NCBI GenBank assembly: GCA_030407085.1
Contig: CM059583.1
Coordinates: forward strand, 86,718,001-86,782,000
Reading direction: 5' to 3'
DNA from: Trichopria drosophilae
Taxonomy: Eukaryota; Arthropoda; Insecta; Hymenoptera; Diapriidae
Length of the DNA stretch: 64,000 nt
How positions within the stretch are numbered: the first letter of the stretch is position 1; each line of letters starts with the position of its first letter. Of this stretch, positions 1 through 64,000 are shown piece by piece. The notes beneath the pieces were generated by a model, which was not told where the DNA came from, made no database searches, and saw only the letters and a program-made list of their open reading frames with translations. The position numbers were made by a program, and so were the translations under genes.

Positions 1-1199
1 AAGTGGGACATAGGGTGCACGAATATACGTCAGGAGGCGAGTGACCGCGCCCGAGGAACAGCGCAGCGGTAACGACAGTACTCTGGATCGTGGATAGTTG
101 AAATTGACATGACGTTGAAGACGTTATTCGTAATAACGAGTTACAGAATCCGTGCACAGGTGACTTGCAGGCTCAAAGTCCTTAAATGTATTATTGTATG
201 TTGTATTAAATTATTACATTTCGGAAAATTCTGTAGCTATAAACGCCTCAATGTACTGTAAATGCCTTGGAATAAATTCTCAGGAAAAAAGGAAATAAAG
301 AAGTAAATTTATATTATACGCCTAATTTTATATAAATTATGTTTTCTTTGTAGTTTTATTTCTTATATAAAAAAAGCTGAAATTATATACTGTACAAACT
401 GTGGGATATCATTTAGCTGGCTTCTTCGAAAATGATGAAAATACGATGTTACTCAAAACGTGGGATAGCCTAATTCGAAAGCATGGAACGCAAAAAAAAG
501 ATGAAAACATTATCAATTAATTTTTCTATTCATCTTGACACATTATTTGTGAATACAACTTCTCATATAAAAGTCCTTAAATTATTAAATAACGTGGGCC
601 GAAGTTTGGATCGCGCCGGTAGTACGGTTCACTTAGAGTAATTTTGCCGTTATTTTCCCCAAAGTTTCTCCATAAATTTTACCCGCTATGAATTACTACT
701 TTTTAATGTTTACAAAGCACCGGTTTAAAAATTTGATGTTCCATAGTTTTGACTGCAGTAAAAACATTGGGCCATCATTTACCTCTCTCTAAATTTCAGT
801 CAGGGAATATTCACTGATCCTCAGAAGTTTTCGCTGATTCGAATTTGGAGATGAGGACTTCATGAAAAATTAATAAATGAAAGTAGCCAAACATGGGCCA
901 GTTCAATTCGATGGTATGAAAAAAATAAAGCTGATAACGTTATCAATTAATTATTCCACTCTTTATGCCACATTATTTGTAAATATACATCTTCCCATAA
1001 CAGGTCTTTGCATAATGAAATAGCATGGACTAAAGTATGAGGTGATACCAGGCGGAAAGATGGTTGAAATAGGGGATGTAATCAAACGAAACGTAATTTC
1101 CTATATATTTATACCACATGTTTCCTCCCAATTTTTCTGCCATATTGTCTAGGACTCAAAATTTGTAAATACATATTCCCATATATAAATATATCGGAT
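1..1199. other. AT-rich DNA without a recognisable gene
   Basis: I see no convincing coding sequence. Scattered variants of a 'TGGGC(C)GAAGT' phrase (about 597, 894, 1487 and 1747) suggest decayed copies of the repeat that is clearer at 1200-1880. Confidence 0.5.
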
Positions 1200-1880
1200 G
1201 TAACTAGACGAAACGAAGTAAAATTTCCCAAATAACCCACACTTTCTCGCAATTTTTTTCGTTGAATTTTCCCATTCCTTCTGCCATACTCTTTGTAAAT
1301 ACTTTATCTTATACCGGGATGAAACGCCAGAGAGAGATTCTCACCATTTTTAATGAGAAGAATCTTTCTCCGTCCATCTGATGATAAAAATAATTTTCGA
1401 AAAAACTTCTTTGTTTATCAAAAGCATTACTGTCATTATTGATACTTTATCCTATATTTTCCTGATATGATAAAATATTGTATGGGCCGAAGTATGGGGT
1501 GTCACTAGGCAAAACTATGGGCAACGTAATGATTTTGCTTCGATAATACTTTGCCCCACACCATATCCCATACCTTTTTCGATACTTTTGACCCGTACGT
1601 TCTCCGAGACAAAACGAAGTGAAAATTTCCCATATATTTAACCCACACTTTCTCGCAATTTTATTCGTTGGATTTTCCCATTCCTTCTGCCATACTCCTT
1701 GTGAATACTTTATCCTATATTTTCCTGATATGATAAAATATTGTATGGGCCGAAGTATGGGGTGTCACTAGGCGAAACTATGGGCAACGTAATGACTTTG
1801 CTTGGGTTGAACTTTGCCCCACATCTTATCCCATACTTTTTCCCATACTTTTGACCCATACATTCTCCCAGTACGAATAT
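1200..1880. repeat. Degenerate direct repeats, period about 260 bp
   Basis: A block of about 68 bp containing 'TATGGGCCGAAGTATGGGGT' occurs at 1444-1511 and again, nearly identical, at 1704-1771, a period of 260 bp. The AT-rich part of the unit ('CCCACACTTTCTCGCAATTT') occurs at about 1240 and again at about 1643. I do not recognise the family; it looks like an old satellite or an internal repeat of a DNA transposon. Confidence 0.6.
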
Positions 1881-3700
1881 TTTACGCGGGTATGTTCACT
1901 TCCTGTATCATCATTGGAGACTCACGAGAAAAATGAACCACCGTTACCAAATACTCATGTCAACGAAAGTAAGTGTAAGTGTTACCAACATTTTCCATGT
2001 CATTTTAATAAATAACTTTTATAAGGACGGAGGAGTGATGGCTAACAGAGGATAATACTAAGCAATCTTATATTTAAATTTATATTATTAGCAAAAATAC
2101 AAAAGTAATGCATTGCTTCATATGACACGTCCAATAACTAACTTCAATTCATATATTAATTAAAAAATCGTTTTAAGGGCAAAAAAATTAACTTTTGTGT
2201 TTTTTGTCAAGTTTTCAATAAAATTTTGCAAGTTGGTGTAATCCAAAAAAATATTCATAGTCTAGAGAATTTACTAAATTGTTGCGTTTTGGGAACACGA
2301 AACTGGGGTAATTGAATCAACAGTTATAGCGTTAGAAATCAGTGCGTCCACACTTATCAACAATTTCAATAATTCGATATACTGAAATCCACGTCAGAAA
2401 AAATTAAGTCAAGTCAATCTTAAAATTAAATTAAGCAATTATCACTTCCTGAAATTTCTTCATATCTGTATTAAATGTATGAAGTACTACGTATGCATAT
2501 GTGATTTATTTTTTAAGAATTAATATATGAGTTTTAGAATAGTTACATGATCTATGCTAAATTTTGCCGCGCTTTGTTTAGAGGTAAGTACAGAGCAAAG
2601 CAGATACGTCAAATTATAAATATTAATTGTAGCCTTTTTTAGTTCTATAATTTTTTGTTCAGAATTATCAAGTTACCCTTAAGTGTTCGCCCCCCCCCCC
2701 CTTCACTCCTACATAAGTGATTGAAATATTAACAACTCATCCCGTTTTATGTGCTGTTAAATTATGTTCCATTCACAAGCCACGCGTTTTCACATTAACG
2801 ATTTGTATAGCATTTTAAGAGATGCATAAAAGCACTCTCTTTTTCGCACTGAATTAAATACTCCCCCCCCCCCCCCCTCAAGGATAAATATACAAATGTT
2901 ACACCTTCAATATGTGTTAACTTAACATAATGCCTCGTAGCTGCTGATAGCGTTAGTGACACAGAATGTTGGTCAATATCTGCATCTTCTTTGGAAAATC
3001 AAGAGACACACGAACCTCTGTTACCAAAGATTACTGTCAATCGGAGTAAGTTCATTTTAACAAATAACTGTAATGAACATGTAATTCTCCTTCTTGTTAT
3101 GATTAAATTTGAAATATTAAGATTGTACGGGGACTACAAGAAGCTATTATGTGACAACTTTTACTTTTGGGTTATTTATTAACGAAAACCCCTTTGGCAA
3201 AGTTATAGAGAATCGTTTTCTTAAGAAGATAAGCCATGGCTTAATAAAATCCCTTTATTTTTTAAAATTTCCCTTCCAAAAAATAAGAAAAAAATGAATT
3301 TATAATTTTTTTCAAGGAAACTAATATTTTCCTGACAACAATACAAAACATAATAAAAGTAATATTCTTAAAACCATTAGTACATGTTCGTTTCATAATA
3401 GTTTCGTTTAGTCCCCGTACGTCTTATAACCCTTTGAAGCATGGTGTTTCTGAGAAGCGAGACAATTTTCTTTACCGGCTAATTTCATTTATAAAAATAA
3501 TATTTCGAAATACTTAAAAATGGTGGTTTGTTTTTTTAGTAGCTACAGTATTTGTCTACAATATTATATCACTAATATTTACATTTCATTTTTTTTAAAT
3601 TGTTATAAATAAACAACCGCTAAATGCATTTTTGAAAAAACTCATTTTCCAGCTTATTTGCGGTTCGATTTTCAAGAGAATCTTTGCTAACCGTTTTTTA
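1881..3700. other. Intergenic AT-rich DNA with two poly-C runs
   Basis: Nothing gene-like is visible. Uninterrupted C runs lie at 2690-2701 and 2863-2877. A 63-codon frame at 2991-3182 has no recognisable motif and is probably chance. Confidence 0.45.
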
Positions 3701-3705
3701 TGGTC

Positions 3706-3990
3706 GCTGATGATGAATCCGGGGCTAGCGTTCCAACATTCAAAATGGTGGATCCAATATGGCGGACAAGAATATTAAAAATTTATCGGATTTCCTTGAA
3801 ATTTGTTACTCGGGGTTTTTGAAGTGGCTGATTAAGAATATGATGTTTGAATTTTTTAAATTTGAAATGGCTGATATAATATGGCGGACAAAATATTAAA
3901 AATTGGTTGGATTTACTTGATACGCCGCCATATCAATTCCGCCATTTTGAATTTTGAAAACCTAAGGTCGGATCCGTAATCAGCGATCTC
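3706..3990. repeat. Short interspersed repeat with ATGGCGGA phrases
   Basis: The phrase 'ATATGGCGGACAA.ATATTAAAAATT' occurs as a direct repeat near 3757 and 3880. A partly inverted version (GCCGCCATATCAATTCCGCC) lies near 3922. Ends read GCTGATGATGAATCCGG and GGATCCGTAATCAGC, roughly inverted. This is compatible with an old MITE; the family is not recognised. Confidence 0.35.
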
Positions 3991-4082
3991 AGTAACAAAT
4001 TTTATCTGTTTTCCACGTAGGGAGAAGTGTGTGCTTCAAAGGGTTAAAAGTGCGGTGTATATGAGTAAAGTGTTACGGCAGT

Positions 4083-4797
4083 TTGTACACGCAAAGAAAT
4101 TTTCAGTACATACTAAAGCTCCGGGAAGTAACAGCTACCGCACAAATTCTGACGAATTTGAAATGGAAGTTAAAATTCGAAATCGTTAAAAAACAATTTG
4201 TATGTACCGATATAATTTTGTTATACCATAGAGAATAGTTATTCATATTTTTCCGACAATTTAGTTATTAATAATTGATTTTAATGGCCTGTAAACGTTG
4301 TTAAAAGCGAAAAAATTAGTATTTTTTCATTCTAAGGCTTCCGTATCGAAAATAGTGCAAGATACACTAAAAATGCACTCAACCTTTTTTGTAGAGCACA
4401 AAATTTCCTACAAAATCTATAATCTATTAACATTAGATTATGGCTCTCACTGACTTTTTTGTAGGAAATTTTGTGCTCTACAAAAAAGGTTCAATGTATT
4501 TTTAGTGTATCTTGCACGGTTTTTGATACGGAAACCTTAGAATGAGAAAAGTACCCATTTTTTTAGTTTTAACAACGTTTATAGATCATTGCAAATAATT
4601 ATTAATAATTATATCGTCTAGAAATTATGAATAAAATATTCTCAAAGGTGTAATCAAAGTGGATCAGTTCTTAACAATTTACTTTTTAACGATTTCGAAT
4701 TTTAACCGGCATTTTAAATTCGTCAGAATCTGTGCGGTAACTACTACTTCCTAAATTGCTGTACCATCCACTTAATATTTTTTTGCGTGTACACAAA
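4083..4797. mobile_element. Fold-back / MITE-like element with long inverted arms
   Basis: The two halves of this about 715-bp block are near-complementary. The left arm runs from about 4083 to 4420 and the right arm from about 4450 to 4797. The outer ends read TTTGTACACGCAAA on the left and, reversed, TTTGTGTACACGCAAA on the right. The inner arms share the about 26-nt phrase beginning TTTTTTGTAGAGCACAAAAT. It has no coding capacity. It is probably a non-autonomous DNA transposon that would extrude as one long hairpin. Confidence 0.65.
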
Positions 4798-4805
4798 ATG
4801 TCACA

Positions 4806-4807
4806 CA

Positions 4808-4866
<59 letters not shown>
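4806..4866. repeat. (CT)n microsatellite
   Basis: About 28 uninterrupted CT units, preceded by a short CA run. The serine/leucine reading frame across it is a by-product of the dinucleotide. Confidence 0.95.
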
Positions 4867-4869
<3 letters not shown>

Positions 4870-5335
4870 TCTCTCCCATATTCCTCTTCAGTCTACGAGG
4901 TATCTTTTCTCCAATCGATGAATTTAATTTTAATTATATATATATACAGTACCGCTTAAAAGTATGAGCTTACCCTTGCGGAATTTTGGCTAAAATAAAA
5001 TGTTGGTATCTCCTCGCCAAGTTAACGTACGGGAAAAATAAAAAAAGGGAATTAAAGAGCAACTTCTCAGTCGCGGCGGTTTCATTTCTATATGTACATT
5101 TATCTTCGAACTATGCTCGATTTACTAAAGTCATTTTTTCGTATTATTTTTTTCTTTTTCAATCCGCTACCATTTTTTTTAATATGATTGCAGGAGAAAA
5201 GTACAACGTGTGATCGAAAGGTAATCCTTTCAGTTTTCATTTGTATCTTCTTAAGGGGGTTCCGTCAAGGCCGGTGAGTAACGTTGACACGTTTTTCTTT
5301 GCTCCGTCTTTTCTGGCAAAATTTTCGTCTAAATT

Positions 5336-5812
5336 TATTTACAAATACTTATTCAATTTTGAACAAAATAATGTCATTTTTTTAAATCTGCTATATCTCG
5401 GAAAACTGACGTGATATAAAAAATGTTTAAGGAACAAAACGTTTCATTTTTTAATTATCTATTGACTGAAATTTTTTCAAATTTTTCAAGCAAAAATTTT
5501 TTTTACCGCATTTTGACGACTTTAACATTTTTTGCGTAACAATCAATTTCGGATGCAAAGTTGCATTTAAACTATGCTCAGTTTGCGATAGAATAATACA
5601 TGTACAGGGTTTATAAATGAACAATGAAAATTTAATAAATATGTACATACAAATGTTTATATTTTCTATGTAACTTAAAATAAAGTTCAATGTTCATTTA
5701 TAAACCCTGTACATGAATTATTCTATCGCAAACTGAGCATAGTTTAAATGCAACTTTGCATCCGAAATCGATTGTTACGCAAAAAATGTTAAAGTCGTCA
5801 AAATGCGGTAAT
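5336..5812. repeat. Palindromic element, one complete and one truncated arm
   Basis: The left arm (5336-5604) is the reverse complement of the sequence at about 20190-20480. Its outer 120 bp also pair with the adjacent right arm (5710-5812), which breaks off at 5812. Both arms contain GCAAACTGAGCATAG and GTCGTCAAAATGCG. The centre holds a 105-bp MITE-like insert (5605-5709). Confidence 0.7.
5605..5709. mobile_element. 105-bp MITE with CAGGG...CCCTG ends
   Basis: Inverted termini CAGGGTTTATAAATGAACA / TGTTCATTTATAAACCCTG are flanked on each side by TA, as expected for a Tc1/mariner-type insertion. It sits at the symmetry centre of the surrounding palindrome. The same terminus recurs at about 20197-20220, next to the end of the large mariner-type element. 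Confidence 0.6.
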
Positions 5813-5869
5813 AGTACATTACGATACGAGTGCGCAAAGTAGGTATTTCCCACACGAGCGCAGTTTGTC

Positions 5870-6440
5870 ACCCGAGCTTCGCTATTTTTCCTATTAAGTG
5901 CGCAAAGTTCGACACCTATATACAACATTTAAAGTGGTGGTACAAGGGCGGTGGAGAAGGGGGGGTTCGGGGGGCAGAGCCCCCCCGACCGAAAACAGTA
6001 TTTGTAAATGCTTTTGTAATAAATAGACTAAATTTATAAATATCTATGTAATACATTATTTATTATCGTTATTACTGTTAATTGTTATTAATATTTTATA
6101 TAAATTTTAATGAATTTAAATATTCATTCGCATTTGCGTTTTCGGGTACATTTTCAATTACATTACTATTTTAGATAGAATTAATCTATACCTATCGTTT
6201 TCCGTACTGAAGAACTGCGATTGAAAAGTAAAACAAATGAAAGTTTTGACAGGTCTGTTCTACATGTCTGTATACCTATAGCGCTACTTTACCGCACGCA
6301 AAACTTCATTACCGCACGCAAATTTTCTTTACCGCACGCTAAATTATAAGATCAGTAAAGTGTGGGAAAGTGGCAATTTGCACACGCAAATACGTGCGCA
6401 AAATCGAACTTTGCGCACTATAATAGGAAAAAATATTTTT
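5870..6440. mobile_element. Inverted-repeat element (possible MITE)
   Basis: The phrase TTTTTCCTATTAAGTGCGCA continuing into AAGTTCGA near 5885-5913 is repeated in inverse orientation near 6400-6433 (TCGAACTTTGCGCACTATAA). Tandem 'TTACCGCACGCAAA' phrases lie near 6290-6340. A strong GC hairpin (GGGGGG..CAGAGCCCCCC) occupies about 5957-5990. No coding potential is visible. Confidence 0.4.
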
Positions 6441-6443
6441 TTT

Positions 6444-6763
6444 TCCTATTGGTACGCAACAGTGCGAACGGTGGGGCATGGAGGAATAAAATATGAAATT
6501 GCGACGGATTAAGTATAAAGGTCGCTCTCAGACTCTTGACTCTAGACTGACTTCTCGGATGCGGTCTCGAAACGAGAACCCATCGGAGCTCGTCGTCGCA
6601 TATCTTCCAAACTGTGGGAATATGCTGATGGTGCATTTCCGTCGCTCGGCTTCGCCGTGCGAATATGCACCTCGTGCATATTCCCAAGTTGGCGAAATGC
6701 AAATATTGCATTTATTTACAGAATACAATAATTGTAGGAGGGTACGATCTACCGATCGTAACA
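6444..6763 (-). repeat. 3' LTR of the minus-strand Ty3-type element
   Basis: On the minus strand it begins TGTTACGATCGG at 6763 and runs about 320 bp. The last bases expected from the partner LTR (...AACGTAACA) are missing near 6444. A polypurine tract, AGTGGGGGAGG, abuts its start at 6764-6774, which fixes orientation. It contains about 185 bp (near 6525-6718) absent from the other LTR. Confidence 0.75.
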
Positions 6764-6774
6764 CCTCCCCCACT
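6764..6774 (-). other. Polypurine tract
   Basis: On the minus strand AGTGGGGGAGG lies immediately upstream of the 3' LTR start TGTTACG, the usual plus-strand primer position in LTR elements. Confidence 0.6.
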
Positions 6775-7074
6775 TGAAAAATCGGCGTCCTCGCCGATGA
6801 ACAGAAAAAACGTAACAACAATGTGTAAAAATATTGTCTCTAAATTTCTGTCTTTCTTGTATTATTTCCAAACTTAGTACACTAACATTTGCACTCAAAA
6901 CACAAGTAAACTAGCACACATTTCCTCCGGCTGGTGGTACACGTCCCAGATGAAGCTCAGCATTTCGGCCCAAGTGCGTATAGCCGTACAAAGAAGAGAT
7001 CGATTGGAGAGGGGGAAGCCTTGTGCTTCAGTCTAACTTCAGCCATGGCACGGTGCATTTGGACTTGCTTCTTG

Positions 7075-8206
7075 CTAGTAGCTGATGATGTGCAGTACCT
7101 TGGGTGGGGCGCGCTTATCCGCGAGAACGGATAGCCGCACAAAGAGGAGAGCGATAGCTCTTCCTCTCCTCCATACTTTCGGTGGAGGCTCAGGCGGAGG
7201 TCTGTAAAATCCACAAAATTTTAATGTCACTGACTCTATTTTGTCATTGACTAATAGTATTTTTCGCATCACTCTTGTCGCTTTTCTAGTCACTTTCACA
7301 CTATTTTTAGTTAATTTTTGTTTTTCACTCTCTGTTTCGTAAACTTGCAATTTTTCTTTCATTTGTGCTTTCACTTTTTCCACTTTGTCCACTTCATATC
7401 CAGTCTAACTTTTCTTTTCTCACGAGTTCGCTTATTTTTCAATATTTTCAGGGGTGAATTTTTAAAATTGTTCTTCATATTTACCACGAGATTGATTGTT
7501 TTTCTACTTGTTTTTTCACTCTCTGAATGTCTTTCTTCAGGATAGTCGGATGCGACCGGCGACTTTTCTTTCTCTTGTTGGAGTGATGTTTGCATCTCTT
7601 TGTTAAACTGACGCTCTTCTGTATCATTTTCATCAATTATAGTTTGTGTAGAATTGGCTTCTTTACTTTTGCCATCACTCGATAAAAGTTTTCGGAGATT
7701 TTTAGGAAGTTCAGGGGTGAAGAATTTTGTTCTTTGCTGCTATCGCAAGTTGTGAGAAGGTGATCCTCAACGGTCGGTTCGCCTTTGGCTGCATGGCATG
7801 GGTGGCGAGGTAGTACATCTCTAGCCAACCCGTTTTTGTCGCACGTTACATTTTGGAGCAACTCTTCAGTTTCCATATTGAGCCTGCCGGCGGACTCACC
7901 TGTCCGCGTGCAAACATCCACGTCATCGACCGCGTGGCACTGGTGGCGAGATAGAACATCTACACCCATAATTTCTTCCGATACTTGGGGCACTAAAACT
8001 TCATGCGTATTTGGAATGAGTCTTGATTCTTCATCATTCTCAACAATAACCCGTGCATGTACAATTTCAGGAAGTGTCCATTCTGAAATTTCGGACACTT
8101 CTTCCTCCACGATATTTTCGTCCACAAAATTGTTGGTTGGTATGCAATATACCTGTTGTAAAGGTGATTTTGGTTCTTGATTTTTCTTGTACTGAGTTAC
8201 AGGCAT
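7075..8206 (-). pseudogene. Unassigned ORF region of the Ty3-type element
   Basis: The longest frame (8206-7637, 189 codons, starting MPVTQYKKN) is acidic in its N-terminal half and contains a duplicated 'VLxRHxCHA' phrase. Two further short lysine-rich frames follow (7595-7371 and 7392-7075), so the region is probably one decayed coding sequence broken by stops and shifts. It lies downstream of the gag remnant where polyprotein or accessory sequence would be expected, but shows no protease, reverse transcriptase or integrase motif. Function unknown. Confidence 0.35.
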
Positions 8207-8467
8207 TTTGGACTTACGGTCGGTTTGGCAAGTATGTATGAGATTTGTGTGATATAACGGATGTAGATGGATGGGATCTTGCGGTATTCTCCGCAGTTGA
8301 CCTGATTTCGTGTGAAATCGGCAAGATTATAGGAAGGGTTTTCTTGTAGCCTTTGTGTGACCGCCTGCTCCTGGGTTCTGTGCCCGTCTGGAGAGTCTTT
8401 AGCGTGTCAGAATTAGTTTCGACCCTAGCCTGTTTATTTCTTCGGAACGGAAACTTCGCAACGGAAC

Positions 8468-8782
8468 TTATGACTGTCGTCGCAGTTTTCTTGTAAGGTC
8501 AAATTTCTTTGCATCCACCCGAGCGAAGTTCTCTATGGTAATCATGGCATCAGACACGGTCTGCGGATTGACTCGTAGCACTCTAATTTCCATTTCTTCA
8601 ACTCTCAACCCCGCTATAGAATAATCCACTGTATCGCGATCAAACGTTTGCCTAAAGTAGTTCTTGAGTTCCGTACAGCATTTTTCCAACTCAAGCGCTG
8701 TTATCCCATGTTCATACAAATCGACTACGCGTTCTATGTAGTCTGCAACGCTCTCCTGCCGACCCTGCTGTATGGTCGACAT
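8468..8782 (-). pseudogene. Gag-like fragment of the Ty3-type element
   Basis: A 104-codon frame begins MSTIQQGRQESVADYIERVV, followed by 'FRQTFDRDTVDYSIAGL' and 'NPQTVSDAMITIENFAR'. The combination of Q-GR-ES-V-DY, FR.TF..DTVD..I.GL and a following alanine-rich helix is typical of the capsid region of insect Ty3/gypsy Gag. No zinc knuckle follows, so it is a fragment. Its position downstream of the primer-binding site on the minus strand fits. Confidence 0.6.
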
Positions 8783-9090
8783 GAGCCTACTGCAAGTCCA
8801 AAAGTCCCTTTTTAATCATTGTTGCATACCACAAACACACCCTTCAACAACTCACTCGCGTAATTTTCAAAAAAAATTTTGTTTTACGAAGGGAACGATT
8901 CATCCTCCTTTGGGATACACGTTATTATTAAGAGTAACGCGCGACGCGCGCGATTTTTAAACTGTCACTTTTGCGTATCCCGGTATTTTTACCCCTCGGT
9001 AGCGTTGTGAGGGGGTTCGGACACTCCGCGTAAAGGAGATCGACACCCCACATGATTCAATTTATTGAAAAAAAAAAATCGCTCCCGGAG

Positions 9091-9107
9091 CCCCGACGCT
9101 GCCACCA
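9091..9107 (-). other. Primer-binding site of the Ty3-type element
   Basis: On the minus strand TGGTGGCAGCGTCGGGG lies 8 nt past the 5' LTR end. A TGG start shortly after the CA end of an LTR is the expected position for the 3' CCA of a primer tRNA. I do not assign the tRNA. Confidence 0.5.
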
Positions 9108-9115
9108 ATTTAATC

Positions 9116-9252
9116 TGTTACGTTCCTAATGGTACGCAACAGTGCGAGCGGTGGGGCATGGAGGAATAAAATATGAAATTGCGACGGATTAAGTATAAAG
9201 GTCGCTGTCGAATACAATAATTGTAGGAGGGTACGATCTACCGATCGTAACA
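9116..9252 (-). repeat. 5' LTR of the minus-strand Ty3-type element (deleted)
   Basis: The 137-bp block has 7-bp inverted ends TGTTACG...CGTAACA. It matches both flanks of the 320-bp 3' LTR, but the middle about 185 bp is missing. Confidence 0.75.
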
Positions 9253-9268
9253 AATACAAATGTTTATA

Positions 9269-9735
9269 CAGGGTGTCCTATTTTAAATAATGGATTAGAA
9301 TATCTCGGATGGTAAGCATTTTGGAGGAAATTTGTTTAAAAAAAAGTTGAAGGGTACAGACAGGGCTAACTTATGGTGACCTTGACATTGACCTTGACGA
9401 TGGCCTTCAAGGTCATTTCAATATCAAGTCAATTTTTTCAAATGGAACCCTTTATTTTTTAACCCGGAAATGGAAAGAGCGGAAGATTTTACGTCATAAT
9501 GTGACCTTAACCTTGACCTTCGCCGTTACCTTGAAGGTCATTTTAATATCAAGTCGATTTTTTTAATGGAAGCACTCATTTTTTGCTATGGAAATGGAAA
9601 CAGAGGACAACTTCACGCCTGCATGTGACGTTGACATTGACCTTGACCTCAACCTTCAAGATCATTTGAAAGTCAAGTCGTTTTTTTTAACGGAACCCCT
9701 TATTTCTATCCTGGAAGTGGAAAGCGTGGACCTTA
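9269..9735. repeat. Left composite terminal inverted repeat
   Basis: Starts CAGGGTGTCCTATTTTAAAT. Three tandem units follow, marked by GTGACCTT/GTGACGTT at about 9374, 9500 and 9624, a period of about 125 bp. The block is the inverse of 19612-20177. Confidence 0.8.
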
Positions 9736-10016
9736 ATAGAAATGATCGATCCGTCATCCATCCAGATGGGGAAAGATGGTGAAAACATACAGCCAGTTAA
9801 TCGGTCCGCTTTGTATTTTCGCTATGCCTCGCTTGTCTGTGCCACTTTAAGGCACACGCTCCATGGCGTGGTGCTATAATTTTTTTCGGTTTGTATCCGT
9901 TAGTTTGGACCTCCCTGCTGGCCAGCATTCAGCATGGTTGAACCTTAGCTGATAGAGCCCGAGCAGATCGTAAGCCACAACACCCCCACCACGAGAAGGT
10001 GGACACATGGGGGCAA

Positions 10017-10217
10017 CCAGCCAATCAAGGCAAGGTCGTAAGAATCCCAGCCACTTAAGGCAAGGTACGCGATGACCCAGCCAGTCAAGGCAATATCGAG
10101 AATGTCCCAGCCAGTCAAGGCAAGATCGAGAATGACCCAGCCAATCAAGGCAAGGTCGTAAGAATCCCAGCCACTTAAGGCAAGGTAAGTGATGACCCAG
10201 CCGGTCAAGGCAAGATC
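10017..10217. repeat. 30-bp minisatellite with 120-bp higher order
   Basis: Seven copies of a 30-bp unit begin CCAGCC(A/G)(A/C/G)T(C/T)AAGGCAA. Unit 5 is identical to unit 1 and unit 6 nearly so to unit 2, implying a four-unit (120-bp) higher-order duplication. Because 30 is divisible by three and the unit lacks stops, a spurious long frame (9945-10229, minus) runs across it. Confidence 0.9.
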
Positions 10218-10242
10218 AAAAAAGTTCACTCCATAAGCAAAT

Positions 10243-11310
10243 TCATCTAATTAAATGTTCAAATAATTGACCGTTGTTGTCAAGGCATAACTGAATGCGA
10301 TTTTGGAAACTTCTAATGGTTGCAAGAAGAACATTTCTTGGAATGTTGCGACATGCGTTTGTTATGCGATCCATCATATTATGTCTTGTGGTGGGTGCTT
10401 CCGCGTAGACAATATTTTTCAGATAGCCCCACAAAAAGAAATCCAAACTAGTTAAATCTGGAGACCTCGGACTCCACTCCACAAATCCACCACGTCCTAT
10501 CCATTGATTCGTGAATCTGATATTTAAATAATCACGAACTATCCTGGCAAAATGAGCAGGTGCACCATCTTGCTGAAACCACATGCGGGCTCTCGTGTGT
10601 AGATCAACATTTTCGAGCAATGTCGGTAAATCGTTCATTAGAAATTGTAAATAGTTGTGACCATTTACATTTGCGTCGAAGAAATAAGGTCCAATCAAGT
10701 TTCCATTGACAATACTGCACCACACGATCAAACTCCAACGTTGCTGATGATTCACTCCGCGATGCCAATGAGGATTTTCTACATACCAATAATTGCAATT
10801 GTGCCTGTTAAGTTGACCAGTATTATGAAAAGTGGCTTCATCACTAAATAAGACGTAACGAAAAAAGTCCGGATCTTGTTGTATCATTGTTTGTGCCTAT
10901 CTACAAAACAGGCGCCTTCTTTTGAAGTCTCCGGCTTGCAATTCTTGTGTCAAAGTTATGTGATAAGGATGCAATCTATGAACTTTCAATATTCGGTGCA
11001 CCGTGGATCTTGGAACACCTAACTGTCTCTCAATTTCTCGCGTACTAACATGAGGATCGTTTGCTACCATACCTAACACTGCAAGAACTTGTGGATCATC
11101 TCTCTGTCGTACATTATTTCGTCGTCTTTGTCGCAGACAAACTGGTCTTTGGCGTTGACGTTCTACAAGTCTCGCAATGGTACGATCGTTCGGGTGCCTT
11201 ACATTGATAAAGCGATTACGATATAATTCTGCAGCTTGTACATAATTACCTCGGCATTCTCCAAGTATGAGGATAATATCTACTATTTCATTCGGTGTAT
11301 AATCCGCCAT
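10243..11310 (-). pseudogene. DD41D mariner-type transposase with one nonsense codon
   Basis: The reading frame runs from ATG at 11310 to 10243, about 355 codons, interrupted by a single in-frame TAG at 10899-10897. The N-terminal half (MADYTPNEIVDIILIL...) is helix-turn-helix DNA-binding sequence of the type found in insect DUF4817/transposase proteins, with 'DPHVSTREIERQLGVPRSTV' as the second HTH. The C-terminal half has the DDE-type core: D in 'VLFSDEATF', D in 'WFQQDGAPAHF', and 'SPDLTSLDFFLWGYL', where 41 residues separate the second and third aspartates. The residue lost to TAG is probably tryptophan (TGG). It lies inside TA-flanked TIRs, so it once mobilised this element. Confidence 0.85.
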
Positions 11311-11555
11311 TATGTAAGATAAAGATGAATTTTCAGATAAGTACTTTTTATCGTTTAACTCATCTTAATAGAAAGCTGAAAAAGCGTGTGACAAGTACTT
11401 GAACAATTAATACAGAGTCAGGTTTAAAGATTATTTAACTAAATGAATTTTTTAGCGTTTACTTTATTACAAAAAATTATTTTTCATGTATTATAAGCAA
11501 CAATATCAACGTAAAGAAATAAATTAATGTAGCTACGGAATTTATTGTGTAATGG

Positions 11556-11979
11556 TGTCGCAATTTATAATTCGCGGAAAAAAATGGGCGCAGTATAATT
11601 TCATTTGAGCGCTCGAATGCGATCGAGGCGCCCTCGTCGCAATTGTCTTGATTCGCGCGCGCCGCGCCAGATCAGTTCCGAGCTAGCCTCCAAAGATCAA
11701 AGACGACCCGCTATCCGTTTAAGTTTGTTTGTTTGGCGACGCCGACACCACGCCGCGTGCCGTGTGGTCCCGTAAGCGAAACTTATAATTGTGCGTTTCG
11801 TTTCCACGGTAGAGACGATACCGCGAGAAAAATTGTATCCGACCAAAGTTAATAAAAGGTGCTCATTCTTTTGGAAAAAAGGCGAAACGTGTTCATTCAG
11901 TGGTGATTTTGCACCTGGATCCTCGCCTTAAGCTTTTTTTGTTCTCTAGCTCACGTCGCGCAAAATCGAAGTAGCGACA
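11556..11979 (+). repeat. 5' LTR of the BEL/Pao element
   Basis: Begins TGTCGCAATTTATAATTCGC and ends GAAGTAGCGACA, with 6-bp perfect inverted termini. I found no difference from the 3' copy at 17998-18421 on reading both. 'AATAAAAGG' near 11850 could serve as a polyadenylation signal. Confidence 0.95.
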
Positions 11980-11985
11980 TCTTTT

Positions 11986-12003
11986 TGGCGATCCTGCCAG
12001 GAT
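11986..12003 (+). other. Primer-binding site, arginine-tRNA type
   Basis: TGGCGATCCTGCCAGGAT lies 6 nt after the LTR. Its complement ends ...CAGGATCGCCA, which resembles the 3' end of an insect arginine tRNA (discriminator G). The tRNA identity is from memory of that family and should be checked. Confidence 0.6.
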
Positions 12004-12582
12004 CCTTTGTTGGTTGCAACCTGGAAATCATCAAAAAGGACGCGTTTCTAGAACAATCGTTCGGGCCACGCCGCTGTTGGTGTTTTCCCACACGAGGGAC
12101 AGTGCTTTGTGCCTTCGCGCACTGCTAACCGGCTCAAGATATTTGCCGCTTCAGCATCTTGGATTATGTGAAGTGAAGTGACTTGATAAATTTGTCTACT
12201 TCCATCCACGCGGACTTTTATTACTTCGCCATATTTGGCGTCATATACGTTGTTTGGACGCCATATTGGTTTGTGCGTCGATCCAGTGCGCAGTGCCGAC
12301 CGGTGCCCCTGGTGTCGTCCGCCCCGCTCCTCGCGCCCGCGGCTCCCCTCTTTGCTGCCGCTTCGGGCGCACACGTGCCATCAGTTCACGCGTTCCGTCG
12401 TCGCCTGCAATCTTGTGCTGCGCGCGCGCATCTTTTCAGACCGCTTTCGTCACACGCTGACTCGCCGTTATCGACGACGTACCTCTTGGACTTTGCCTCG
12501 TCGCGGACTAAATTTTCAGTGAATTGAAGTGACTGTTTCACGCTGGAAAATTGGTACCATTGGTTTTCACTCTCGTTAGTGA

Positions 12583-15500
12583 ATGGATAGTCTGGTCAAG
12601 GCGGATCATCGATCATTGTCACGTCAGTCTACATCGGGTGAGGATTCCTTCGCCATGGCTGCGTGTGACTCTCTCGAGGATTTAGTTGCTGCGCAATCTT
12701 CACAGTTTGACAGCATTCATCGTGCGTTTGAACATTTACCAACTACGGATTCCCGAACTGTGGCCAAATTAAAGGTTCATCTCCGATATATTGAAAATAT
12801 TTGGAATGAATGTCGTGAACGGCACGTTCGACTTCTGCAAATTGCTACGCCCTTGGAAGAACGGCATCCGTATTTTTTGGAAAACCGGTACCAAACCGCA
12901 GAACTCCTGTTTTTGGACGCAGCTGCATCAATTGAGGAAGCCTTGACGACTCTTTGCCATGAGACGAATTCGCCGAACCAGTCCACACCATTGGATCCGA
13001 CGACAATGACGCCCCCAGTTTCCGGTTCTCGTTCAACGTCCGGATTACCGCGCATTGATCTGCCGCACTTTTCAGGTGAATATAGTAAATGGGACTCCTT
13101 CGCAGATTATTTCCGTTCAATTATTATTAATAATCCGTCAATAGATAACATACGTAAATTCCATTATCTGAAGTCTTGTCTCAGTGGAGATGCTTTATTA
13201 TTGATTGAACATCTCGATTTGACCGCGGAAAATTTTAACGTAGCCTGGGGCGCACTCGAAGCGCAATTTTCAAATACTCGGTGCATAATTTCGAATCATT
13301 TGAATATGTTGTTTTCAATTCCTGCGATACGTAAAGAATCCTCAGCAGATTTGCGTGACCTCTATTATAAAATCACCGCGATTTTGGGCGCGTTAAAATC
13401 TCTTGGGGAACCTGTTGATAAATGGGACTCAATGCTGGTGCACCTAATTACTTCGAAGCTCGATCCTGAAACTCAAAGGCAGTGGAGTTTAACTTTAGGC
13501 GCGCGGAAAGATTACCCTAAATTTTTGGAGTTAAAGGATTTTATAAATAGTCGCGCTTGTGGTTTGCAAGGATCGAGTACTCCATACCCGATGGATTCAG
13601 GATCGAACTCCGACGTTAATCGCTCAGCTCGTACAATAGTTAAGAAGAAAACCATAGTGCAGTCTCACGCTACGACATCCGCGAATAAACAGTGTCCCAT
13701 TTGCTCGGCTGATCATGCCATACATACATGTAAGCGCTTCAAAAATTTGAGTGTATCAAAAAGACTTGATTTTGTGAAACGTCATAAGCTCTGTTTTAAT
13801 TGTCTCGGTTTACATAATTTAGCGAATTGTGCGAGCACCCACGTGTGCTATGTTTGTAGTCACAAACACCACACCTTGCTGCATCGAGAGCCTTTGTCGG
13901 ACGCCACGCCTCTCGCGCCCTCTGTCGTATCGACTCCGCCTAATTCTTCCGAATCCAACGTGTCGTCCTCGTCGCCGTCAACCGTTGTTCGCTCGCATTT
14001 CGCGGCAAATCAACCTATTAACGCATCGGAAATTCTGCTGTCTACTGCTAGCGTACGGGTAGAATCCAGTAACGGTCGCGTGTTAAGCCTACGAGCACTA
14101 TTGGATCAAGGATCCACTTGGACGTTTATTTCGGAAAGTGCTGTGAACGCTCTTGGGACGAACGTTCAACGGGTATCAACCACGGTGAGCGGAGTCGGTG
14201 GCGCCTCCATCGGAACGATCAATCGCTCCGCAGATATTACTATATTTCCGCTTCGCGTTTCCGAACCGCGGCTCCACACGCATGCTCTCGTCGTAAAAAC
14301 CGTCACGTCTTACGTTCCATGCGTCTCGAATTCGTATTCAAAATGGCCACATTTAACGAATCTGAATCTGGCCGACCCGGATCCGTGCAGTGAGGAACCT
14401 ATTAATCTGATAATCGGGTCAGATCTATACGGTACGCTGCTTTTAGATGGTTTAATCAAAGGTTCGACAGATCAACCGATTGCACAGAATACGGCACTCG
14501 GCTGGATTCTGTCTGGTTGGTGTAAATCTCCGAGTTCTACTAGTCCGTCAATAATAAGCGTGCATCTCTGCACGACTCACGCCCAGCTTGATTTGGACTT
14601 GCGCCGGTTTTGGGAAGTCGAGGAAATTTCCCCACCCAAACAGCTATCTCCGGAAGACGAATTTTGTGAGCAATTTTTCATAAAAACTTATTCTCGCACA
14701 GACGACGGACGATACATGGTTCGCTTACCTTTCATTTCCTCCTCCCCGGATGATTCCACTGAATCTCGTCCTTTTGCTATTTGCTCGCTCAAGTCCGGTG
14801 AACGACGGTTATCTCGGAAGCCCGACGACGCCCGAGCCTATTATGAATTTATGCGCGATTACGAAGACCAAGGTCACATGACACGGATTCCGATAACGTC
14901 TCTTACTTATATCGGTACCTATCTACCTCACCATTACGTTAAAAAGGAAACGAGTTCGACCACAAAATTACGAGTGGTTTTCAACGCATCGCACAGGACG
15001 CCAAATTCAAAATCGTTGAACGAACATCTATTAATTGGTCCCAAACTTCAGGCAGATCTGGGCACCGTCTTACTTCGATGGCGTACTTTTCAGTACGTCT
15101 ATTGTGCGGACGTTGCTCAGATGTACCGTCAGATTTGGGTGGATCCACGTGACCGTGATCACCAACGAATCGTTTGGCGATTTTCTGGCAATGAGCCTAT
15201 CTCAGATTATCGGTTAAATACGGTAACATTCGGCGTGTCATGTGCACCCTTTTTAGCACTTCGGGTAATGAAACAAATCGAACTTGATTACGGAGCAGAA
15301 TTTCCGTTAGGTGCCGACGTTTTGCGTCATGGTCTCTACGTTGACGATTGTTTGTTTGGAGCAAGCGATCTACATTCGGCACGTCTTATTCGCGATCAGC
15401 TCATTGCTCTACTACGACGTGGTCAATTTCAGCTTCGGAAGTGGGCTAGCAACTCGTCAGATTTGCTTACTGATCTTGAACCTGCTAACCACGGTCTCGC

Positions 15501-16305
15501 TTGTGCCAAAACACTCCAAAGCGATGACGCATTGAAAATTCTGGGAGTTTGTTGGAATCCTCTGGAAGATAATTTTCAGTTCAAGGTCAACCAAATTACA
15601 CTTAACCAATACTCCAAACGGACTCTTTTATCATTAATAGCGCGTCTTTACGACCCATTGGGTTTGGTTAGCCCTGTGGTCGTAAAAGCCAAGATATTTC
15701 TACAACGACTTTGGCTTCTTCATCTTGACTGGGATACCTCACTTCCCGATGAACTGCTTGCAGACTGGACGAACTTTTATTGCGATTTAACGGCGCTCAA
15801 CTCGTTCACAATTCCACGCTGGACTGGAATAGGCTCCGACCTCTCCAATTGTGAGCTTCATGGTTTCGCTGATGCGTCCACCTCCGCTTACGCAGCTGTT
15901 TTATACATTCGTGTTTCCGCCGACGATGACTCTGCGGGTGTTGCGTTGTTGACCTCTCGGACGAAGGTCGCGCCCGTTAAGACTTTGAGCGTGCCACGAC
16001 TTGAGCTTTGCGCAGCGGTGCTCTTGGCACGCCTCATTGACAGTGTTCGAAAAATTACAGAAATTTCGCCGATCCAAACGTTTTGTTGGTCAGACGCAAC
16101 AATAGTTCCCATTGGCTGCAAAACCATCCGAATCGATGGAAGACTTATGTGGCCAATCGAGTTTCTGAGGTGCAGACCTTATTACCCAATGTACCGTGGC
16201 GGCACGTCGCAAGTAGTGACAATCCCGCGGACTTGGCCTCTAGGGGGCTCCTCGGATCAGAGTTGGTTCACAATACACTTTGGATCTCAGGTCCCGCGTG
16301 GTTAA
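12583..16305 (+). CDS. BEL/Pao Gag-protease-reverse transcriptase-RNase H polyprotein (5' part)
   Basis: A 1,240-codon frame starts MDSLVKADHRSLSRQ. Approximate residue order: N-terminal Gag; DUF1759-type segment near 155-300 (LPHFSGEYSKWDSFADYF); zinc knuckles near 369-425 (CPICSADHAIHTC, CFNCLGLHNLANC, CYVCSHKHHTLLH); aspartic protease near 505 (LLDQGSTWTFISE); reverse transcriptase near 760-960 with ADVAQMYRQ and LYVDDCLFG; RNase H from about 1093 (GFADAST) to CWSDATIV near 1168. Past about 16110 the frame runs off into non-homologous sequence, while the correct continuation appears in the frame of 16083-17891. One base is missing here relative to an uninterrupted polyprotein, and no canonical -1 slippery heptamer is visible, so I read it as a lesion or assembly error rather than programmed frameshifting. 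Confidence 0.92.
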   Translation: MDSLVKADHRSLSRQSTSGEDSFAMAACDSLEDLVAAQSSQFDSIHRAFEHLPTTDSRTVAKLKVHLRYIENIWNECRERHVRLLQIATPLEERHPYFLENRYQTAELLFLDAAASIEEALTTLCHETNSPNQSTPLDPTTMTPPVSGSRSTSGLPRIDLPHFSGEYSKWDSFADYFRSIIINNPSIDNIRKFHYLKSCLSGDALLLIEHLDLTAENFNVAWGALEAQFSNTRCIISNHLNMLFSIPAIRKESSADLRDLYYKITAILGALKSLGEPVDKWDSMLVHLITSKLDPETQRQWSLTLGARKDYPKFLELKDFINSRACGLQGSSTPYPMDSGSNSDVNRSARTIVKKKTIVQSHATTSANKQCPICSADHAIHTCKRFKNLSVSKRLDFVKRHKLCFNCLGLHNLANCASTHVCYVCSHKHHTLLHREPLSDATPLAPSVVSTPPNSSESNVSSSSPSTVVRSHFAANQPINASEILLSTASVRVESSNGRVLSLRALLDQGSTWTFISESAVNALGTNVQRVSTTVSGVGGASIGTINRSADITIFPLRVSEPRLHTHALVVKTVTSYVPCVSNSYSKWPHLTNLNLADPDPCSEEPINLIIGSDLYGTLLLDGLIKGSTDQPIAQNTALGWILSGWCKSPSSTSPSIISVHLCTTHAQLDLDLRRFWEVEEISPPKQLSPEDEFCEQFFIKTYSRTDDGRYMVRLPFISSSPDDSTESRPFAICSLKSGERRLSRKPDDARAYYEFMRDYEDQGHMTRIPITSLTYIGTYLPHHYVKKETSSTTKLRVVFNASHRTPNSKSLNEHLLIGPKLQADLGTVLLRWRTFQYVYCADVAQMYRQIWVDPRDRDHQRIVWRFSGNEPISDYRLNTVTFGVSCAPFLALRVMKQIELDYGAEFPLGADVLRHGLYVDDCLFGASDLHSARLIRDQLIALLRRGQFQLRKWASNSSDLLTDLEPANHGLACAKTLQSDDALKILGVCWNPLEDNFQFKVNQITLNQYSKRTLLSLIARLYDPLGLVSPVVVKAKIFLQRLWLLHLDWDTSLPDELLADWTNFYCDLTALNSFTIPRWTGIGSDLSNCELHGFADASTSAYAAVLYIRVSADDDSAGVALLTSRTKVAPVKTLSVPRLELCAAVLLARLIDSVRKITEISPIQTFCWSDATIVPIGCKTIRIDGRLMWPIEFLRCRPYYPMYRGGTSQVVTIPRTWPLGGSSDQSWFTIHFGSQVPRG

Positions 16306-17891
16306 AAGAGCAGCGTAACATTTGGCCAACAACCACTCCTGACCTTGAACAGGATGCACCACTAGAAGCGCGTCTCCACGTCGAGTCATTGGCCACATTT
16401 GTTACCTGTCTGACGCCCCTGTTCGAAAAGGTATCGTCGTGGACTCGGCTCGTTCGCATCATAGCGTACTTATTAAGATGGAAGTCGTGTCTAAAAGGGT
16501 CTGTCGTTCGCGGAGTTCTAAAGGCTTACGAATTGAAAGAGAGTTCGACGGTTATTTTTCGGGCAGTCCAAGGTTCAATGTTCCCGGAAGAATTGCAATT
16601 ATTACATTCTCAAAACCCTGTTCCCTCTCGAAGTCGATTAGCGTCATTACAACCATTCCTAGACAACATCGGACTAATACGCGTAGGGGGACGTTTGGAG
16701 CACAGTGACTTAGTGGACGATGTCAAACACCCGATTGCACTGTGCGCGCATCCCATTGTCCGACTTTTCGTAGTTTATACACACTTGCGTTGCCTCCACG
16801 GCGGTATACAGCTGACGCTGCGCACTCTACGACAATCGGTTTGGATTGTACAGGCAAAAAAGATAATACGGTCAGTTATCTCAAAATGCCTTACTTGTAC
16901 GCGTCTTCGAGGAGAGTTATGCACTCAGGCAATGGGAAACTTTCCATCTCCGCGAATTTCGCACTCAGAGCGCCCGTTCGTCCATTGTGGGCTCGATTAC
17001 GCCGGTCCTATACAAGTACGGATCGGTGGTGGTCGCGGTCGTAAATCGCACGCGGCATACATTGCGCTATTTGTATGCTTTGCAGTCAAGGCGTTGCACC
17101 TGGAACTCGTCTCTGATTACAGTTCTGCGGCGTTCATTGCAGCATACAAGCGGTTTGTATCGCGGCGCGGCATTCCGTCATGCCTGTATAGTGATCAGGG
17201 CACTACCTTCGTTGGGGCAGAATCGGAGCTGTCCCGCGCGTTTCGTCGGGCAACCCAGAATGACGAGTTTAAGATTTTGTTGGCTCAAGATGGCGTACGT
17301 TGGCAATTTATGCCTCCGGCCGCTCCCCATTTCGGGGGTATCTGGGAGGCTGGGGTCAAAAGCGTGAAATTCCACCTCAAGCGAACGCTCGGCAATCACA
17401 CCCCCACGTTCGAAGAGCTCTCGACTGTACTATGCGAAATCGAAGCCACATTGAACTCACGTCCAATATGCCCTTTGTCTGACGACATTGACGAGTTACA
17501 AGTCTTAACTCCAGGACATTTTTTGATTCATGGTCCATTAAATGCAGTGCCAGAAGAATCGCTTCTGGAAGTACCCGTCAATCGGCTGTCTCGTTGGCAG
17601 TGTTGCCGTCAATTAGTCGAACGATTCTGGAGACTCTGGTCTTCCGACTATATGCTCTCGTTGCAGCAACGATCTAAGTGGCAATTTCCGAAACAACCAA
17701 TCTCGGTTGGCAAAATGGTGCTAGTTAAGCGTCCGAATCAGCCACCTACTAAGTGGCCGCTTGCTCGAGTGACCGCTTGTCACCCTGGAAGTGACGGCGT
17801 ATGCCGCGTCGTCACTTTACGTTTAGCGACTACTACACTTAAGCGTCCGATTACGCAGCTTGCGTTGCTGCCGATAGACTTAGAGAATTAG
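16083..17891 (+). CDS. BEL/Pao RNase H end and integrase (3' part, shifted frame)
   Basis: This frame resumes the polyprotein after the frameshift. Near the start are the end of RNase H and the 'NPADLASRGL' connector typical of BEL/Pao. An HHCC-type integrase zinc-binding region follows (H..LHGG...CLTC). The DDE catalytic core shows D in 'LDYAGP', D in 'YSDQGTTF' and E in 'GGIWEAGVKS'. The C-terminus is DUF5641-like (VGKMVLVKR...WPLARV). It stops at 17891, about 90 bp before the polypurine tract. The nominal methionine at 16083 is not a true start; translation would require the upstream frame. Confidence 0.9.
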   Translation: MLVRRNNSSHWLQNHPNRWKTYVANRVSEVQTLLPNVPWRHVASSDNPADLASRGLLGSELVHNTLWISGPAWLKEQRNIWPTTTPDLEQDAPLEARLHVESLATFVTCLTPLFEKVSSWTRLVRIIAYLLRWKSCLKGSVVRGVLKAYELKESSTVIFRAVQGSMFPEELQLLHSQNPVPSRSRLASLQPFLDNIGLIRVGGRLEHSDLVDDVKHPIALCAHPIVRLFVVYTHLRCLHGGIQLTLRTLRQSVWIVQAKKIIRSVISKCLTCTRLRGELCTQAMGNFPSPRISHSERPFVHCGLDYAGPIQVRIGGGRGRKSHAAYIALFVCFAVKALHLELVSDYSSAAFIAAYKRFVSRRGIPSCLYSDQGTTFVGAESELSRAFRRATQNDEFKILLAQDGVRWQFMPPAAPHFGGIWEAGVKSVKFHLKRTLGNHTPTFEELSTVLCEIEATLNSRPICPLSDDIDELQVLTPGHFLIHGPLNAVPEESLLEVPVNRLSRWQCCRQLVERFWRLWSSDYMLSLQQRSKWQFPKQPISVGKMVLVKRPNQPPTKWPLARVTACHPGSDGVCRVVTLRLATTTLKRPITQLALLPIDLEN

Positions 17892-17982
17892 TTGTTAAGT
17901 TAAGTATAAGTTCCAGTCTTCGCGTCTCGGTACATTTTCGGTTTTTTGTTTCGCTTCTAGGTCCTATTGCACCCTATGGCTG

Positions 17983-17997
17983 CAATGGGGGGCGGTA
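17983..17997 (+). other. Polypurine tract of the BEL/Pao element
   Basis: The purine-rich stretch CAATGGGGGGCGGTA ends exactly at the 3' LTR start (17998), the usual plus-strand priming site. Confidence 0.7.
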
Positions 17998-18421
17998 TGT
18001 CGCAATTTATAATTCGCGGAAAAAAATGGGCGCAGTATAATTTCATTTGAGCGCTCGAATGCGATCGAGGCGCCCTCGTCGCAATTGTCTTGATTCGCGC
18101 GCGCCGCGCCAGATCAGTTCCGAGCTAGCCTCCAAAGATCAAAGACGACCCGCTATCCGTTTAAGTTTGTTTGTTTGGCGACGCCGACACCACGCCGCGT
18201 GCCGTGTGGTCCCGTAAGCGAAACTTATAATTGTGCGTTTCGTTTCCACGGTAGAGACGATACCGCGAGAAAAATTGTATCCGACCAAAGTTAATAAAAG
18301 GTGCTCATTCTTTTGGAAAAAAGGCGAAACGTGTTCATTCAGTGGTGATTTTGCACCTGGATCCTCGCCTTAAGCTTTTTTTGTTCTCTAGCTCACGTCG
18401 CGCAAAATCGAAGTAGCGACA
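17998..18421 (+). repeat. 3' LTR of the BEL/Pao element
   Basis: 424 bp with the same sequence as the 5' LTR on visual comparison, followed by the target duplication AATGG at 18422-18426. Confidence 0.95.
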
Positions 18422-18426
18422 AATGG

Positions 18427-18660
18427 CATACAGTATTTGATGAAGAATTTTACATTCCATAACACATAGGACACTGATCCAAGATGGACATTGTTTTGAT
18501 TTCATGCTCCAGAAGCCACATCGTATAAGATTTGTGATGCCGTTCGAGAATTTTTCCTATCGTCCAGGCAAGTCTCGTCGCGTACCACTCGAGATGAGAA
18601 CCGCAATCTCGCCTTTCAAAGCACCGTGTACCGTCTCGTCTCGTATGGAAAGTCTCGACT
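18427..18660 (-). other. Remainder of the mariner-type element 3' of the BEL insertion
   Basis: A minus-strand frame (18680-18450, ending 'SILDQCPMCYGM') is open for 76 codons. I do not recognise it. It could be part of the original element interior or a chance frame. Confidence 0.25.
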
Positions 18661-19610
18661 ACCGATTTTCGATCTTTCACGATCTTTTCCGATCTTTTTC
18701 GATCTTTTACGCTCTTTTACAATCTTTTTTTTATCTTTCACGATCTTTTTCGATCTTTTACGATCTTTTACGATCATTCACGATCTTTTACGATCTTTTC
18801 CGATCTTTTTGGATCTTTTACGATCTTTTACGATCTTTTCTGATCTTTTTGGATCTTTTACGTCTTCCTCGATTTTTTCCGATCTTTTTGGATCTTTTAC
18901 GATCTTCCTCGATCTTTTACGATCTTCCTCGATCTTTTACGATCTTCCTCGTTTTTTTTCGATCTTCCTCGATCTTTTTCGATCTTTGTCGAACTTTTCG
19001 ATCTTTTCCGATCTTTTTCGATCTTTTACGCTCTTTGACCATCTGTTTTTTTATCTTTCACGATCTTTTACGATCTTTTACGATCTTTTACGATCTTTTA
19101 CGAGCTTTTACGATCTTTCACGATCTTTTACGATCTTTTCCGATCTTTTTGGATCTTTTACGATCTTTTACGATCTTTTCCGATCTTTTTGGATCTTTTA
19201 CGATCTTTTACGATCTTTTCCGATCTTTTTGGATCTTTTACGATCTTTTACGATCTTTTCCGATCTTTTTGGATCTTTTACGATCTTCCTCGATCTTTTA
19301 CGATCTTTTACGATCTTTTCCGATCTTTTTGGATCTTTTACGATCTTCCTCGATTTTTCCGATCTTTTTGGACCTTTTACGATGTTCCTCGATCTTTTAC
19401 GATCTTCCTCGTTTTTTTTCGATCTTCCTCGATCTTTTTCAATCTTTTCCTATCTTTTTCGATGTTTTACGATCTTGTACGATCTATTTCGAACTTTTCG
19501 AATCATATCGATCATTTTCGATCACATCGATAATTTTCTCTCATTTTCGATCCTTTTCGATCTTCTTCGATCTTTCTCGATCTGTTTCGATCATTTTGAC
19601 CATTTCCGTG
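18660..19610. repeat. Minisatellite of GATCTTTT(A/T)C units
   Basis: About 950 bp of diverged 10- to 11-bp units (CGATCTTTTA, CGATCTTTTT, CGATCTTCCT). Longer blocks of about 57 bp repeat around 19130-19330. Three overlapping frames of 114-384 codons (…DLLRSFTIFYDLF…) are translations of the array and not genes. Confidence 0.95.
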
Positions 19611-19611
19611 G

Positions 19612-20177
19612 TAAAGGTGAGGGGTTCCATTAAAGGAATCGACTTGATATTAAAATGACCTTGAAAGTAGCTGTGAAAGTCTAGTCTAGGTCAAGGTCAT
19701 ATACGAACGTAAAATCTTCCGCGCTGTCTTCCAGGGTAAAAAATAAGGGGTTCCGTTAAAAAAAACGACTTGACCTTCAAATGATCTTGAAGGTTGAGGT
19801 CAAGGTCAATGTCAACGTCACATGCGGGCGTGAAGTTGTCCTCTGTTTCCATTTCCATAGAAAAAAATGAGTGCTTCCATTAAAAAAATCGACTTGATAT
19901 TAAAATGACCTTCTAGGTAATGGCGAAGGTCAAGGTCAAGGTCGCATTATGGCGTAAAATCTTCCGCTCTTTCCATTTCCGGGTTAAAAAATAAAGGGTT
20001 CCATTTGAAAAAATTGACTTGATATTGAAATGACCTTGAAGGCCATCGTCAAGGTCAATGTCAAGGTCACCATAAGTTAGCTCTGTCTGTACCCTTCAAC
20101 TTTTGTTTAAACAAATTTCCTCCAAAATGCTTACCATCCGAGATATTCTAATCCGTTATTTAAAATGGGACACCCTG
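19612..20177. repeat. Right composite terminal inverted repeat
   Basis: Reverse complement of 9269-9735, with one additional about 125-bp unit. It ends GGACACCCTG followed by TA. Confidence 0.8.
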
Positions 20178-20189
20178 TATAGTTAAAAT

Positions 20190-20500
20190 AAAGTTCATTG
20201 TTCATTTATAAACCCTGTACATGAATTATTCTATCGCAAACTGAGCATAGTTTAAATGCAACTTTGCATCCGAAATTGATTGTTACGCAAAAAATGTTAA
20301 AGTCGTCAAAATGCGATAAAAAAATTGTTGCTTCTAAAAATTTGAAAAAATTTTAGCCAATAGATAATTAAAAAATGAAACTTTGTTTCTTAAACATTTT
20401 TTATATCACGTCAGTTTTCCGAGATATAGAAGATTTTTAAAAAATGACATTATTTTGTTCAAAATTGAATAAGTATTTGTACAGAAATATTAGACAAAAT
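20190..20500. repeat. Second copy of the 5.3-kb palindrome arm
   Basis: Matches the reverse complement of 5336-5640 with few differences, including the TTCATTTATAAACCCTGTAC centre. It is interrupted by the LINE 3' end near 20500. Confidence 0.75.
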
Positions 20501-20662
20501 CCCGAAGATACAAATTAGTAGTAATTTATTACCTCATGATTAGGGATACATAACCCATTGAGGAGGAGTTCCGCGATTGTCGTGTACATCGAAATTTTAT
20601 AGTAACTGTACAAAGCCAATAAGGTACATATATAAGTTTGTCGCTTATAACAAAATTACGTT

Positions 20663-23600
20663 CTAATCGCCTAGTAAAAAGGATCTTCGAATAAAGGTAG
20701 CTTTTACAAATCTATGTAACACTTTTGTAGAGTGTGCATCGCAGGAGCAGATTAACTTACATAGTAAATCGTCAGCATGCATTAAGGGCGGATAAAATTC
20801 AGCGGCGAAATCTACTCTAACCGGTTTTAAAAGCGGGCATTCGGTAAGGATATGCATTAGAGTATCAAATGCATTTAAATTACACAACAAACAAAAGGAC
20901 AAAGGATTATACATATAACGTTGACCGGCAATTGACAATGACCTATTATAGATGGTCGCAACTCTTAACTGCATTTTCAGTTTTAGATAGTGCAGGGGCA
21001 GGCGTGTGGATACAGAGTATACGACGAATCGGTACAGCACCGGTAAATGGGCAGTTGAATAGACTCCGAATTAAAATATGCCAAAAGGTCTTGTTTACGG
21101 CACTGCTCAGCGAATTTGTCTATAATTGAGGGTCCAGCCTGTTCCCAGAAGTCCGGATTAAAATTTTACAATAAGTCACCCGCATCTGCCTTATCTAATA
21201 ACGTCTTTAACTGTGTGAACCAGTTGAAAGATTCTGGGGTACTCGGGGTCTCCGCTAGAACCTTTAAACGCAATAAAAGTATTTTAGGCATTCTGTAGTC
21301 AGGCATACGAAGGACTTTAATTATCCACTTCATTGCTCTGCTTAATATTTCCACAGCTAAAGGAGTAATACCAAGTTCAAGCCTCACCAGGTAGGAAGGG
21401 GAATTCCTTGGGAGGTCCAGGAGTCTCTTAAAAAATCCTAATTGCATTGGGTCCAGACTGTCTAAATAACGCCCTGCCCAAAAAGGTGCCGCATACAATA
21501 AAACAGACACAATCGACGCTTTGTGCAGCTTCCATAAAGCGGTCCAGGAGTCGATTTTCGCCGTATTGATTATTGAAATAACCGCCGCAGAGGCTGCTTG
21601 AGTACGCACTTTCGCATCCTCAGTGAGCTTAAAGCCCAGCGTGGAGGAGGAGAATACTACACCCAAATACCTATAGCTGCACGTAACCTCGATCTGCCCA
21701 CCACGGAAGAAAATAGCCTTGAATGTACAGCTATCTGTCCGGCTTTTCTGAAGCAGATAATTTTTGTTTTGTCCGTATTAACTATCAGTTGGTTCTGCTG
21801 GCAGTACTCCGACAGCAGAATCAACTTACTTCGGAGGTCAGCCGATGAAAACGCAAAAATGGTCAGATCATCTGCATAGAGTAACATCATTAGGTCAAGG
21901 TTGAGTGAGACATCCACTCCTCGCGCTCCTCTTTCCCGAAAGAATAAAATAATATCCGATATATACAAAATAAATAGCATAGGACTGAGAATTTCGCCTT
22001 TCTCATATATACAAACACTGGCCGAACAATACAGAGCCGAAAGTAAGTTAATAAATTTAGGGCTAACGCCAAAGTCATAGAGTTTCCACCATAGCAGCAC
22101 GTGAGGAACAGTGTCGAAAGCTCGTTTAAAATCAACGAACAGACCAAATAGTTGAGATTTTGGTCGTCTGAGCATGATTTGCGAGACGGCCAGGAGAGTG
22201 AAGATGTTGTCCTCTGTACTCCTTCCTTCCCTGAAACCGGCCTGTTTCTCAGGTAGCAGCTCCCTATGCACTACCCATACGGTTAAGCGAGTACAGAGCA
22301 TTTGAGAAAAAATCTTACAGATAGCGTTAGTTATCGCAATTAATCTATAATTAGCTGGGTCATCACAACATCCTTTTTTATAAAGTGCAACTAATGAGGC
22401 TTGTGTCCAGCCCGCTGGGAAGGTCCCCGACAGAAAGATCTTATTAAATAGTGATAGAAGGTGTGAGAGCTAAGTGTCATCTAACATCTTCCATAATTCG
22501 GCAGGTATCTCATCAAGACCCGTGGCTTTCCCAACCTTCAGTTTCCTTATAATATTCTTAAGTTCCACCACAGATAACACCGCGTCCAGCGTAAGATCGA
22601 ATGCACCGTAGAATGTTTCTGGAGGGGTAGCCTCCCGGGGAAAGATCTCCGAGAAGTACGCCGCCCAGGCATCACTGGTCACTCGTGATCTCACCACGGG
22701 CTTTCGGCGGTATTTCAGGATGGCACTCCAGAAATCTGCAGCACTACGCGCGTCAGCAAATTTGTTGGCGATCTCGGTGCCGTGCTGTATTTTTTTTGTT
22801 TTAATAATTTGTAAATACGATGCCTTCGCGGTCTTAAAATTATTCACCGAATTATTATTATAAGCCTTGCTTTTCATTTGTTTGAGGGCTAAAAGAAAGC
22901 GCCTGCTGGCGGAGACACACTCCCCATCGAACCAGGGTTTTGATTTTACATAGATCTTTCCGGACTTGCCTAATCTTAATTTAGAAAGTATACCTGCTTC
23001 GTGTGCCGCTTCGCGAATGATACTCAGAAGAGTCACGTATAAATTATCAGGAGTATCCTGGACTTCGGGCGGTAAAACAGTATTTGTTACGCGATTTAAA
23101 ATGCCTTTGTAGGCTTTAACCCCATCATTCGTGCACGTAAGTTTTACTTTCACAGTCTTTAACGCGTTACAGAGCGGTACTGATGAGACTGTTTCGGAAT
23201 GCAAAAAAAGAGTTAAAAATATCGGAAGGTGGTCTGAGCCGTACGGATCATTACCGACTTTTAGGTCGCAAATAAATTGTAAATGTGGCGCCGATATCCA
23301 GACTAAATCTATCGTGCTGAATCCCCTTTGTCCAATAAAAGTGTAGTGCGCAGGATGATCACTAGCACTTCGTCCATTTATTAAAACCAAGTTGTTTTCG
23401 GGCATAAATTCGGACAAGAGCGCTCCGCGCGTGTTACACGTTTTATCATGTGAATTCCTGCTTGAATGAACTGCCGAGTTTTCAAACATTTCCGGAAAGT
23501 CGTTTAAAGTATCCGATTGACCGATTCGGTAGTTAAAGTCACCACCCAGCACGAAAGCACAGTCCGGATATTGGGCGTATAAGTCGTCCAAAATTGGTTG

Positions 23601-24191
23601 CAATTCAAACAAGAGAGACATTATATTAGTGCTGGGAGAAAGATAAAATGAGCCAACTATTAAATTGATTGGCATAGTATTGACCCGGAAAAAAAGCCAA
23701 TTTGAGGCTTCAACCAATTTAATTGACACAAACTCGGGAGTTATTAAAGACAGTAAGCCGCCGCTGCAGCGACCGAAGTTGCTAGTGCGGATCGCTGGTG
23801 CCGTCATTCTTGCAAGCCCCGGAACTATCTCATCCGTACGTTCTCTTTCATCACACCACGTTTCAGAAAAATTAAAAACCTGATATGACGAGTAAAAATT
23901 ATTTTCCTTAATGTTATAAAGACCGTGAACATTCCAAAGCGCGATCCGAAAAACATTAACGGGATTCATGCAATTGTACGGAACAGCTGATGCTGATGAT
24001 TTCACAGTGCTAGATGAGGAAATGCTTGAGCTCCGTGGACGAAGACAGGGAGTACTTAAAAATTCTGGACCTGTGGGTCGACGAACATTGTTGCTGGAGT
24101 TGAGGTAGACTGCTGTTGCAATTATACAATGGAAGGGGGTAACTCTCGGGTCAGCGAAATTGACCTTCTCTTCGGTGGTGGGTCTGAACAT
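20663..24191 (-). pseudogene. LINE ORF2: endonuclease-reverse transcriptase, decayed
   Basis: The endonuclease shows the APE signature in order: 'IALWNVHGL', 'NFSETWCDE', 'LGGDFNYRIG', 'GSDHLPIF'. The frame meets an in-frame TAG at 22472-22470 just after 'KVGKATGLDEIPAELWKM' (RT motif 0/1) and continues in the same frame with 'QAGFREGRSTEDNIFTL', 'FVDFKRAFDTVPH' and 'LLYADDLTIFAF'. A frameshift near 21720-21735 moves it to the frame ending at 21166, and at least one more precedes the last segment (21040-20663), which carries CLLCN.......H.LTECP, a CCHC motif. So there are one nonsense codon and at least two or three frameshifts. Confidence 0.85.
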
Positions 24192-24261
24192 TTAATACAA
24201 AAATTTTGTTCCTCTTCGGACCATTTCAACCAACTATTGTTAATAAATATCGTATCTCCTT

Positions 24262-25194
24262 TCATTCTGAAAAAGGATCCAGGGGTGGTTGAACAGCGGC
24301 GTGTTCTCTTGCTTTATAGGCCATGTAGCGTTCCTTGTCCGTATAATCGGCATTTATAAATACGTTAGAGTCACGAAGCGCCTCTTTCTTCGTTGTGAGA
24401 ATTGCATATTTGTCATCCTCCGATGACATTTCTACCAGGATGATGGTCGGGTTCCGACGAATAAATCTGGCGGATGCAATGTTGCTTATCGCTGGAAATT
24501 TCGCCAATAGGAAGACCTGGATATTTTCTTTAATAGGACCCGCACCTGGACGAAAACCGGAAATAATTAAATTTTTACGTTTAAGGAGTTTTTCTTGCGC
24601 CTCAATTTTTTTTGTCATGGCTTTAATGATTGAGTCCTGTGATTCAATTTTTTGTTCCATGATGTCAAGTCGCGTAGAAAATTCTTTCTTTATATCGTAC
24701 ACTGTCGTCTTAACGTCCGAAATTTCTTTTTTGCAGCCTTCAATTTCTACTGTCAAAGCATTAGTGACAGTTTGCGAGGTCATTTGAGCGGCTTGCTGAA
24801 TTGCTGCGGTCAAAGACTTTTGCATAGCTTCTAGATCAGCTTGCGTGATCATGTCGGTCTCGGATGTAGAATCAGTAGCCAACAGGAAGGATGACGATTT
24901 ACGGCGCCTGGTTGCGGGCGGTAGAAAAGTTTCGTCCGCGACGGATTGGCAGTCGCGCTTTCGGGAAGAGAATCCGAAATTTTCGAGCGAGTTGCAATCG
25001 CTAGTGCGGTATATAGTCCACTTGGCCGAAGTGGTAGGGCGGCCCAGTCGCGACGGTCTGAGAAGCGTAGGGGTTTCCTCCTCCTTATCTCCGGTAAAAT
25101 GGCTTGAGGGAGTGCCAGGTGGCTGTGACTGGCTAGGGGGTGGGCTCCTTTCCGTCATAAGTGCTGCCACCTTAAGTCCTGTTAATAAGCGCAA
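24262..25194 (-). CDS. LINE ORF1 (nucleic-acid-binding protein)
   Basis: Open for 310 codons. The N-terminal third is low-complexity and proline/serine-rich. The middle is predicted coiled coil (about residues 125-200, heptad-like 'QADLEAMQKSLTAAIQQAAQ' to 'DSIIKAMTKKIEAQEKLLKR'). The rest resembles the RRM-like/CTD module of L1-type ORF1 proteins (KNLIISGFRPG...FIRRNPTIILVEM...FINADYTDKERYMAYKAREH). It would coat element RNA as a trimer by analogy. An ATG at 25158 is an alternative start. It is separated from ORF2 by 70 bp. Confidence 0.75.
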   Translation of the reverse strand: MRLLTGLKVAALMTERSPPPSQSQPPGTPSSHFTGDKEEETPTLLRPSRLGRPTTSAKWTIYRTSDCNSLENFGFSSRKRDCQSVADETFLPPATRRRKSSSFLLATDSTSETDMITQADLEAMQKSLTAAIQQAAQMTSQTVTNALTVEIEGCKKEISDVKTTVYDIKKEFSTRLDIMEQKIESQDSIIKAMTKKIEAQEKLLKRKNLIISGFRPGAGPIKENIQVFLLAKFPAISNIASARFIRRNPTIILVEMSSEDDKYAILTTKKEALRDSNVFINADYTDKERYMAYKAREHAAVQPPLDPFSE

Positions 25195-25240
25195 ATTTAG
25201 ACGGAAGCACTTGTCGATAACGAAATGCCGAAAATCGTGA

Positions 25241-26580
25241 CGTCAGGCTGGCGCTTGCGCCGTTCACTGAAACACGCACGTGTTGCGAGGCACAATTATT
25301 ACTCGAACTGCGCTCGAAATTCATGCAGCACGTGCCTTCACCACTCGCAAAATAATATGAAAGAGTGCATAGACGTCATCCGCATGAAGACTACACATGC
25401 AATCTTCTTTGTCCCTTACAAAAAAGAAAGGCAGCCTAGCGAGCAGGCACTGAGTATTGGCACTCTTTATACCCTCTCACCTTTTTCCTTGAATTTTTCA
25501 AATTTATATTATTTTTCGCTTATATATTTTTCGCCCGATGACGAATATACCTACTACTACGACCCAAATCGAATATAAACTTATTCCTAATATAATTCCT
25601 TTTATTTCTTCTTTATTTAACATAATGCTTGTTATATACAATAAACATTTTAAAAGCAAATACGTTGTAAACTTTCAATACCGTACTAGTATTAGATCAA
25701 TTTCATCAGAATTTTGCATTTCTTTTAATTTTTTTATCATTGATCTTACTAATTGCCTATTCTTTATCAAACGCAAAACAATATTTTATTTAATTCGTTA
25801 CGCCGTTATTCTACTATTTAACTAATTATTAAATCGGTACATTATTAAAAACGTTCATTGAGACAACCACAATCAATAAATTAATATTCAACGTATTGGT
25901 TGTACAAGTAAACTTGGTATTTACACTTAATTTTCGTCAATTTATATTCACAATTTTGTCATCAAAATATAATCTATTATAATTCGTATTTTTATTTTAG
26001 ACCAAATTAATCTATTATTATTTATTAAATTCATTAATTTTTATTTATTTAGGGTTAAAGAGGAGAAACAAATTATTTAGTATATTTAGAAATTGTTTAT
26101 TTTAATTATACTTTATTTTTCTATTTATTATCTACTAAAAGAAATTGAAACGTTTGTAAACTTTCCCAAAACTATCCGTTCAAATTATTAAATTTAGAAT
26201 CTAAACACAACACACAAAAAATTAATTAATCCGTAATTTCAAATTACTTCCGTTGCATCTACTTTAATCTTAATTAGATAATTATTATTATGGGCTGCGG
26301 TAATTATTTTAAATTAAAGTCGAGCATTTCTTTATTATAAGTATTTAAATTAAAGAGTTAATTTACATTTGCATCTCTGATTTAGTTCAAAAACTTATTT
26401 CTATAATTGTATATAAAATATCGGTACATCATTGGGGCAACGTTCAACCATACTATACTTTAAAAATTTGAATAAACTATTAAATTTTAATTAAAACGAA
26501 TACCCAATAAACATTAAAACAAATTAATGCCAAAATGGTGTGTTTAAATAATACTAATAATAATAATAATGTCTTAAAAT
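25241..26580. other. Very AT-rich DNA without a recognisable gene
   Basis: Long stretches above 75% A+T with no coding signal. The part to about 25450 may be the 5' untranslated region of the minus-strand LINE. Confidence 0.5.
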
Positions 26581-26766
26581 AGCCTACTTCTGGATGCTCT
26601 TCCAGATGACCGCGATCTGTGGCAAGTCAATTGTGCCGTTTACGAGGCTGCAAGTGATCTGGTGACTCCGCGAAATCTGACACAGATATCGGCGAGTCGG
26701 CAGATTACAAAACGCATGTCTCAATTGAACGGTAAGATTCGACTGACACGGAAACTCGCTTCCCGT
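26580..26766 (+). pseudogene. Fragment of the R4/Dong-like LINE ORF
   Basis: Near-identical to 31889-32076 in the fuller copy downstream (GCCTACTTCTGGATGCTCTT ... GGAAACTCGCTTCCCG). It is truncated on both sides, so it is an internal fragment with neither the 5' end nor the poly(A). Confidence 0.85.
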
Positions 26767-27310
26767 TCGTTACTCGTTACATTACTCTAATCCGGAAAAA
26801 CAAATATAATTGTTTGAGTACGCTGATTGGTCCGTAGTTTAAGAAGCGACTGGAGAAAGTACGCTGATTGGTGCAACGAGCATCATATCATTAAACAAAA
26901 CGCAAATAATTTTATTATTGGGAATATTTTAAGTAAAGGATATTAAAAGTATTCCTTTGCAAAATAATTTTAATTGTTGGAAAGGCGACATTCGATATGC
27001 TTTGTTGTCATCGCGCTTCTCCGAATTCCAGCTAGTGTGTTTGTTTACATTCGCCGCTCCGAACAATATCGTTTAACGAACTATCTTTTACGTACGAATA
27101 TTAAATCGTTTTATTTACAGCGTAAAATATTATATTATTTGATTATTTGAATAAAAATTAGAAAATCGAAATCAACAATTTTTTAGAACAAACAAAATCG
27201 TTTAAAGTTGTTCGAGAGTTAAAGATTCAAGCTCGCGGATTGGCGCGTTAACGTTTAACAAAGATAGCTATACTGCGCGTTGATTGGCGCGGGCTTGATC
27301 AACGATTACC

Positions 27311-27318
27311 TATATAAG
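27311..27318 (+). promoter_or_regulatory. TATA box of unit A, upstream promoter
   Basis: TATATAAG is preceded at 27238 and 27283 by GATTGG boxes (inverse of CCAATC), the arrangement of an NF-Y/TATA promoter. Transcription would start near 27345 and produce the hairpin-bearing leader. Confidence 0.5.
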
Positions 27319-27802
27319 TAGGCGCGTTTCGCTTTCGGATCATCATTCGTACGAGGACCAGCAACGAAGCAACAGCTCCTAAGAAGATGCTCTTCGGCTT
27401 ACGGCAGGACAAGCGAGGATTCTCGATCGAAAGCGATACTCGACGTGCCGAAATAAAGCAAGACCAGCGTCCTACGAACAACAAGGGACTTCGATATAAA
27501 TACAGCACAGCTCGATATCAACGAGGCTCCAGGCTGCCGCGCAATTCTAACCCGGCATATCGGATCTTCTCTCGGCGTGCAAGGCCGTGCCTACGAGATC
27601 TTCTCCCGGCGTGGAAGGCCGGTTCATTCGTAGGGATTAACTTATTCTCAGTCCTTTTTTCCTAAGGGACATTGAAGAGCCGTACACCAGAACCAGAAGC
27701 CAGTCCAGAGCCAGAAGCCAGAAGCCAGTCTAGGACCAACATCGGCAAGCAGCGAATTAGGCAACCAATCAGAGACGAGGGATTGTCGGCAGTAGAAGGT
27801 GC

Positions 27803-27820
27803 TATGGTCTGCTGACCGTA
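27803..27820 (+). ncRNA. Hairpin A1 (TGCT loop)
   Basis: TATGGTC-TGCT-GACCGTA: a 7-bp stem (one G-U pair) closes a TGCT loop flanked by TC and GA. First of four in the unit A leader. Confidence 0.55.
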
Positions 27821-27833
27821 CGTCACCTTCTTC

Positions 27834-27872
27834 CTTTTGGTGACAAGTCTGCTGATTTGTCAGGACCAAAAG
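27834..27872 (+). ncRNA. Hairpin A2 (TGCT loop, extended stem)
   Basis: The inner 9-bp stem (27841-27849 with 27854-27862, one G-U pair) carries loop TGCT. A further perfect 7-bp outer stem, CTTTTGG/CCAAAAG, follows beyond a 3-nt bulge. The 16 paired positions are far more than the loop identity alone requires. Confidence 0.6.
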
Positions 27873-27937
27873 TTCTCCACGTTAGAACGGACCCATCGCA
27901 ACCAGGAGGATCAACGCCGTCGATTACAGCTTACAAG

Positions 27938-27951
27938 CGGTCTGATGACCG
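27938..27951 (+). ncRNA. Hairpin A3 (TGAT loop)
   Basis: CGGTC-TGAT-GACCG: a 5-bp stem with TC/GA closing the loop. The loop is a one-base variant of the other three. Confidence 0.45.
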
Positions 27952-27985
27952 GCACATCTCCGGAGGTGTGTGTGTGTTTGTGTAA

Positions 27986-28013
27986 GATTTAGAAGTCTGC
28001 TGGCTTCTAAATT
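27986..28013 (+). ncRNA. Hairpin A4 (TGCT loop, long stem)
   Basis: A 12-bp stem (27986-27997 with 28002-28013, two G-U pairs) closes the same TGCT loop. Beyond it, additional AAGA/TCTT pairing is possible with a bulge. Confidence 0.6.
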
Positions 28014-28154
28014 CTTGACAACCCTTGTTACATTCTTTTATAACGGATTTAAAATCGCGCGTTTTTTTGTGTTTCGTTTAACGCGATAAACGCTGTGTTC
28101 TATTTCGCGTCATTCATTGGCTGATTCGCGATTGGCTAAAAAATAAATTCGATA

Positions 28155-28170
28155 GACTATTTAAATAGTC
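28155..28170 (+). promoter_or_regulatory. TATA-like palindrome, second promoter of unit A
   Basis: GACTATTTAAATAGTC is a perfect 16-bp palindrome with a TATA-like core, about 60 nt before the ORF start. Two ATTGG boxes lie 25-45 nt upstream (28116, 28131). In unit B the corresponding TATATAA also lies about 57 nt before the ORF start. Confidence 0.5.
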
Positions 28171-28219
28171 GCGATGGCGGGTCCGAACTCACTTCCAGTC
28201 AATTCACCGGAGCATAAAC

Positions 28220-28783
28220 ATGCGGGTGCTTCCCGGTTTATCTCGCGAACAACAAGTTGCTCAGATTAGAGCTGCGGTTCGTGCGAGGTCCAGAGCAGAG
28301 ATAGAGATCGCGAAATCGATTAAGGCGCATAGTTCGTGCGAAATAAATATTGATTTACACCACGACGCCCCGCTGACCAATGCAAACACTGCAGTCGTCT
28401 TGGATCCTGGAATAATAAAGGAGCCGTTTATCCCCGAAGAAGCTCCGGATTGGATCGTGAGGAAGATAGATGTGGAGTATCCCATCACTCCCAACTACTT
28501 CGAGGCGACAGCATTATCGCCACATGACCCGAGACTGATTCCAGTGCTGTCACCTGACCCGAACTCATCAGAAAAGGACGAGTGTCCTACGTGGGACTTT
28601 CGTAAACAGTGGACGCGCACCGTGCCGTCCATCACGTGGAAAATAGCTCCTAGAACAAAAAGTTATTTTTGCGATTTCAAAGAATTAGATTGTTTAGAGT
28701 TAGGATCGGTAGCGAGGAAGAGACAGCGAAACGAGCGCAAACGAGAGCGTAGGAACAAGCGAGCGAAAAATGACGTCGTGTAA
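28220..28783 (+). CDS. Unrecognised 187-residue protein of unit A
   Basis: Starts MRVLPGLSREQQVAQIRAAV and shares clear similarity with the broken frame in unit B. Conserved parts: the 'GLSR.Q..AQIRAAVRARS' N-terminus; 'FIP(E/D)EAP(D/E)W'; 'YFEAT..SPHDPRL(I/V)PVL'; 'PTW..R(K/R)Q(W/Y)TRT(V/L)PS..WK'. The last about 40 residues are unique and end in a strongly basic tail (RKRQRNERKRERRNKRAKN) that could be a nuclear-localisation or nucleic-acid-binding segment. There is no signal peptide, membrane segment or known domain that I recognise. AATAAA follows at about 28841. Conservation of the protein phrases despite nucleotide divergence supports a real gene. Confidence 0.65.
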   Translation: MRVLPGLSREQQVAQIRAAVRARSRAEIEIAKSIKAHSSCEINIDLHHDAPLTNANTAVVLDPGIIKEPFIPEEAPDWIVRKIDVEYPITPNYFEATALSPHDPRLIPVLSPDPNSSEKDECPTWDFRKQWTRTVPSITWKIAPRTKSYFCDFKELDCLELGSVARKRQRNERKRERRNKRAKNDVV

Positions 28784-29065
28784 AGTAAAAGAGGGAATTC
28801 CTTAATTTTAATGTAATTTAAAAATGTTTAATGTTTTAGAATAAACTCTCTTAATTTTAATGTATTTTCGTGTCTTACTTGCCCTAGAATACGTAGAGAA
28901 ATAAGTCGTAATCTTTCTTGAATTTTAAGTTCGAATTTTTGATTGGTCGTCGAAAATAAAATTCTTTACAACGTCGAGAACAGCAGCATTTGGCGTTCGA
29001 TAATTACTTTTGATTTCTTTTCTGCTTCGCAACATATTTCCAGTCGTGATCTCTAACGTTAACAC

Positions 29066-31051
29066 AGAGAATCCCCCTGATAGACACCTCTTTGGAATTG
29101 AACCAATCTAGACATGGTTCGACGCTTGCCCGATGTCACGACAAAGCGTGTTTTCCAAAGAGGTGTCTATCAGGGGGATTCTCTGAGTCCTCTGCTCTTC
29201 TGCATCTCACTATTGCCTCTATCCGTTGCTCTCCGGAAATCTCAAGGGTACATGTGTGGACCACCTGGTGAACGTGTACATAAGATCACCCATCTTTTCT
29301 ATATGGATGATCTTAAATTATACGCATCAGGCGAGGATCAATTACATCGATCTCTGAACATCGCCCTCACATACTCGAGAGATATCGGCATGGAATTCGG
29401 AATGGACAAGTGTGCAGTCGTTCATTTGCACAAAGGAAGGTCAGGCTCCTATAACAACGATATGGAGCTCGTCAACGGAAATATCATCCGCCACCTTAGC
29501 GCCGAAGAAGCCTACACATACCTGGGGGTACCTCAAAGGCATGTCCAGGATGTGCAGGCTGCTAAAACCACCATCATTAAGAAATACGGCCGCATTCTCC
29601 GTCAGATCTGGTCATCAGAATTGACCGGGAGAAATAAGGTGGCAGCCACGAATATGTTGGCCGTATCACCAGTGCTCTATTCTTTTGGAGCACTGAAGTG
29701 GAACGTTGACGAGCTAAGGGATCTTGACCGAAGCACACGGAAGATGATTTGTCGATGCGACATGATTAATCGAACGGAGGATCCCCTGATGATGCTAGTA
29801 CATCAGCATGAAATTCAGGGGAAGGGGGCGTTTTTGTACAACGCGGCGGAACGAGCGGCGCGAAACCTCGTTCTGGTTTTCAACGTGGGACGTAGTGGTG
29901 CACAGGAGGCTGAATCAGTCATCAATCTGTGCCCAGTGCGTCTCAGGGCTAACATACGGAAGGAACAACTCCGTATGTTGGAGGGAAGGCATATCGACAA
30001 GCCGTTGCATGGACAATTCTTTCGAAATGTCCAACAACTTGGCTTGTCGGCAGAGATGACCTTCTCCTTCTTAAGATCAGCCGGCTTGAAATCCGAGACC
30101 GAGGGTTTTATCTTCGCATGCCAGGATGGGGTCATCAATACCTTAGCGTATCGCCAGAATATCTTACACCAGGCGGTACAGAGTATTGTAGATTGTGTAG
30201 ATGTCATGCTGAGACACTAATGCATCTTTTGGCAGCATGCCCAATGTATGCAGTTTCAGCATACATCGAACGTCACAATGCGGCTCTTCGAGTGCTATAT
30301 TACCATCTTCGCAGCACTTATGGTATTGATGCAACCCCAGTTTTGCCGTACGTCCCCACTGATATTGAATCCGTTGTCGGGAATGAGTCGTACCGAATAT
30401 ACTGGAATTACTCATTCCCGACGAGCAGGCAAATATCAGCCAATAAGCCTGACATCGTCCTTGTTGACTTCGATGACAAATCCATCTTCGTCATCGATTT
30501 TTCTGCACCAGCAGAAACAAATATAGTCAGCACAGAGGACGAAAAACGGATGAAATATCAGGAACTCCTGTTCGAGATTCGCAAGCTGTATCGAGGGTTC
30601 AAAGTCAAGCTTGTCGTGCTGATAATTGGAGTGCTGGGAGGAATGAGACCAACTTTCCTCCACAACATCAAAAGCATTCCGGCCTGTCAAGAACATGCAA
30701 ATTCCATCGCAGGCCGAATGCAGAAAGCAGTGCTGCTGGTATCTCTCCGTCTACTGAGGTCACACGAGATCCTGTAACCACTAACCCAATGGTAGAGGGA
30801 GTGGTTACAGTTAAAAAATAAATGGACCGGTGCAGCGGAGGAGATGGATATCGGAGCCACTTTTCTGCTGCAAACTGCACAAGTGGATTATGAATGGCCA
30901 AGGGAGGTTAGGGTTTTAGTAGGTAAACCTTGCCGTTAACATCAAAGGTGAGGGAGTCCGACACACTGGGGGTTACACAACATCTTTAACCCCCTATGGT
31001 GCCTAATGCATTTCCCCCCACCGTAAAAAAAAAAAAAAAAAAAAAAAAAAA
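29066..31051 (+). mobile_element. R4/Dong-like (RLE-type) LINE, copy 1, 5'-truncated with inverted 5' end
   Basis: Contains the 3' half of the reverse transcriptase, the C-terminal zinc motif and the restriction-like endonuclease, then an about 250-bp 3' region and a 27-nt A tract (31025-31051). The first about 90 bp are inverted relative to copy 2, forming 32-bp complementary arms at 29066-29097 and 29153-29184. Confidence 0.88.
29158..30777 (+). pseudogene. RLE-type LINE polyprotein fragment, copy 1
   Basis: The reverse transcriptase part has 'QGDSLSPLLFCISLLPLSVA' and 'HLFYMDDLKLYASG' (catalytic MDD). The frame to 30220 is followed by a frameshift into the frame of 30118-30777, which carries the CCHC motif 'CRLCRCHAETLMHLLAACP' and the endonuclease core 'KPDIVLVDFDDKSIFVID' (K-P-D-X14-D). 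That combination is diagnostic of RLE-bearing LINEs (R2/R4/Dong). About 39 codons present in copy 2 (after KMIC) are deleted. It cannot encode an active protein. Confidence 0.88.
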
Positions 31052-31091
31052 TGTCTTTATTGGACAATTTAAGAGCATTGTACAAAGGGCG

Positions 31092-31178
31092 AGACACAGC
31101 ACTGAAACTGCTGTTTTACAGCCTGACCCCTAAATCACTAATTTACGGTAATATTTACTTTTAGTTTTAATATAAGAC
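31092..31178. repeat. Left copy of an about 86-bp direct repeat flanking LINE copy 2
   Basis: Starts CTGAAACTGCTGTTTTACAG. It recurs with about four mismatches at 34989-35075, just beyond the 3' end of copy 2. It is either a long target-site duplication or a pre-existing repeat. Read in reverse, the wider block (31052-31178) resembles the 3' end of another LINE, with AATAAAG. Confidence 0.7.
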
Positions 31179-31179
31179 A

Positions 31180-34100
31180 ACTTCAACCCAAAGGGAATGA
31201 CGCGTAACACAATACGGCTATGCAAAAAGCTGCATCCTAGCCTATCTTCCCAAATGGCCTACTCTCACCTCCACGTGTGCTTATTAAAGCCGGTGAGCTT
31301 TGGACTCGTAGCAACCTTGCCAGAGATTGGGTAACCAACCCCAGTGGATAGCGAGGTAAGAGACAAACGAGAGAGGCATAACAACGGGGAGTAGGGCTAA
31401 CCACCCTACTCCCTGTATTTGCGGTTACTATGAATAGAACGCGCAGGACTCCTGACCATCGGGCTGCTTCGGATGCAGTCCAGTCCCGAGGTGGAGGAGC
31501 CGAAACAGGTGTCCCGGGACAACGACACACGAATGCCCACGGACGATTTCAGTGGACGGAGGATCTCAGGCAAGATCTAATGCGCTGCTACGAGGAGAGC
31601 TGTCCGCAACAGAGAGGCTACATGGCGCGAATGCATAGTCGGTTTGCAGTAATGCATCCCAAACTGGCAGATCGCTTTTCTCAACAACTGAGAGATTATG
31701 TGGCCTATCTGAGGCGGATAGGTTTCGTTGTTCCCAGCTGTCAACCGGTACCGGATGTGCGGGCAATATCAATTGAACCCGGACGCGGTGCTGAGAGAGA
31801 TGCTCCACCTTATGAAAGCACGACACTGGTATTTAGGCAAAATTTGACAACAAAAATTTTGCTTAAACAACGAAAAATAAACAGAGCAAATAGCCTACTT
31901 CTGGATGCTCTTCCAGATGACTGCGACCTGTGGCAAGTCAATTGTGCCGTTTACGAGGCTGCAAGTGATCTGGTGACTCCGCGAAATCTAACACAGATAT
32001 CAGGGAGTCGGCAGATTACAAAACGCATGTCTCAATTGAACGGTAAGATTCGACTGACACGGAAACTCGCTTCCCGAATTCAGTGTGTGATCGACTATTT
32101 AACATCTGGCCGTTCATTTACGGCCTAAGTCAAGAAGTTCGCACAACAACTGCGGACGTACTATTACACACTGAATAAGCTGAAGTTGCTCAACATCAAG
32201 CAACGTTTGGCGTATAAAATTCGGGTTTTGGCGGATGCCAAAAAGAGGCTGCAAAAACGGGAGGATGGAATTCGACAAAATGCAATATTTTGGACGAATC
32301 CTTCCAACCTCTTCAAACATCGTATCGCAGCCTCAAGCGAGTTTCCGTCGATGGCCGCAGTTGAGGAGTTCTGGGGGAGCATCTACGAAAAAACATCTAG
32401 GCTTAATGCAGACACTCCAGGTATTGAAATGTTCACCGAATTGTGCGACGAAGTCACACAACAAAGTGAAGATTGCCCACCCGTCAGTGCATTAGAGGTG
32501 AAAAATGCCATTACAGGAGCGAGGAATTTCTCCTCGCCGGGCTGGGATGGAATTAACAACTGTTGGTGGAAGAAGTTCACTTCTGTCCATCAACACCTAG
32601 CCCGAATATTCACCTCTTATGTAAATGGGGACCAACCCATTCCGCACTGGCTGGTGGAGAGCCGAACGACACTGATCCCAAAATCGGGAAACTTGTCCGA
32701 TCCGAAAAACCATAGACCGATCACGTGTCTCAATACGTTATACAAATTGTTCACTAACATCTTGAACGAACGTATTGAGAAATCCGTGAAACCCGTGTGG
32801 CAACGGATAGTAGAACAACGAGGCTGCAAAATGGGTGTATCCGGCTGCAAGGACAACTTGCTTATCGACAGGTGTGTATGTCAGGACGCAGTCCAGTACA
32901 AGCGTAACCTGTCGATAGCCTGGCTGGATTACATGAAGGCGTATGACTAAACATCGCACGAGCTTTTAAGCTTGTTGCTCAAACGCCTCCATGTCCACCC
33001 AAACATAGTGAGAATTGTAGAAGACCTGATGCCTCTTTGGAAAACACGCTTTGTCATGACATCGGGCAAGCGTCGAACCATGTCTAGACTGGTTCAATTC
33101 CAAAGAGGTGTCATTCAGGGAGATTCTCTGAGTCCTCTGCTCTTCTGCATCTCACTATTGCCTCTATCCGTTGCTCTCCGGAAATCTCAAGGGTACATGT
33201 GTGGACCGCCTGGTGAACGTGTACATAAGATCACCCATCTTTTCTATATGGACGATCTTAAATTATACGCATCAGGCCAGGATCAATTACATCGATCTCT
33301 GAACATCGCCCTCACATACTCGAGAGATATCGGCATGGAATTCGGATTGGACAAGTGTGCAGTCGTTCATTTGCACAAAGGAAGGTCAGGCTCCTATAAC
33401 AACGATATGGAGCTCGTCAACGGAAATATCATCCGCCACCTTAGCGCCGAAGAAGCCTACACATACCTGGGGGTACCTCAAAGGCATGTCCAGGATGTGC
33501 AGGCTGCTAAAACCACCATCATTAAGAAATACCGGCGCACTCTCCGTCAGATCTGGTCATCAGAATTGACCGGGAGAAATAAGGTGGCAGCCACGTATAT
33601 GTTGGCCGTATCACCAGTGCTCTATTCATTTGGAGCACTGAAGTGGAACGTTGACGAGCTAAGGGATCTTGACCGAAGCACACGGAAGATGATTTGTATG
33701 CAACGCAGTTTGCATCCAAGATCTTCCGTGGAACGACTGTATTTGCCCCGAAATATGGGAGGTCGTGGCCTTTTAAGTCTGGAGTGTATGCGTGACCGAT
33801 TGGTCCTCGAGACAGCTTGCGACGTGATTAATCGAACGGACGATCCCCTGATGATGCTAGTTCATCAGCATGAAATTCAGGGGAAGGGGGCGGTCTGGTT
33901 TTCAACGTGGGGCGTAGTGGTGCACAGGAGGCTGAATCAGTCATAAATCTGTGCCCAGTGCGTCTCAGGGCTAAGATACGGAACGAACAACTCCGTATGT
34001 TGGAGGGAAGGCATATCGGCAAGCCATTGCATGGACAATTCTTTCGAAATGTCCAACAACTTGGCTTGTCGGCAGAGATGACCTTCTCGTTCTTAAGATC

Positions 34101-34985
34101 AGCCGGATTGAAATCCGAGACCGAGGGTTTTATCTTCGCATGCCAGGATGGGGTCATCAATACCTTAGCGTATCGCCAGAACGTCTTACACAGGCGGTAC
34201 AGAGTACGCTTTGTAGATTGTGTAGATGTCATGCTGAGACACTAATGCATCTTTTGGCAGCATGTCCAATATATGCAGTTTCAGCATACATCGAACGTCA
34301 CAATGCGGCTTTTCGAGTGCTGTATTACCATCTTCGCAGCACTTATGGTATTGATGCAACCCCAGTTTTGCCGTACGTCCCCACTGATATTAAATCCGTA
34401 GTCGGGAATGAGTCATGCCGAATATACTGGAATTACTCACTCCGACGAGCAGGCAAATATCAGCCAATAAGCCTGACATCGTCCTTGTTGACTTCGATGA
34501 CAAATCCATCTTCGTCATCGAGTTTTCTACACCAGCAGAAACAAATATAGTCAGCAAAGAGGACGAAAAACGGATAAAATATCAGGAACTGCGGTTCGAG
34601 ATTCGCAAGCTGTATCGAGGGTTCAAAGTCAAGCTTGTCGTGCTGATAATTGGAGTGCTGGGAGGAATGAGACCAACTTTCCTCCACAACATCAAAAGCA
34701 TTCCGGCCTGTCAAGAACATGCAAATTCCATCGCAGGCCGAATGCAGAAAGCTGTGCTGCTGGTAACTCTCCGTCTACTGAGGTCACACGAGATCCTGTA
34801 ACCACTAACACAATGGTAGAGGGAGTGGTTACAGTTACAAAATAAATGGACCTGTGCAGCGGAGGAGATGGATATCGGAGCCACTTTTCTGCTGCAGACT
34901 GCACAAGTGGATTATGGATGGCCAAGGGAGGTTAGGGTTTTAGTAGGTAAACCTTGCCGTTAACATCAAAGGTGAGGGAGTGCGA
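31180..34985 (+). mobile_element. R4/Dong-like (RLE-type) LINE, copy 2, near full length
   Basis: Runs from a short 5' region (to 31429) through N-terminal DNA-binding, reverse-transcriptase and endonuclease regions to a 3' region matching copy 1 as far as 'GGTGAGGGAGT'. It lacks the poly(A) seen in copy 1 and is flanked by an about 86-bp direct repeat. Confidence 0.85.
31430..34801 (+). pseudogene. RLE-type LINE polyprotein, copy 2, with stops and frameshifts
   Basis: The N-terminal part (31430-32128) has a Myb-like segment, 'GRFQWTEDLRQDLMRCYEES' to 'FSQQLRDYVAYLRR'. An in-frame TAA at 32126 follows 'GRSFTA'; the same frame goes on with the basic linker and the RT start, 'SSPGWDGINNCWWKKF' and 'STTLIPKSG'-like motifs, to 'WLDYMKAYD'. 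A second in-frame TAA lies at 32948, and the frame continues to 33946 with 'YMDDLKLYAS'. A deletion of about 40 bp then shifts the frame (33907-34245), and further shifts lead to the endonuclease segment at 34415-34801 (KPDIVLVDFDDKSIFVIE). It retains the about 39 codons lost in copy 1. Confidence 0.87.
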
Positions 34986-34988
34986 CAT

Positions 34989-35075
34989 ACGGGTGAAACT
35001 GCTGTTTTACAGCCTGATCCCTAAGTCACTAATTTACGGTAATATTTACTGTTAGTTTTAATATAAGACAAATTC
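34989..35075. repeat. Right copy of the about 86-bp direct repeat
   Basis: Matches 31092-31178 with about four substitutions and extends to 'ATATAAGACAAATTCAA'. Confidence 0.7.
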
Positions 35076-35889
35076 AAATTAATTTAAACGCTTTTAAATA
35101 TCATTATTCTATCATTTTTATTTTTAAACCAGTTAGATTTTCAAGGCCGTTGTTTGCTTTCGGCTTATCTGTATTGTCGCCCCGATCTCCCTCTTCCCTC
35201 CGGCTGCGGTAAACAATATTTGAACTTTTCGTGGAACTTATATCTTTGTTTACCGGTGTTCGAATTTGAAATATTTCACTGACTTTCGTTTGTTATCATT
35301 TGTACAGGTAATTTTTTTAACTTTTGTAATTTCCAGGACTAATACAAACTTAACTTAGGACGTTCACAATTTTAATAAGTTAACATCAAAATAATACAGA
35401 ACAATTTATATTTTCAATTATTTGTTTTAAAATCATTCTTAAAAAATTCTCGTCTCTTTCAGAGTTTCTTTTAATTAATTTCTTTTGTTTAATAAATTTA
35501 ACTTTTATGAATTTTTACCGGTTATTTTTTTACCTACTCAAATTGTACTAATTAAATCACTATATGCTACGATGTATCACGCTCTATTCTAATATCCGTC
35601 ATAAATATAAAACTTAACGCTAATAATAAATTAAAACATGAAACGTTAAAGGTACCAATATTAGTAATATTCAAAACTCTGCTACCGGTATTCTTATATT
35701 TCTCAACAATTTTAGCTTTTTATTTCTGATTCACCTTTATTATTTTTTTATTAATTTGTTTTGTGTAATGGTATGCAAAAAATGCAATATCAATGATTTA
35801 CTATTTATTTTAGTTGTAAATCAAAATGTCACATCAAGAAAACCTAACACTGTATCAAGACTGTAATAAGTAACACGAACATTGAGTGA
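35076..35889. other. AT-rich DNA without a recognisable gene
   Basis: No coding or RNA gene signal found. CCCCGATCTCCCTCTTCCC near 35180 is a local GC-rich patch. Confidence 0.5.
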
Positions 35890-36018
35890 TATCCTGGCAG
35901 GATCGCCTATTTGTAACGGCCTTAGAATGTTTGATTTGATAATTTTTATCATTAATAAAAGGTCTCGTTCAATTTCGGGAAAACATGTACATCCGGAATA
36001 AAGTTCGTTGTTTCTTTT
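35886..36018 (-). repeat. LTR end plus arginine-tRNA-type primer-binding site
   Basis: On the minus strand about 105 bp of LTR-like sequence (AACAACGAACTTTATTCCGG ... GGCCGTTACA) is followed within a few bases by GGCGATCCTGCCAGGAT (35905-35889), matching 17 of the 18 bases of the BEL/Pao primer-binding site at 11986. It is inverted relative to a matching LTR end at 39509-39612. No retrotransposon coding sequence follows. Confidence 0.55.
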
Positions 36019-37382
36019 CATTTCAGGTCCTTTTCAACCATTATTATCTATTTCGTTATTAGTTCATTTACCGTCGACAAGAACGAAGTACAAAGTATGT
36101 TGGCGGAATAAAAAAAACTATAACATAACAGAAATATAACTATAACATAATTGTTTATCTTGTAGTCTTATAGTTCTATTCTATTTCCCCAATTATTAAT
36201 TTTAGTTAAAACGAACACTTACAGTTCCTCCCAGGTCACAAAAGGGTCACTACCTTCGACCTTCGGTCTCTCCTTAGGAGGGCGGGGGGGGGGGGGGGTA
36301 GTTGTATCGGATTATTTCGAGATTCCCCGTTACAAATTACCGAATGTTATGTAACATCTAAGAGAACAGAGAATCCTATATCGAGAACGTTTCTAATTCG
36401 TAATAGATTCAATTATTTCAAAAATAATAAACCTTTTGGTGACCTGCTGGATCTATACTCATTTTTCTTTCATGTTCGATGATACTTATATCTTGTCTTT
36501 TTTATTGTCGTATGGTATACTCGGAGAACTATTAAGAGTTGGAACGATGAGGATGTTGGTTGACTGGATGGAGAGATGCAGAATGGACTTGGGAAATAAT
36601 ATTAATAGGGCAGATTTAGTATTGTGTTTCACCAATATGCTACGTCGGATCAAGTGAGTTTTGCTCTGGCTGGTATCACCGTTTTGGTGAACCTTGGATT
36701 CATCCACCTTTCGGATTTCTCGAAATGGATATTCCACCTGTGTTTTCGTCCATCACAGAAAATAAAATTTTAGCAGGGATCTGTTTTACCGTCCGACTAT
36801 TGCCACAAGCTGAACTCTTTACCGCGTAGTGTCGTTATGGACGACGGACTTAAGTCTCTACCCCCCACTATTACCGAATCGTTTCGCACGGATCTGAATA
36901 TGTCGATTGATCCCGGTTCAACAACAATCTCTGTTCTCGCGGCAACCCTTAAGGTTGGTTAAAAATTACTAAATTAGGTAGATTGTTTTATGAAAGAGTA
37001 TGTCGTATTCGTGGTTAGTGTGCATAATATCAGTCTTACATAAAAATCAGTTGTCAAAGCGGATTGGTAGACGAAAATGAAACCAAATGTAAGTTGAGGA
37101 GATCAATAATCTTTTGAACTAATGAAAGTTTTTTACGACTGAACTCATAATAACCTTGCGAATGATACGGCAATCATTCGTGCTGTATCTAACCAATTAC
37201 TTAAACGTGTCCCAGAACAAGTAAGATTTTATGGGAAACAAAGGCAATAATCCTTCTAAAACTCTCATTCATGAAATTAAATTTTATTAATCATAACTGG
37301 TACGCTTTATTACGTCGCTGTGAAATTATTATAAAAAACGTCTTACAGAATAGAAATGAGCTTATAATATTATGCTCTATCA
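36019..37382. other. Unassigned DNA with possible exon at 36520-36655
   Basis: Contains a G run at 36283-36299. A plus-strand frame (36436-36657) includes 'MRMLVDWMERCRMDLGNNIN' and ends near a plausible donor, AA|GTGAGT, at about 36653. A 42-codon frame starts at 36838 (MDDGLKSLPPTITESFRTDL). I recognise neither, and no acceptor is convincing. Confidence 0.25.
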
Positions 37383-37833
37383 TTATAGTTTTAAAATATA
37401 TAATTGGATAACTTTCCAAACTAGTGAAGGTAATGTTCGCGTATACTGGCGACGATACGGCCAAGTAGGTGGTTCCTTCGCATGACGCTCCTTCTTATTG
37501 GGTGGAAGTACCGGGACCAATCGTGGGTCGTGTGGTGATACACCCGTTGCCTCGAAATACTTAGTGTCCTTCAAAAATTCGGGATCTATGAGTTTCGGCT
37601 CCCACTCAGGCGCCTCATCCGGAATAAAAACGCTCCTGATGTTTGCTCCTTCGGAACAATAAATCATTGGGTGACGGTTGTTTGTCACAATTTGGAATTT
37701 TAATTGGAATTTCGATTTGTTGGTGAAGATTTTCCAAATTGTCCACCTGTCGTAACACCATGGATCTGGCCCGAACTGCAGCCCGAATTTGAGCGTCTAT
37801 TTGGATACGTGATAAGCCCTCGGGAATCTTCAT
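37383..37833 (-). pseudogene. Unit B homologue of the 187-residue protein, frameshifted
   Basis: Starts at 37833 (MKIPEGLSRIQIDAQIRAAV), 57 nt downstream of TATATAA, and is open to 37615. The homology continues in another frame from about 37665 to 37383: 'SVFIPDEAPEWEPKLIDPEF', 'KYFEATGVSPHDPRLVPVLP', 'PTWPYRRQYTRTLPSLVWKV'. A one-base frameshift near 37670 therefore breaks it. The C-terminus diverges and lacks the basic tail of the unit A protein. No known domain. Confidence 0.65.
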
Positions 37834-37889
37834 GTACTGATCGTGTTGAACGTACGAGATGGAATGTTTAAACCTTCCATCGGGTCACC

Positions 37890-37896
37890 TTATATA
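37890..37896 (-). promoter_or_regulatory. TATA box of unit B, ORF-proximal promoter
   Basis: Minus-strand TATATAA lies 57 nt before the ORF start, with CCAAT boxes about 100-150 nt upstream, matching the spacing in unit A. Confidence 0.5.
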
Positions 37897-38160
37897 CCGT
37901 ACCGAAAGAAGAAACCTCAAATCTATGCATGCGTGACTGGGTCACAAAAATTGTAAAAAATAGAATAAATTATTCGTTAAAGATAAAGCTCGCTGATTGG
38001 TTGTTATTTTAGAACCTTCAGTTTTCGACATGGGGTACGTTAATTGGCTAATCGGCTTGACTCATTTTAGACCGAATATTCTACAACTTTACGCGAATTT
38101 ACCCGTTAACGTTTTACGTAAGCGATTTTTAACGCGACGCGGATGAGCAAGCAGCAGCAT

Positions 38161-38195
38161 AGAATTATGCAAAATCAGCAGATTTTACATATTCT
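38161..38195 (-). ncRNA. Hairpin B4 (TGCT loop, long stem)
   Basis: On the minus strand a 6-bp stem, AAAATC/GATTTT, closes TGCT. Beyond one mismatch, ATG/CAT and then AGAAT/ATTCT (one bulge) extend it to about 14 bp. Confidence 0.55.
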
Positions 38196-38226
38196 GTCAC
38201 TTCCGTATTCTTTACCGAGAATACGT

Positions 38227-38240
38227 CGGTCAGCAGACCG
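38227..38240 (-). ncRNA. Hairpin B3 (TGCT loop)
   Basis: On the minus strand CGGTC-TGCT-GACCG: a 5-bp stem, the same stem as A3. Confidence 0.5.
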
Positions 38241-38291
38241 GACTTGCCGATTTTCGCCATTGTCCTTGGAGTTTATCATGTATTGCACTTC

Positions 38292-38324
38292 GGTGTGTAC
38301 ACGGATCAGCAGATCTTAAACACC
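38292..38324 (-). ncRNA. Hairpin B2 (TGCT loop)
   Basis: The inner 4-bp stem GATC-TGCT-GATC is enclosed, after internal loops, by GGTGT/ACACC at 38292-38296 and 38320-38324. Confidence 0.45.
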
Positions 38325-38331
38325 TCTAAAA

Positions 38332-38366
38332 AAAACTTATCACGGTCAGCAGACCGTTCAAGTTTT
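38332..38366 (-). ncRNA. Hairpin B1 (TGCT loop, extended stem)
   Basis: The inner 6-bp stem ACGGTC-TGCT-GACCGT is followed, after a small internal loop, by a perfect outer 7-bp stem AAAACTT/AAGTTTT. The two-part architecture resembles A2. Confidence 0.6.
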
Positions 38367-39070
38367 CTTCGTACAGGACCTGGTTGTCGTCTCGCTTCTC
38401 CAATTGTGACGTCTCAGGATTCGTCGCTTCCTTCAGGAACGAAATTTTTTCCTGGTTTCTTTGGTAATGTCTTAGAAGTAGATTCACTCAGATCCAATTT
38501 TTGTTAAACCTATTTGGGGTTGTCCTAGCAAGCCATGGATTGAGTCCGCTGAAAATAATTTTCTAATTCCTTAAAAGGACTGGTACGAATAAGTTTTTTC
38601 CTATCGTCTATATAAAATAAACTATTATTTTGTATCGGCCTTACACGCCGTATGAAGTTTGTCATAGAGAGTAGATACGGTCTTGAACAACATCTGCGAC
38701 TCGAGTTAGTAGGCGAGTCCTTCGAAGAGATCCGTCTGCTTCACCGTCCGTTGAAAGACTGAGGTTCGTGCGTTAAACTCGCCCGCTTTTATCCCCTCAA
38801 CTTTTAAGTCTCCTCGACAATCAGCGCGCTCGGTTTTCTAGGAGCACTGTCCTTGTCTAAAACTTGGTGCAACGCCGCGCCAATCGGAGCGCTCCATTTT
38901 TCGTAAACAAGTCGGCATTAGAGTTTCATCAAACTATTTATCGTATAATTAAAGAAATTTTAATCGTAATATTTCGGGAGGATATTTGCGACGTTTAATA
39001 TTTGTTTCCAACTATTTGCTTATTACGTAAAGTTTTGAAACCGAGCCGTTTATACCATTGGACCAATCAG

Positions 39071-39508
39071 CGTGCTCTACTTCGGACTATTTACATTTTT
39101 CAGATTTCTATACAGGTAGTATTATAAACGGAATTATTACTTTTCGTACTATTTGATTCATGTAATAATTTCGTTATTCCGCGACAAGTATTTTAAATTT
39201 ATTTCAAATTTAAGATTACCATATCAATTAGAATCTTTCTCGACGTTGCCGACTGCGTATTTTTTTTCTTTTAAAGCTGTAACTTTGAATATTTATTTTA
39301 CATTGTTTGTGCGTACCGTATTCCTTTTTTTTATGTTGAATTCATCTCCGTATAAATATGTTTCTTATGTGAAATTCGGCTCACCAGTAATAACATTTTA
39401 AAAGGAAAATGATGAACATTAAAAGATTTTCCTAATTGTAATTTTATGTGTAATCTGCTATTTTAGTGTTATGTTTAAAATTGTGTGGGTTCTAACGAAT
39501 ATTAAGTG
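39071..39508. other. AT-rich DNA, no gene seen
   Basis: A phenylalanine-rich 82-codon frame at 39153-39401 shows no recognisable motif and is probably chance. Confidence 0.4.
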
Positions 39509-39612
39509 ATCCTCTCAGCAACAACGAACTTTATTCCGGATGTACATGTTTTCCCGAAGTTGAACGAGACCTTTTATTAGTGATAAAAATTATCAAATCA
39601 AACAAATAAACA
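39509..39612 (+). repeat. LTR end, inverted partner of 35886-36018
   Basis: CAACGAACTTTATTCCGGAT ... GGCCGTTACA is about 95% identical to the reverse complement of the sequence at 35913-36018. No primer-binding site follows here, so it is a stray LTR end. Confidence 0.6.
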
Positions 39613-39849
39613 AAGGCCGTTACAGTACATAAAAGAAAACACGCATTGACAGTGTGAAACACTTGGAAAAGCAAGAGCTACTAGCTCGTCTACATCCATT
39701 TGGTTAATATATTGATGGAGTCTAACAAGATTGAGTGGCACTATAGTATAAGGTATAATAAAATAAAGTGTAAAAAAATTCTTTAACAAGAATATAGTTA
39801 TAGCGTTGAACGTCTATGTTTCATCCAGTAAGCAGCTTCCAAATTTCAG

Positions 39850-40087
39850 GCCTTTCTGCGATCCATTTCTTGATTTTTCCTTTATTCCACGAAGTTCTTG
39901 TTTCATAATTTTTTTCTCTCTCAATTAAGTTAAATATTTTTGGGGTAATTTAAAGAAAGGATCTTCTAGAGCTCGTTGTGATCCTTTGTTTGTGATTTTT
40001 GCTCTGAAACCGTGGCTATGTAGTTTGTCTAGAAGTGACTCATTGTCCAGCATGTCTCAGGCTTTTGCAAGATCAATATTGTAAACA
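39850..40087 (-). pseudogene. LINE reverse-transcriptase fragment
   Basis: Minus-strand translation reads 'VYNIDLAKA', stop, 'DMLDNESLLDKLHSHGFRAK', matching the RT motif DLAKAFDxxDHxxLLxKLxxxG of Jockey/R1-type LINEs, with a stop in place of an aromatic residue. The frame closes about 30 codons later. It is a short relic. Confidence 0.65.
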
Positions 40088-41186
40088 ATTTTTATTTTTT
40101 ATTTCGTTATTATTATTGTCTTATCTCTAATCCTTGATGTAGGTACATACTAGATTATTTGTGTAACTAAATTAAGTTTACTTCTTGTCATCTTAACCGT
40201 AAGACCCGAGTGTGTGCATAATATTGAAATTTGTAATAAAAGAATTGAACAAAAATCGTATGTTTATTTTGTGTCTTGGAGATAACGTACACGAGGAGGC
40301 AGCTTTGGCAGTCGAGACTTCATTGGAATGCAAGTGAAGATTCCAATAGCGTGCGAGAACTAGTTACTCACAAGAATGTGGGTTAAGAATAATGACCAAG
40401 AAATTTCGAATAGATTATATTTATTTTATTCAATTAATATATTTTTATATCTAGGTATATATTTTACAGATCGAAATGCTTGTAACGATAATTAATCCGC
40501 ACGCTAATATGACTACGGTATTTACACGACTAATATGGTGATTTATTATTGATTAAGTAACGAGTTTAATACGATATCTCGATACGCAATTATTCTTATT
40601 CTTATATAATTCTTATCCGACGGGGACTTTGTTACGTCACCATGGATTAACGCGGATCTAATTATTTAACACGATTTTACTCTAAGTTACCACGACAATT
40701 TGCTCAGATATTCTACGGTGGTATTATAACAATGTATAACCCACCGAGAATTAATGCTATGAAACATACAACTATTCAACGGGGCAAATCAATTGATTCT
40801 TCGCACGGCGTCGACTAACTAACTGATCGTCGCGAAGCAGCGGTATTTTTAATATTGGAGTGGGGACTTACCTATGTGCGTCTCTCACACACTTCTCAGT
40901 GTCGATGAGTTCATGAGCTTACCTATGAGATCCGATATGCGCGTTGCATACTTTGGATTCGGACCGATTAATTTAAACAAGAGAACAGAGCAAGTTTGAA
41001 AATGCGAAAATGCCATCTTCGTTTTAACGAGGGAGAGCGAGTGAGATTAAATTTGTAAAATTTGTTTAACTGAGGCGAAGCGAACGTGATGAAACTTGTC
41101 AAAATTAATTTATCCGAATAAAGGAAGCGGCATTAACACTGTCATATTTGCTTCACCGGAATAAAACAAATGAGACTAATTTGTCA
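40088..41186. other. Intergenic DNA, no gene seen
   Basis: Includes mildly GC-rich patches near 40290-40360 and 40790-40960 that could be LTR debris, but I found no paired ends or coding sequence. Confidence 0.4.
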
Positions 41187-43206
41187 AAGGCTACAGCGGA
41201 ATAAGACGGTCAAAACTGCCCCCGCCATGATTTTTATTTTGAATCGGCCATTCGAAAGGATATATTTAAAAACCCCTTTAGCCAAATTATCAGCCCCCTA
41301 GGAGGTAGTCGGTTGCTCCTATCATAAAAAACGTGTTTTTTAGAAAAAAAATTCTCTGTTTCCACTGTTTGATCCAAATAATCTGAAAAAATTCATGAAC
41401 GTGTGTTTTTGAGTGAGAAAATACCTTGATTTTTTTCAGATTTTTCGGATCTAATCCGGAGCCACAAAAAATTTATTTCTTAAATTTTTCAATGAGATTT
41501 TAGGTTATGAAGCTCATATTTGGCCAAATTCTAAATAACAATTTTTTGTGTAGTTTTTCCCCTATTTTCGAATGCCGATGTTAGAATTACCATTTTCAAC
41601 CCGGAACATGCTCAAAATTTTTTTTGCATTTTTCATACTTTATTGGTATATAATCTCAAAATTATATACTTCAATAGGTATTAGAAAACCCAAAAATACT
41701 GTAGGACTTTCTTTCAGTTCTAATCAGTTTTTAGAAGCAAGTATTACTTTGCTGTCGCTGCAAAAGTCCTTATTCAACCAGTTTTTAGGTATAGGAAAAC
41801 TTCATATTATTGGAAAGATATTAATCATTATAATTAATGCTAAAAATAAGTGAATATTTATGTTTGAATTTAATATAACGTTTATAAAAAAGTTGTAAAT
41901 ATGTTCATTTTTTAATGAAAATAGTAAAATAATGATTTAATTGTAAAAAAATGCTAGCTGGATTCTCAATCAACTTCTTTGATATTTCTTAGGCGATCAT
42001 ATATATTGGTTAGAATTTTCGAAGGAGGGCGCGCACAGAATCTTGCAACCCAGTCGCAGTCGCAGTCGCAGGTCACGATTCACTTTTCGGCAGTCGTAGC
42101 TACAGCGCCCCTAAAGAGATGTTCTGGAACAAGTCGCAAAATCTTGCGACAAGCTGTGCGCGCTCTCCTTTACATTCCGGTCGACATGTTGTCTTCGTTT
42201 TCACCTATATGTATATGTGTTTACCTAAAAAACAAAGACAGCAGAAGACCGGAAGGAACGAATCATTGTAGTTGGGTGTACAATCAAGTTGTTCGGTTCT
42301 TTCTCGTTCGGAAAATCTTGCTCAGTTCAATTGAATACATACTGAACTGAAGTTACAGACAACGATAGTGACGAAGATTAATGACATTCTAGTTAGATGT
42401 TAAAACTCCTACAATTGTTAATTGATGTAATTGTGTCACGTATTAAATCATTATTTTACTATTTTCATGAAAAAATGATCATATTTACAACTTTTTGATA
42501 AACGTTATTTTAATTTCTATCAGAAATATTCACTTATTTTTTACCATTAATTATAATGATTACTATCTTTCCAATAATATGAAGTTTTCCTATACCTAAA
42601 AACTGGTTGAATAAGGACTTTTGCAGCGACAGCAAAGTAATACTTGATTCTAAAAACTGATTAAACCTGAAAGAAAGTCCTAGAGTATTTCTGGGTGTTC
42701 TAATACCTATTGAAGTATATAATTTTGAGGTTACGTATAAATAAAGTGGGAAAAATGCGAAGAAATCGTTTTTTTTTTTCAAAATTTGAGCATGTTCCGG
42801 TTTGAAAATTGTAATTCTAACATCGGAATTCGAAAGTAGGGGAAAAACTAGACATAAAATTGTTATTTATAAGTTGGCCAAATTTGAGCTTCCTAACCTA
42901 AAATATTGAAAAATTCAAGAATTTTTTGTGGTTCTGGACTAAACCCGAAAAATCTGAAAAAAATCAGGGTATTTTCTCACTTAAAGACACACGTTCATGA
43001 ATTTTTTCAGATTATTTGGATCAAACAGTGGAAACAGAGAATTTTTTTTCTAAAAAACACGTTTTTTACGATAGGAGCAACCGACTACCACCTAAGGGCT
43101 GAAAATTTGGCTAAAGGGGTTTTTAAATATGTCCTTTCGAATGGCCAATTCAAAATAAAAATCAAGGCGGTTGCAGTTTTGACCGTCTTATCCCGCTATA
43201 GCCTTT
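41187..43206. mobile_element. 2-kb fold-back element with about 765-bp inverted arms
   Basis: The left arm (41187-41950) and right arm (about 42435-43206) are inverted copies. The outer ends are AAAGGCTA(C/T)AGCGG(A/G)ATAAGACGG. The unique centre (41951-42434) is more GC-rich. Both arms keep a related frame of 80-90 codons (41572-41853 plus; 42782-42534 minus) sharing 'LLSLQKSLFNQFLGIGKLHI'. No transposase is present. Confidence 0.8.
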
Positions 43207-43460
43207 AATTTAATTGGGAGGGACATTAAAAATGTAAAATTAGCTTTACCGACGGAAACCGAGAGACACCGGAGCACGCACTTTATAACCGCACTATGCA
43301 CACGAAATAAGGATGGGACCCTCATCCTTGTCTACAGGAATGAACCCAGTGTGAGATGCACCACGTTCGGACGTCTACTACACGCAATCGCCTTGAATGG
43401 CAGTGGTGCGCTTCAAGTTCCTGGCGTATGAGGGTCTCATCCTCGTCGGCAGCTCTTCCT

Positions 43461-43705
43461 CCTGACGACAAAAAATAATCACAAAGCATCATTTTCAAAA
43501 TAAATAATAAATATTTGTAGGTATTTTGAAAACTAACCCGACTCCAAATAGTGCTTGTAAAGTATTCGTAGGTACACCTTTGGATGTGGACAAAGTTGTC
43601 ATCACTTCTGCACAACTGATACTTCTTAATAAAAATTCAGAAGCTCTTGGTTCTTGTGTTCTTCCCATGACTCTACAAATGAGGTTCATCCTCTATTCTT
43701 GTATC
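43461..43705 (-). CDS. Candidate two-exon fragment, unrecognised protein
   Basis: On the minus strand an acceptor (TTTTCAG at 43712-43706) precedes an exon 43705-43538 with an ATG at 43689 (MNLICRVMGRTQEPRASEFL...). A donor G|GTTAGT follows at 43537. A second acceptor (GTCGTCAG) ends at 43462, and the sequence beyond it is GC-richer and open in one frame (GRAADEDETLIRQELEAHH). With these exact sites the join enters a frame that stops after about nine codons, so the model is incomplete or the gene is broken. No domain recognised. Confidence 0.3.
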
Positions 43706-43907
43706 CTGAAAAGAATAAAATGACACAAAGGATCAGGTTTCCTTTAGTCTAATATAAAAACTAAAAACTTAATACTTATCTAATCCAGGCAACATTTTGT
43801 GGCGTATTTTTTCCTTGTTTATTTCATTCGGTTATAATAGTTATAATTAAGCAGTTGTTTACTTCTGCGTAAGGCATTTTCACTTGGCTGTATTGCTACA
43901 TAACACC

Positions 43908-43961
43908 CCATTGGCTGACATATAGGCCAAGCTCGTCTCTCATTGGCTGAAGGCTATAAAT
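43908..43961 (+). promoter_or_regulatory. CCAAT-CCAAT-TATA promoter
   Basis: Two copies of ATTGGCTGA (43910-43918 and 43942-43950) precede TATAAAT at 43955-43961. The same pair-of-CCAAT-then-TATA layout is seen before the ORFs of units A and B. It could serve the small spliced gene on the plus strand, and possibly the minus-strand exons. Confidence 0.55.
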
Positions 43962-43984
43962 GGGATCCTCCATTATATTTTTCT

Positions 43985-44850
43985 GATCTTTCCAATATTT
44001 AAGTAAAATAAGCATAAACCCAATACAAAATTATTAATTTTTAATTATTCATTATTAAGCAAAACGCTAATAAAGCAAAAATGAATCGATCTCTAGAACG
44101 TTCGTGAAATACAGGTTAGGACAGAAGATGACTGCAGATCGTGTTTGACGTTTGTACTGTCACATTGTTGTTCATCGCTTTAATCAGTGTAAATTAATTT
44201 TCAGTCATCATAAATTCTCGACGTTAATGGTTCTATCATTAATTTAGGTAAGTGAAATGAATGATTTTATGTAACGTAATTTTTTTTTGTTTTATTGTTC
44301 TGCAAAAAATGATATTTGTGTATATTTATATTTCAGATGCCGTCATCTGAATGCAAATCACCAATTAAATCCAATTTGTGTGGAAGAACTCTCTCTCCAG
44401 GTCGTTACATCTTCAGGTAAGTTTCATGTTTCTTAAATTTAATAGTGTTTTGAAAAATGTAATTCTTTGGAGATTATTTGTTTCAGCTCTTCAAACAACT
44501 TCTTCAACAATATATAAGAAATGTCTGACTTGCTATTGTTGCGAAAAAACGCGACCATGTGTGGAAGTGTAACCATATCAAACCGCCCATCAACGATGAC
44601 CAGTGACATACAGTTGTCCGGGTAACAGGGATTACTTTGAGTACATTCTAATATCGAGATGTCTTTCAAGTAAACCATAAAACGAGCTGAAGCGAATTCT
44701 CGGTTATGCGCTATACAAGGGTGTAATTTAGTGAAACGTCATTAATGAATGGTGTTGAGAGTAATAGTGCGAGGGTACAAGTGGAATCTTGGTGGGAGAA
44801 TATTAGTGTATTTATAGCGTGAAGTGAATAAATAATGTATAAATATAATA
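43985..44850 (+). CDS. Candidate spliced gene encoding a 36-residue peptide
   Basis: Proposed exon 1 (noncoding) ends at 44247 with AG|GTAAGTG. Exon 2 is 44337-44416, between TTTCAG and GTAAGTTT; exon 3 begins at 44487 after TTTCAG. Both introns are short (89 and 70 nt), as is usual in insects. Exon 2 begins exactly with ATG. The joined frame (44337-44416, 44487-44517) gives a 36-residue peptide starting MPSSECKSPIKSNLCGRTLS. AATAAA lies at 44827. The splice sites are strong, but the protein is not recognised and could instead be an upstream frame on a longer RNA. Confidence 0.4.
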
Positions 44851-45299
44851 TATTGTGAGTGACCAAGAAATAAAATTAACTCAAGTTTTTGTGACATGTG
44901 ACAAGTTCAATACCTTATTCTTTTATTTACAATAAATATTTTATTTACCAATAGGACTTTTTTTAAATCGAACACATGATATAAAATTTAATTATCAAAT
45001 TGATGTATAAGTAACGATAAACAGAATAAAAAATAAAATAAATTATAATAATATTAAATTTTAAAATAATCTGAGTCTTTAATTTATTAAATGTTCAAAG
45101 TGTTTCCCTCCTGATAAAATACAGTAACCCAGCCGATTAAAAAACTAGTCTTCTGCTTTCGTAGGCATATCTGCAGTAATCGATTGCAATATAATCGTAA
45201 TGCTACTCCGTGGTTCTACTACAGTGTTTACTGCAGGATGCCTGTACATCTGATTTTTTACATTTCCCCACAGAAAAAAATGTAATGTACATATACTTT

Positions 45300-46049
45300 A
45301 ATTAATGTATTTATTAATGTATAATGTATGATACTTTTCCTTAAACATCCGTATAAAACTTTAACGTCGTAAAAAAGTAACTCTTTATGTTTAATAACTT
45401 TTTCATCATCAATTTTCACGGAAATACAATCTTTCTTATTAGCATTATCTGACTATTATCTTCGGATTCATATATTTGAATAACTTGTGAGACTATGTTT
45501 TCGTCTAACGTCTTATCTTTCTTCGCAGGAGGAGTAGCTAGTACACCACGTGCAGCTTTCAAATATCTAGATTCAAGTGCTATTCTATAAGAACAACCAA
45601 ACTCTTCTGCGATTTCACGGACACTCCAACAATCTGGTGGGATTGTGAGTATAGTCTTTCGCATTGAACTATTCTCTGGTAAACTGTTGAATGTATCCTT
45701 TAATCCATCTTCTATTCTAGTTTTGCAAACCTTCTTGGAGGGTGGTTCGTGCTGGGTTTGCGAATCTGCACCGTTACTCTGAAGAGATTCGTTTTGAGAG
45801 ACATGTTCATCATTATCAGAATCAGTACTATTACCATCGCGGGTGGCTTCTTTTTGTAATTTGTAAATTAATTTCCGACATTATTGGCATATTTTTGATT
45901 TCACATGTAGGTTTGGAAAAGATTTTAATACAGGTTCAGTAATATGTCTTAAGTCGACGCCATAATGACTTGCTACATTCAATGGGTTAATACACCTTTT
46001 CGAATGCAACTTTGCATATTTAGTTCATCCTTACTTTCGTTTTCCATGC
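45300..46049 (-). pseudogene. Transposon-type protein with CxxC motif, broken
   Basis: Minus-strand translation can be followed through several lesions. An ATG near 46049 (MENESKDELN) is followed by a frameshift. Then come 'CINPLNVASHYGVDLRHI', 'KSKICQ', an in-frame TAA near 45885, 'CRKLIYKLQKEATRDGN', an acidic stretch, and 'SVREIAEEFGCSYRIALESR' to 'IVSQVIQIYESEDNSQIM'. A further shift near 45435 leads to 'NKKDCISVKIDDEKV'. These phrases resemble N-terminal regions of DDE-transposon proteins widespread in insects and cnidarians; I cannot name the superfamily. The catalytic part is absent. Confidence 0.5.
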
Positions 46050-46880
46050 TGAGAAAATGGACTATTATAAGTCAATATTATGACAACACCCAGTATCCCA
46101 GAAAAACGACTATCCTGAAAAGAAGTGTCGGTGCTCGAAACGATGGTTGAGTTGAAATTGATATCACCAACTATCCTGAAAATAACTGCGAGAAACTAAC
46201 CAGTGGTGTTTTACTGGTACCTAAAAATGTGCACTATGCCAGAAAGAGCCGTTCTTGAGTAGACGCCGATGTTATAACCCAAGGTCTCAGAAGAAAATCA
46301 TATTTTGAAAACGGCTGCTGGAAATTCCGCAATAATTTTATAGACTTAACTCTACTTACTGATTTTAATTAATACAGGTGACAACTCGTTTGTTTCGTTT
46401 GTATATTTGTATCAATTCGCAATTAACTTTTAATTAAAATGAAACTTTATAACTTATGTTTATCTATATACAAATATTATATAAAACCAGCATAATAATA
46501 TTATTTTATATGGCAAAAATATACAGCTTCTTCAACACTTATTCAATTCATCATCTCGTGAGTAAAGTCAATGCCATGGAATATCCGGTAAACGCTGGTG
46601 AATCGATGATTCATTTCGATCGTCAAAATCTTTGAATTCGATCGACAACGTTCTGATCGACATCGTCAGAGGTGCGATAACAAGTCATCCCTTGTGAATG
46701 TGATGCACTAGGTAAACCGAAACACTAATTCAAAACTAAGACATAAAATAACAAAATACAAACAAAAATATGCGATAATTTTCTTAACTTTTGAACTGTA
46801 ATTTAAATAAAAGAATTTCATCTCTCTTTTAAAAAAATATGAAATTTCAATCAGTACTATAGAATCATAAATTTTTTAAA
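46050..46880. other. AT-rich DNA; no gene seen
   Basis: No coding signal. The last bases before 46910 probably form the short 5' region of the LINE downstream. Confidence 0.4.
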
Positions 46881-46909
46881 GAATTAAGTTAATGAACTAA
46901 ATTACAAAA

Positions 46910-48408
46910 ATGGCGGATCTTCATTTGAAACCGGAGGATATTCCTCCTGACATTTATTTTAAATGTCACCCAAATCAAAGTGTAGGAATGGTTGTGTGCA
47001 GTTTATGCGAATCAGTGTTCCATAAAAGTGATTTTAATAAGAAGAAAGGAGTATCATACGTGAATAGCTTATTTGGTATCTGCAACGAGCATAAAAGCGA
47101 AGACATAACCTCAAAAGAGCCACGTGCTCAAGTGGAGAAACTACGAGTTGAACTTAAAACATTAAAAGAAACCATCGGACTACTGGAAGAGAAATACAAT
47201 AAATTAAAAGCAGCCTATGTTTCAGTTAAGAAAATAAATAAAATCTAGAAGGAAATTCAAAACAGGGATCTAAAAAATCACCAGATAGAGAAGAAGAGCT
47301 GCACAAAAAAATCATGCAATTACAGGACCAAAATAATAAACTCGACGCAAGAATCAAAGAATTCATGAATGCAAAAACCAGCACCGAAGACTCGACAAAT
47401 GGAAAAAACAGTGCCGAAGACCCAGAAATCGGAGTTAAAATAGACATCGACGAATATAACCATACCAAGGAGAAAAATACGTAGTTGGAAACACTAAACA
47501 GCGAAATGATGGACAAAAATAACTTATTAAAAGATAAAAATTCACTCCTAGAAGAAAAAATTGAAAGTTTACAAGCACATACAAACACAGCTTTGTCATA
47601 TGCCACAGTAAGTAATATGAACTCCAAATTAACAGATAAGCCGATAAATATACCAAGTCTTGTTATCAAACCACAAAATAGACGAAAATCGGAAAAAACT
47701 AGGAAAGATATCTTTTCAATAGTTAAACCAGACAAGCTTAAAATCGGCATAAAGTATTTAAAAGAAAGAGAAAATGGCGACATAGTAATAAAATGTAACT
47801 GTCCTGAAGATCTAGAGAAATTAGAAAGTACACTTAAAAAAGATGTCGACGAGCAGTATCAAATCAAGCGGACCGAACTAAGGAAACCCAGAATAAAGGT
47901 TGTGGGAATTCTAGAAAAGTATACTCCTGAAGAAATTACGCAAATGTTGCTAGCCCAAAATCTACCTACTTTATCAACAAAAGATATTAATGTAGTTTAT
48001 GTGAAATTCATACAGCGGCTGGGTAAGTCGACTGCCTATCTTGAATGCTCTCCCGAAGCTTTTAAAATGCTCTTGGATTGCAAGAAAGTGTATCTGGGAT
48101 GGCAAAGATGCCCTGTGTACGAAGATCTAAATATAAATAGGTGCTTCAAGTGTTGTGAATACAGACACAGTGCAAAAAATTGTACAAGTAATGTTCAAGT
48201 ATGTGCTATATTTGCAAAATCTGACCATCCCGACAACGAGTGTCCAGACAAGGAAAACCAGGATAGCATGAGGTGCATAAACTGTATGACATCAAATAAA
48301 TTAAGGAAATGCAACTATTCGGTAAGGCATGCGGCTTATGATATCGACAAGTGCGATTCATATAAAGCACTTAAACAGATAGTTATTCGCTCAATAAATT
48401 ATGGCTAA
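46910..48408 (+). pseudogene. LINE ORF1 (gag-like), frameshift and one stop
   Basis: The first segment (46910-47248, MADLHLKPEDIPPDIYF) carries a PHD-like zinc pattern (CSLCESVFH...GICNEH) and a coiled coil. A frameshift near 47240 moves the reading to frame 1, which is open except for TAG at 47482-47484, and it continues to 48408. The C-terminal part has gag-type knuckles: 'CFKCCEYRHSAKNC', 'CAIFAKSDHPDNEC' and 'CINCMTSNKLRKC'. The second knuckle has phenylalanine where a cysteine would normally be. About 499 codons in total. Confidence 0.8.
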
Positions 48409-51343
48409 TCACCTACGAACTATGGATGACTTTGACACATATGTCGTTCAAGCGTCGATAAAGCAATCTTTTCAAGACTGCTGTGATACCATAAAAAACT
48501 CAAATTGTATTTCTTTAATGCATCTCAATATCAGAAGCATAAATAAAAACTTCCACCTTTTGCAGGCTACTCTTTCTGTATATTTAAACAAACTAGACAT
48601 AATAATCTGCACAGAAACGTGGAACCAGAGGAATATAGACCTTTACAACCTACCCGGATATGCATTGATATACAACGAAAGTAAACTGAACCAAAATGAT
48701 GGAGTGATAATCTACGTTAAATCGTCTATATGGCATACGCACAAGCTGATCAAAATTGGAACTTTAACTGCTATTAGACTTGACATTAGAGACAATCAAG
48801 GATGTAGATTAACTATAATTGCAGTCTATAGACTACATCAGGAACCAACTGCGGTATTCATAGATGCTCTCTATGATTATTTAGAACAGCTGGAGGAAAA
48901 TGAAGTGATTGTAATTGGGGATATGAACATTGATCTTCTTGAAAATTCAGACACTAGTATTCGATATGCAGATATGCTAAACAGCCTAGGCTACATATCA
49001 ACAATAAATAGTATAATTAGACCAAATGAAAATTCAGGATCTTGTATTGAGCATGCATTTGTGAAAACTAAATTAAGACCTACCGAACTTCTACCCTTCA
49101 TCGTTCAAGAAGATATTACCGACCACTACCCTATTCTTCTGCAAATCCCAAGAGGGAGAACAAGAAAGCTGGCATCATCGCTAGAAACAAAAACATATAT
49201 GACAATAAACTACATCCAACTTCAAACAAATCTAGCAAATGAAGATTGGAGTGCTGTATATAGTGAAATCGACCCTGATATTGCAACACAAACATTCACT
49301 CGTATACCGTCAAACCATATTGATGTTGCACTGGAGGAGTGTGACAAACCCACACGTCAAAGAAATAAGAAGCCTTGGATCACCGATGACGTGAAGGACA
49401 ATTTACGAATTAGAGATTCTATGTACCGAAAAATTAAAAAATTTGAAAGTGAGGGGATACCGGTTAAGAAATTAAAGGTTAAGTACGCGAAATTTAGAAA
49501 CAAATTAGTACATTGTATTAGGAAAGCAAAAGAGAAATATTATGTCGGGTTAACAATCACGGCCGACGGTGATCCACGTAAATTATGGGGGGTAATAAAC
49601 GAAATAATAAAAGGCGATTCCAAAAACAAAAAGCAAATACATAGCATTACGGATAAATTTGGAGTTGAGACAAATGATCTAAATGAAATAACAAATTACT
49701 TTAATAATTATTTCTCGAGTGTAGGTAGAGATCTAGCCGCGAAAATAACACCATTAAACAACACTACTCCTGTACCAAGAGTAAAAAATTCGATGATGCT
49801 ATTCGAAGTAACCGAGCATGAAATCTTAAGTTATTTATTATCATTGAAAACTAATAAAGCTCCGGGAATTGATGGCATATCACCAATCATCTATAAAAAG
49901 TTTGCAATATACTTAGCGGCTCCTATTACTTTCCTTATAAATAGATCGTTTGCTACAGGGATTTGTCCTACGCAGTTTAAAGTGGCACAAATTGTTCCAA
50001 TATTTAAATCGGGGGATGTAAATAACATAAAAAACTACAGGCCAATACTAACAATTCTTTCAAAACTTTTTGAAATGGCATTAAAACATCGTTTACTGGA
50101 TTTCATAGCTAAGCAGCACATTCTACATAAAGAACAATATGGCTTTCTTAAGAATAAATCGACGGAAATGGCAATAGCTGAATTAGTCAGAGAAATCTAC
50201 CAAGCTATGGACAATACAAATCCTTGTGTAGCAATAATGATCGACCTAGCAAAGGCCTTTGACACCCTAAATCATAGGATACTATTAGATAAGTTGGAAA
50301 GATATGGCCTCAGGGGAATTACTTACAAACTGATCTCAAACTACTTAACGGGTAGAACGCAATGTGTTAAAATAGGGGATACTTATAGTAACTATGAGCT
50401 TATAACTCATGGTGTACCACAAGGATCAATTTTAGGACCACTGTTATTCATAGTGTATATTAATGATATGTTTGAAGTAGTTACAAATGGTAGTATTAGA
50501 GCGTTCGCGGATGATACTGTTTTGCTTATTAAAAATAAATCGTGGAGTGCATTGTCAGAAGAAGCAGCAACAGAATTTTTAGATGAAAACTATCTAACTG
50601 TGAATTTAGATAAAACAGCATGTGTTCCTTTCGGTTGCTATGCAAACAGTATACCCCACGATTTTAGTATTAAGTTGCATAATCCAGATAAGTGTGTCGA
50701 GAAAAATGTAAATATATGTAATTGTAGTTACCTGAAAAAAACTAGCCATACCAAATATTTAGGAATAATTATTGACTCACATTTAAGATGGGATCACCAA
50801 TGTAAATCTGTAAATGCGAAACTACGATATCTAACATATACCTTTACTAGATTAAAGCCGATTTTACAGCCCTCAAAAATAAAAATGGTATATCATGCGC
50901 TTTTTTCCATTATTCTTTTTTACGGTATTATTGCTTGGGGAGGAGTCAAGACTAAACATTTGAAAAACTTACAAACGTTGCAAAATAGTGCTTTAAAGGC
51001 TATTACAGGAGTAAGTAGAAGATACTCGACCGAATTACTCTTCTCAAACACAAATATGTTAGATTTGAGACAAAAGTTTGTGGAAGTAGCGTTAAAGTAT
51101 TCAATTAAAAACAAACTATTACTGCGAGTTAACCATGGGGTTGGTACTAGACGAAATACTAGGGGGAATGTAATGGAATCAAACACGAAAACAATGTTGG
51201 CGAGAAGTTGTTATGAATATGTAGCGGCTATCAGTTTCAATTATTTTAAACTATACAAAGTAGTTGATAGTAGAAGACTGAAGTCTATTAACATTAAAAT
51301 TATGGAAAACAGACTAGTTTGTAAAAAACTGACGGGGAATTAA
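48401..51343 (+). CDS. LINE ORF2: endonuclease-reverse transcriptase (980 aa)
   Basis: Uninterrupted. APE endonuclease in the first about 240 residues: 'LMHLNIRSINKNF', 'IICTETWNQ', 'VIGDMNIDLL', 'ITDHYPILLQ' (TDH in place of the common SDH). Reverse transcriptase about residues 450-760: 'LKTNKAPGIDGISPIIYKKF', 'VPIFKSGD', 'MIDLAKAFDTLNHRILLDKL', 'GVPQGSILGPLLFIVYINDM', 'IRAFADDTVLLI' (catalytic ADD), 'HTKYLGIIID'. The start ATG overlaps the ORF1 stop in ATGGCTAA (48401-48408), which suggests coupled termination-reinitiation. It is probably the best-preserved LINE protein in the window, although its ORF1 is broken. Confidence 0.93.
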   Translation: MANHLRTMDDFDTYVVQASIKQSFQDCCDTIKNSNCISLMHLNIRSINKNFHLLQATLSVYLNKLDIIICTETWNQRNIDLYNLPGYALIYNESKLNQNDGVIIYVKSSIWHTHKLIKIGTLTAIRLDIRDNQGCRLTIIAVYRLHQEPTAVFIDALYDYLEQLEENEVIVIGDMNIDLLENSDTSIRYADMLNSLGYISTINSIIRPNENSGSCIEHAFVKTKLRPTELLPFIVQEDITDHYPILLQIPRGRTRKLASSLETKTYMTINYIQLQTNLANEDWSAVYSEIDPDIATQTFTRIPSNHIDVALEECDKPTRQRNKKPWITDDVKDNLRIRDSMYRKIKKFESEGIPVKKLKVKYAKFRNKLVHCIRKAKEKYYVGLTITADGDPRKLWGVINEIIKGDSKNKKQIHSITDKFGVETNDLNEITNYFNNYFSSVGRDLAAKITPLNNTTPVPRVKNSMMLFEVTEHEILSYLLSLKTNKAPGIDGISPIIYKKFAIYLAAPITFLINRSFATGICPTQFKVAQIVPIFKSGDVNNIKNYRPILTILSKLFEMALKHRLLDFIAKQHILHKEQYGFLKNKSTEMAIAELVREIYQAMDNTNPCVAIMIDLAKAFDTLNHRILLDKLERYGLRGITYKLISNYLTGRTQCVKIGDTYSNYELITHGVPQGSILGPLLFIVYINDMFEVVTNGSIRAFADDTVLLIKNKSWSALSEEAATEFLDENYLTVNLDKTACVPFGCYANSIPHDFSIKLHNPDKCVEKNVNICNCSYLKKTSHTKYLGIIIDSHLRWDHQCKSVNAKLRYLTYTFTRLKPILQPSKIKMVYHALFSIILFYGIIAWGGVKTKHLKNLQTLQNSALKAITGVSRRYSTELLFSNTNMLDLRQKFVEVALKYSIKNKLLLRVNHGVGTRRNTRGNVMESNTKTMLARSCYEYVAAISFNYFKLYKVVDSRRLKSINIKIMENRLVCKKLTGN

Positions 51344-51585
51344 ACATATATCACTTTGTCTTTTTATGCGAGCGTAGCGAAACAAATGGTATACTATTTG
51401 TTCGTATATCTGCTGACATCTCAACGGGTGTCTTGCAGTACTTCACAGACAGGCCCATGGCCTTGTGAATTAAAAATTTTTTGGATTATAACTTAAAAAT
51501 TGTTATCGTAGTTATAAGTAAGATGTATATACAAGCTTAAATAAAAATTTATATTTATATATTAAAAAATATTATATAATGGTTT

Positions 51586-52739
51586 TCCTGCGGTGTTGAC
51601 TAAACAATCGGAATAAGAAACTTCGCATATAATTACGAATTAACAATTATATGCGGAAATTGAAAGAAACCGTGATTAAAACGATTATTTAAGGAATTAA
51701 TGTATAACCCTGAAAACTCTAATGTTTATGGTGTTCTATCACTCTAGTTACAGATCAGAGACATTGAAAATTATTTCGGCTAGGACAGAACAACAAAAAT
51801 TGCACGCACTAAAGATTCTCCTATGAGTTCGATGCCATGATAGTGTGCCCCCCCCCCCTCCAAATGTTATACTAAACCTGGTGTGTATTTCCTAGACATG
51901 AACATGGAATACTGCTCAGATGCGCACCTATCACCGAAAAATGAGATACGTTTAGTATTTATAACAACGGAGATTTTAAATGGTTTCATTATTAAATCGA
52001 GTGAATTCTCGGAATTCGACTTAAATTATTCCTTTTTGAATTAAATGCTCGTTGTGTATTATTTAAATGCGATACTTCCGTATACTTTATAGTCTTCTGC
52101 TATCCTAGTATGACATACCGTGATTCTAGAAGTACATATCTGTCACGTGCATTGCATGCAAAAATATACTTTAATTACTGAGGTTATCTTGGTGCGAGTG
52201 CTATTCTGACAGAATATGTCCGCTGCAATATGGTAATACCTTAATTTCCTCGAAAATTAAAGTAATGTGGAATAATTGAAAGGATTGTCCAATAATTCAC
52301 TGGACCAGAAACCTAGTAATACGAGGCTTGGATAGGAAATTGATAGTATAGAAATGAAGGAATATTAAAGAAAAAACGGGCGTTTTACTGTTCTTTGGCT
52401 GCTTGCTTCTAATGTTGGGGGACGACCGGGGGCGATGTGGTACGAAGAGCACAACTGACCGGACCACTACCTGACTCTCTTAGGGCACTAGAGGGTTTTT
52501 AATGGCTCGTTTCACAGCACGAAAAATAGAAAAAAATGCGGAAAATTGGGAAACCACTGGTCAATAGAACGTCAGCATGCTGATGCTGGGCCTTAAAATT
52601 GAGGACATGATTTAGAACATGGGATATATTTGCAACCTCTCGTTGAGGACGTCGTGCTGGGGGGTCATCCGATAGCCGGCGACTCCAAATACGTCTACGG
52701 TATCTGAGAAACAAGGCGAACCCAGAATGCGGCTGGTTG
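51586..52739. other. Intergenic DNA, no gene seen
   Basis: AT-rich, with a C run at 51849-51858. From about 52420 the sequence becomes GC-richer and may belong to the LINE relic downstream. Confidence 0.4.
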
Positions 52740-53504
52740 ATAATCGGCCTTACTGATTAACGGACAGCTTCAATTTACCCACATTAACTTGCACCACAGC
52801 CAGGGCTCATCCGCTTGTTCACTGTCATGAATCGCCTAAGGAATTTAGACCGATTAGTATAACGTCTGATATAATAAAGCTAGTTGAAAGACTTGTGGAT
52901 AGGTACATGAGGGATACGGACATAGCACGATGTCCACTGCATGAGAGCCAACATGCCTACAGGACGGTCCGCTCCACTAAGACGGCGCTGCGTCAGGCAG
53001 TCTAATCGAAGCCTGGAAGCGGTGAAGAGCGACATAATAATCCGAGTTATTATTGACTCCAGTTGCCTACAGGGAGTGGTTCTTTTACCACCATTATAGA
53101 ATGTGGTGATTAATGAGCTCCTCATTGCAATAACGGACCTTTGATTCCATGTTACGAAATATACGGATGAAGCCCTGGTTATCTCCAGGAGCCCGTTTTT
53201 GAATCCGTTGGTAAGTATAATACAACGGGCACTTACTACAAACGGAACCGCGTCTTCCCGCTCACTCTGTCTGGATACAGATTGAAGTACGCAGAAACAG
53301 CGAAATACATTGGGGTGATCCTAGACAACAAGCTCAGCTGGAGGGAATATCTCAAGAACAGATGCGCCAGGATCACAGCTGCCCTATGGTTAAGGAGACG
53401 GGCCATTGGTAGCAGCTGGGGCATTAAACCGGCTACCATGCTGTGGATCTACGAGACAAACCTATGCTTTACTGGCCTGGTGGGTTAGGTCCACACTGAC
53501 TACG
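52740..53504 (+). pseudogene. LINE relic, 5' part (interrupted by a DNA transposon)
   Basis: Readable pieces: an endonuclease start 'QLQFTHINLHHSQGSSA' near 52770; RT 'ERLVDRYMRDTDIARCPLHE' then 'SQHAYRTVRSTKTALRQAV' near 52890-53000; and 'YAETAKYIGVILDNKLSWRE' to 'RAIGSSWGIKPATMLWIYET' at 53282-53460. These belong to one LINE ORF2 with internal deletions, many stops and shifts. Its continuation is at 56931-57215, on the other side of the insertion. Confidence 0.7.
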
Positions 53505-53930
53505 CACAGTGATCCTGAAGCGAAATAAAGTTTGACTACGATGCCGACCAAAAGTGCGAAGGCCATTTTTTAGAGCATCATTTGGTGATTCAAAATCACT
53601 AAGACTTGAAATCCTAGCTGCTCGTCTGAACATTTTTTGCCTAAAATACGATTTTTCATTCAAACCAGGAACTTAATATTGATGTACTACGTTGCCGACA
53701 AAAAGTGTAAAGGGCATTTTTTAGAGCATCATTTAATGAATCAAAATCACCAAGATTTCAGATCTTAGCTGCTCGTTAGAACATTTTTTTTCAAAACATA
53801 CGATTTTTCATTAAAAACTATGTATTTTACAAACTTAATTTCGTATACAGAGTCTGAAACGGTGAGTACATAACAGTTAACACAATAATAATTGATAATA
53901 AACATTTTTTACATACAATATATGGGCGAT
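53505..53930. repeat. Left TIR of the RAG1/Transib-like element
   Basis: Inverse of 56510-56930. It contains two tandem related copies of GCATTTTTTAGAGCATCATT-like sequence starting near 53550 and 53710. Confidence 0.8.
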
Positions 53931-54297
53931 TGTAAGGAAAGTGGTCTTTTTTTTCGTCCTGGATTTTATTTTTAAATTCATGGTAAAAATTTCCGAATAA
54001 TTAGAGGGTTAAGAAAGAAAATTGTATAACGGCGTTTTTCAGGCTTTCCAAACGTGAAGAGTGATTCATGTCGTTAATTTTGTAGTTTTTCAAAGTTTCC
54101 AAAAAATGTTGACAAATAGCTTTTTTGATTGGCTAGGAACATTTCGAATTTTTACTAGTTGCCAAGAAACACTTCAACGTTATCCAACCTTGCTTTATCG
54201 TTGTTTCAATATAACCTCGTCAAATTTCGCTTTGTGCATGAGCTACATTTTAATTCTTGTTTTTTTCTGGGATTTTTCACTTCATGAATTACGTATT

Positions 54298-56406
54298 ATG
54301 CCGAATCATAAGTTGTCACATGAAGAAAACCGGAAAAAAGTATGTGCACCTTGTGGAAGAAAAATCATCGCCGGACGAAAAAGTTATAATACATTTCGAA
54401 TCACAAATGACATCGAAAAACAGATTCAAAATATTCTGGATGAGAATTTTAGTCTGTCTGATAGTAAGTTTCCTACCAGTATATGTACAACTTGTCGAAA
54501 GAAGTTAACCAGTATCGAAAAGAAAGTAAGTGACACAGAAAATATTAAAGAAATGCCTAATTATGGAGATATTGTATTAGCGAAGGAGACTCGACATTTT
54601 AATGAAGCGTGTTTTTGCTACATTTGTTCGACTGCTACACATGTCGGGCACTTGAAGCCCAATAAAATAATTGGTGGAACCATGAAATCACCGCCAAGAA
54701 TCAATCCGTCAAATGGCATGTATGGAGTTAAGAAAAATCACATCGAAAAGTCCGATTCTATTAAAGAAAGTGTAACTAATAAAAACGTTTTAAAAATGTG
54801 TAAAAAATGTTCCCAAATTATTATTGATCGAGGTATCGAACATTCTTGTCGAAACTCTTTATCTTGCAAAGTTGAAAATATTACGAAACTCGTTCATCAA
54901 CTGCCACAGAAACAACAAGAACAAATAGCTTCAGCAATATTATCGGAGAAAATTAAGTCTTCCGATTGTGATAAATTAAAAAAGATTGAATTAAGTACAA
55001 AAGGTAGAAAAAGGGAACTGTCGTTGAAAAATGACCAGAAACGAGAAGTTGTATTTTCCGCCGAAAGTTTAAATAATTTCAAAGTTAGCACAGGAATGAC
55101 TTCAAACGGAATGAAAAAAATTACGAATTTCATTAGGTGTAATGCTGGAAGGAAATCTGTAGAACCGAATTATGGAAAGCAGTTATCTGAAAAAATTAAA
55201 TCGCTTAGTGAGTATTATAAAGCTGCTTACAAACTATTTGACGTTGAAAAAAAGGGTACGAAAGAACTAAGACCAATAGTTTGGGCGGATGCAGAGGAAA
55301 TTCTTGAAATTAAAGTAATGGCTGATGGAGGGCAGGGTTCCTTCAAGGTATGTATGTCAGTATTTCCACAAATTAACTCTCCTGACTCGGATAAGTCGAA
55401 CGATGAAGATTTTCCTGATGAACCAAAAAAGAAAAGAAAACTTTACAAAGAGGGGGGAACTGTAGGCCATGCGTCGAAGCTTACCAGTGTGAATAAAGTT
55501 ATTATGCTGTGCTTAGTGCGTAATATAACTGAATCATATGATAACGTGAAACTTGTATATACTTTAATTAATTTAAATAATATATCGTTCAAGTTTGTCT
55601 CCGATTTCAAACTATTACTAGTAGTTAATGGTCAGCAGACCGCGACAGCCAGTTACCCATGCCCTTACTGCTTTATCGAACTGAAACATCTGACAGCTCT
55701 AAAAAAAGATCAAAATGTTGACGAAAAATTCTTAAAGTTGAAGACTTATGGTGATCTTCGAAAAGATTATGAACATTTCGTTCATTTAGGAAGAAATAAA
55801 AAGAAAAACGTTGCTGATTGCCACAGTACAATAAACGCACCTTTATTTAATGAAAACGACGAAGTACGTGCACTTGAAAAATGCATTATTCCTTAATTAC
55901 ATATCATGCAAGGATTCGTGAACAACGTTTTTTTTGACACTTTAATACTACTCCTACGTGAGAAAGCATTTCTTTGGCCAAATAAATTAGGAATTGTTTC
56001 CAAGCATTATCATGGTGAATCATTTCAAGGTAATGACTGTCGTAAGCTTCTGAAAAATGCAGATAAACTTTTGGATTCAGCTATTTACAAAGATATTGGA
56101 TGTTTTGCAATACTACCTTATGTAAACGTATTAAAATCTATGGATAAAATTGTAATCTGCTGTTTTTCATCGAAAAAAGTTGGTTCGAATATGAACGAAT
56201 GTATTGGAGAGTTTAAAAAAGCCTTGTTAGCCACGCCGGACATATCAGAAACGTTGAAAATTCATGTCATTAAAGAACATCTTGAACAGTGTATAAATTT
56301 CCTTGGCAATGATTCTGGCTTGGGTCTTTTCTCAGAGCAAGCAAGTAAAGCTATATTCATCGCCGTTTTTTGGAAACTTTCAAAAGCTACAAAATCAACG
56401 ATATGA
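54298..56406 (+). pseudogene. RAG1/Transib-like transposase with one in-frame stop
   Basis: ATG at 54298 (MPNHKLSHEENRKKVCAPCG) opens a frame that continues to 56406 except for one TAA at 55894-55896. N-terminal zinc pairs CAPC and CTTC (about residues 17-70) suggest a ZAD-like or similar DNA-binding module, with further CYIC and CKKC pairs. The DDE-type core has D in 'VMADGGQGSFKV' (about 343), D in 'FKFVSDFKLLLVV' (about 436) followed by CPYC, and E in 'GLGLFSEQASKA' (about 680). D-D-CxxC-E order is the arrangement in RAG1 and Transib. The stop lies in 'CIIP.LHIMQGFVN', probably GAA to TAA. The family call is by motif order only; Chapaev and other CxxC-bearing DDE families are alternatives. 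Confidence 0.7.
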
Positions 56407-56509
56407 ATCATCCTTCATATGTGGAAAGCCTGAAGAATGCCGTTGTACAATTTTCTTCTTTAAATATTTAAATATTTTATGTAAATGTTTATTCTTGCAT
56501 ATATATATA

Positions 56510-56930
56510 TATATATTGTATGTAAAAAATGTTTATTATCAATTATTATTGTGTTAACTGTTATGTACTCACCGTTTCAGACTCTGTATACGAAATTAAG
56601 TTTGTACAATACATAGTTTTTAATGAAAAATCGTATGTTTTGAAAAAAAAATGTTCTAACGGGCAGCTAAGATCTGAAATCTTGGTGATTTTGATTCATT
56701 AAATGATGCTCTAAAAAATGCCCTTTACACTTTTTGTCGGCAACGTAGTACATCAATATTTAGTTCCTGTTTTGAATGAAAAATCGTATTTTAGGCAAAA
56801 AATGTTCAGACGAGCAGCTAGGATTTCAAGTCTTAGTGATTTTGAATCCCCAAATGATGCTCTAAAAAATGGCCTTCGCACTTTTGGTCGGCATCGTAGT
56901 CAAACTTTATTTCGCTTCAGGATCACCGTG
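56510..56930. repeat. Right TIR of the RAG1/Transib-like element
   Basis: Reverse complement of 53505-53930 with a few differences. It ends ...GATCACCGTG followed by TACG. Confidence 0.8.
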
Positions 56931-57215
56931 TACGTTCGTCAAGGACCTAGAAAAAGAGCCGAGGCCGCAAAGGGCTGGTGCAGAAACAACGTAAAGAGTG
57001 GGTGCAGGAGTTCTGTCAAAAGAATAGGAACTCTGGACGCCTACTTGCAAGGCAGCATTTTTGACGAGATCGCAGATAGTACGTCAACACGGTACCTTTA
57101 CGACAAGGACTATAAGATCAGTCTTCCGTCCAGGAAGGACTGGGAAAACGACCATCCGACACTACTCAATGGTAATAGCTGGTTTACACGGAAAGACATT
57201 TTAAGTAACAATTGA
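56931..57215 (+). pseudogene. LINE relic, 3' part
   Basis: The frame entering from the TIR continues as 'VRQGPRKRAEAAKGWCRNNV' ... 'SLPSRKDWENDHPTLLNGNS' and stops at 57215. It is the expected far side of the LINE interrupted at TACG, but the segment itself carries no RT motif. Confidence 0.4.
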
Positions 57216-57734
57216 CGAGCGTTGCGGCTACCTCTGCTTAACACAGTCTAGCAGGTCCAGTTATGCGGAAGATGCTTTGATACCCAATCAGTTTTAGCTC
57301 GGCAGTTCAAGCTGCCGATCTTTGCTTAAAAACAGGCAGCGCTGGCCGAAGTCACCGTCATTAAGTGCCTAACATACAAGACATTTAGGAGATAGGGTGC
57401 GCGTGAAATCATAACACACGGAAATCTAACCCGCAATATTGCAGTCATATAGTAAACAGAACTGTCAAGTCATTTTTTTCTTGCTTTCTGTGAATTATTT
57501 TTTAAAATGAATAATGTTAATTATTGAATTGGTATTTATTAGATTATTTTGAATGATGTTGATTAACGTACACTCTAGAAATACCAACTTTAAAAAATTG
57601 TAATTAAAATTATATTACCAACTTTGACAAGGATTTTACAGTCAACAGATGATTGTAAGCCCAAAATCTCCTTTCGACAACAGCTTTACCATCGACAGAA
57701 GATTTTAGGTTTATAACCTTCTTTCGACAAGAGA
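57216..57734. other. Intergenic DNA, no gene seen
   Basis: Contains two or three imperfect repeats of 'TTTCGACAA.AG' around 57660-57735; otherwise AT-rich. Confidence 0.4.
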
Positions 57735-57836
57735 ATATATATATATATATATATATTAATTATTTTTATATATTTCATATATAAATTAAAAAAAAATATA
57801 TATATATATATATATTTTTTTTTAATTTATAATGAA

Positions 57837-57929
<93 letters not shown>
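57735..57929. repeat. (TA)n microsatellite
   Basis: Long AT-dinucleotide runs, broken at 57757-57800 by palindromic A/T tracts. The downstream mariner-type element begins at its end, consistent with TA targeting. Confidence 0.95.
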
Positions 57930-57932
<3 letters not shown>

Positions 57933-57940
57933 GGTGGCCG

Positions 57941-58757
57941 ATTTATCCGAAGACATCGAAATATCTCGAGAACTATGCACAGAATCAAAAAAGTTGTCGG
58001 ATGAAAGTTGTTCGACACGAAGGGGGGCATCCAGTGATAATTAAATGTACCCCCTCCCCCATCCCCTGGAGGTGGAGTGGGGGCAAAAACAATAAAACTT
58101 AAATAGGAACCCCCATTTTTTATTGCAGATTTGGATTCTCCGGAAAAAAGTACACGAATTTGACCTGGGAGCTATTGCATTTTGGTTCACAGGTGGCGCT
58201 GTAATCGATAAAAATCCAAATTTATCCGAAGACATTGAAATACCTCGAGAACTATGCACAGAATCAAAAAAGTTGTCGGATGAAAGTTGTTCGACACGAA
58301 GGGGGGCATCCAGTGATAATGAAATTTACCCCCTCCCCCATCCCCTGGGGGTGGAGTGGGGGCAAAAACAATAAAACTGAAATAGGAACCCCCAGTTTTT
58401 ATTGCAGATTTGGATTCTCCGGGAAAAAGTACACCAATTTGACCTAGGAGCTATTGCATTTTGGTTCACAGGTGGCGCTGTAATCGATAAAAATCCAAAT
58501 TTATCTGAAGACATTGAAATACCTCGAGAACTATGCAGAGAATCAAAAAAGTTGTCGGATGAAAGTTGTTCGACACGAAGGGGGGCATCCAGTGATAATG
58601 AAATTTACCCCCTCCCCCATCCCCTGGGGGTGGAGTGGGGGCAAAAACAATAAAACTTAAATAGGAACCCCCAGATTTTATTGCAGATTTGGATTCTCCG
58701 GAAAAAAGTACACCAATTTGACCTAGGGGCTATTGCATTTTGGTTCACAGGTGGCGA
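57941..58757 (+). repeat. Left array, three 279-bp units
   Basis: Units begin ATTTATC(C/T)GAAGACAT. Each includes a GC-rich 'CCCCCTCCCCCATCCCCTGG' patch and 'GGTTCACAGGTGGCG'. The third stops 20 bp short. Frames of 62-83 codons in the array are repeat translations. Confidence 0.9.
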
Positions 58758-58866
58758 AATTGACAATTTTCGCCCGCGTAGCGGATATGGAATACGGTCA
58801 TTCTAACAAAGCCGGAAAAAAATACATTTAGCGTTACCCAGGAACAACGACGTGGACGTAGTATTC

Positions 58867-59508
58867 TTACTTGAGTAAGTGTTCGAAATCTTGACCTTCC
58901 ACTTCAATGCATTTATTTATTCTTTCTTCAAATGACTTTATACATGATAGAATCATATCTGCAGAAATTTCTGCGCAAGCAGTTCTTATGCGTTCCACCA
59001 TGTTTTCACGAGTCGTTGGTACTTGTTCATAAACCTTACCTGTTAGGTAACCCCATAGGAAGAAATCCAGAGATGTTAGATCAGGTGACCTCGCAGGCCA
59101 ATTAATGGGGCCACCTCTACCAATCCACCTACCATTGTAATCACGGTCTAGTATTTCCCTTGCTACTCTTGAAAAATGTGCTGGGCAACCATCATGCTGA
59201 AACCACATTGTCCGTCGGACGTCCATAGCAACATCCTCAAGTAGTAATGGTACTTCTTGTTCTAGGAAATCTCGATATTTTGTTCCATTCAAATTACCTT
59301 CAATGAAATAAGGACCAATGAGTTTATTTCCTATGATTCCACACCAAACGTTCACCGACCAAGGACGTTGATGATTAACTTGTCGTAACCAATGGGGATT
59401 TTCTACGCTCCAATAATGCATATTATGCCTATTGACGCCACCATGGTTCGTGAATGTAGATTCATCTGAAAATAATACATTAGCAAAGAAATTGTGGTTC
59501 GTTTGCAT
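58867..59508 (-). pseudogene. DD41D transposase, catalytic half only
   Basis: Open for 213 codons from MQTNHNFFANVLFSDEST. Catalytic residues: D in 'LFSDESTF', D in 'WFQHDGCPAHF', third D in 'SPDLTSLDFFLWGYL', 41 residues after the second, as in the transposase at 10243-11310. The N-terminal helix-turn-helix half is missing; upstream lies an AT palindrome (59530-59580) and then the repeat array. The element could not mobilise itself unless a helper supplies the enzyme. Confidence 0.85.
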
Positions 59509-59606
59509 TTTTTGAATTGATATTACTAAATTCTAATATTAAAAATTCTAATATTAGAATTTTTAATATTAAATTTTCATAAGGGGATCAAACTGTCCCT
59601 ATTTGC

Positions 59607-60337
59607 CCCCTGGATGCCCCCCTTCGTGTCGAACAACTTTCATCCGACAACTTTTTTGATTCTGTGCATAGTTCTCGAGGTATTTCAATGTCTTCAGATA
59701 AATTTGGATTTTTATCGATTACAGCGCCACCTGTGAACCAAAATGCAATAGCCCCTAGGTCAAATTGGTGTACTTTTTTCCGGAGAATCCAAATCTGCAA
59801 TAAAATCTGGGGGTTCCTATTTAAGTTTTATTGTTTTTGCCCCCACTCCACCCCCAGGGGATGGGGGAGGGGGTAAATTTCATTATCACTGGATGCCCCC
59901 CTTCGTGTCGAACAACTTTCATCCGACAACTTTTTTGATTCTCTGCATAGTTCTCGAGGTATTTCAATGTCTTCAGATAAATTTGGATTTTTATCGATTA
60001 CAGCGCCACCTGTGAACCAAAATGCAATAGCTCCTAGGTCAAATTGGTGTACTTTTTTCCGGAGAATCCAAATCTGCAATGAAAACTGGGGGTTCCTATT
60101 TAAGTTTTATTGTTTTTGCCCCCACTCCACCCCCAGGGGATGGGGGAGGGGGTAAATTTCATTATCACTGGATGCCCCTCTTTGTGTCGAACAACTTTCA
60201 TCCGACAACTTTTTTCATTCTGTGCATAGTTCTCGAGGTATTTCAATGTCTTCAGATAAATTTGGATTTTTATCGATTACAGCGCCACCTGTGAACCAAA
60301 ATGCAATAGCTCCTAGGTCAAATTGGTGTACTTTTGT
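59607..60337 (-). repeat. Right array, three inverted 279-bp units
   Basis: Inverse of the left array. The marker TCAGATAAAT occurs at 59694, 59973 and 60252, exactly 279 bp apart. Ends abruptly at 60337. Confidence 0.9.
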
Positions 60338-60599
60338 CAATGTGGTTGTAAATAAATAATACGTATCCATGGTTATAAATAAATGTTTTACAGCTATATG
60401 TAAATTTAAGGCAGCAATGCTATGTTTGGTTCTAATAGATGAAAACAATTTTAGTCGATAACAGCGAAATGAATTGACAGTTTTATCACAATTTAAAAAA
60501 AAATATTTTACCATTAATTTAGTTTTAAATTATAGATTTAAATACAAATCTATGTCAATTGTTCACAACTAATTTAGATTACACCACTTTTTACCCAAA
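60338..60599. other. AT-rich DNA, no gene seen
   Basis: Short unassigned stretch between the truncated repeat array and the LTR-like region. Confidence 0.4.
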
Positions 60600-61014
60600 T
60601 GTACAAACAGCTGTTGTTCCGGATCGCCACGGGACGAAGCCCCCAACAATCGTTTAGGTCGAGCGGGATAATATTATAATAAAATTCCTGTAGAATTAGG
60701 AGGAAAATATAAATTAACTTCTTTGCAATTAGTTTGTTTTGGGGCGTGGTTGTTGTTTTCCGAAGTCCTGCCTCTAGTAAACAAATAATCCGAACCCGAA
60801 TAAACGGGCCTGTGGAAGGCACCTTCAGTTAGTTGATCGTGGGGTTCCGAGACGTTCGGACCAGTTTTATCATTATAGTTCGGGTATATATCATAGAGAC
60901 AGAACCTTGAGGTGCGTTGATGGTGACTTCCCGGGTCGCTTCGCGGTCTCATCGGTGGGTGAGTAATGATTCGACATATTTATTATATTGTGTATTATGT
61001 TTATTTATATTTTG

Positions 61015-61021
61015 TATAAAA
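61015..61021 (+). promoter_or_regulatory. TATA box upstream of the hammerhead
   Basis: TATAAAA lies 29 nt before the first base of hammerhead stem III, so the predicted transcript start nearly coincides with the ribozyme 5' end. Confidence 0.5.
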
Positions 61022-61043
61022 GTGACATCTTTATTGGCGAGAT

Positions 61044-61110
61044 ATGTCTGGGGCAGGGTCCGCTCACAAGCCCCACTGAAGAGTCCGTGAGCGGACCCGG
61101 GACGAAACAT
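61044..61110 (+). ncRNA. Hammerhead ribozyme motif (type I, short stem III)
   Basis: All core elements are present in order. Stem III strand ATGT precedes cleavage base C (61048, triplet GTC). Stem I TGGGGC/GCCCCA (61049-61054 with 61070-61075) is a perfect 6 bp. The core is CTGAAGA (61076-61082). Stem II is GTCC/GGAC (61083-61086 with 61100-61103). GAAA follows at 61104-61107, then CAT closing stem III. Predicted cleavage is between 61048 and 61049. The short stem III is typical of metazoan retroelement hammerheads, which usually act as dimers. Loop I and loop II are complementary over 12 nt, far more than the usual tertiary contact. Confidence 0.8.
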
Positions 61111-61251
61111 CAGCCAACCTATTTATTTGTGTTTGTCTAATATTTGCATGTGACTTAGCATGACGTAGCAGGAAAATACAGGATCATTTATCGAAATATA
61201 TATTCGACCCCTGTAACCGCGCGACAACCCCCTTCCCTGTAAGTAACACAA

Positions 61252-61270
61252 TGGTGCCGAAACCCGGGAA
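61252..61270 (+). other. Retroelement primer-binding site
   Basis: TGGTGCCGAAACCCGGGAA begins one base after an ...ACACA end. Its complement would be a tRNA 3' end, TTCCCGGGTTTCGGCACCA. I have not assigned the tRNA. No gag or pol frame follows in the 2.7 kb left in the window. Confidence 0.6.
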
Positions 61271-62696
61271 TCAATGCCGGTAATCAGGGAAGTGGGGTTG
61301 GAGAGAATTTGTGATTTATTTATTTATTTTTTTATTTATTTATCTATTCCTTATTTATTTGAATATTTATTTTGACGGGGTAAATTATTCTACAATGTAA
61401 TCCAGCGATTTAAGTCGTAATATCGATCCTTTCGAGTTTGTTGAATATTAAATGCAAAACAGCGCCTTTGACAGGTGTTCTGACGCACATCATCTTTTCT
61501 AGATGTCCGTAAGAACATCGCGCATTATAAATGTTGAAACGAAACTGTTGCGAACAGTTCGAATCATTCTAAAGATATTACCCGGTTGCATAGTTAAATT
61601 AAGAGACGAAGTAATAATCGAGGCTAAAAGAAGACGGCTCCAGACACGACGTGAGGGAGATAGCGATTTGAGTCGAGAAATTGTTTATAAGAAAATCGTT
61701 TTCGGGGCGGAAAAAACGAATTGATCTACGATAAGTAGACTAAATCGCGTCGAAGGATTCAATGGGTGTAACATAGTCCGCAACAATCCGCGTCGGGGCG
61801 AGGGATTGGTTCGCAGCGCGGAGCGGCCCGTGGTCCCAAGCTTGCCTTTAAATGGAGAGTAGCCCCGAAGTGTTCCGAGCAAACTGGGCTGGCACTAAGG
61901 GTGAACAAGAAGTTTCTAGGCTGAAACGGGAATCGGTGTCTCGCCTTCGAATGGAAGTACCCAGGCGTTCCGAGCTGGCGGCTACGGCGTCGAGCTAAGC
62001 TGGCGTCTGGCGAATATGAAGTTCGCGTTGGTTCACAGCGTAGAAATTTGAATTTGTCTTCGGCGCGCGCGTGCGCGAGTCGGGTTTCTTTCGATGATAC
62101 ACAATCATACGTGGCGGTTTGTGTCAATTTCTCGGCTTGGTGGCTGCACCCTTTCGTTTCTTTTTTCTAATAAATGGATCTTATTGCCTAACATTTTGCC
62201 CATTATTCGTCCTTCGATCAACAACAATAATAATGTATAATTAAAATGAAGAAAACAAAAAAAAGGTGTAAAGTGAGGAGATAGTAAATATTAATAGGAA
62301 TAACTTGCGTACAAAAAGTATTAAAATACTTAGTTCATCTTAATAAAAGAGATGTATTGATGGTTAATAGAAGGGTTTCCTACAGAAAATAAATATATAG
62401 TAGTGACTATAAGAAACGTTTTAAATAGAAAGTTTCTTTTAATGGTTACTAACCGCTTCTCTTAGTGTAACGATGGATTTTCACGATTAAAAGGAATCTC
62501 GCCTTTGCTACTCTGACTTCGTCAAAAGAACGTGTTGCGAACAGAATTGATGCCTCGCGTATTTGCGGTATCCGGCGTGTTTTTTCCACTATGGTGGTTT
62601 TCCCACTACATCGTCCCGAATGGGTACTTCTCCAAGTCGAAGGGTGCCTCTAGGTCCTAACGTTATGGGCCCTTTGAAATCCGTAGTACTTTCCAG
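61271..62696. other. Unassigned DNA downstream of the primer-binding site
   Basis: Begins with a TTTATTTA-rich stretch (61315-61375). A 73-codon basic frame at 61503-61724 (MSVRTSRIINVETKLLRTVR) has no motif I recognise. A GC-rich block at 61750-62130 contains a partly duplicated phrase ('AAATGGAGAGTAGCCC'/'GAATGGAAGTACCC', then 'GTTCCGAG'). It could be the internal region of a non-coding retroelement or ordinary intergenic DNA. Confidence 0.35.
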
Positions 62697-62780
62697 ATGG
62701 ATAGATATAGATAGATATATGAATAGATATAGATAGATATATGAATGGATAGATGGATAGATAGACAGATATCGAGGAAA
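62697..62780. repeat. (GATA)n microsatellite
   Basis: Imperfect GATA/GATGGATA units interrupted by TATGAATAGATA. Confidence 0.9.
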
Positions 62781-64000
62781 GTGCCGATACGATTTATGAC
62801 AAAGTTGAATTTGAATTTAGTCGGTAACTCGGTGCCGACAAAGTATATTGATCGAAATACAAACGAGAGATTCGATTTGACGGTTAGTCTAATTCGGACA
62901 TTCGGGCGCGATGGTATCACGGCGAATTTAGGAATAAATAAAACCTTTTGAATTCGGATCGTCGAGTTTCAATCGCGAGGCATATCCGGTTATTTTAGTC
63001 GTAAACAAAATGGAATTTAATAAGATTATGCGATAGAAATATTTTACATAAAAGGAACTTTGATTTGTAATATTTTGAGGCATCATTAATTTAAAAATAA
63101 AATTCTGAAAATAAAAGTATAAATATAATTTCATGTAGCCGCATGATTGTGACTGAAAATATGTAAGCATGATTGGACCAAGAGAGGCGGCCAATCATTG
63201 ATTGTTATTGATGAAACAAAGAAAAAAAAGGAGTGTTCCTGGTCCATCCCTGATTTGCTTAAGATGAATAATTAATTAATTTAGAATCGATCGGTCCTAC
63301 TATTTAAATGCGAAATGATTTAATTGTATTGTTTACCGGATTTTGACTTCCATCGCCTATTGTTGTGGATTATCCCCCGCTGTCTTCGCCTTCCCGTTAT
63401 TTTCGTTCGTTGTTTATTATTTTTTCTTATTCTTGATTTTATCATTTTTCGTTATTACTCCTTTTCACCATCCCCGTAGATCCACGTAGTGCGGAAGGAC
63501 TTTGGTCCAACCGTGGTCTTCGAAGCCACTCGGGCTCGGGTGCATTTTGCACTTGGGGCCCTTCGACCCCGTCGTGGAGCTTGGCTCTGCCATGTGGGTC
63601 ACAACACGCTGGAGAGACTAGGTGCTCTCCAGGCAATTTAGGCTGTGGGTAGCCGCGAGGGGGAGGAAAGAGGTAATCAAAGAAAATAGTTTTATTTCTT
63701 GTTAAATTCATTTGCAACTTTATTTACGACTACGTTACGAGGTCTTGGGCGAAGCCAGGTGTATAGGATCGCATAATGTATCTTATTTGTTTAAGTTTAT
63801 ATTTCATTTAAATTAAATCGAATTTGTTTATTCAAAACATGAAGTGAATATTGTTCAATTTATGTATTATTCATTAAAAATTAATATCATTTTCGAATAT
63901 CCAATTATGTAAAAGTGACGTTAAAAAAGCTAAAGCCGTATTATTTATTTCAAATTTAAATGTGTGGTGTTTTCAAGACGGCGTTCTCTATGTGCACGGT
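62781..64000. other. Unassigned DNA to the window end
   Basis: Mostly AT-rich. A GC-rich island at about 63470-63660 contains a 91-codon minus frame (63717-63442) with no motif I recognise. Confidence 0.4.

Follow-up and report, generated by a model that had tools for sequence, protein, structure and literature searches.

Does an LTR retroelement in a probable animal genome carry a hammerhead ribozyme within its LTR, and what would such a ribozyme do at the predicted transcription start? The question is raised by a short segment of the window, by which we mean the whole 64,000-nt stretch of DNA analysed here. A sequence-only reading had pointed there to a TATAAAA motif, a hammerhead core (GTC triplet, CTGAAGA, GAAA and three stems), an ACACA end and a TGGTGCC-type tRNA primer-binding site (PBS), all of which we located at 61015-61269 (+). 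That reading had also set plant elements, with LTR, PBS and hammerhead, against animal elements that carry hammerheads without a tRNA priming site. Excerpts of two papers state a similar contrast: the plant arrangement combines an LTR, a PBS and a type III hammerhead, whereas the retrozymes of animals carry hammerheads of type I and are without LTR, PBS or PPT (PMC7229834; PMC7761336).

By its core and stems, 61044-61110 (+) is confirmed as a complete type III hammerhead, identified by an Rfam match (61041-61113), a descriptor and a reading of the structure, while its self-cleavage is a prediction. The GUC cleavage triplet occupies 61046-61048 (+) and, by established hammerhead chemistry, the cut follows C61048 and is thus expected between 61048 and 61049. 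Stem I (61049-61075, +) has 6 bp (61049-61054/61070-61075) closing a 15-nt loop 1 (61055-61069), and is followed by the CUGAAGA core (DNA CTGAAGA; 61076-61082, +). Stem II (61083-61103, +) has 4 bp (61083-61086/61100-61103) and a 13-nt loop 2 (61087-61099), after which comes the GAAA core (61104-61107, +). The 4-bp stem III (61044-61047/61107-61110, +), in which we include the U61047-A61107 pair, is ended by a U-C mismatch, and three more pairs, GGC/GCC (61036-61038/61113-61115), could extend it. All elements of the type III definition are therefore present (CUGANGA, GAAA, NUH, three stems, an open stem III), and the topology rules out the type I hammerhead of a retrozyme or of a Penelope element.

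The covariance search that the sequence-only reading had proposed as a check supported the motif in part. RF00008 (Hammerhead_3) matched 61041-61113 with 33.9 bits, at E=1.1e-5 for the 401 nt searched and E=0.0018 for 64 kb against 4227 Rfam families, and this score falls short of the RF00008 gathering score of 48.5; the Rfam scan of the window returned nothing at or above gathering score. As a yardstick, six RF00008 matches in four viral contigs scored 30.2-40.5 bits, every one below 48.5, these contigs being hand-picked from pattern-selected type III candidates whose motifs are without experimental validation. When both strands of the window were searched with our type III descriptor, which was composed after the motif had been seen, a single site was found; the descriptor matched in 1 of 300 dinucleotide-shuffled windows, or in 0 of 300 when stem I was set to at least 6 bp.

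The setting of this hammerhead is very probably a 5′ LTR, because it lies between TATAAAA (61015-61021, +) and an exact 18-nt tRNA-Phe PBS placed after an ACACA end. The TATA box by itself is weak evidence, since the window has 17 copies of TATAAAA on its + strand. The PBS (TGGTGCCGAAACCCGGGA; 61252-61269, +) begins one base past the ACACA end, which closes an AACACA at 61245-61250, and agrees at 18 of 18 positions with the 3′ end of tRNA-Phe including CCA, which bears out the tRNA primer-binding site of the sequence-only reading. The comparison used a sequence that we take to be tRNA-Phe and that ARAGORN types as tRNA-Phe gaa; identity with it stops after 18 nt, which is the usual length of a PBS. 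Shuffled windows gave a mean of 0.01 matches each with three mismatches allowed, and a tRNA gene as the source of the match is ruled out by the absence of tRNA genes from the window. We place the putative LTR at 60612-61250 (TGTTG...AACACA, +). Its 5′ boundary is a guess among TGT candidates at 60560, 60600, 60612, 60615 and 60689, and the G+C content steps from 0.20 (60500-60599) to 0.44 (60600-60699) close to the guessed start.

Downstream of the PBS, the putative internal region (61270-64000, +) continues beyond the end of the window, which lies 2.7 kb past the PBS. It holds no convincing sense ORF: the longest + strand stop-to-stop frame wholly within it is 81 aa, and the one frame that reaches 120 aa or more lies on the minus strand, where it runs stop to stop for 135 aa. 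A blastn search of 60401-64000 against the window returned only the query itself, giving neither a second LTR nor a further copy of this region, hammerhead included, within the window. Inside the putative LTR, AATAAA occurs only at 60678 and 60799, both upstream of the TATA box. Variants of this poly(A) signal, AATACA at 61175 and AATATA at 61195, follow after the hammerhead, so that ordinary poly(A) end formation may apply.

Transcription usually starts 28-33 nt past the first T of a TATA box, which here predicts a start at 61043-61048. This interval coincides with the cleavage site, as the sequence-only reading had noticed, with at most five bases between the predicted start and the cut. In a transcript beginning at 61045 or later stem III would be truncated, and readthrough of the other LTR would then be the main source of complete ribozyme. 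Since such readthrough RNA would hold the whole ribozyme in the trailing LTR, the simplest model places cleavage there and yields an RNA of about one unit.

The two hammerhead loops show a feature that is new relative to the sequence-only reading. Loop 1 and loop 2 share 12 nt of perfect complementarity (61056-61067 with 61087-61098, +) with zero mismatches, which could form either a loop-loop contact or a competing hairpin; letter shuffles of both loops reached at most 10 nt in 20,000 trials. Such long Watson-Crick contacts are not typical of the 37 listed viral type III candidates, in which the longest loop-loop run was 4 among the matches listed, with no excess over shuffled pairing. These candidates were drawn from at least 120 viral loci with a broad hammerhead pattern, and are pattern-selected and unvalidated, with a GTCC/GGAC stem II shared by pattern choice. 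Type III hammerheads whose stems differ by two base pairs are commonly pseudoknotted, according to an excerpt of Perreault et al., and stems I and II of our motif, at 6 and 4 bp, show that same difference. The loop complementarity thus fits the pseudoknotted hammerhead class.

Folding models without pseudoknots favour the hairpin. The nested hammerhead has a predicted energy of -17.2 kcal/mol, compared with -29.2 kcal/mol for the 12-bp hairpin together with stem III and a minimum of -32.6 kcal/mol, a gap of about 12 kcal/mol between nested hammerhead and hairpin in favour of the latter; in the predicted ensemble, stems I and II have a probability near 0. In folds of successive prefixes, stem I has formed in full by 61075, and the hairpin takes its place at 61093-61095, too early for stems II and III to form. 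These calculations are not decisive, because as free duplexes 7-8 kissing pairs would contribute -12.9 to -16.2 kcal/mol; after subtraction of a loop penalty, a hammerhead with kissing loops could then come close to the hairpin in energy. All 12 pairs could hardly form while both stems are in place, given linkers of 0-2 nt. After cleavage, the 3′ product is predicted to retain the 12-bp hairpin. The loop complementarity may accordingly serve ribozyme activation or a post-cleavage lock, or it may mark inactivation, and the energy calculation alone would also fit an inactive ribozyme. An excerpt of PMC4918200 gives a predicted blocked hammerhead for the RNAs of plant retrozymes too, so the hairpin may represent a lock rather than a defect.

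We give about even odds to the explanation that an animal genome here holds the 5′ LTR and PBS of an LTR retroelement, and that this LTR bears, at its transcription start site, a type III hammerhead belonging to the loop-pseudoknot class. The motif and its significance, the PBS, the loop complementarity and the predicted energies are what the analysis shows. The parts that we infer, namely the start site, cleavage, a trailing LTR, a circle or short R, and locking, would act together as follows. RNA polymerase II would initiate near 61045, and the leading LTR would give little or no complete ribozyme. RNA running through the trailing LTR would carry the full ribozyme and be cut there, leaving an RNA of about one unit. 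This RNA might form a circle, as happens with plant LTR retrozymes, or might function with a very short R. The 12-nt complementarity would act first as a partial kissing contact, and refolding into the 12-bp hairpin after cleavage would lock the ribozyme. This explanation is favoured by the complete core and three stems with their E-value over all Rfam families, the 0 of 300 shuffles with a stem I of at least 6 bp, the exact PBS after ACACA, the predicted start on the cleavage site and the loop complementarity, and further by the 6- and 4-bp stems and by AATAAA lying only upstream of the TATA box. By analogy, the order of parts and the predicted blocked hammerhead of plant LTR retrozymes also count for it, as does the plant LTR retrozyme transcript that an excerpt of PMC12029980 describes as cut by its own LTR hammerhead. 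Against it stand the Rfam score under the cut-off, the near-zero probability of stems I and II, the hairpin forming first in the prefix folds, the single locus, the lack of a second LTR in the window, an internal region exceeding that of plant retrozymes, viral type III candidates without comparable loop pairing, and the variant poly(A) signals downstream of the hammerhead.

A more specific version is a tentative possibility only. In it, the locus would belong to a large animal LTR retrotransposon whose type III hammerhead works as a switch set by its position. With the motif at the start site, the leading LTR would yield only part of the ribozyme and the trailing LTR all of it; the mRNA 5′ end would then stay intact while the 3′ end of the genome RNA would be cut. 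Cleavage would replace the poly(A) site or compete with it, an ultra-short R or a circle would follow, and the spent ribozyme would flip into the locked hairpin.

The same energies could describe an inactive relic, a former LTR hammerhead that has lost cleavage and is now held in the 12-bp hairpin. Its predicted -29.2 kcal/mol with stem III, against -17.2 kcal/mol for the nested hammerhead, and stems I and II near probability 0 are what such a relic would give, as is a single locus with no second LTR in the window. We nevertheless regard a relic as unlikely, since all core positions of the descriptor are intact, the 18-nt PBS is exact, and folding without pseudoknots is not decisive while 7-8 kissing pairs contribute -12.9 to -16.2 kcal/mol as free duplexes. 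The hairpin might instead be the functional feature, a stable structure near the RNA 5′ end serving packaging, dimerisation or strand transfer, with the hammerhead core arising by chance. The fold has a z-score of -2.3, 4 of 200 shuffles fold equally well, and the predicted ensemble contains the hairpin to the exclusion of stems I and II. A fortuitous core would leave CUGAAGA, GAAA, GUC and three correctly placed stems unexplained, along with E=0.0018 over 4227 families and descriptor matches in only 0 of 300 shuffles (stem I of at least 6 bp) or 1 of 300 (looser descriptor), and we think this explanation very improbable.

Another alternative concerns where the ribozyme acts. The sequence-only reading had suggested that the RNA trims its own 5′ end, and the predicted start does meet the cleavage site, but the very same coincidence weakens trimming, stem III being incomplete from 61045 on. 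Trimming of every transcript would need a start a few bases upstream of 61044, after which the ribozyme would remove the cap. The start prediction (61043-61048) is accurate only to several bases, and the LTR transcript of NbRZ1, which is untranslated, is cut in this way according to an excerpt of PMC12029980. Because the cut would come no more than five bases after the predicted start, and because the loss of the cap would harm translation if the element were autonomous, we judge general trimming to be improbable, and we keep cleavage in the trailing LTR as the preferred reading.

How the element relates to known hammerhead elements depends on which of its parts are compared. The likeness to plant LTR retrozymes, as described in excerpts of PMC4918200, lies in a type III hammerhead that we place within an LTR and that precedes a PBS, in the predicted blocking of the hammerhead, and in the absence of any coding capacity found so far. 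Plant LTR retrozymes are cut in both LTRs, have no R and form circles, and their PBS corresponds to tRNA-Met and not to tRNA-Phe; their central region is short and non-coding, of about 300-600 bp, with an RNA of 600-1000 nt (PMC4918200), whereas the internal region here runs for more than 2.7 kb, past the window end, and so also exceeds the wider range of about 300-700 bp for plant retrozymes. Their hosts are plants, while the complete Pao element in the same window points to a probable animal host, and no second LTR occurs in the window. The LTR-bearing, retrozyme-like element proposed in the sequence-only reading is thus upheld for the type III core in an LTR-like stretch with a PBS, but we do not class the element as a retrozyme, because its internal region is too long and the window holds no second LTR. 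Compared with NbRZ1 of Nicotiana benthamiana, it shares an LTR promoter and a hammerhead placed to act on the LTR transcript; the NbRZ1 start has been mapped at LTR position 116, with the 5′-proximal part cut off, (PMC12029980, in excerpt), whereas here the predicted start falls on the cleavage site itself.

Animal non-LTR retrozymes, in excerpts of Cervera and de la Pena (2020; PMC7229834), likewise place a hammerhead in an animal retroelement; they are type I, form short tandem repeats and have no LTR, PBS or PPT, unlike the element here. Its type III topology, its PBS and the lack of a further copy in the window set it apart from animal non-LTR retrozymes and Penelope-like elements. Closer in ribozyme class are the pseudoknotted type III hammerheads reported from termites, dipterans and HDV-like RNAs of toad and termite, an architecture that the structure search in the excerpted text did not find in hymenopterans, hemipterans and a cockroach (PMC7936874). 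They resemble the present motif in their type III topology, in their animal setting, which is probable here, and in Watson-Crick pairing of loop 1 with loop 2, which is predicted here. In the hammerheads of that excerpt, helix I is long and contains an internal loop, the contact is short and of the 4-nt type, and the termite copies have no recognisable surrounding element (PMC7936874). The motif here differs in its simple stem I, in its loops of 15 and 13 nt with 12 nt of complementarity, and in its LTR/PBS setting. The element joins plant-type anatomy to a probable animal host.

Searches for relatives gave 0 matches each for the stem II/loop pattern, the stem I-core pattern and an LTR piece. 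The 18-mer of the PBS had 0 matches in viral contigs and 8 loci in prokaryote genomes, and its 16-mer had 8 loci in viral contigs; the type III descriptor matched 0 of these 16 loci, so we take the PBS matches as chance. No hammerhead in an animal LTR retrotransposon appeared among the literature matches listed, which comprised titles and abstract openings, with subscription papers and bioRxiv outside the scope. Excerpts of PMC10886601 and PMC6155905 contributed no decisive point. Insects with type III elements are noted briefly, as 'in preparation', in an excerpt of PMC7761336, and this remark, together with the literature scope, makes a prior discovery possible. If the animal case is true, LTR elements carry a hammerhead outside plants, and a testable link would exist among plant retrozymes, viroid-like circles and insect type III hammerheads. 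A hammerhead at the predicted start also raises the question of whether a ribozyme could stand in place of poly(A) end formation in a retroelement; were the switch to operate, one motif would spare the mRNA 5′ end yet cut the 3′ end of the genome RNA.

Several other elements occur in the window. A complete Pao element (11556-18421) has identical 424-bp LTRs (11556-11979 and 17998-18421; TGTCGC...GCGACA), AATGG on both flanks and a polyprotein in two overlapping frames; the identical LTRs and the AATGG on both sides indicate a recent insertion. As it has its own LTRs, this element is ruled out as the owner of the LTR at 60612-61250. Pao elements are animal elements, and the presence of a complete one therefore makes an animal host probable. 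At 9300-20146, 124-bp-repeat arrays (9376-9705 and 19620-20070), mutually inverted over 419 bp at 97%, flank the Pao element and a transposase-like ORF pair (10243-11364, -). This pair is similar to a transposase-like ORF (58867-59532, -) at 57941-60335, which lies between two mutually inverted 279-bp-repeat arrays that are about 97-98% identical and which had no Pfam match at E<=0.001. Two near-identical tandem LINE-like stretches (93-98% over 1218 and 600 bp), split over several frames, lie at 29062-35077. An Rfam match to MIR6224 at 4372-4500 (46.1 bits, E=9.8e-6), far under the gathering score of 171, is perhaps a hairpin-forming repeat. At 18666-19596, a 10/20-bp repeat (TTTACGATCT) forms an array of 931 bp in which three overlapping frames stay open over 164-404 aa.
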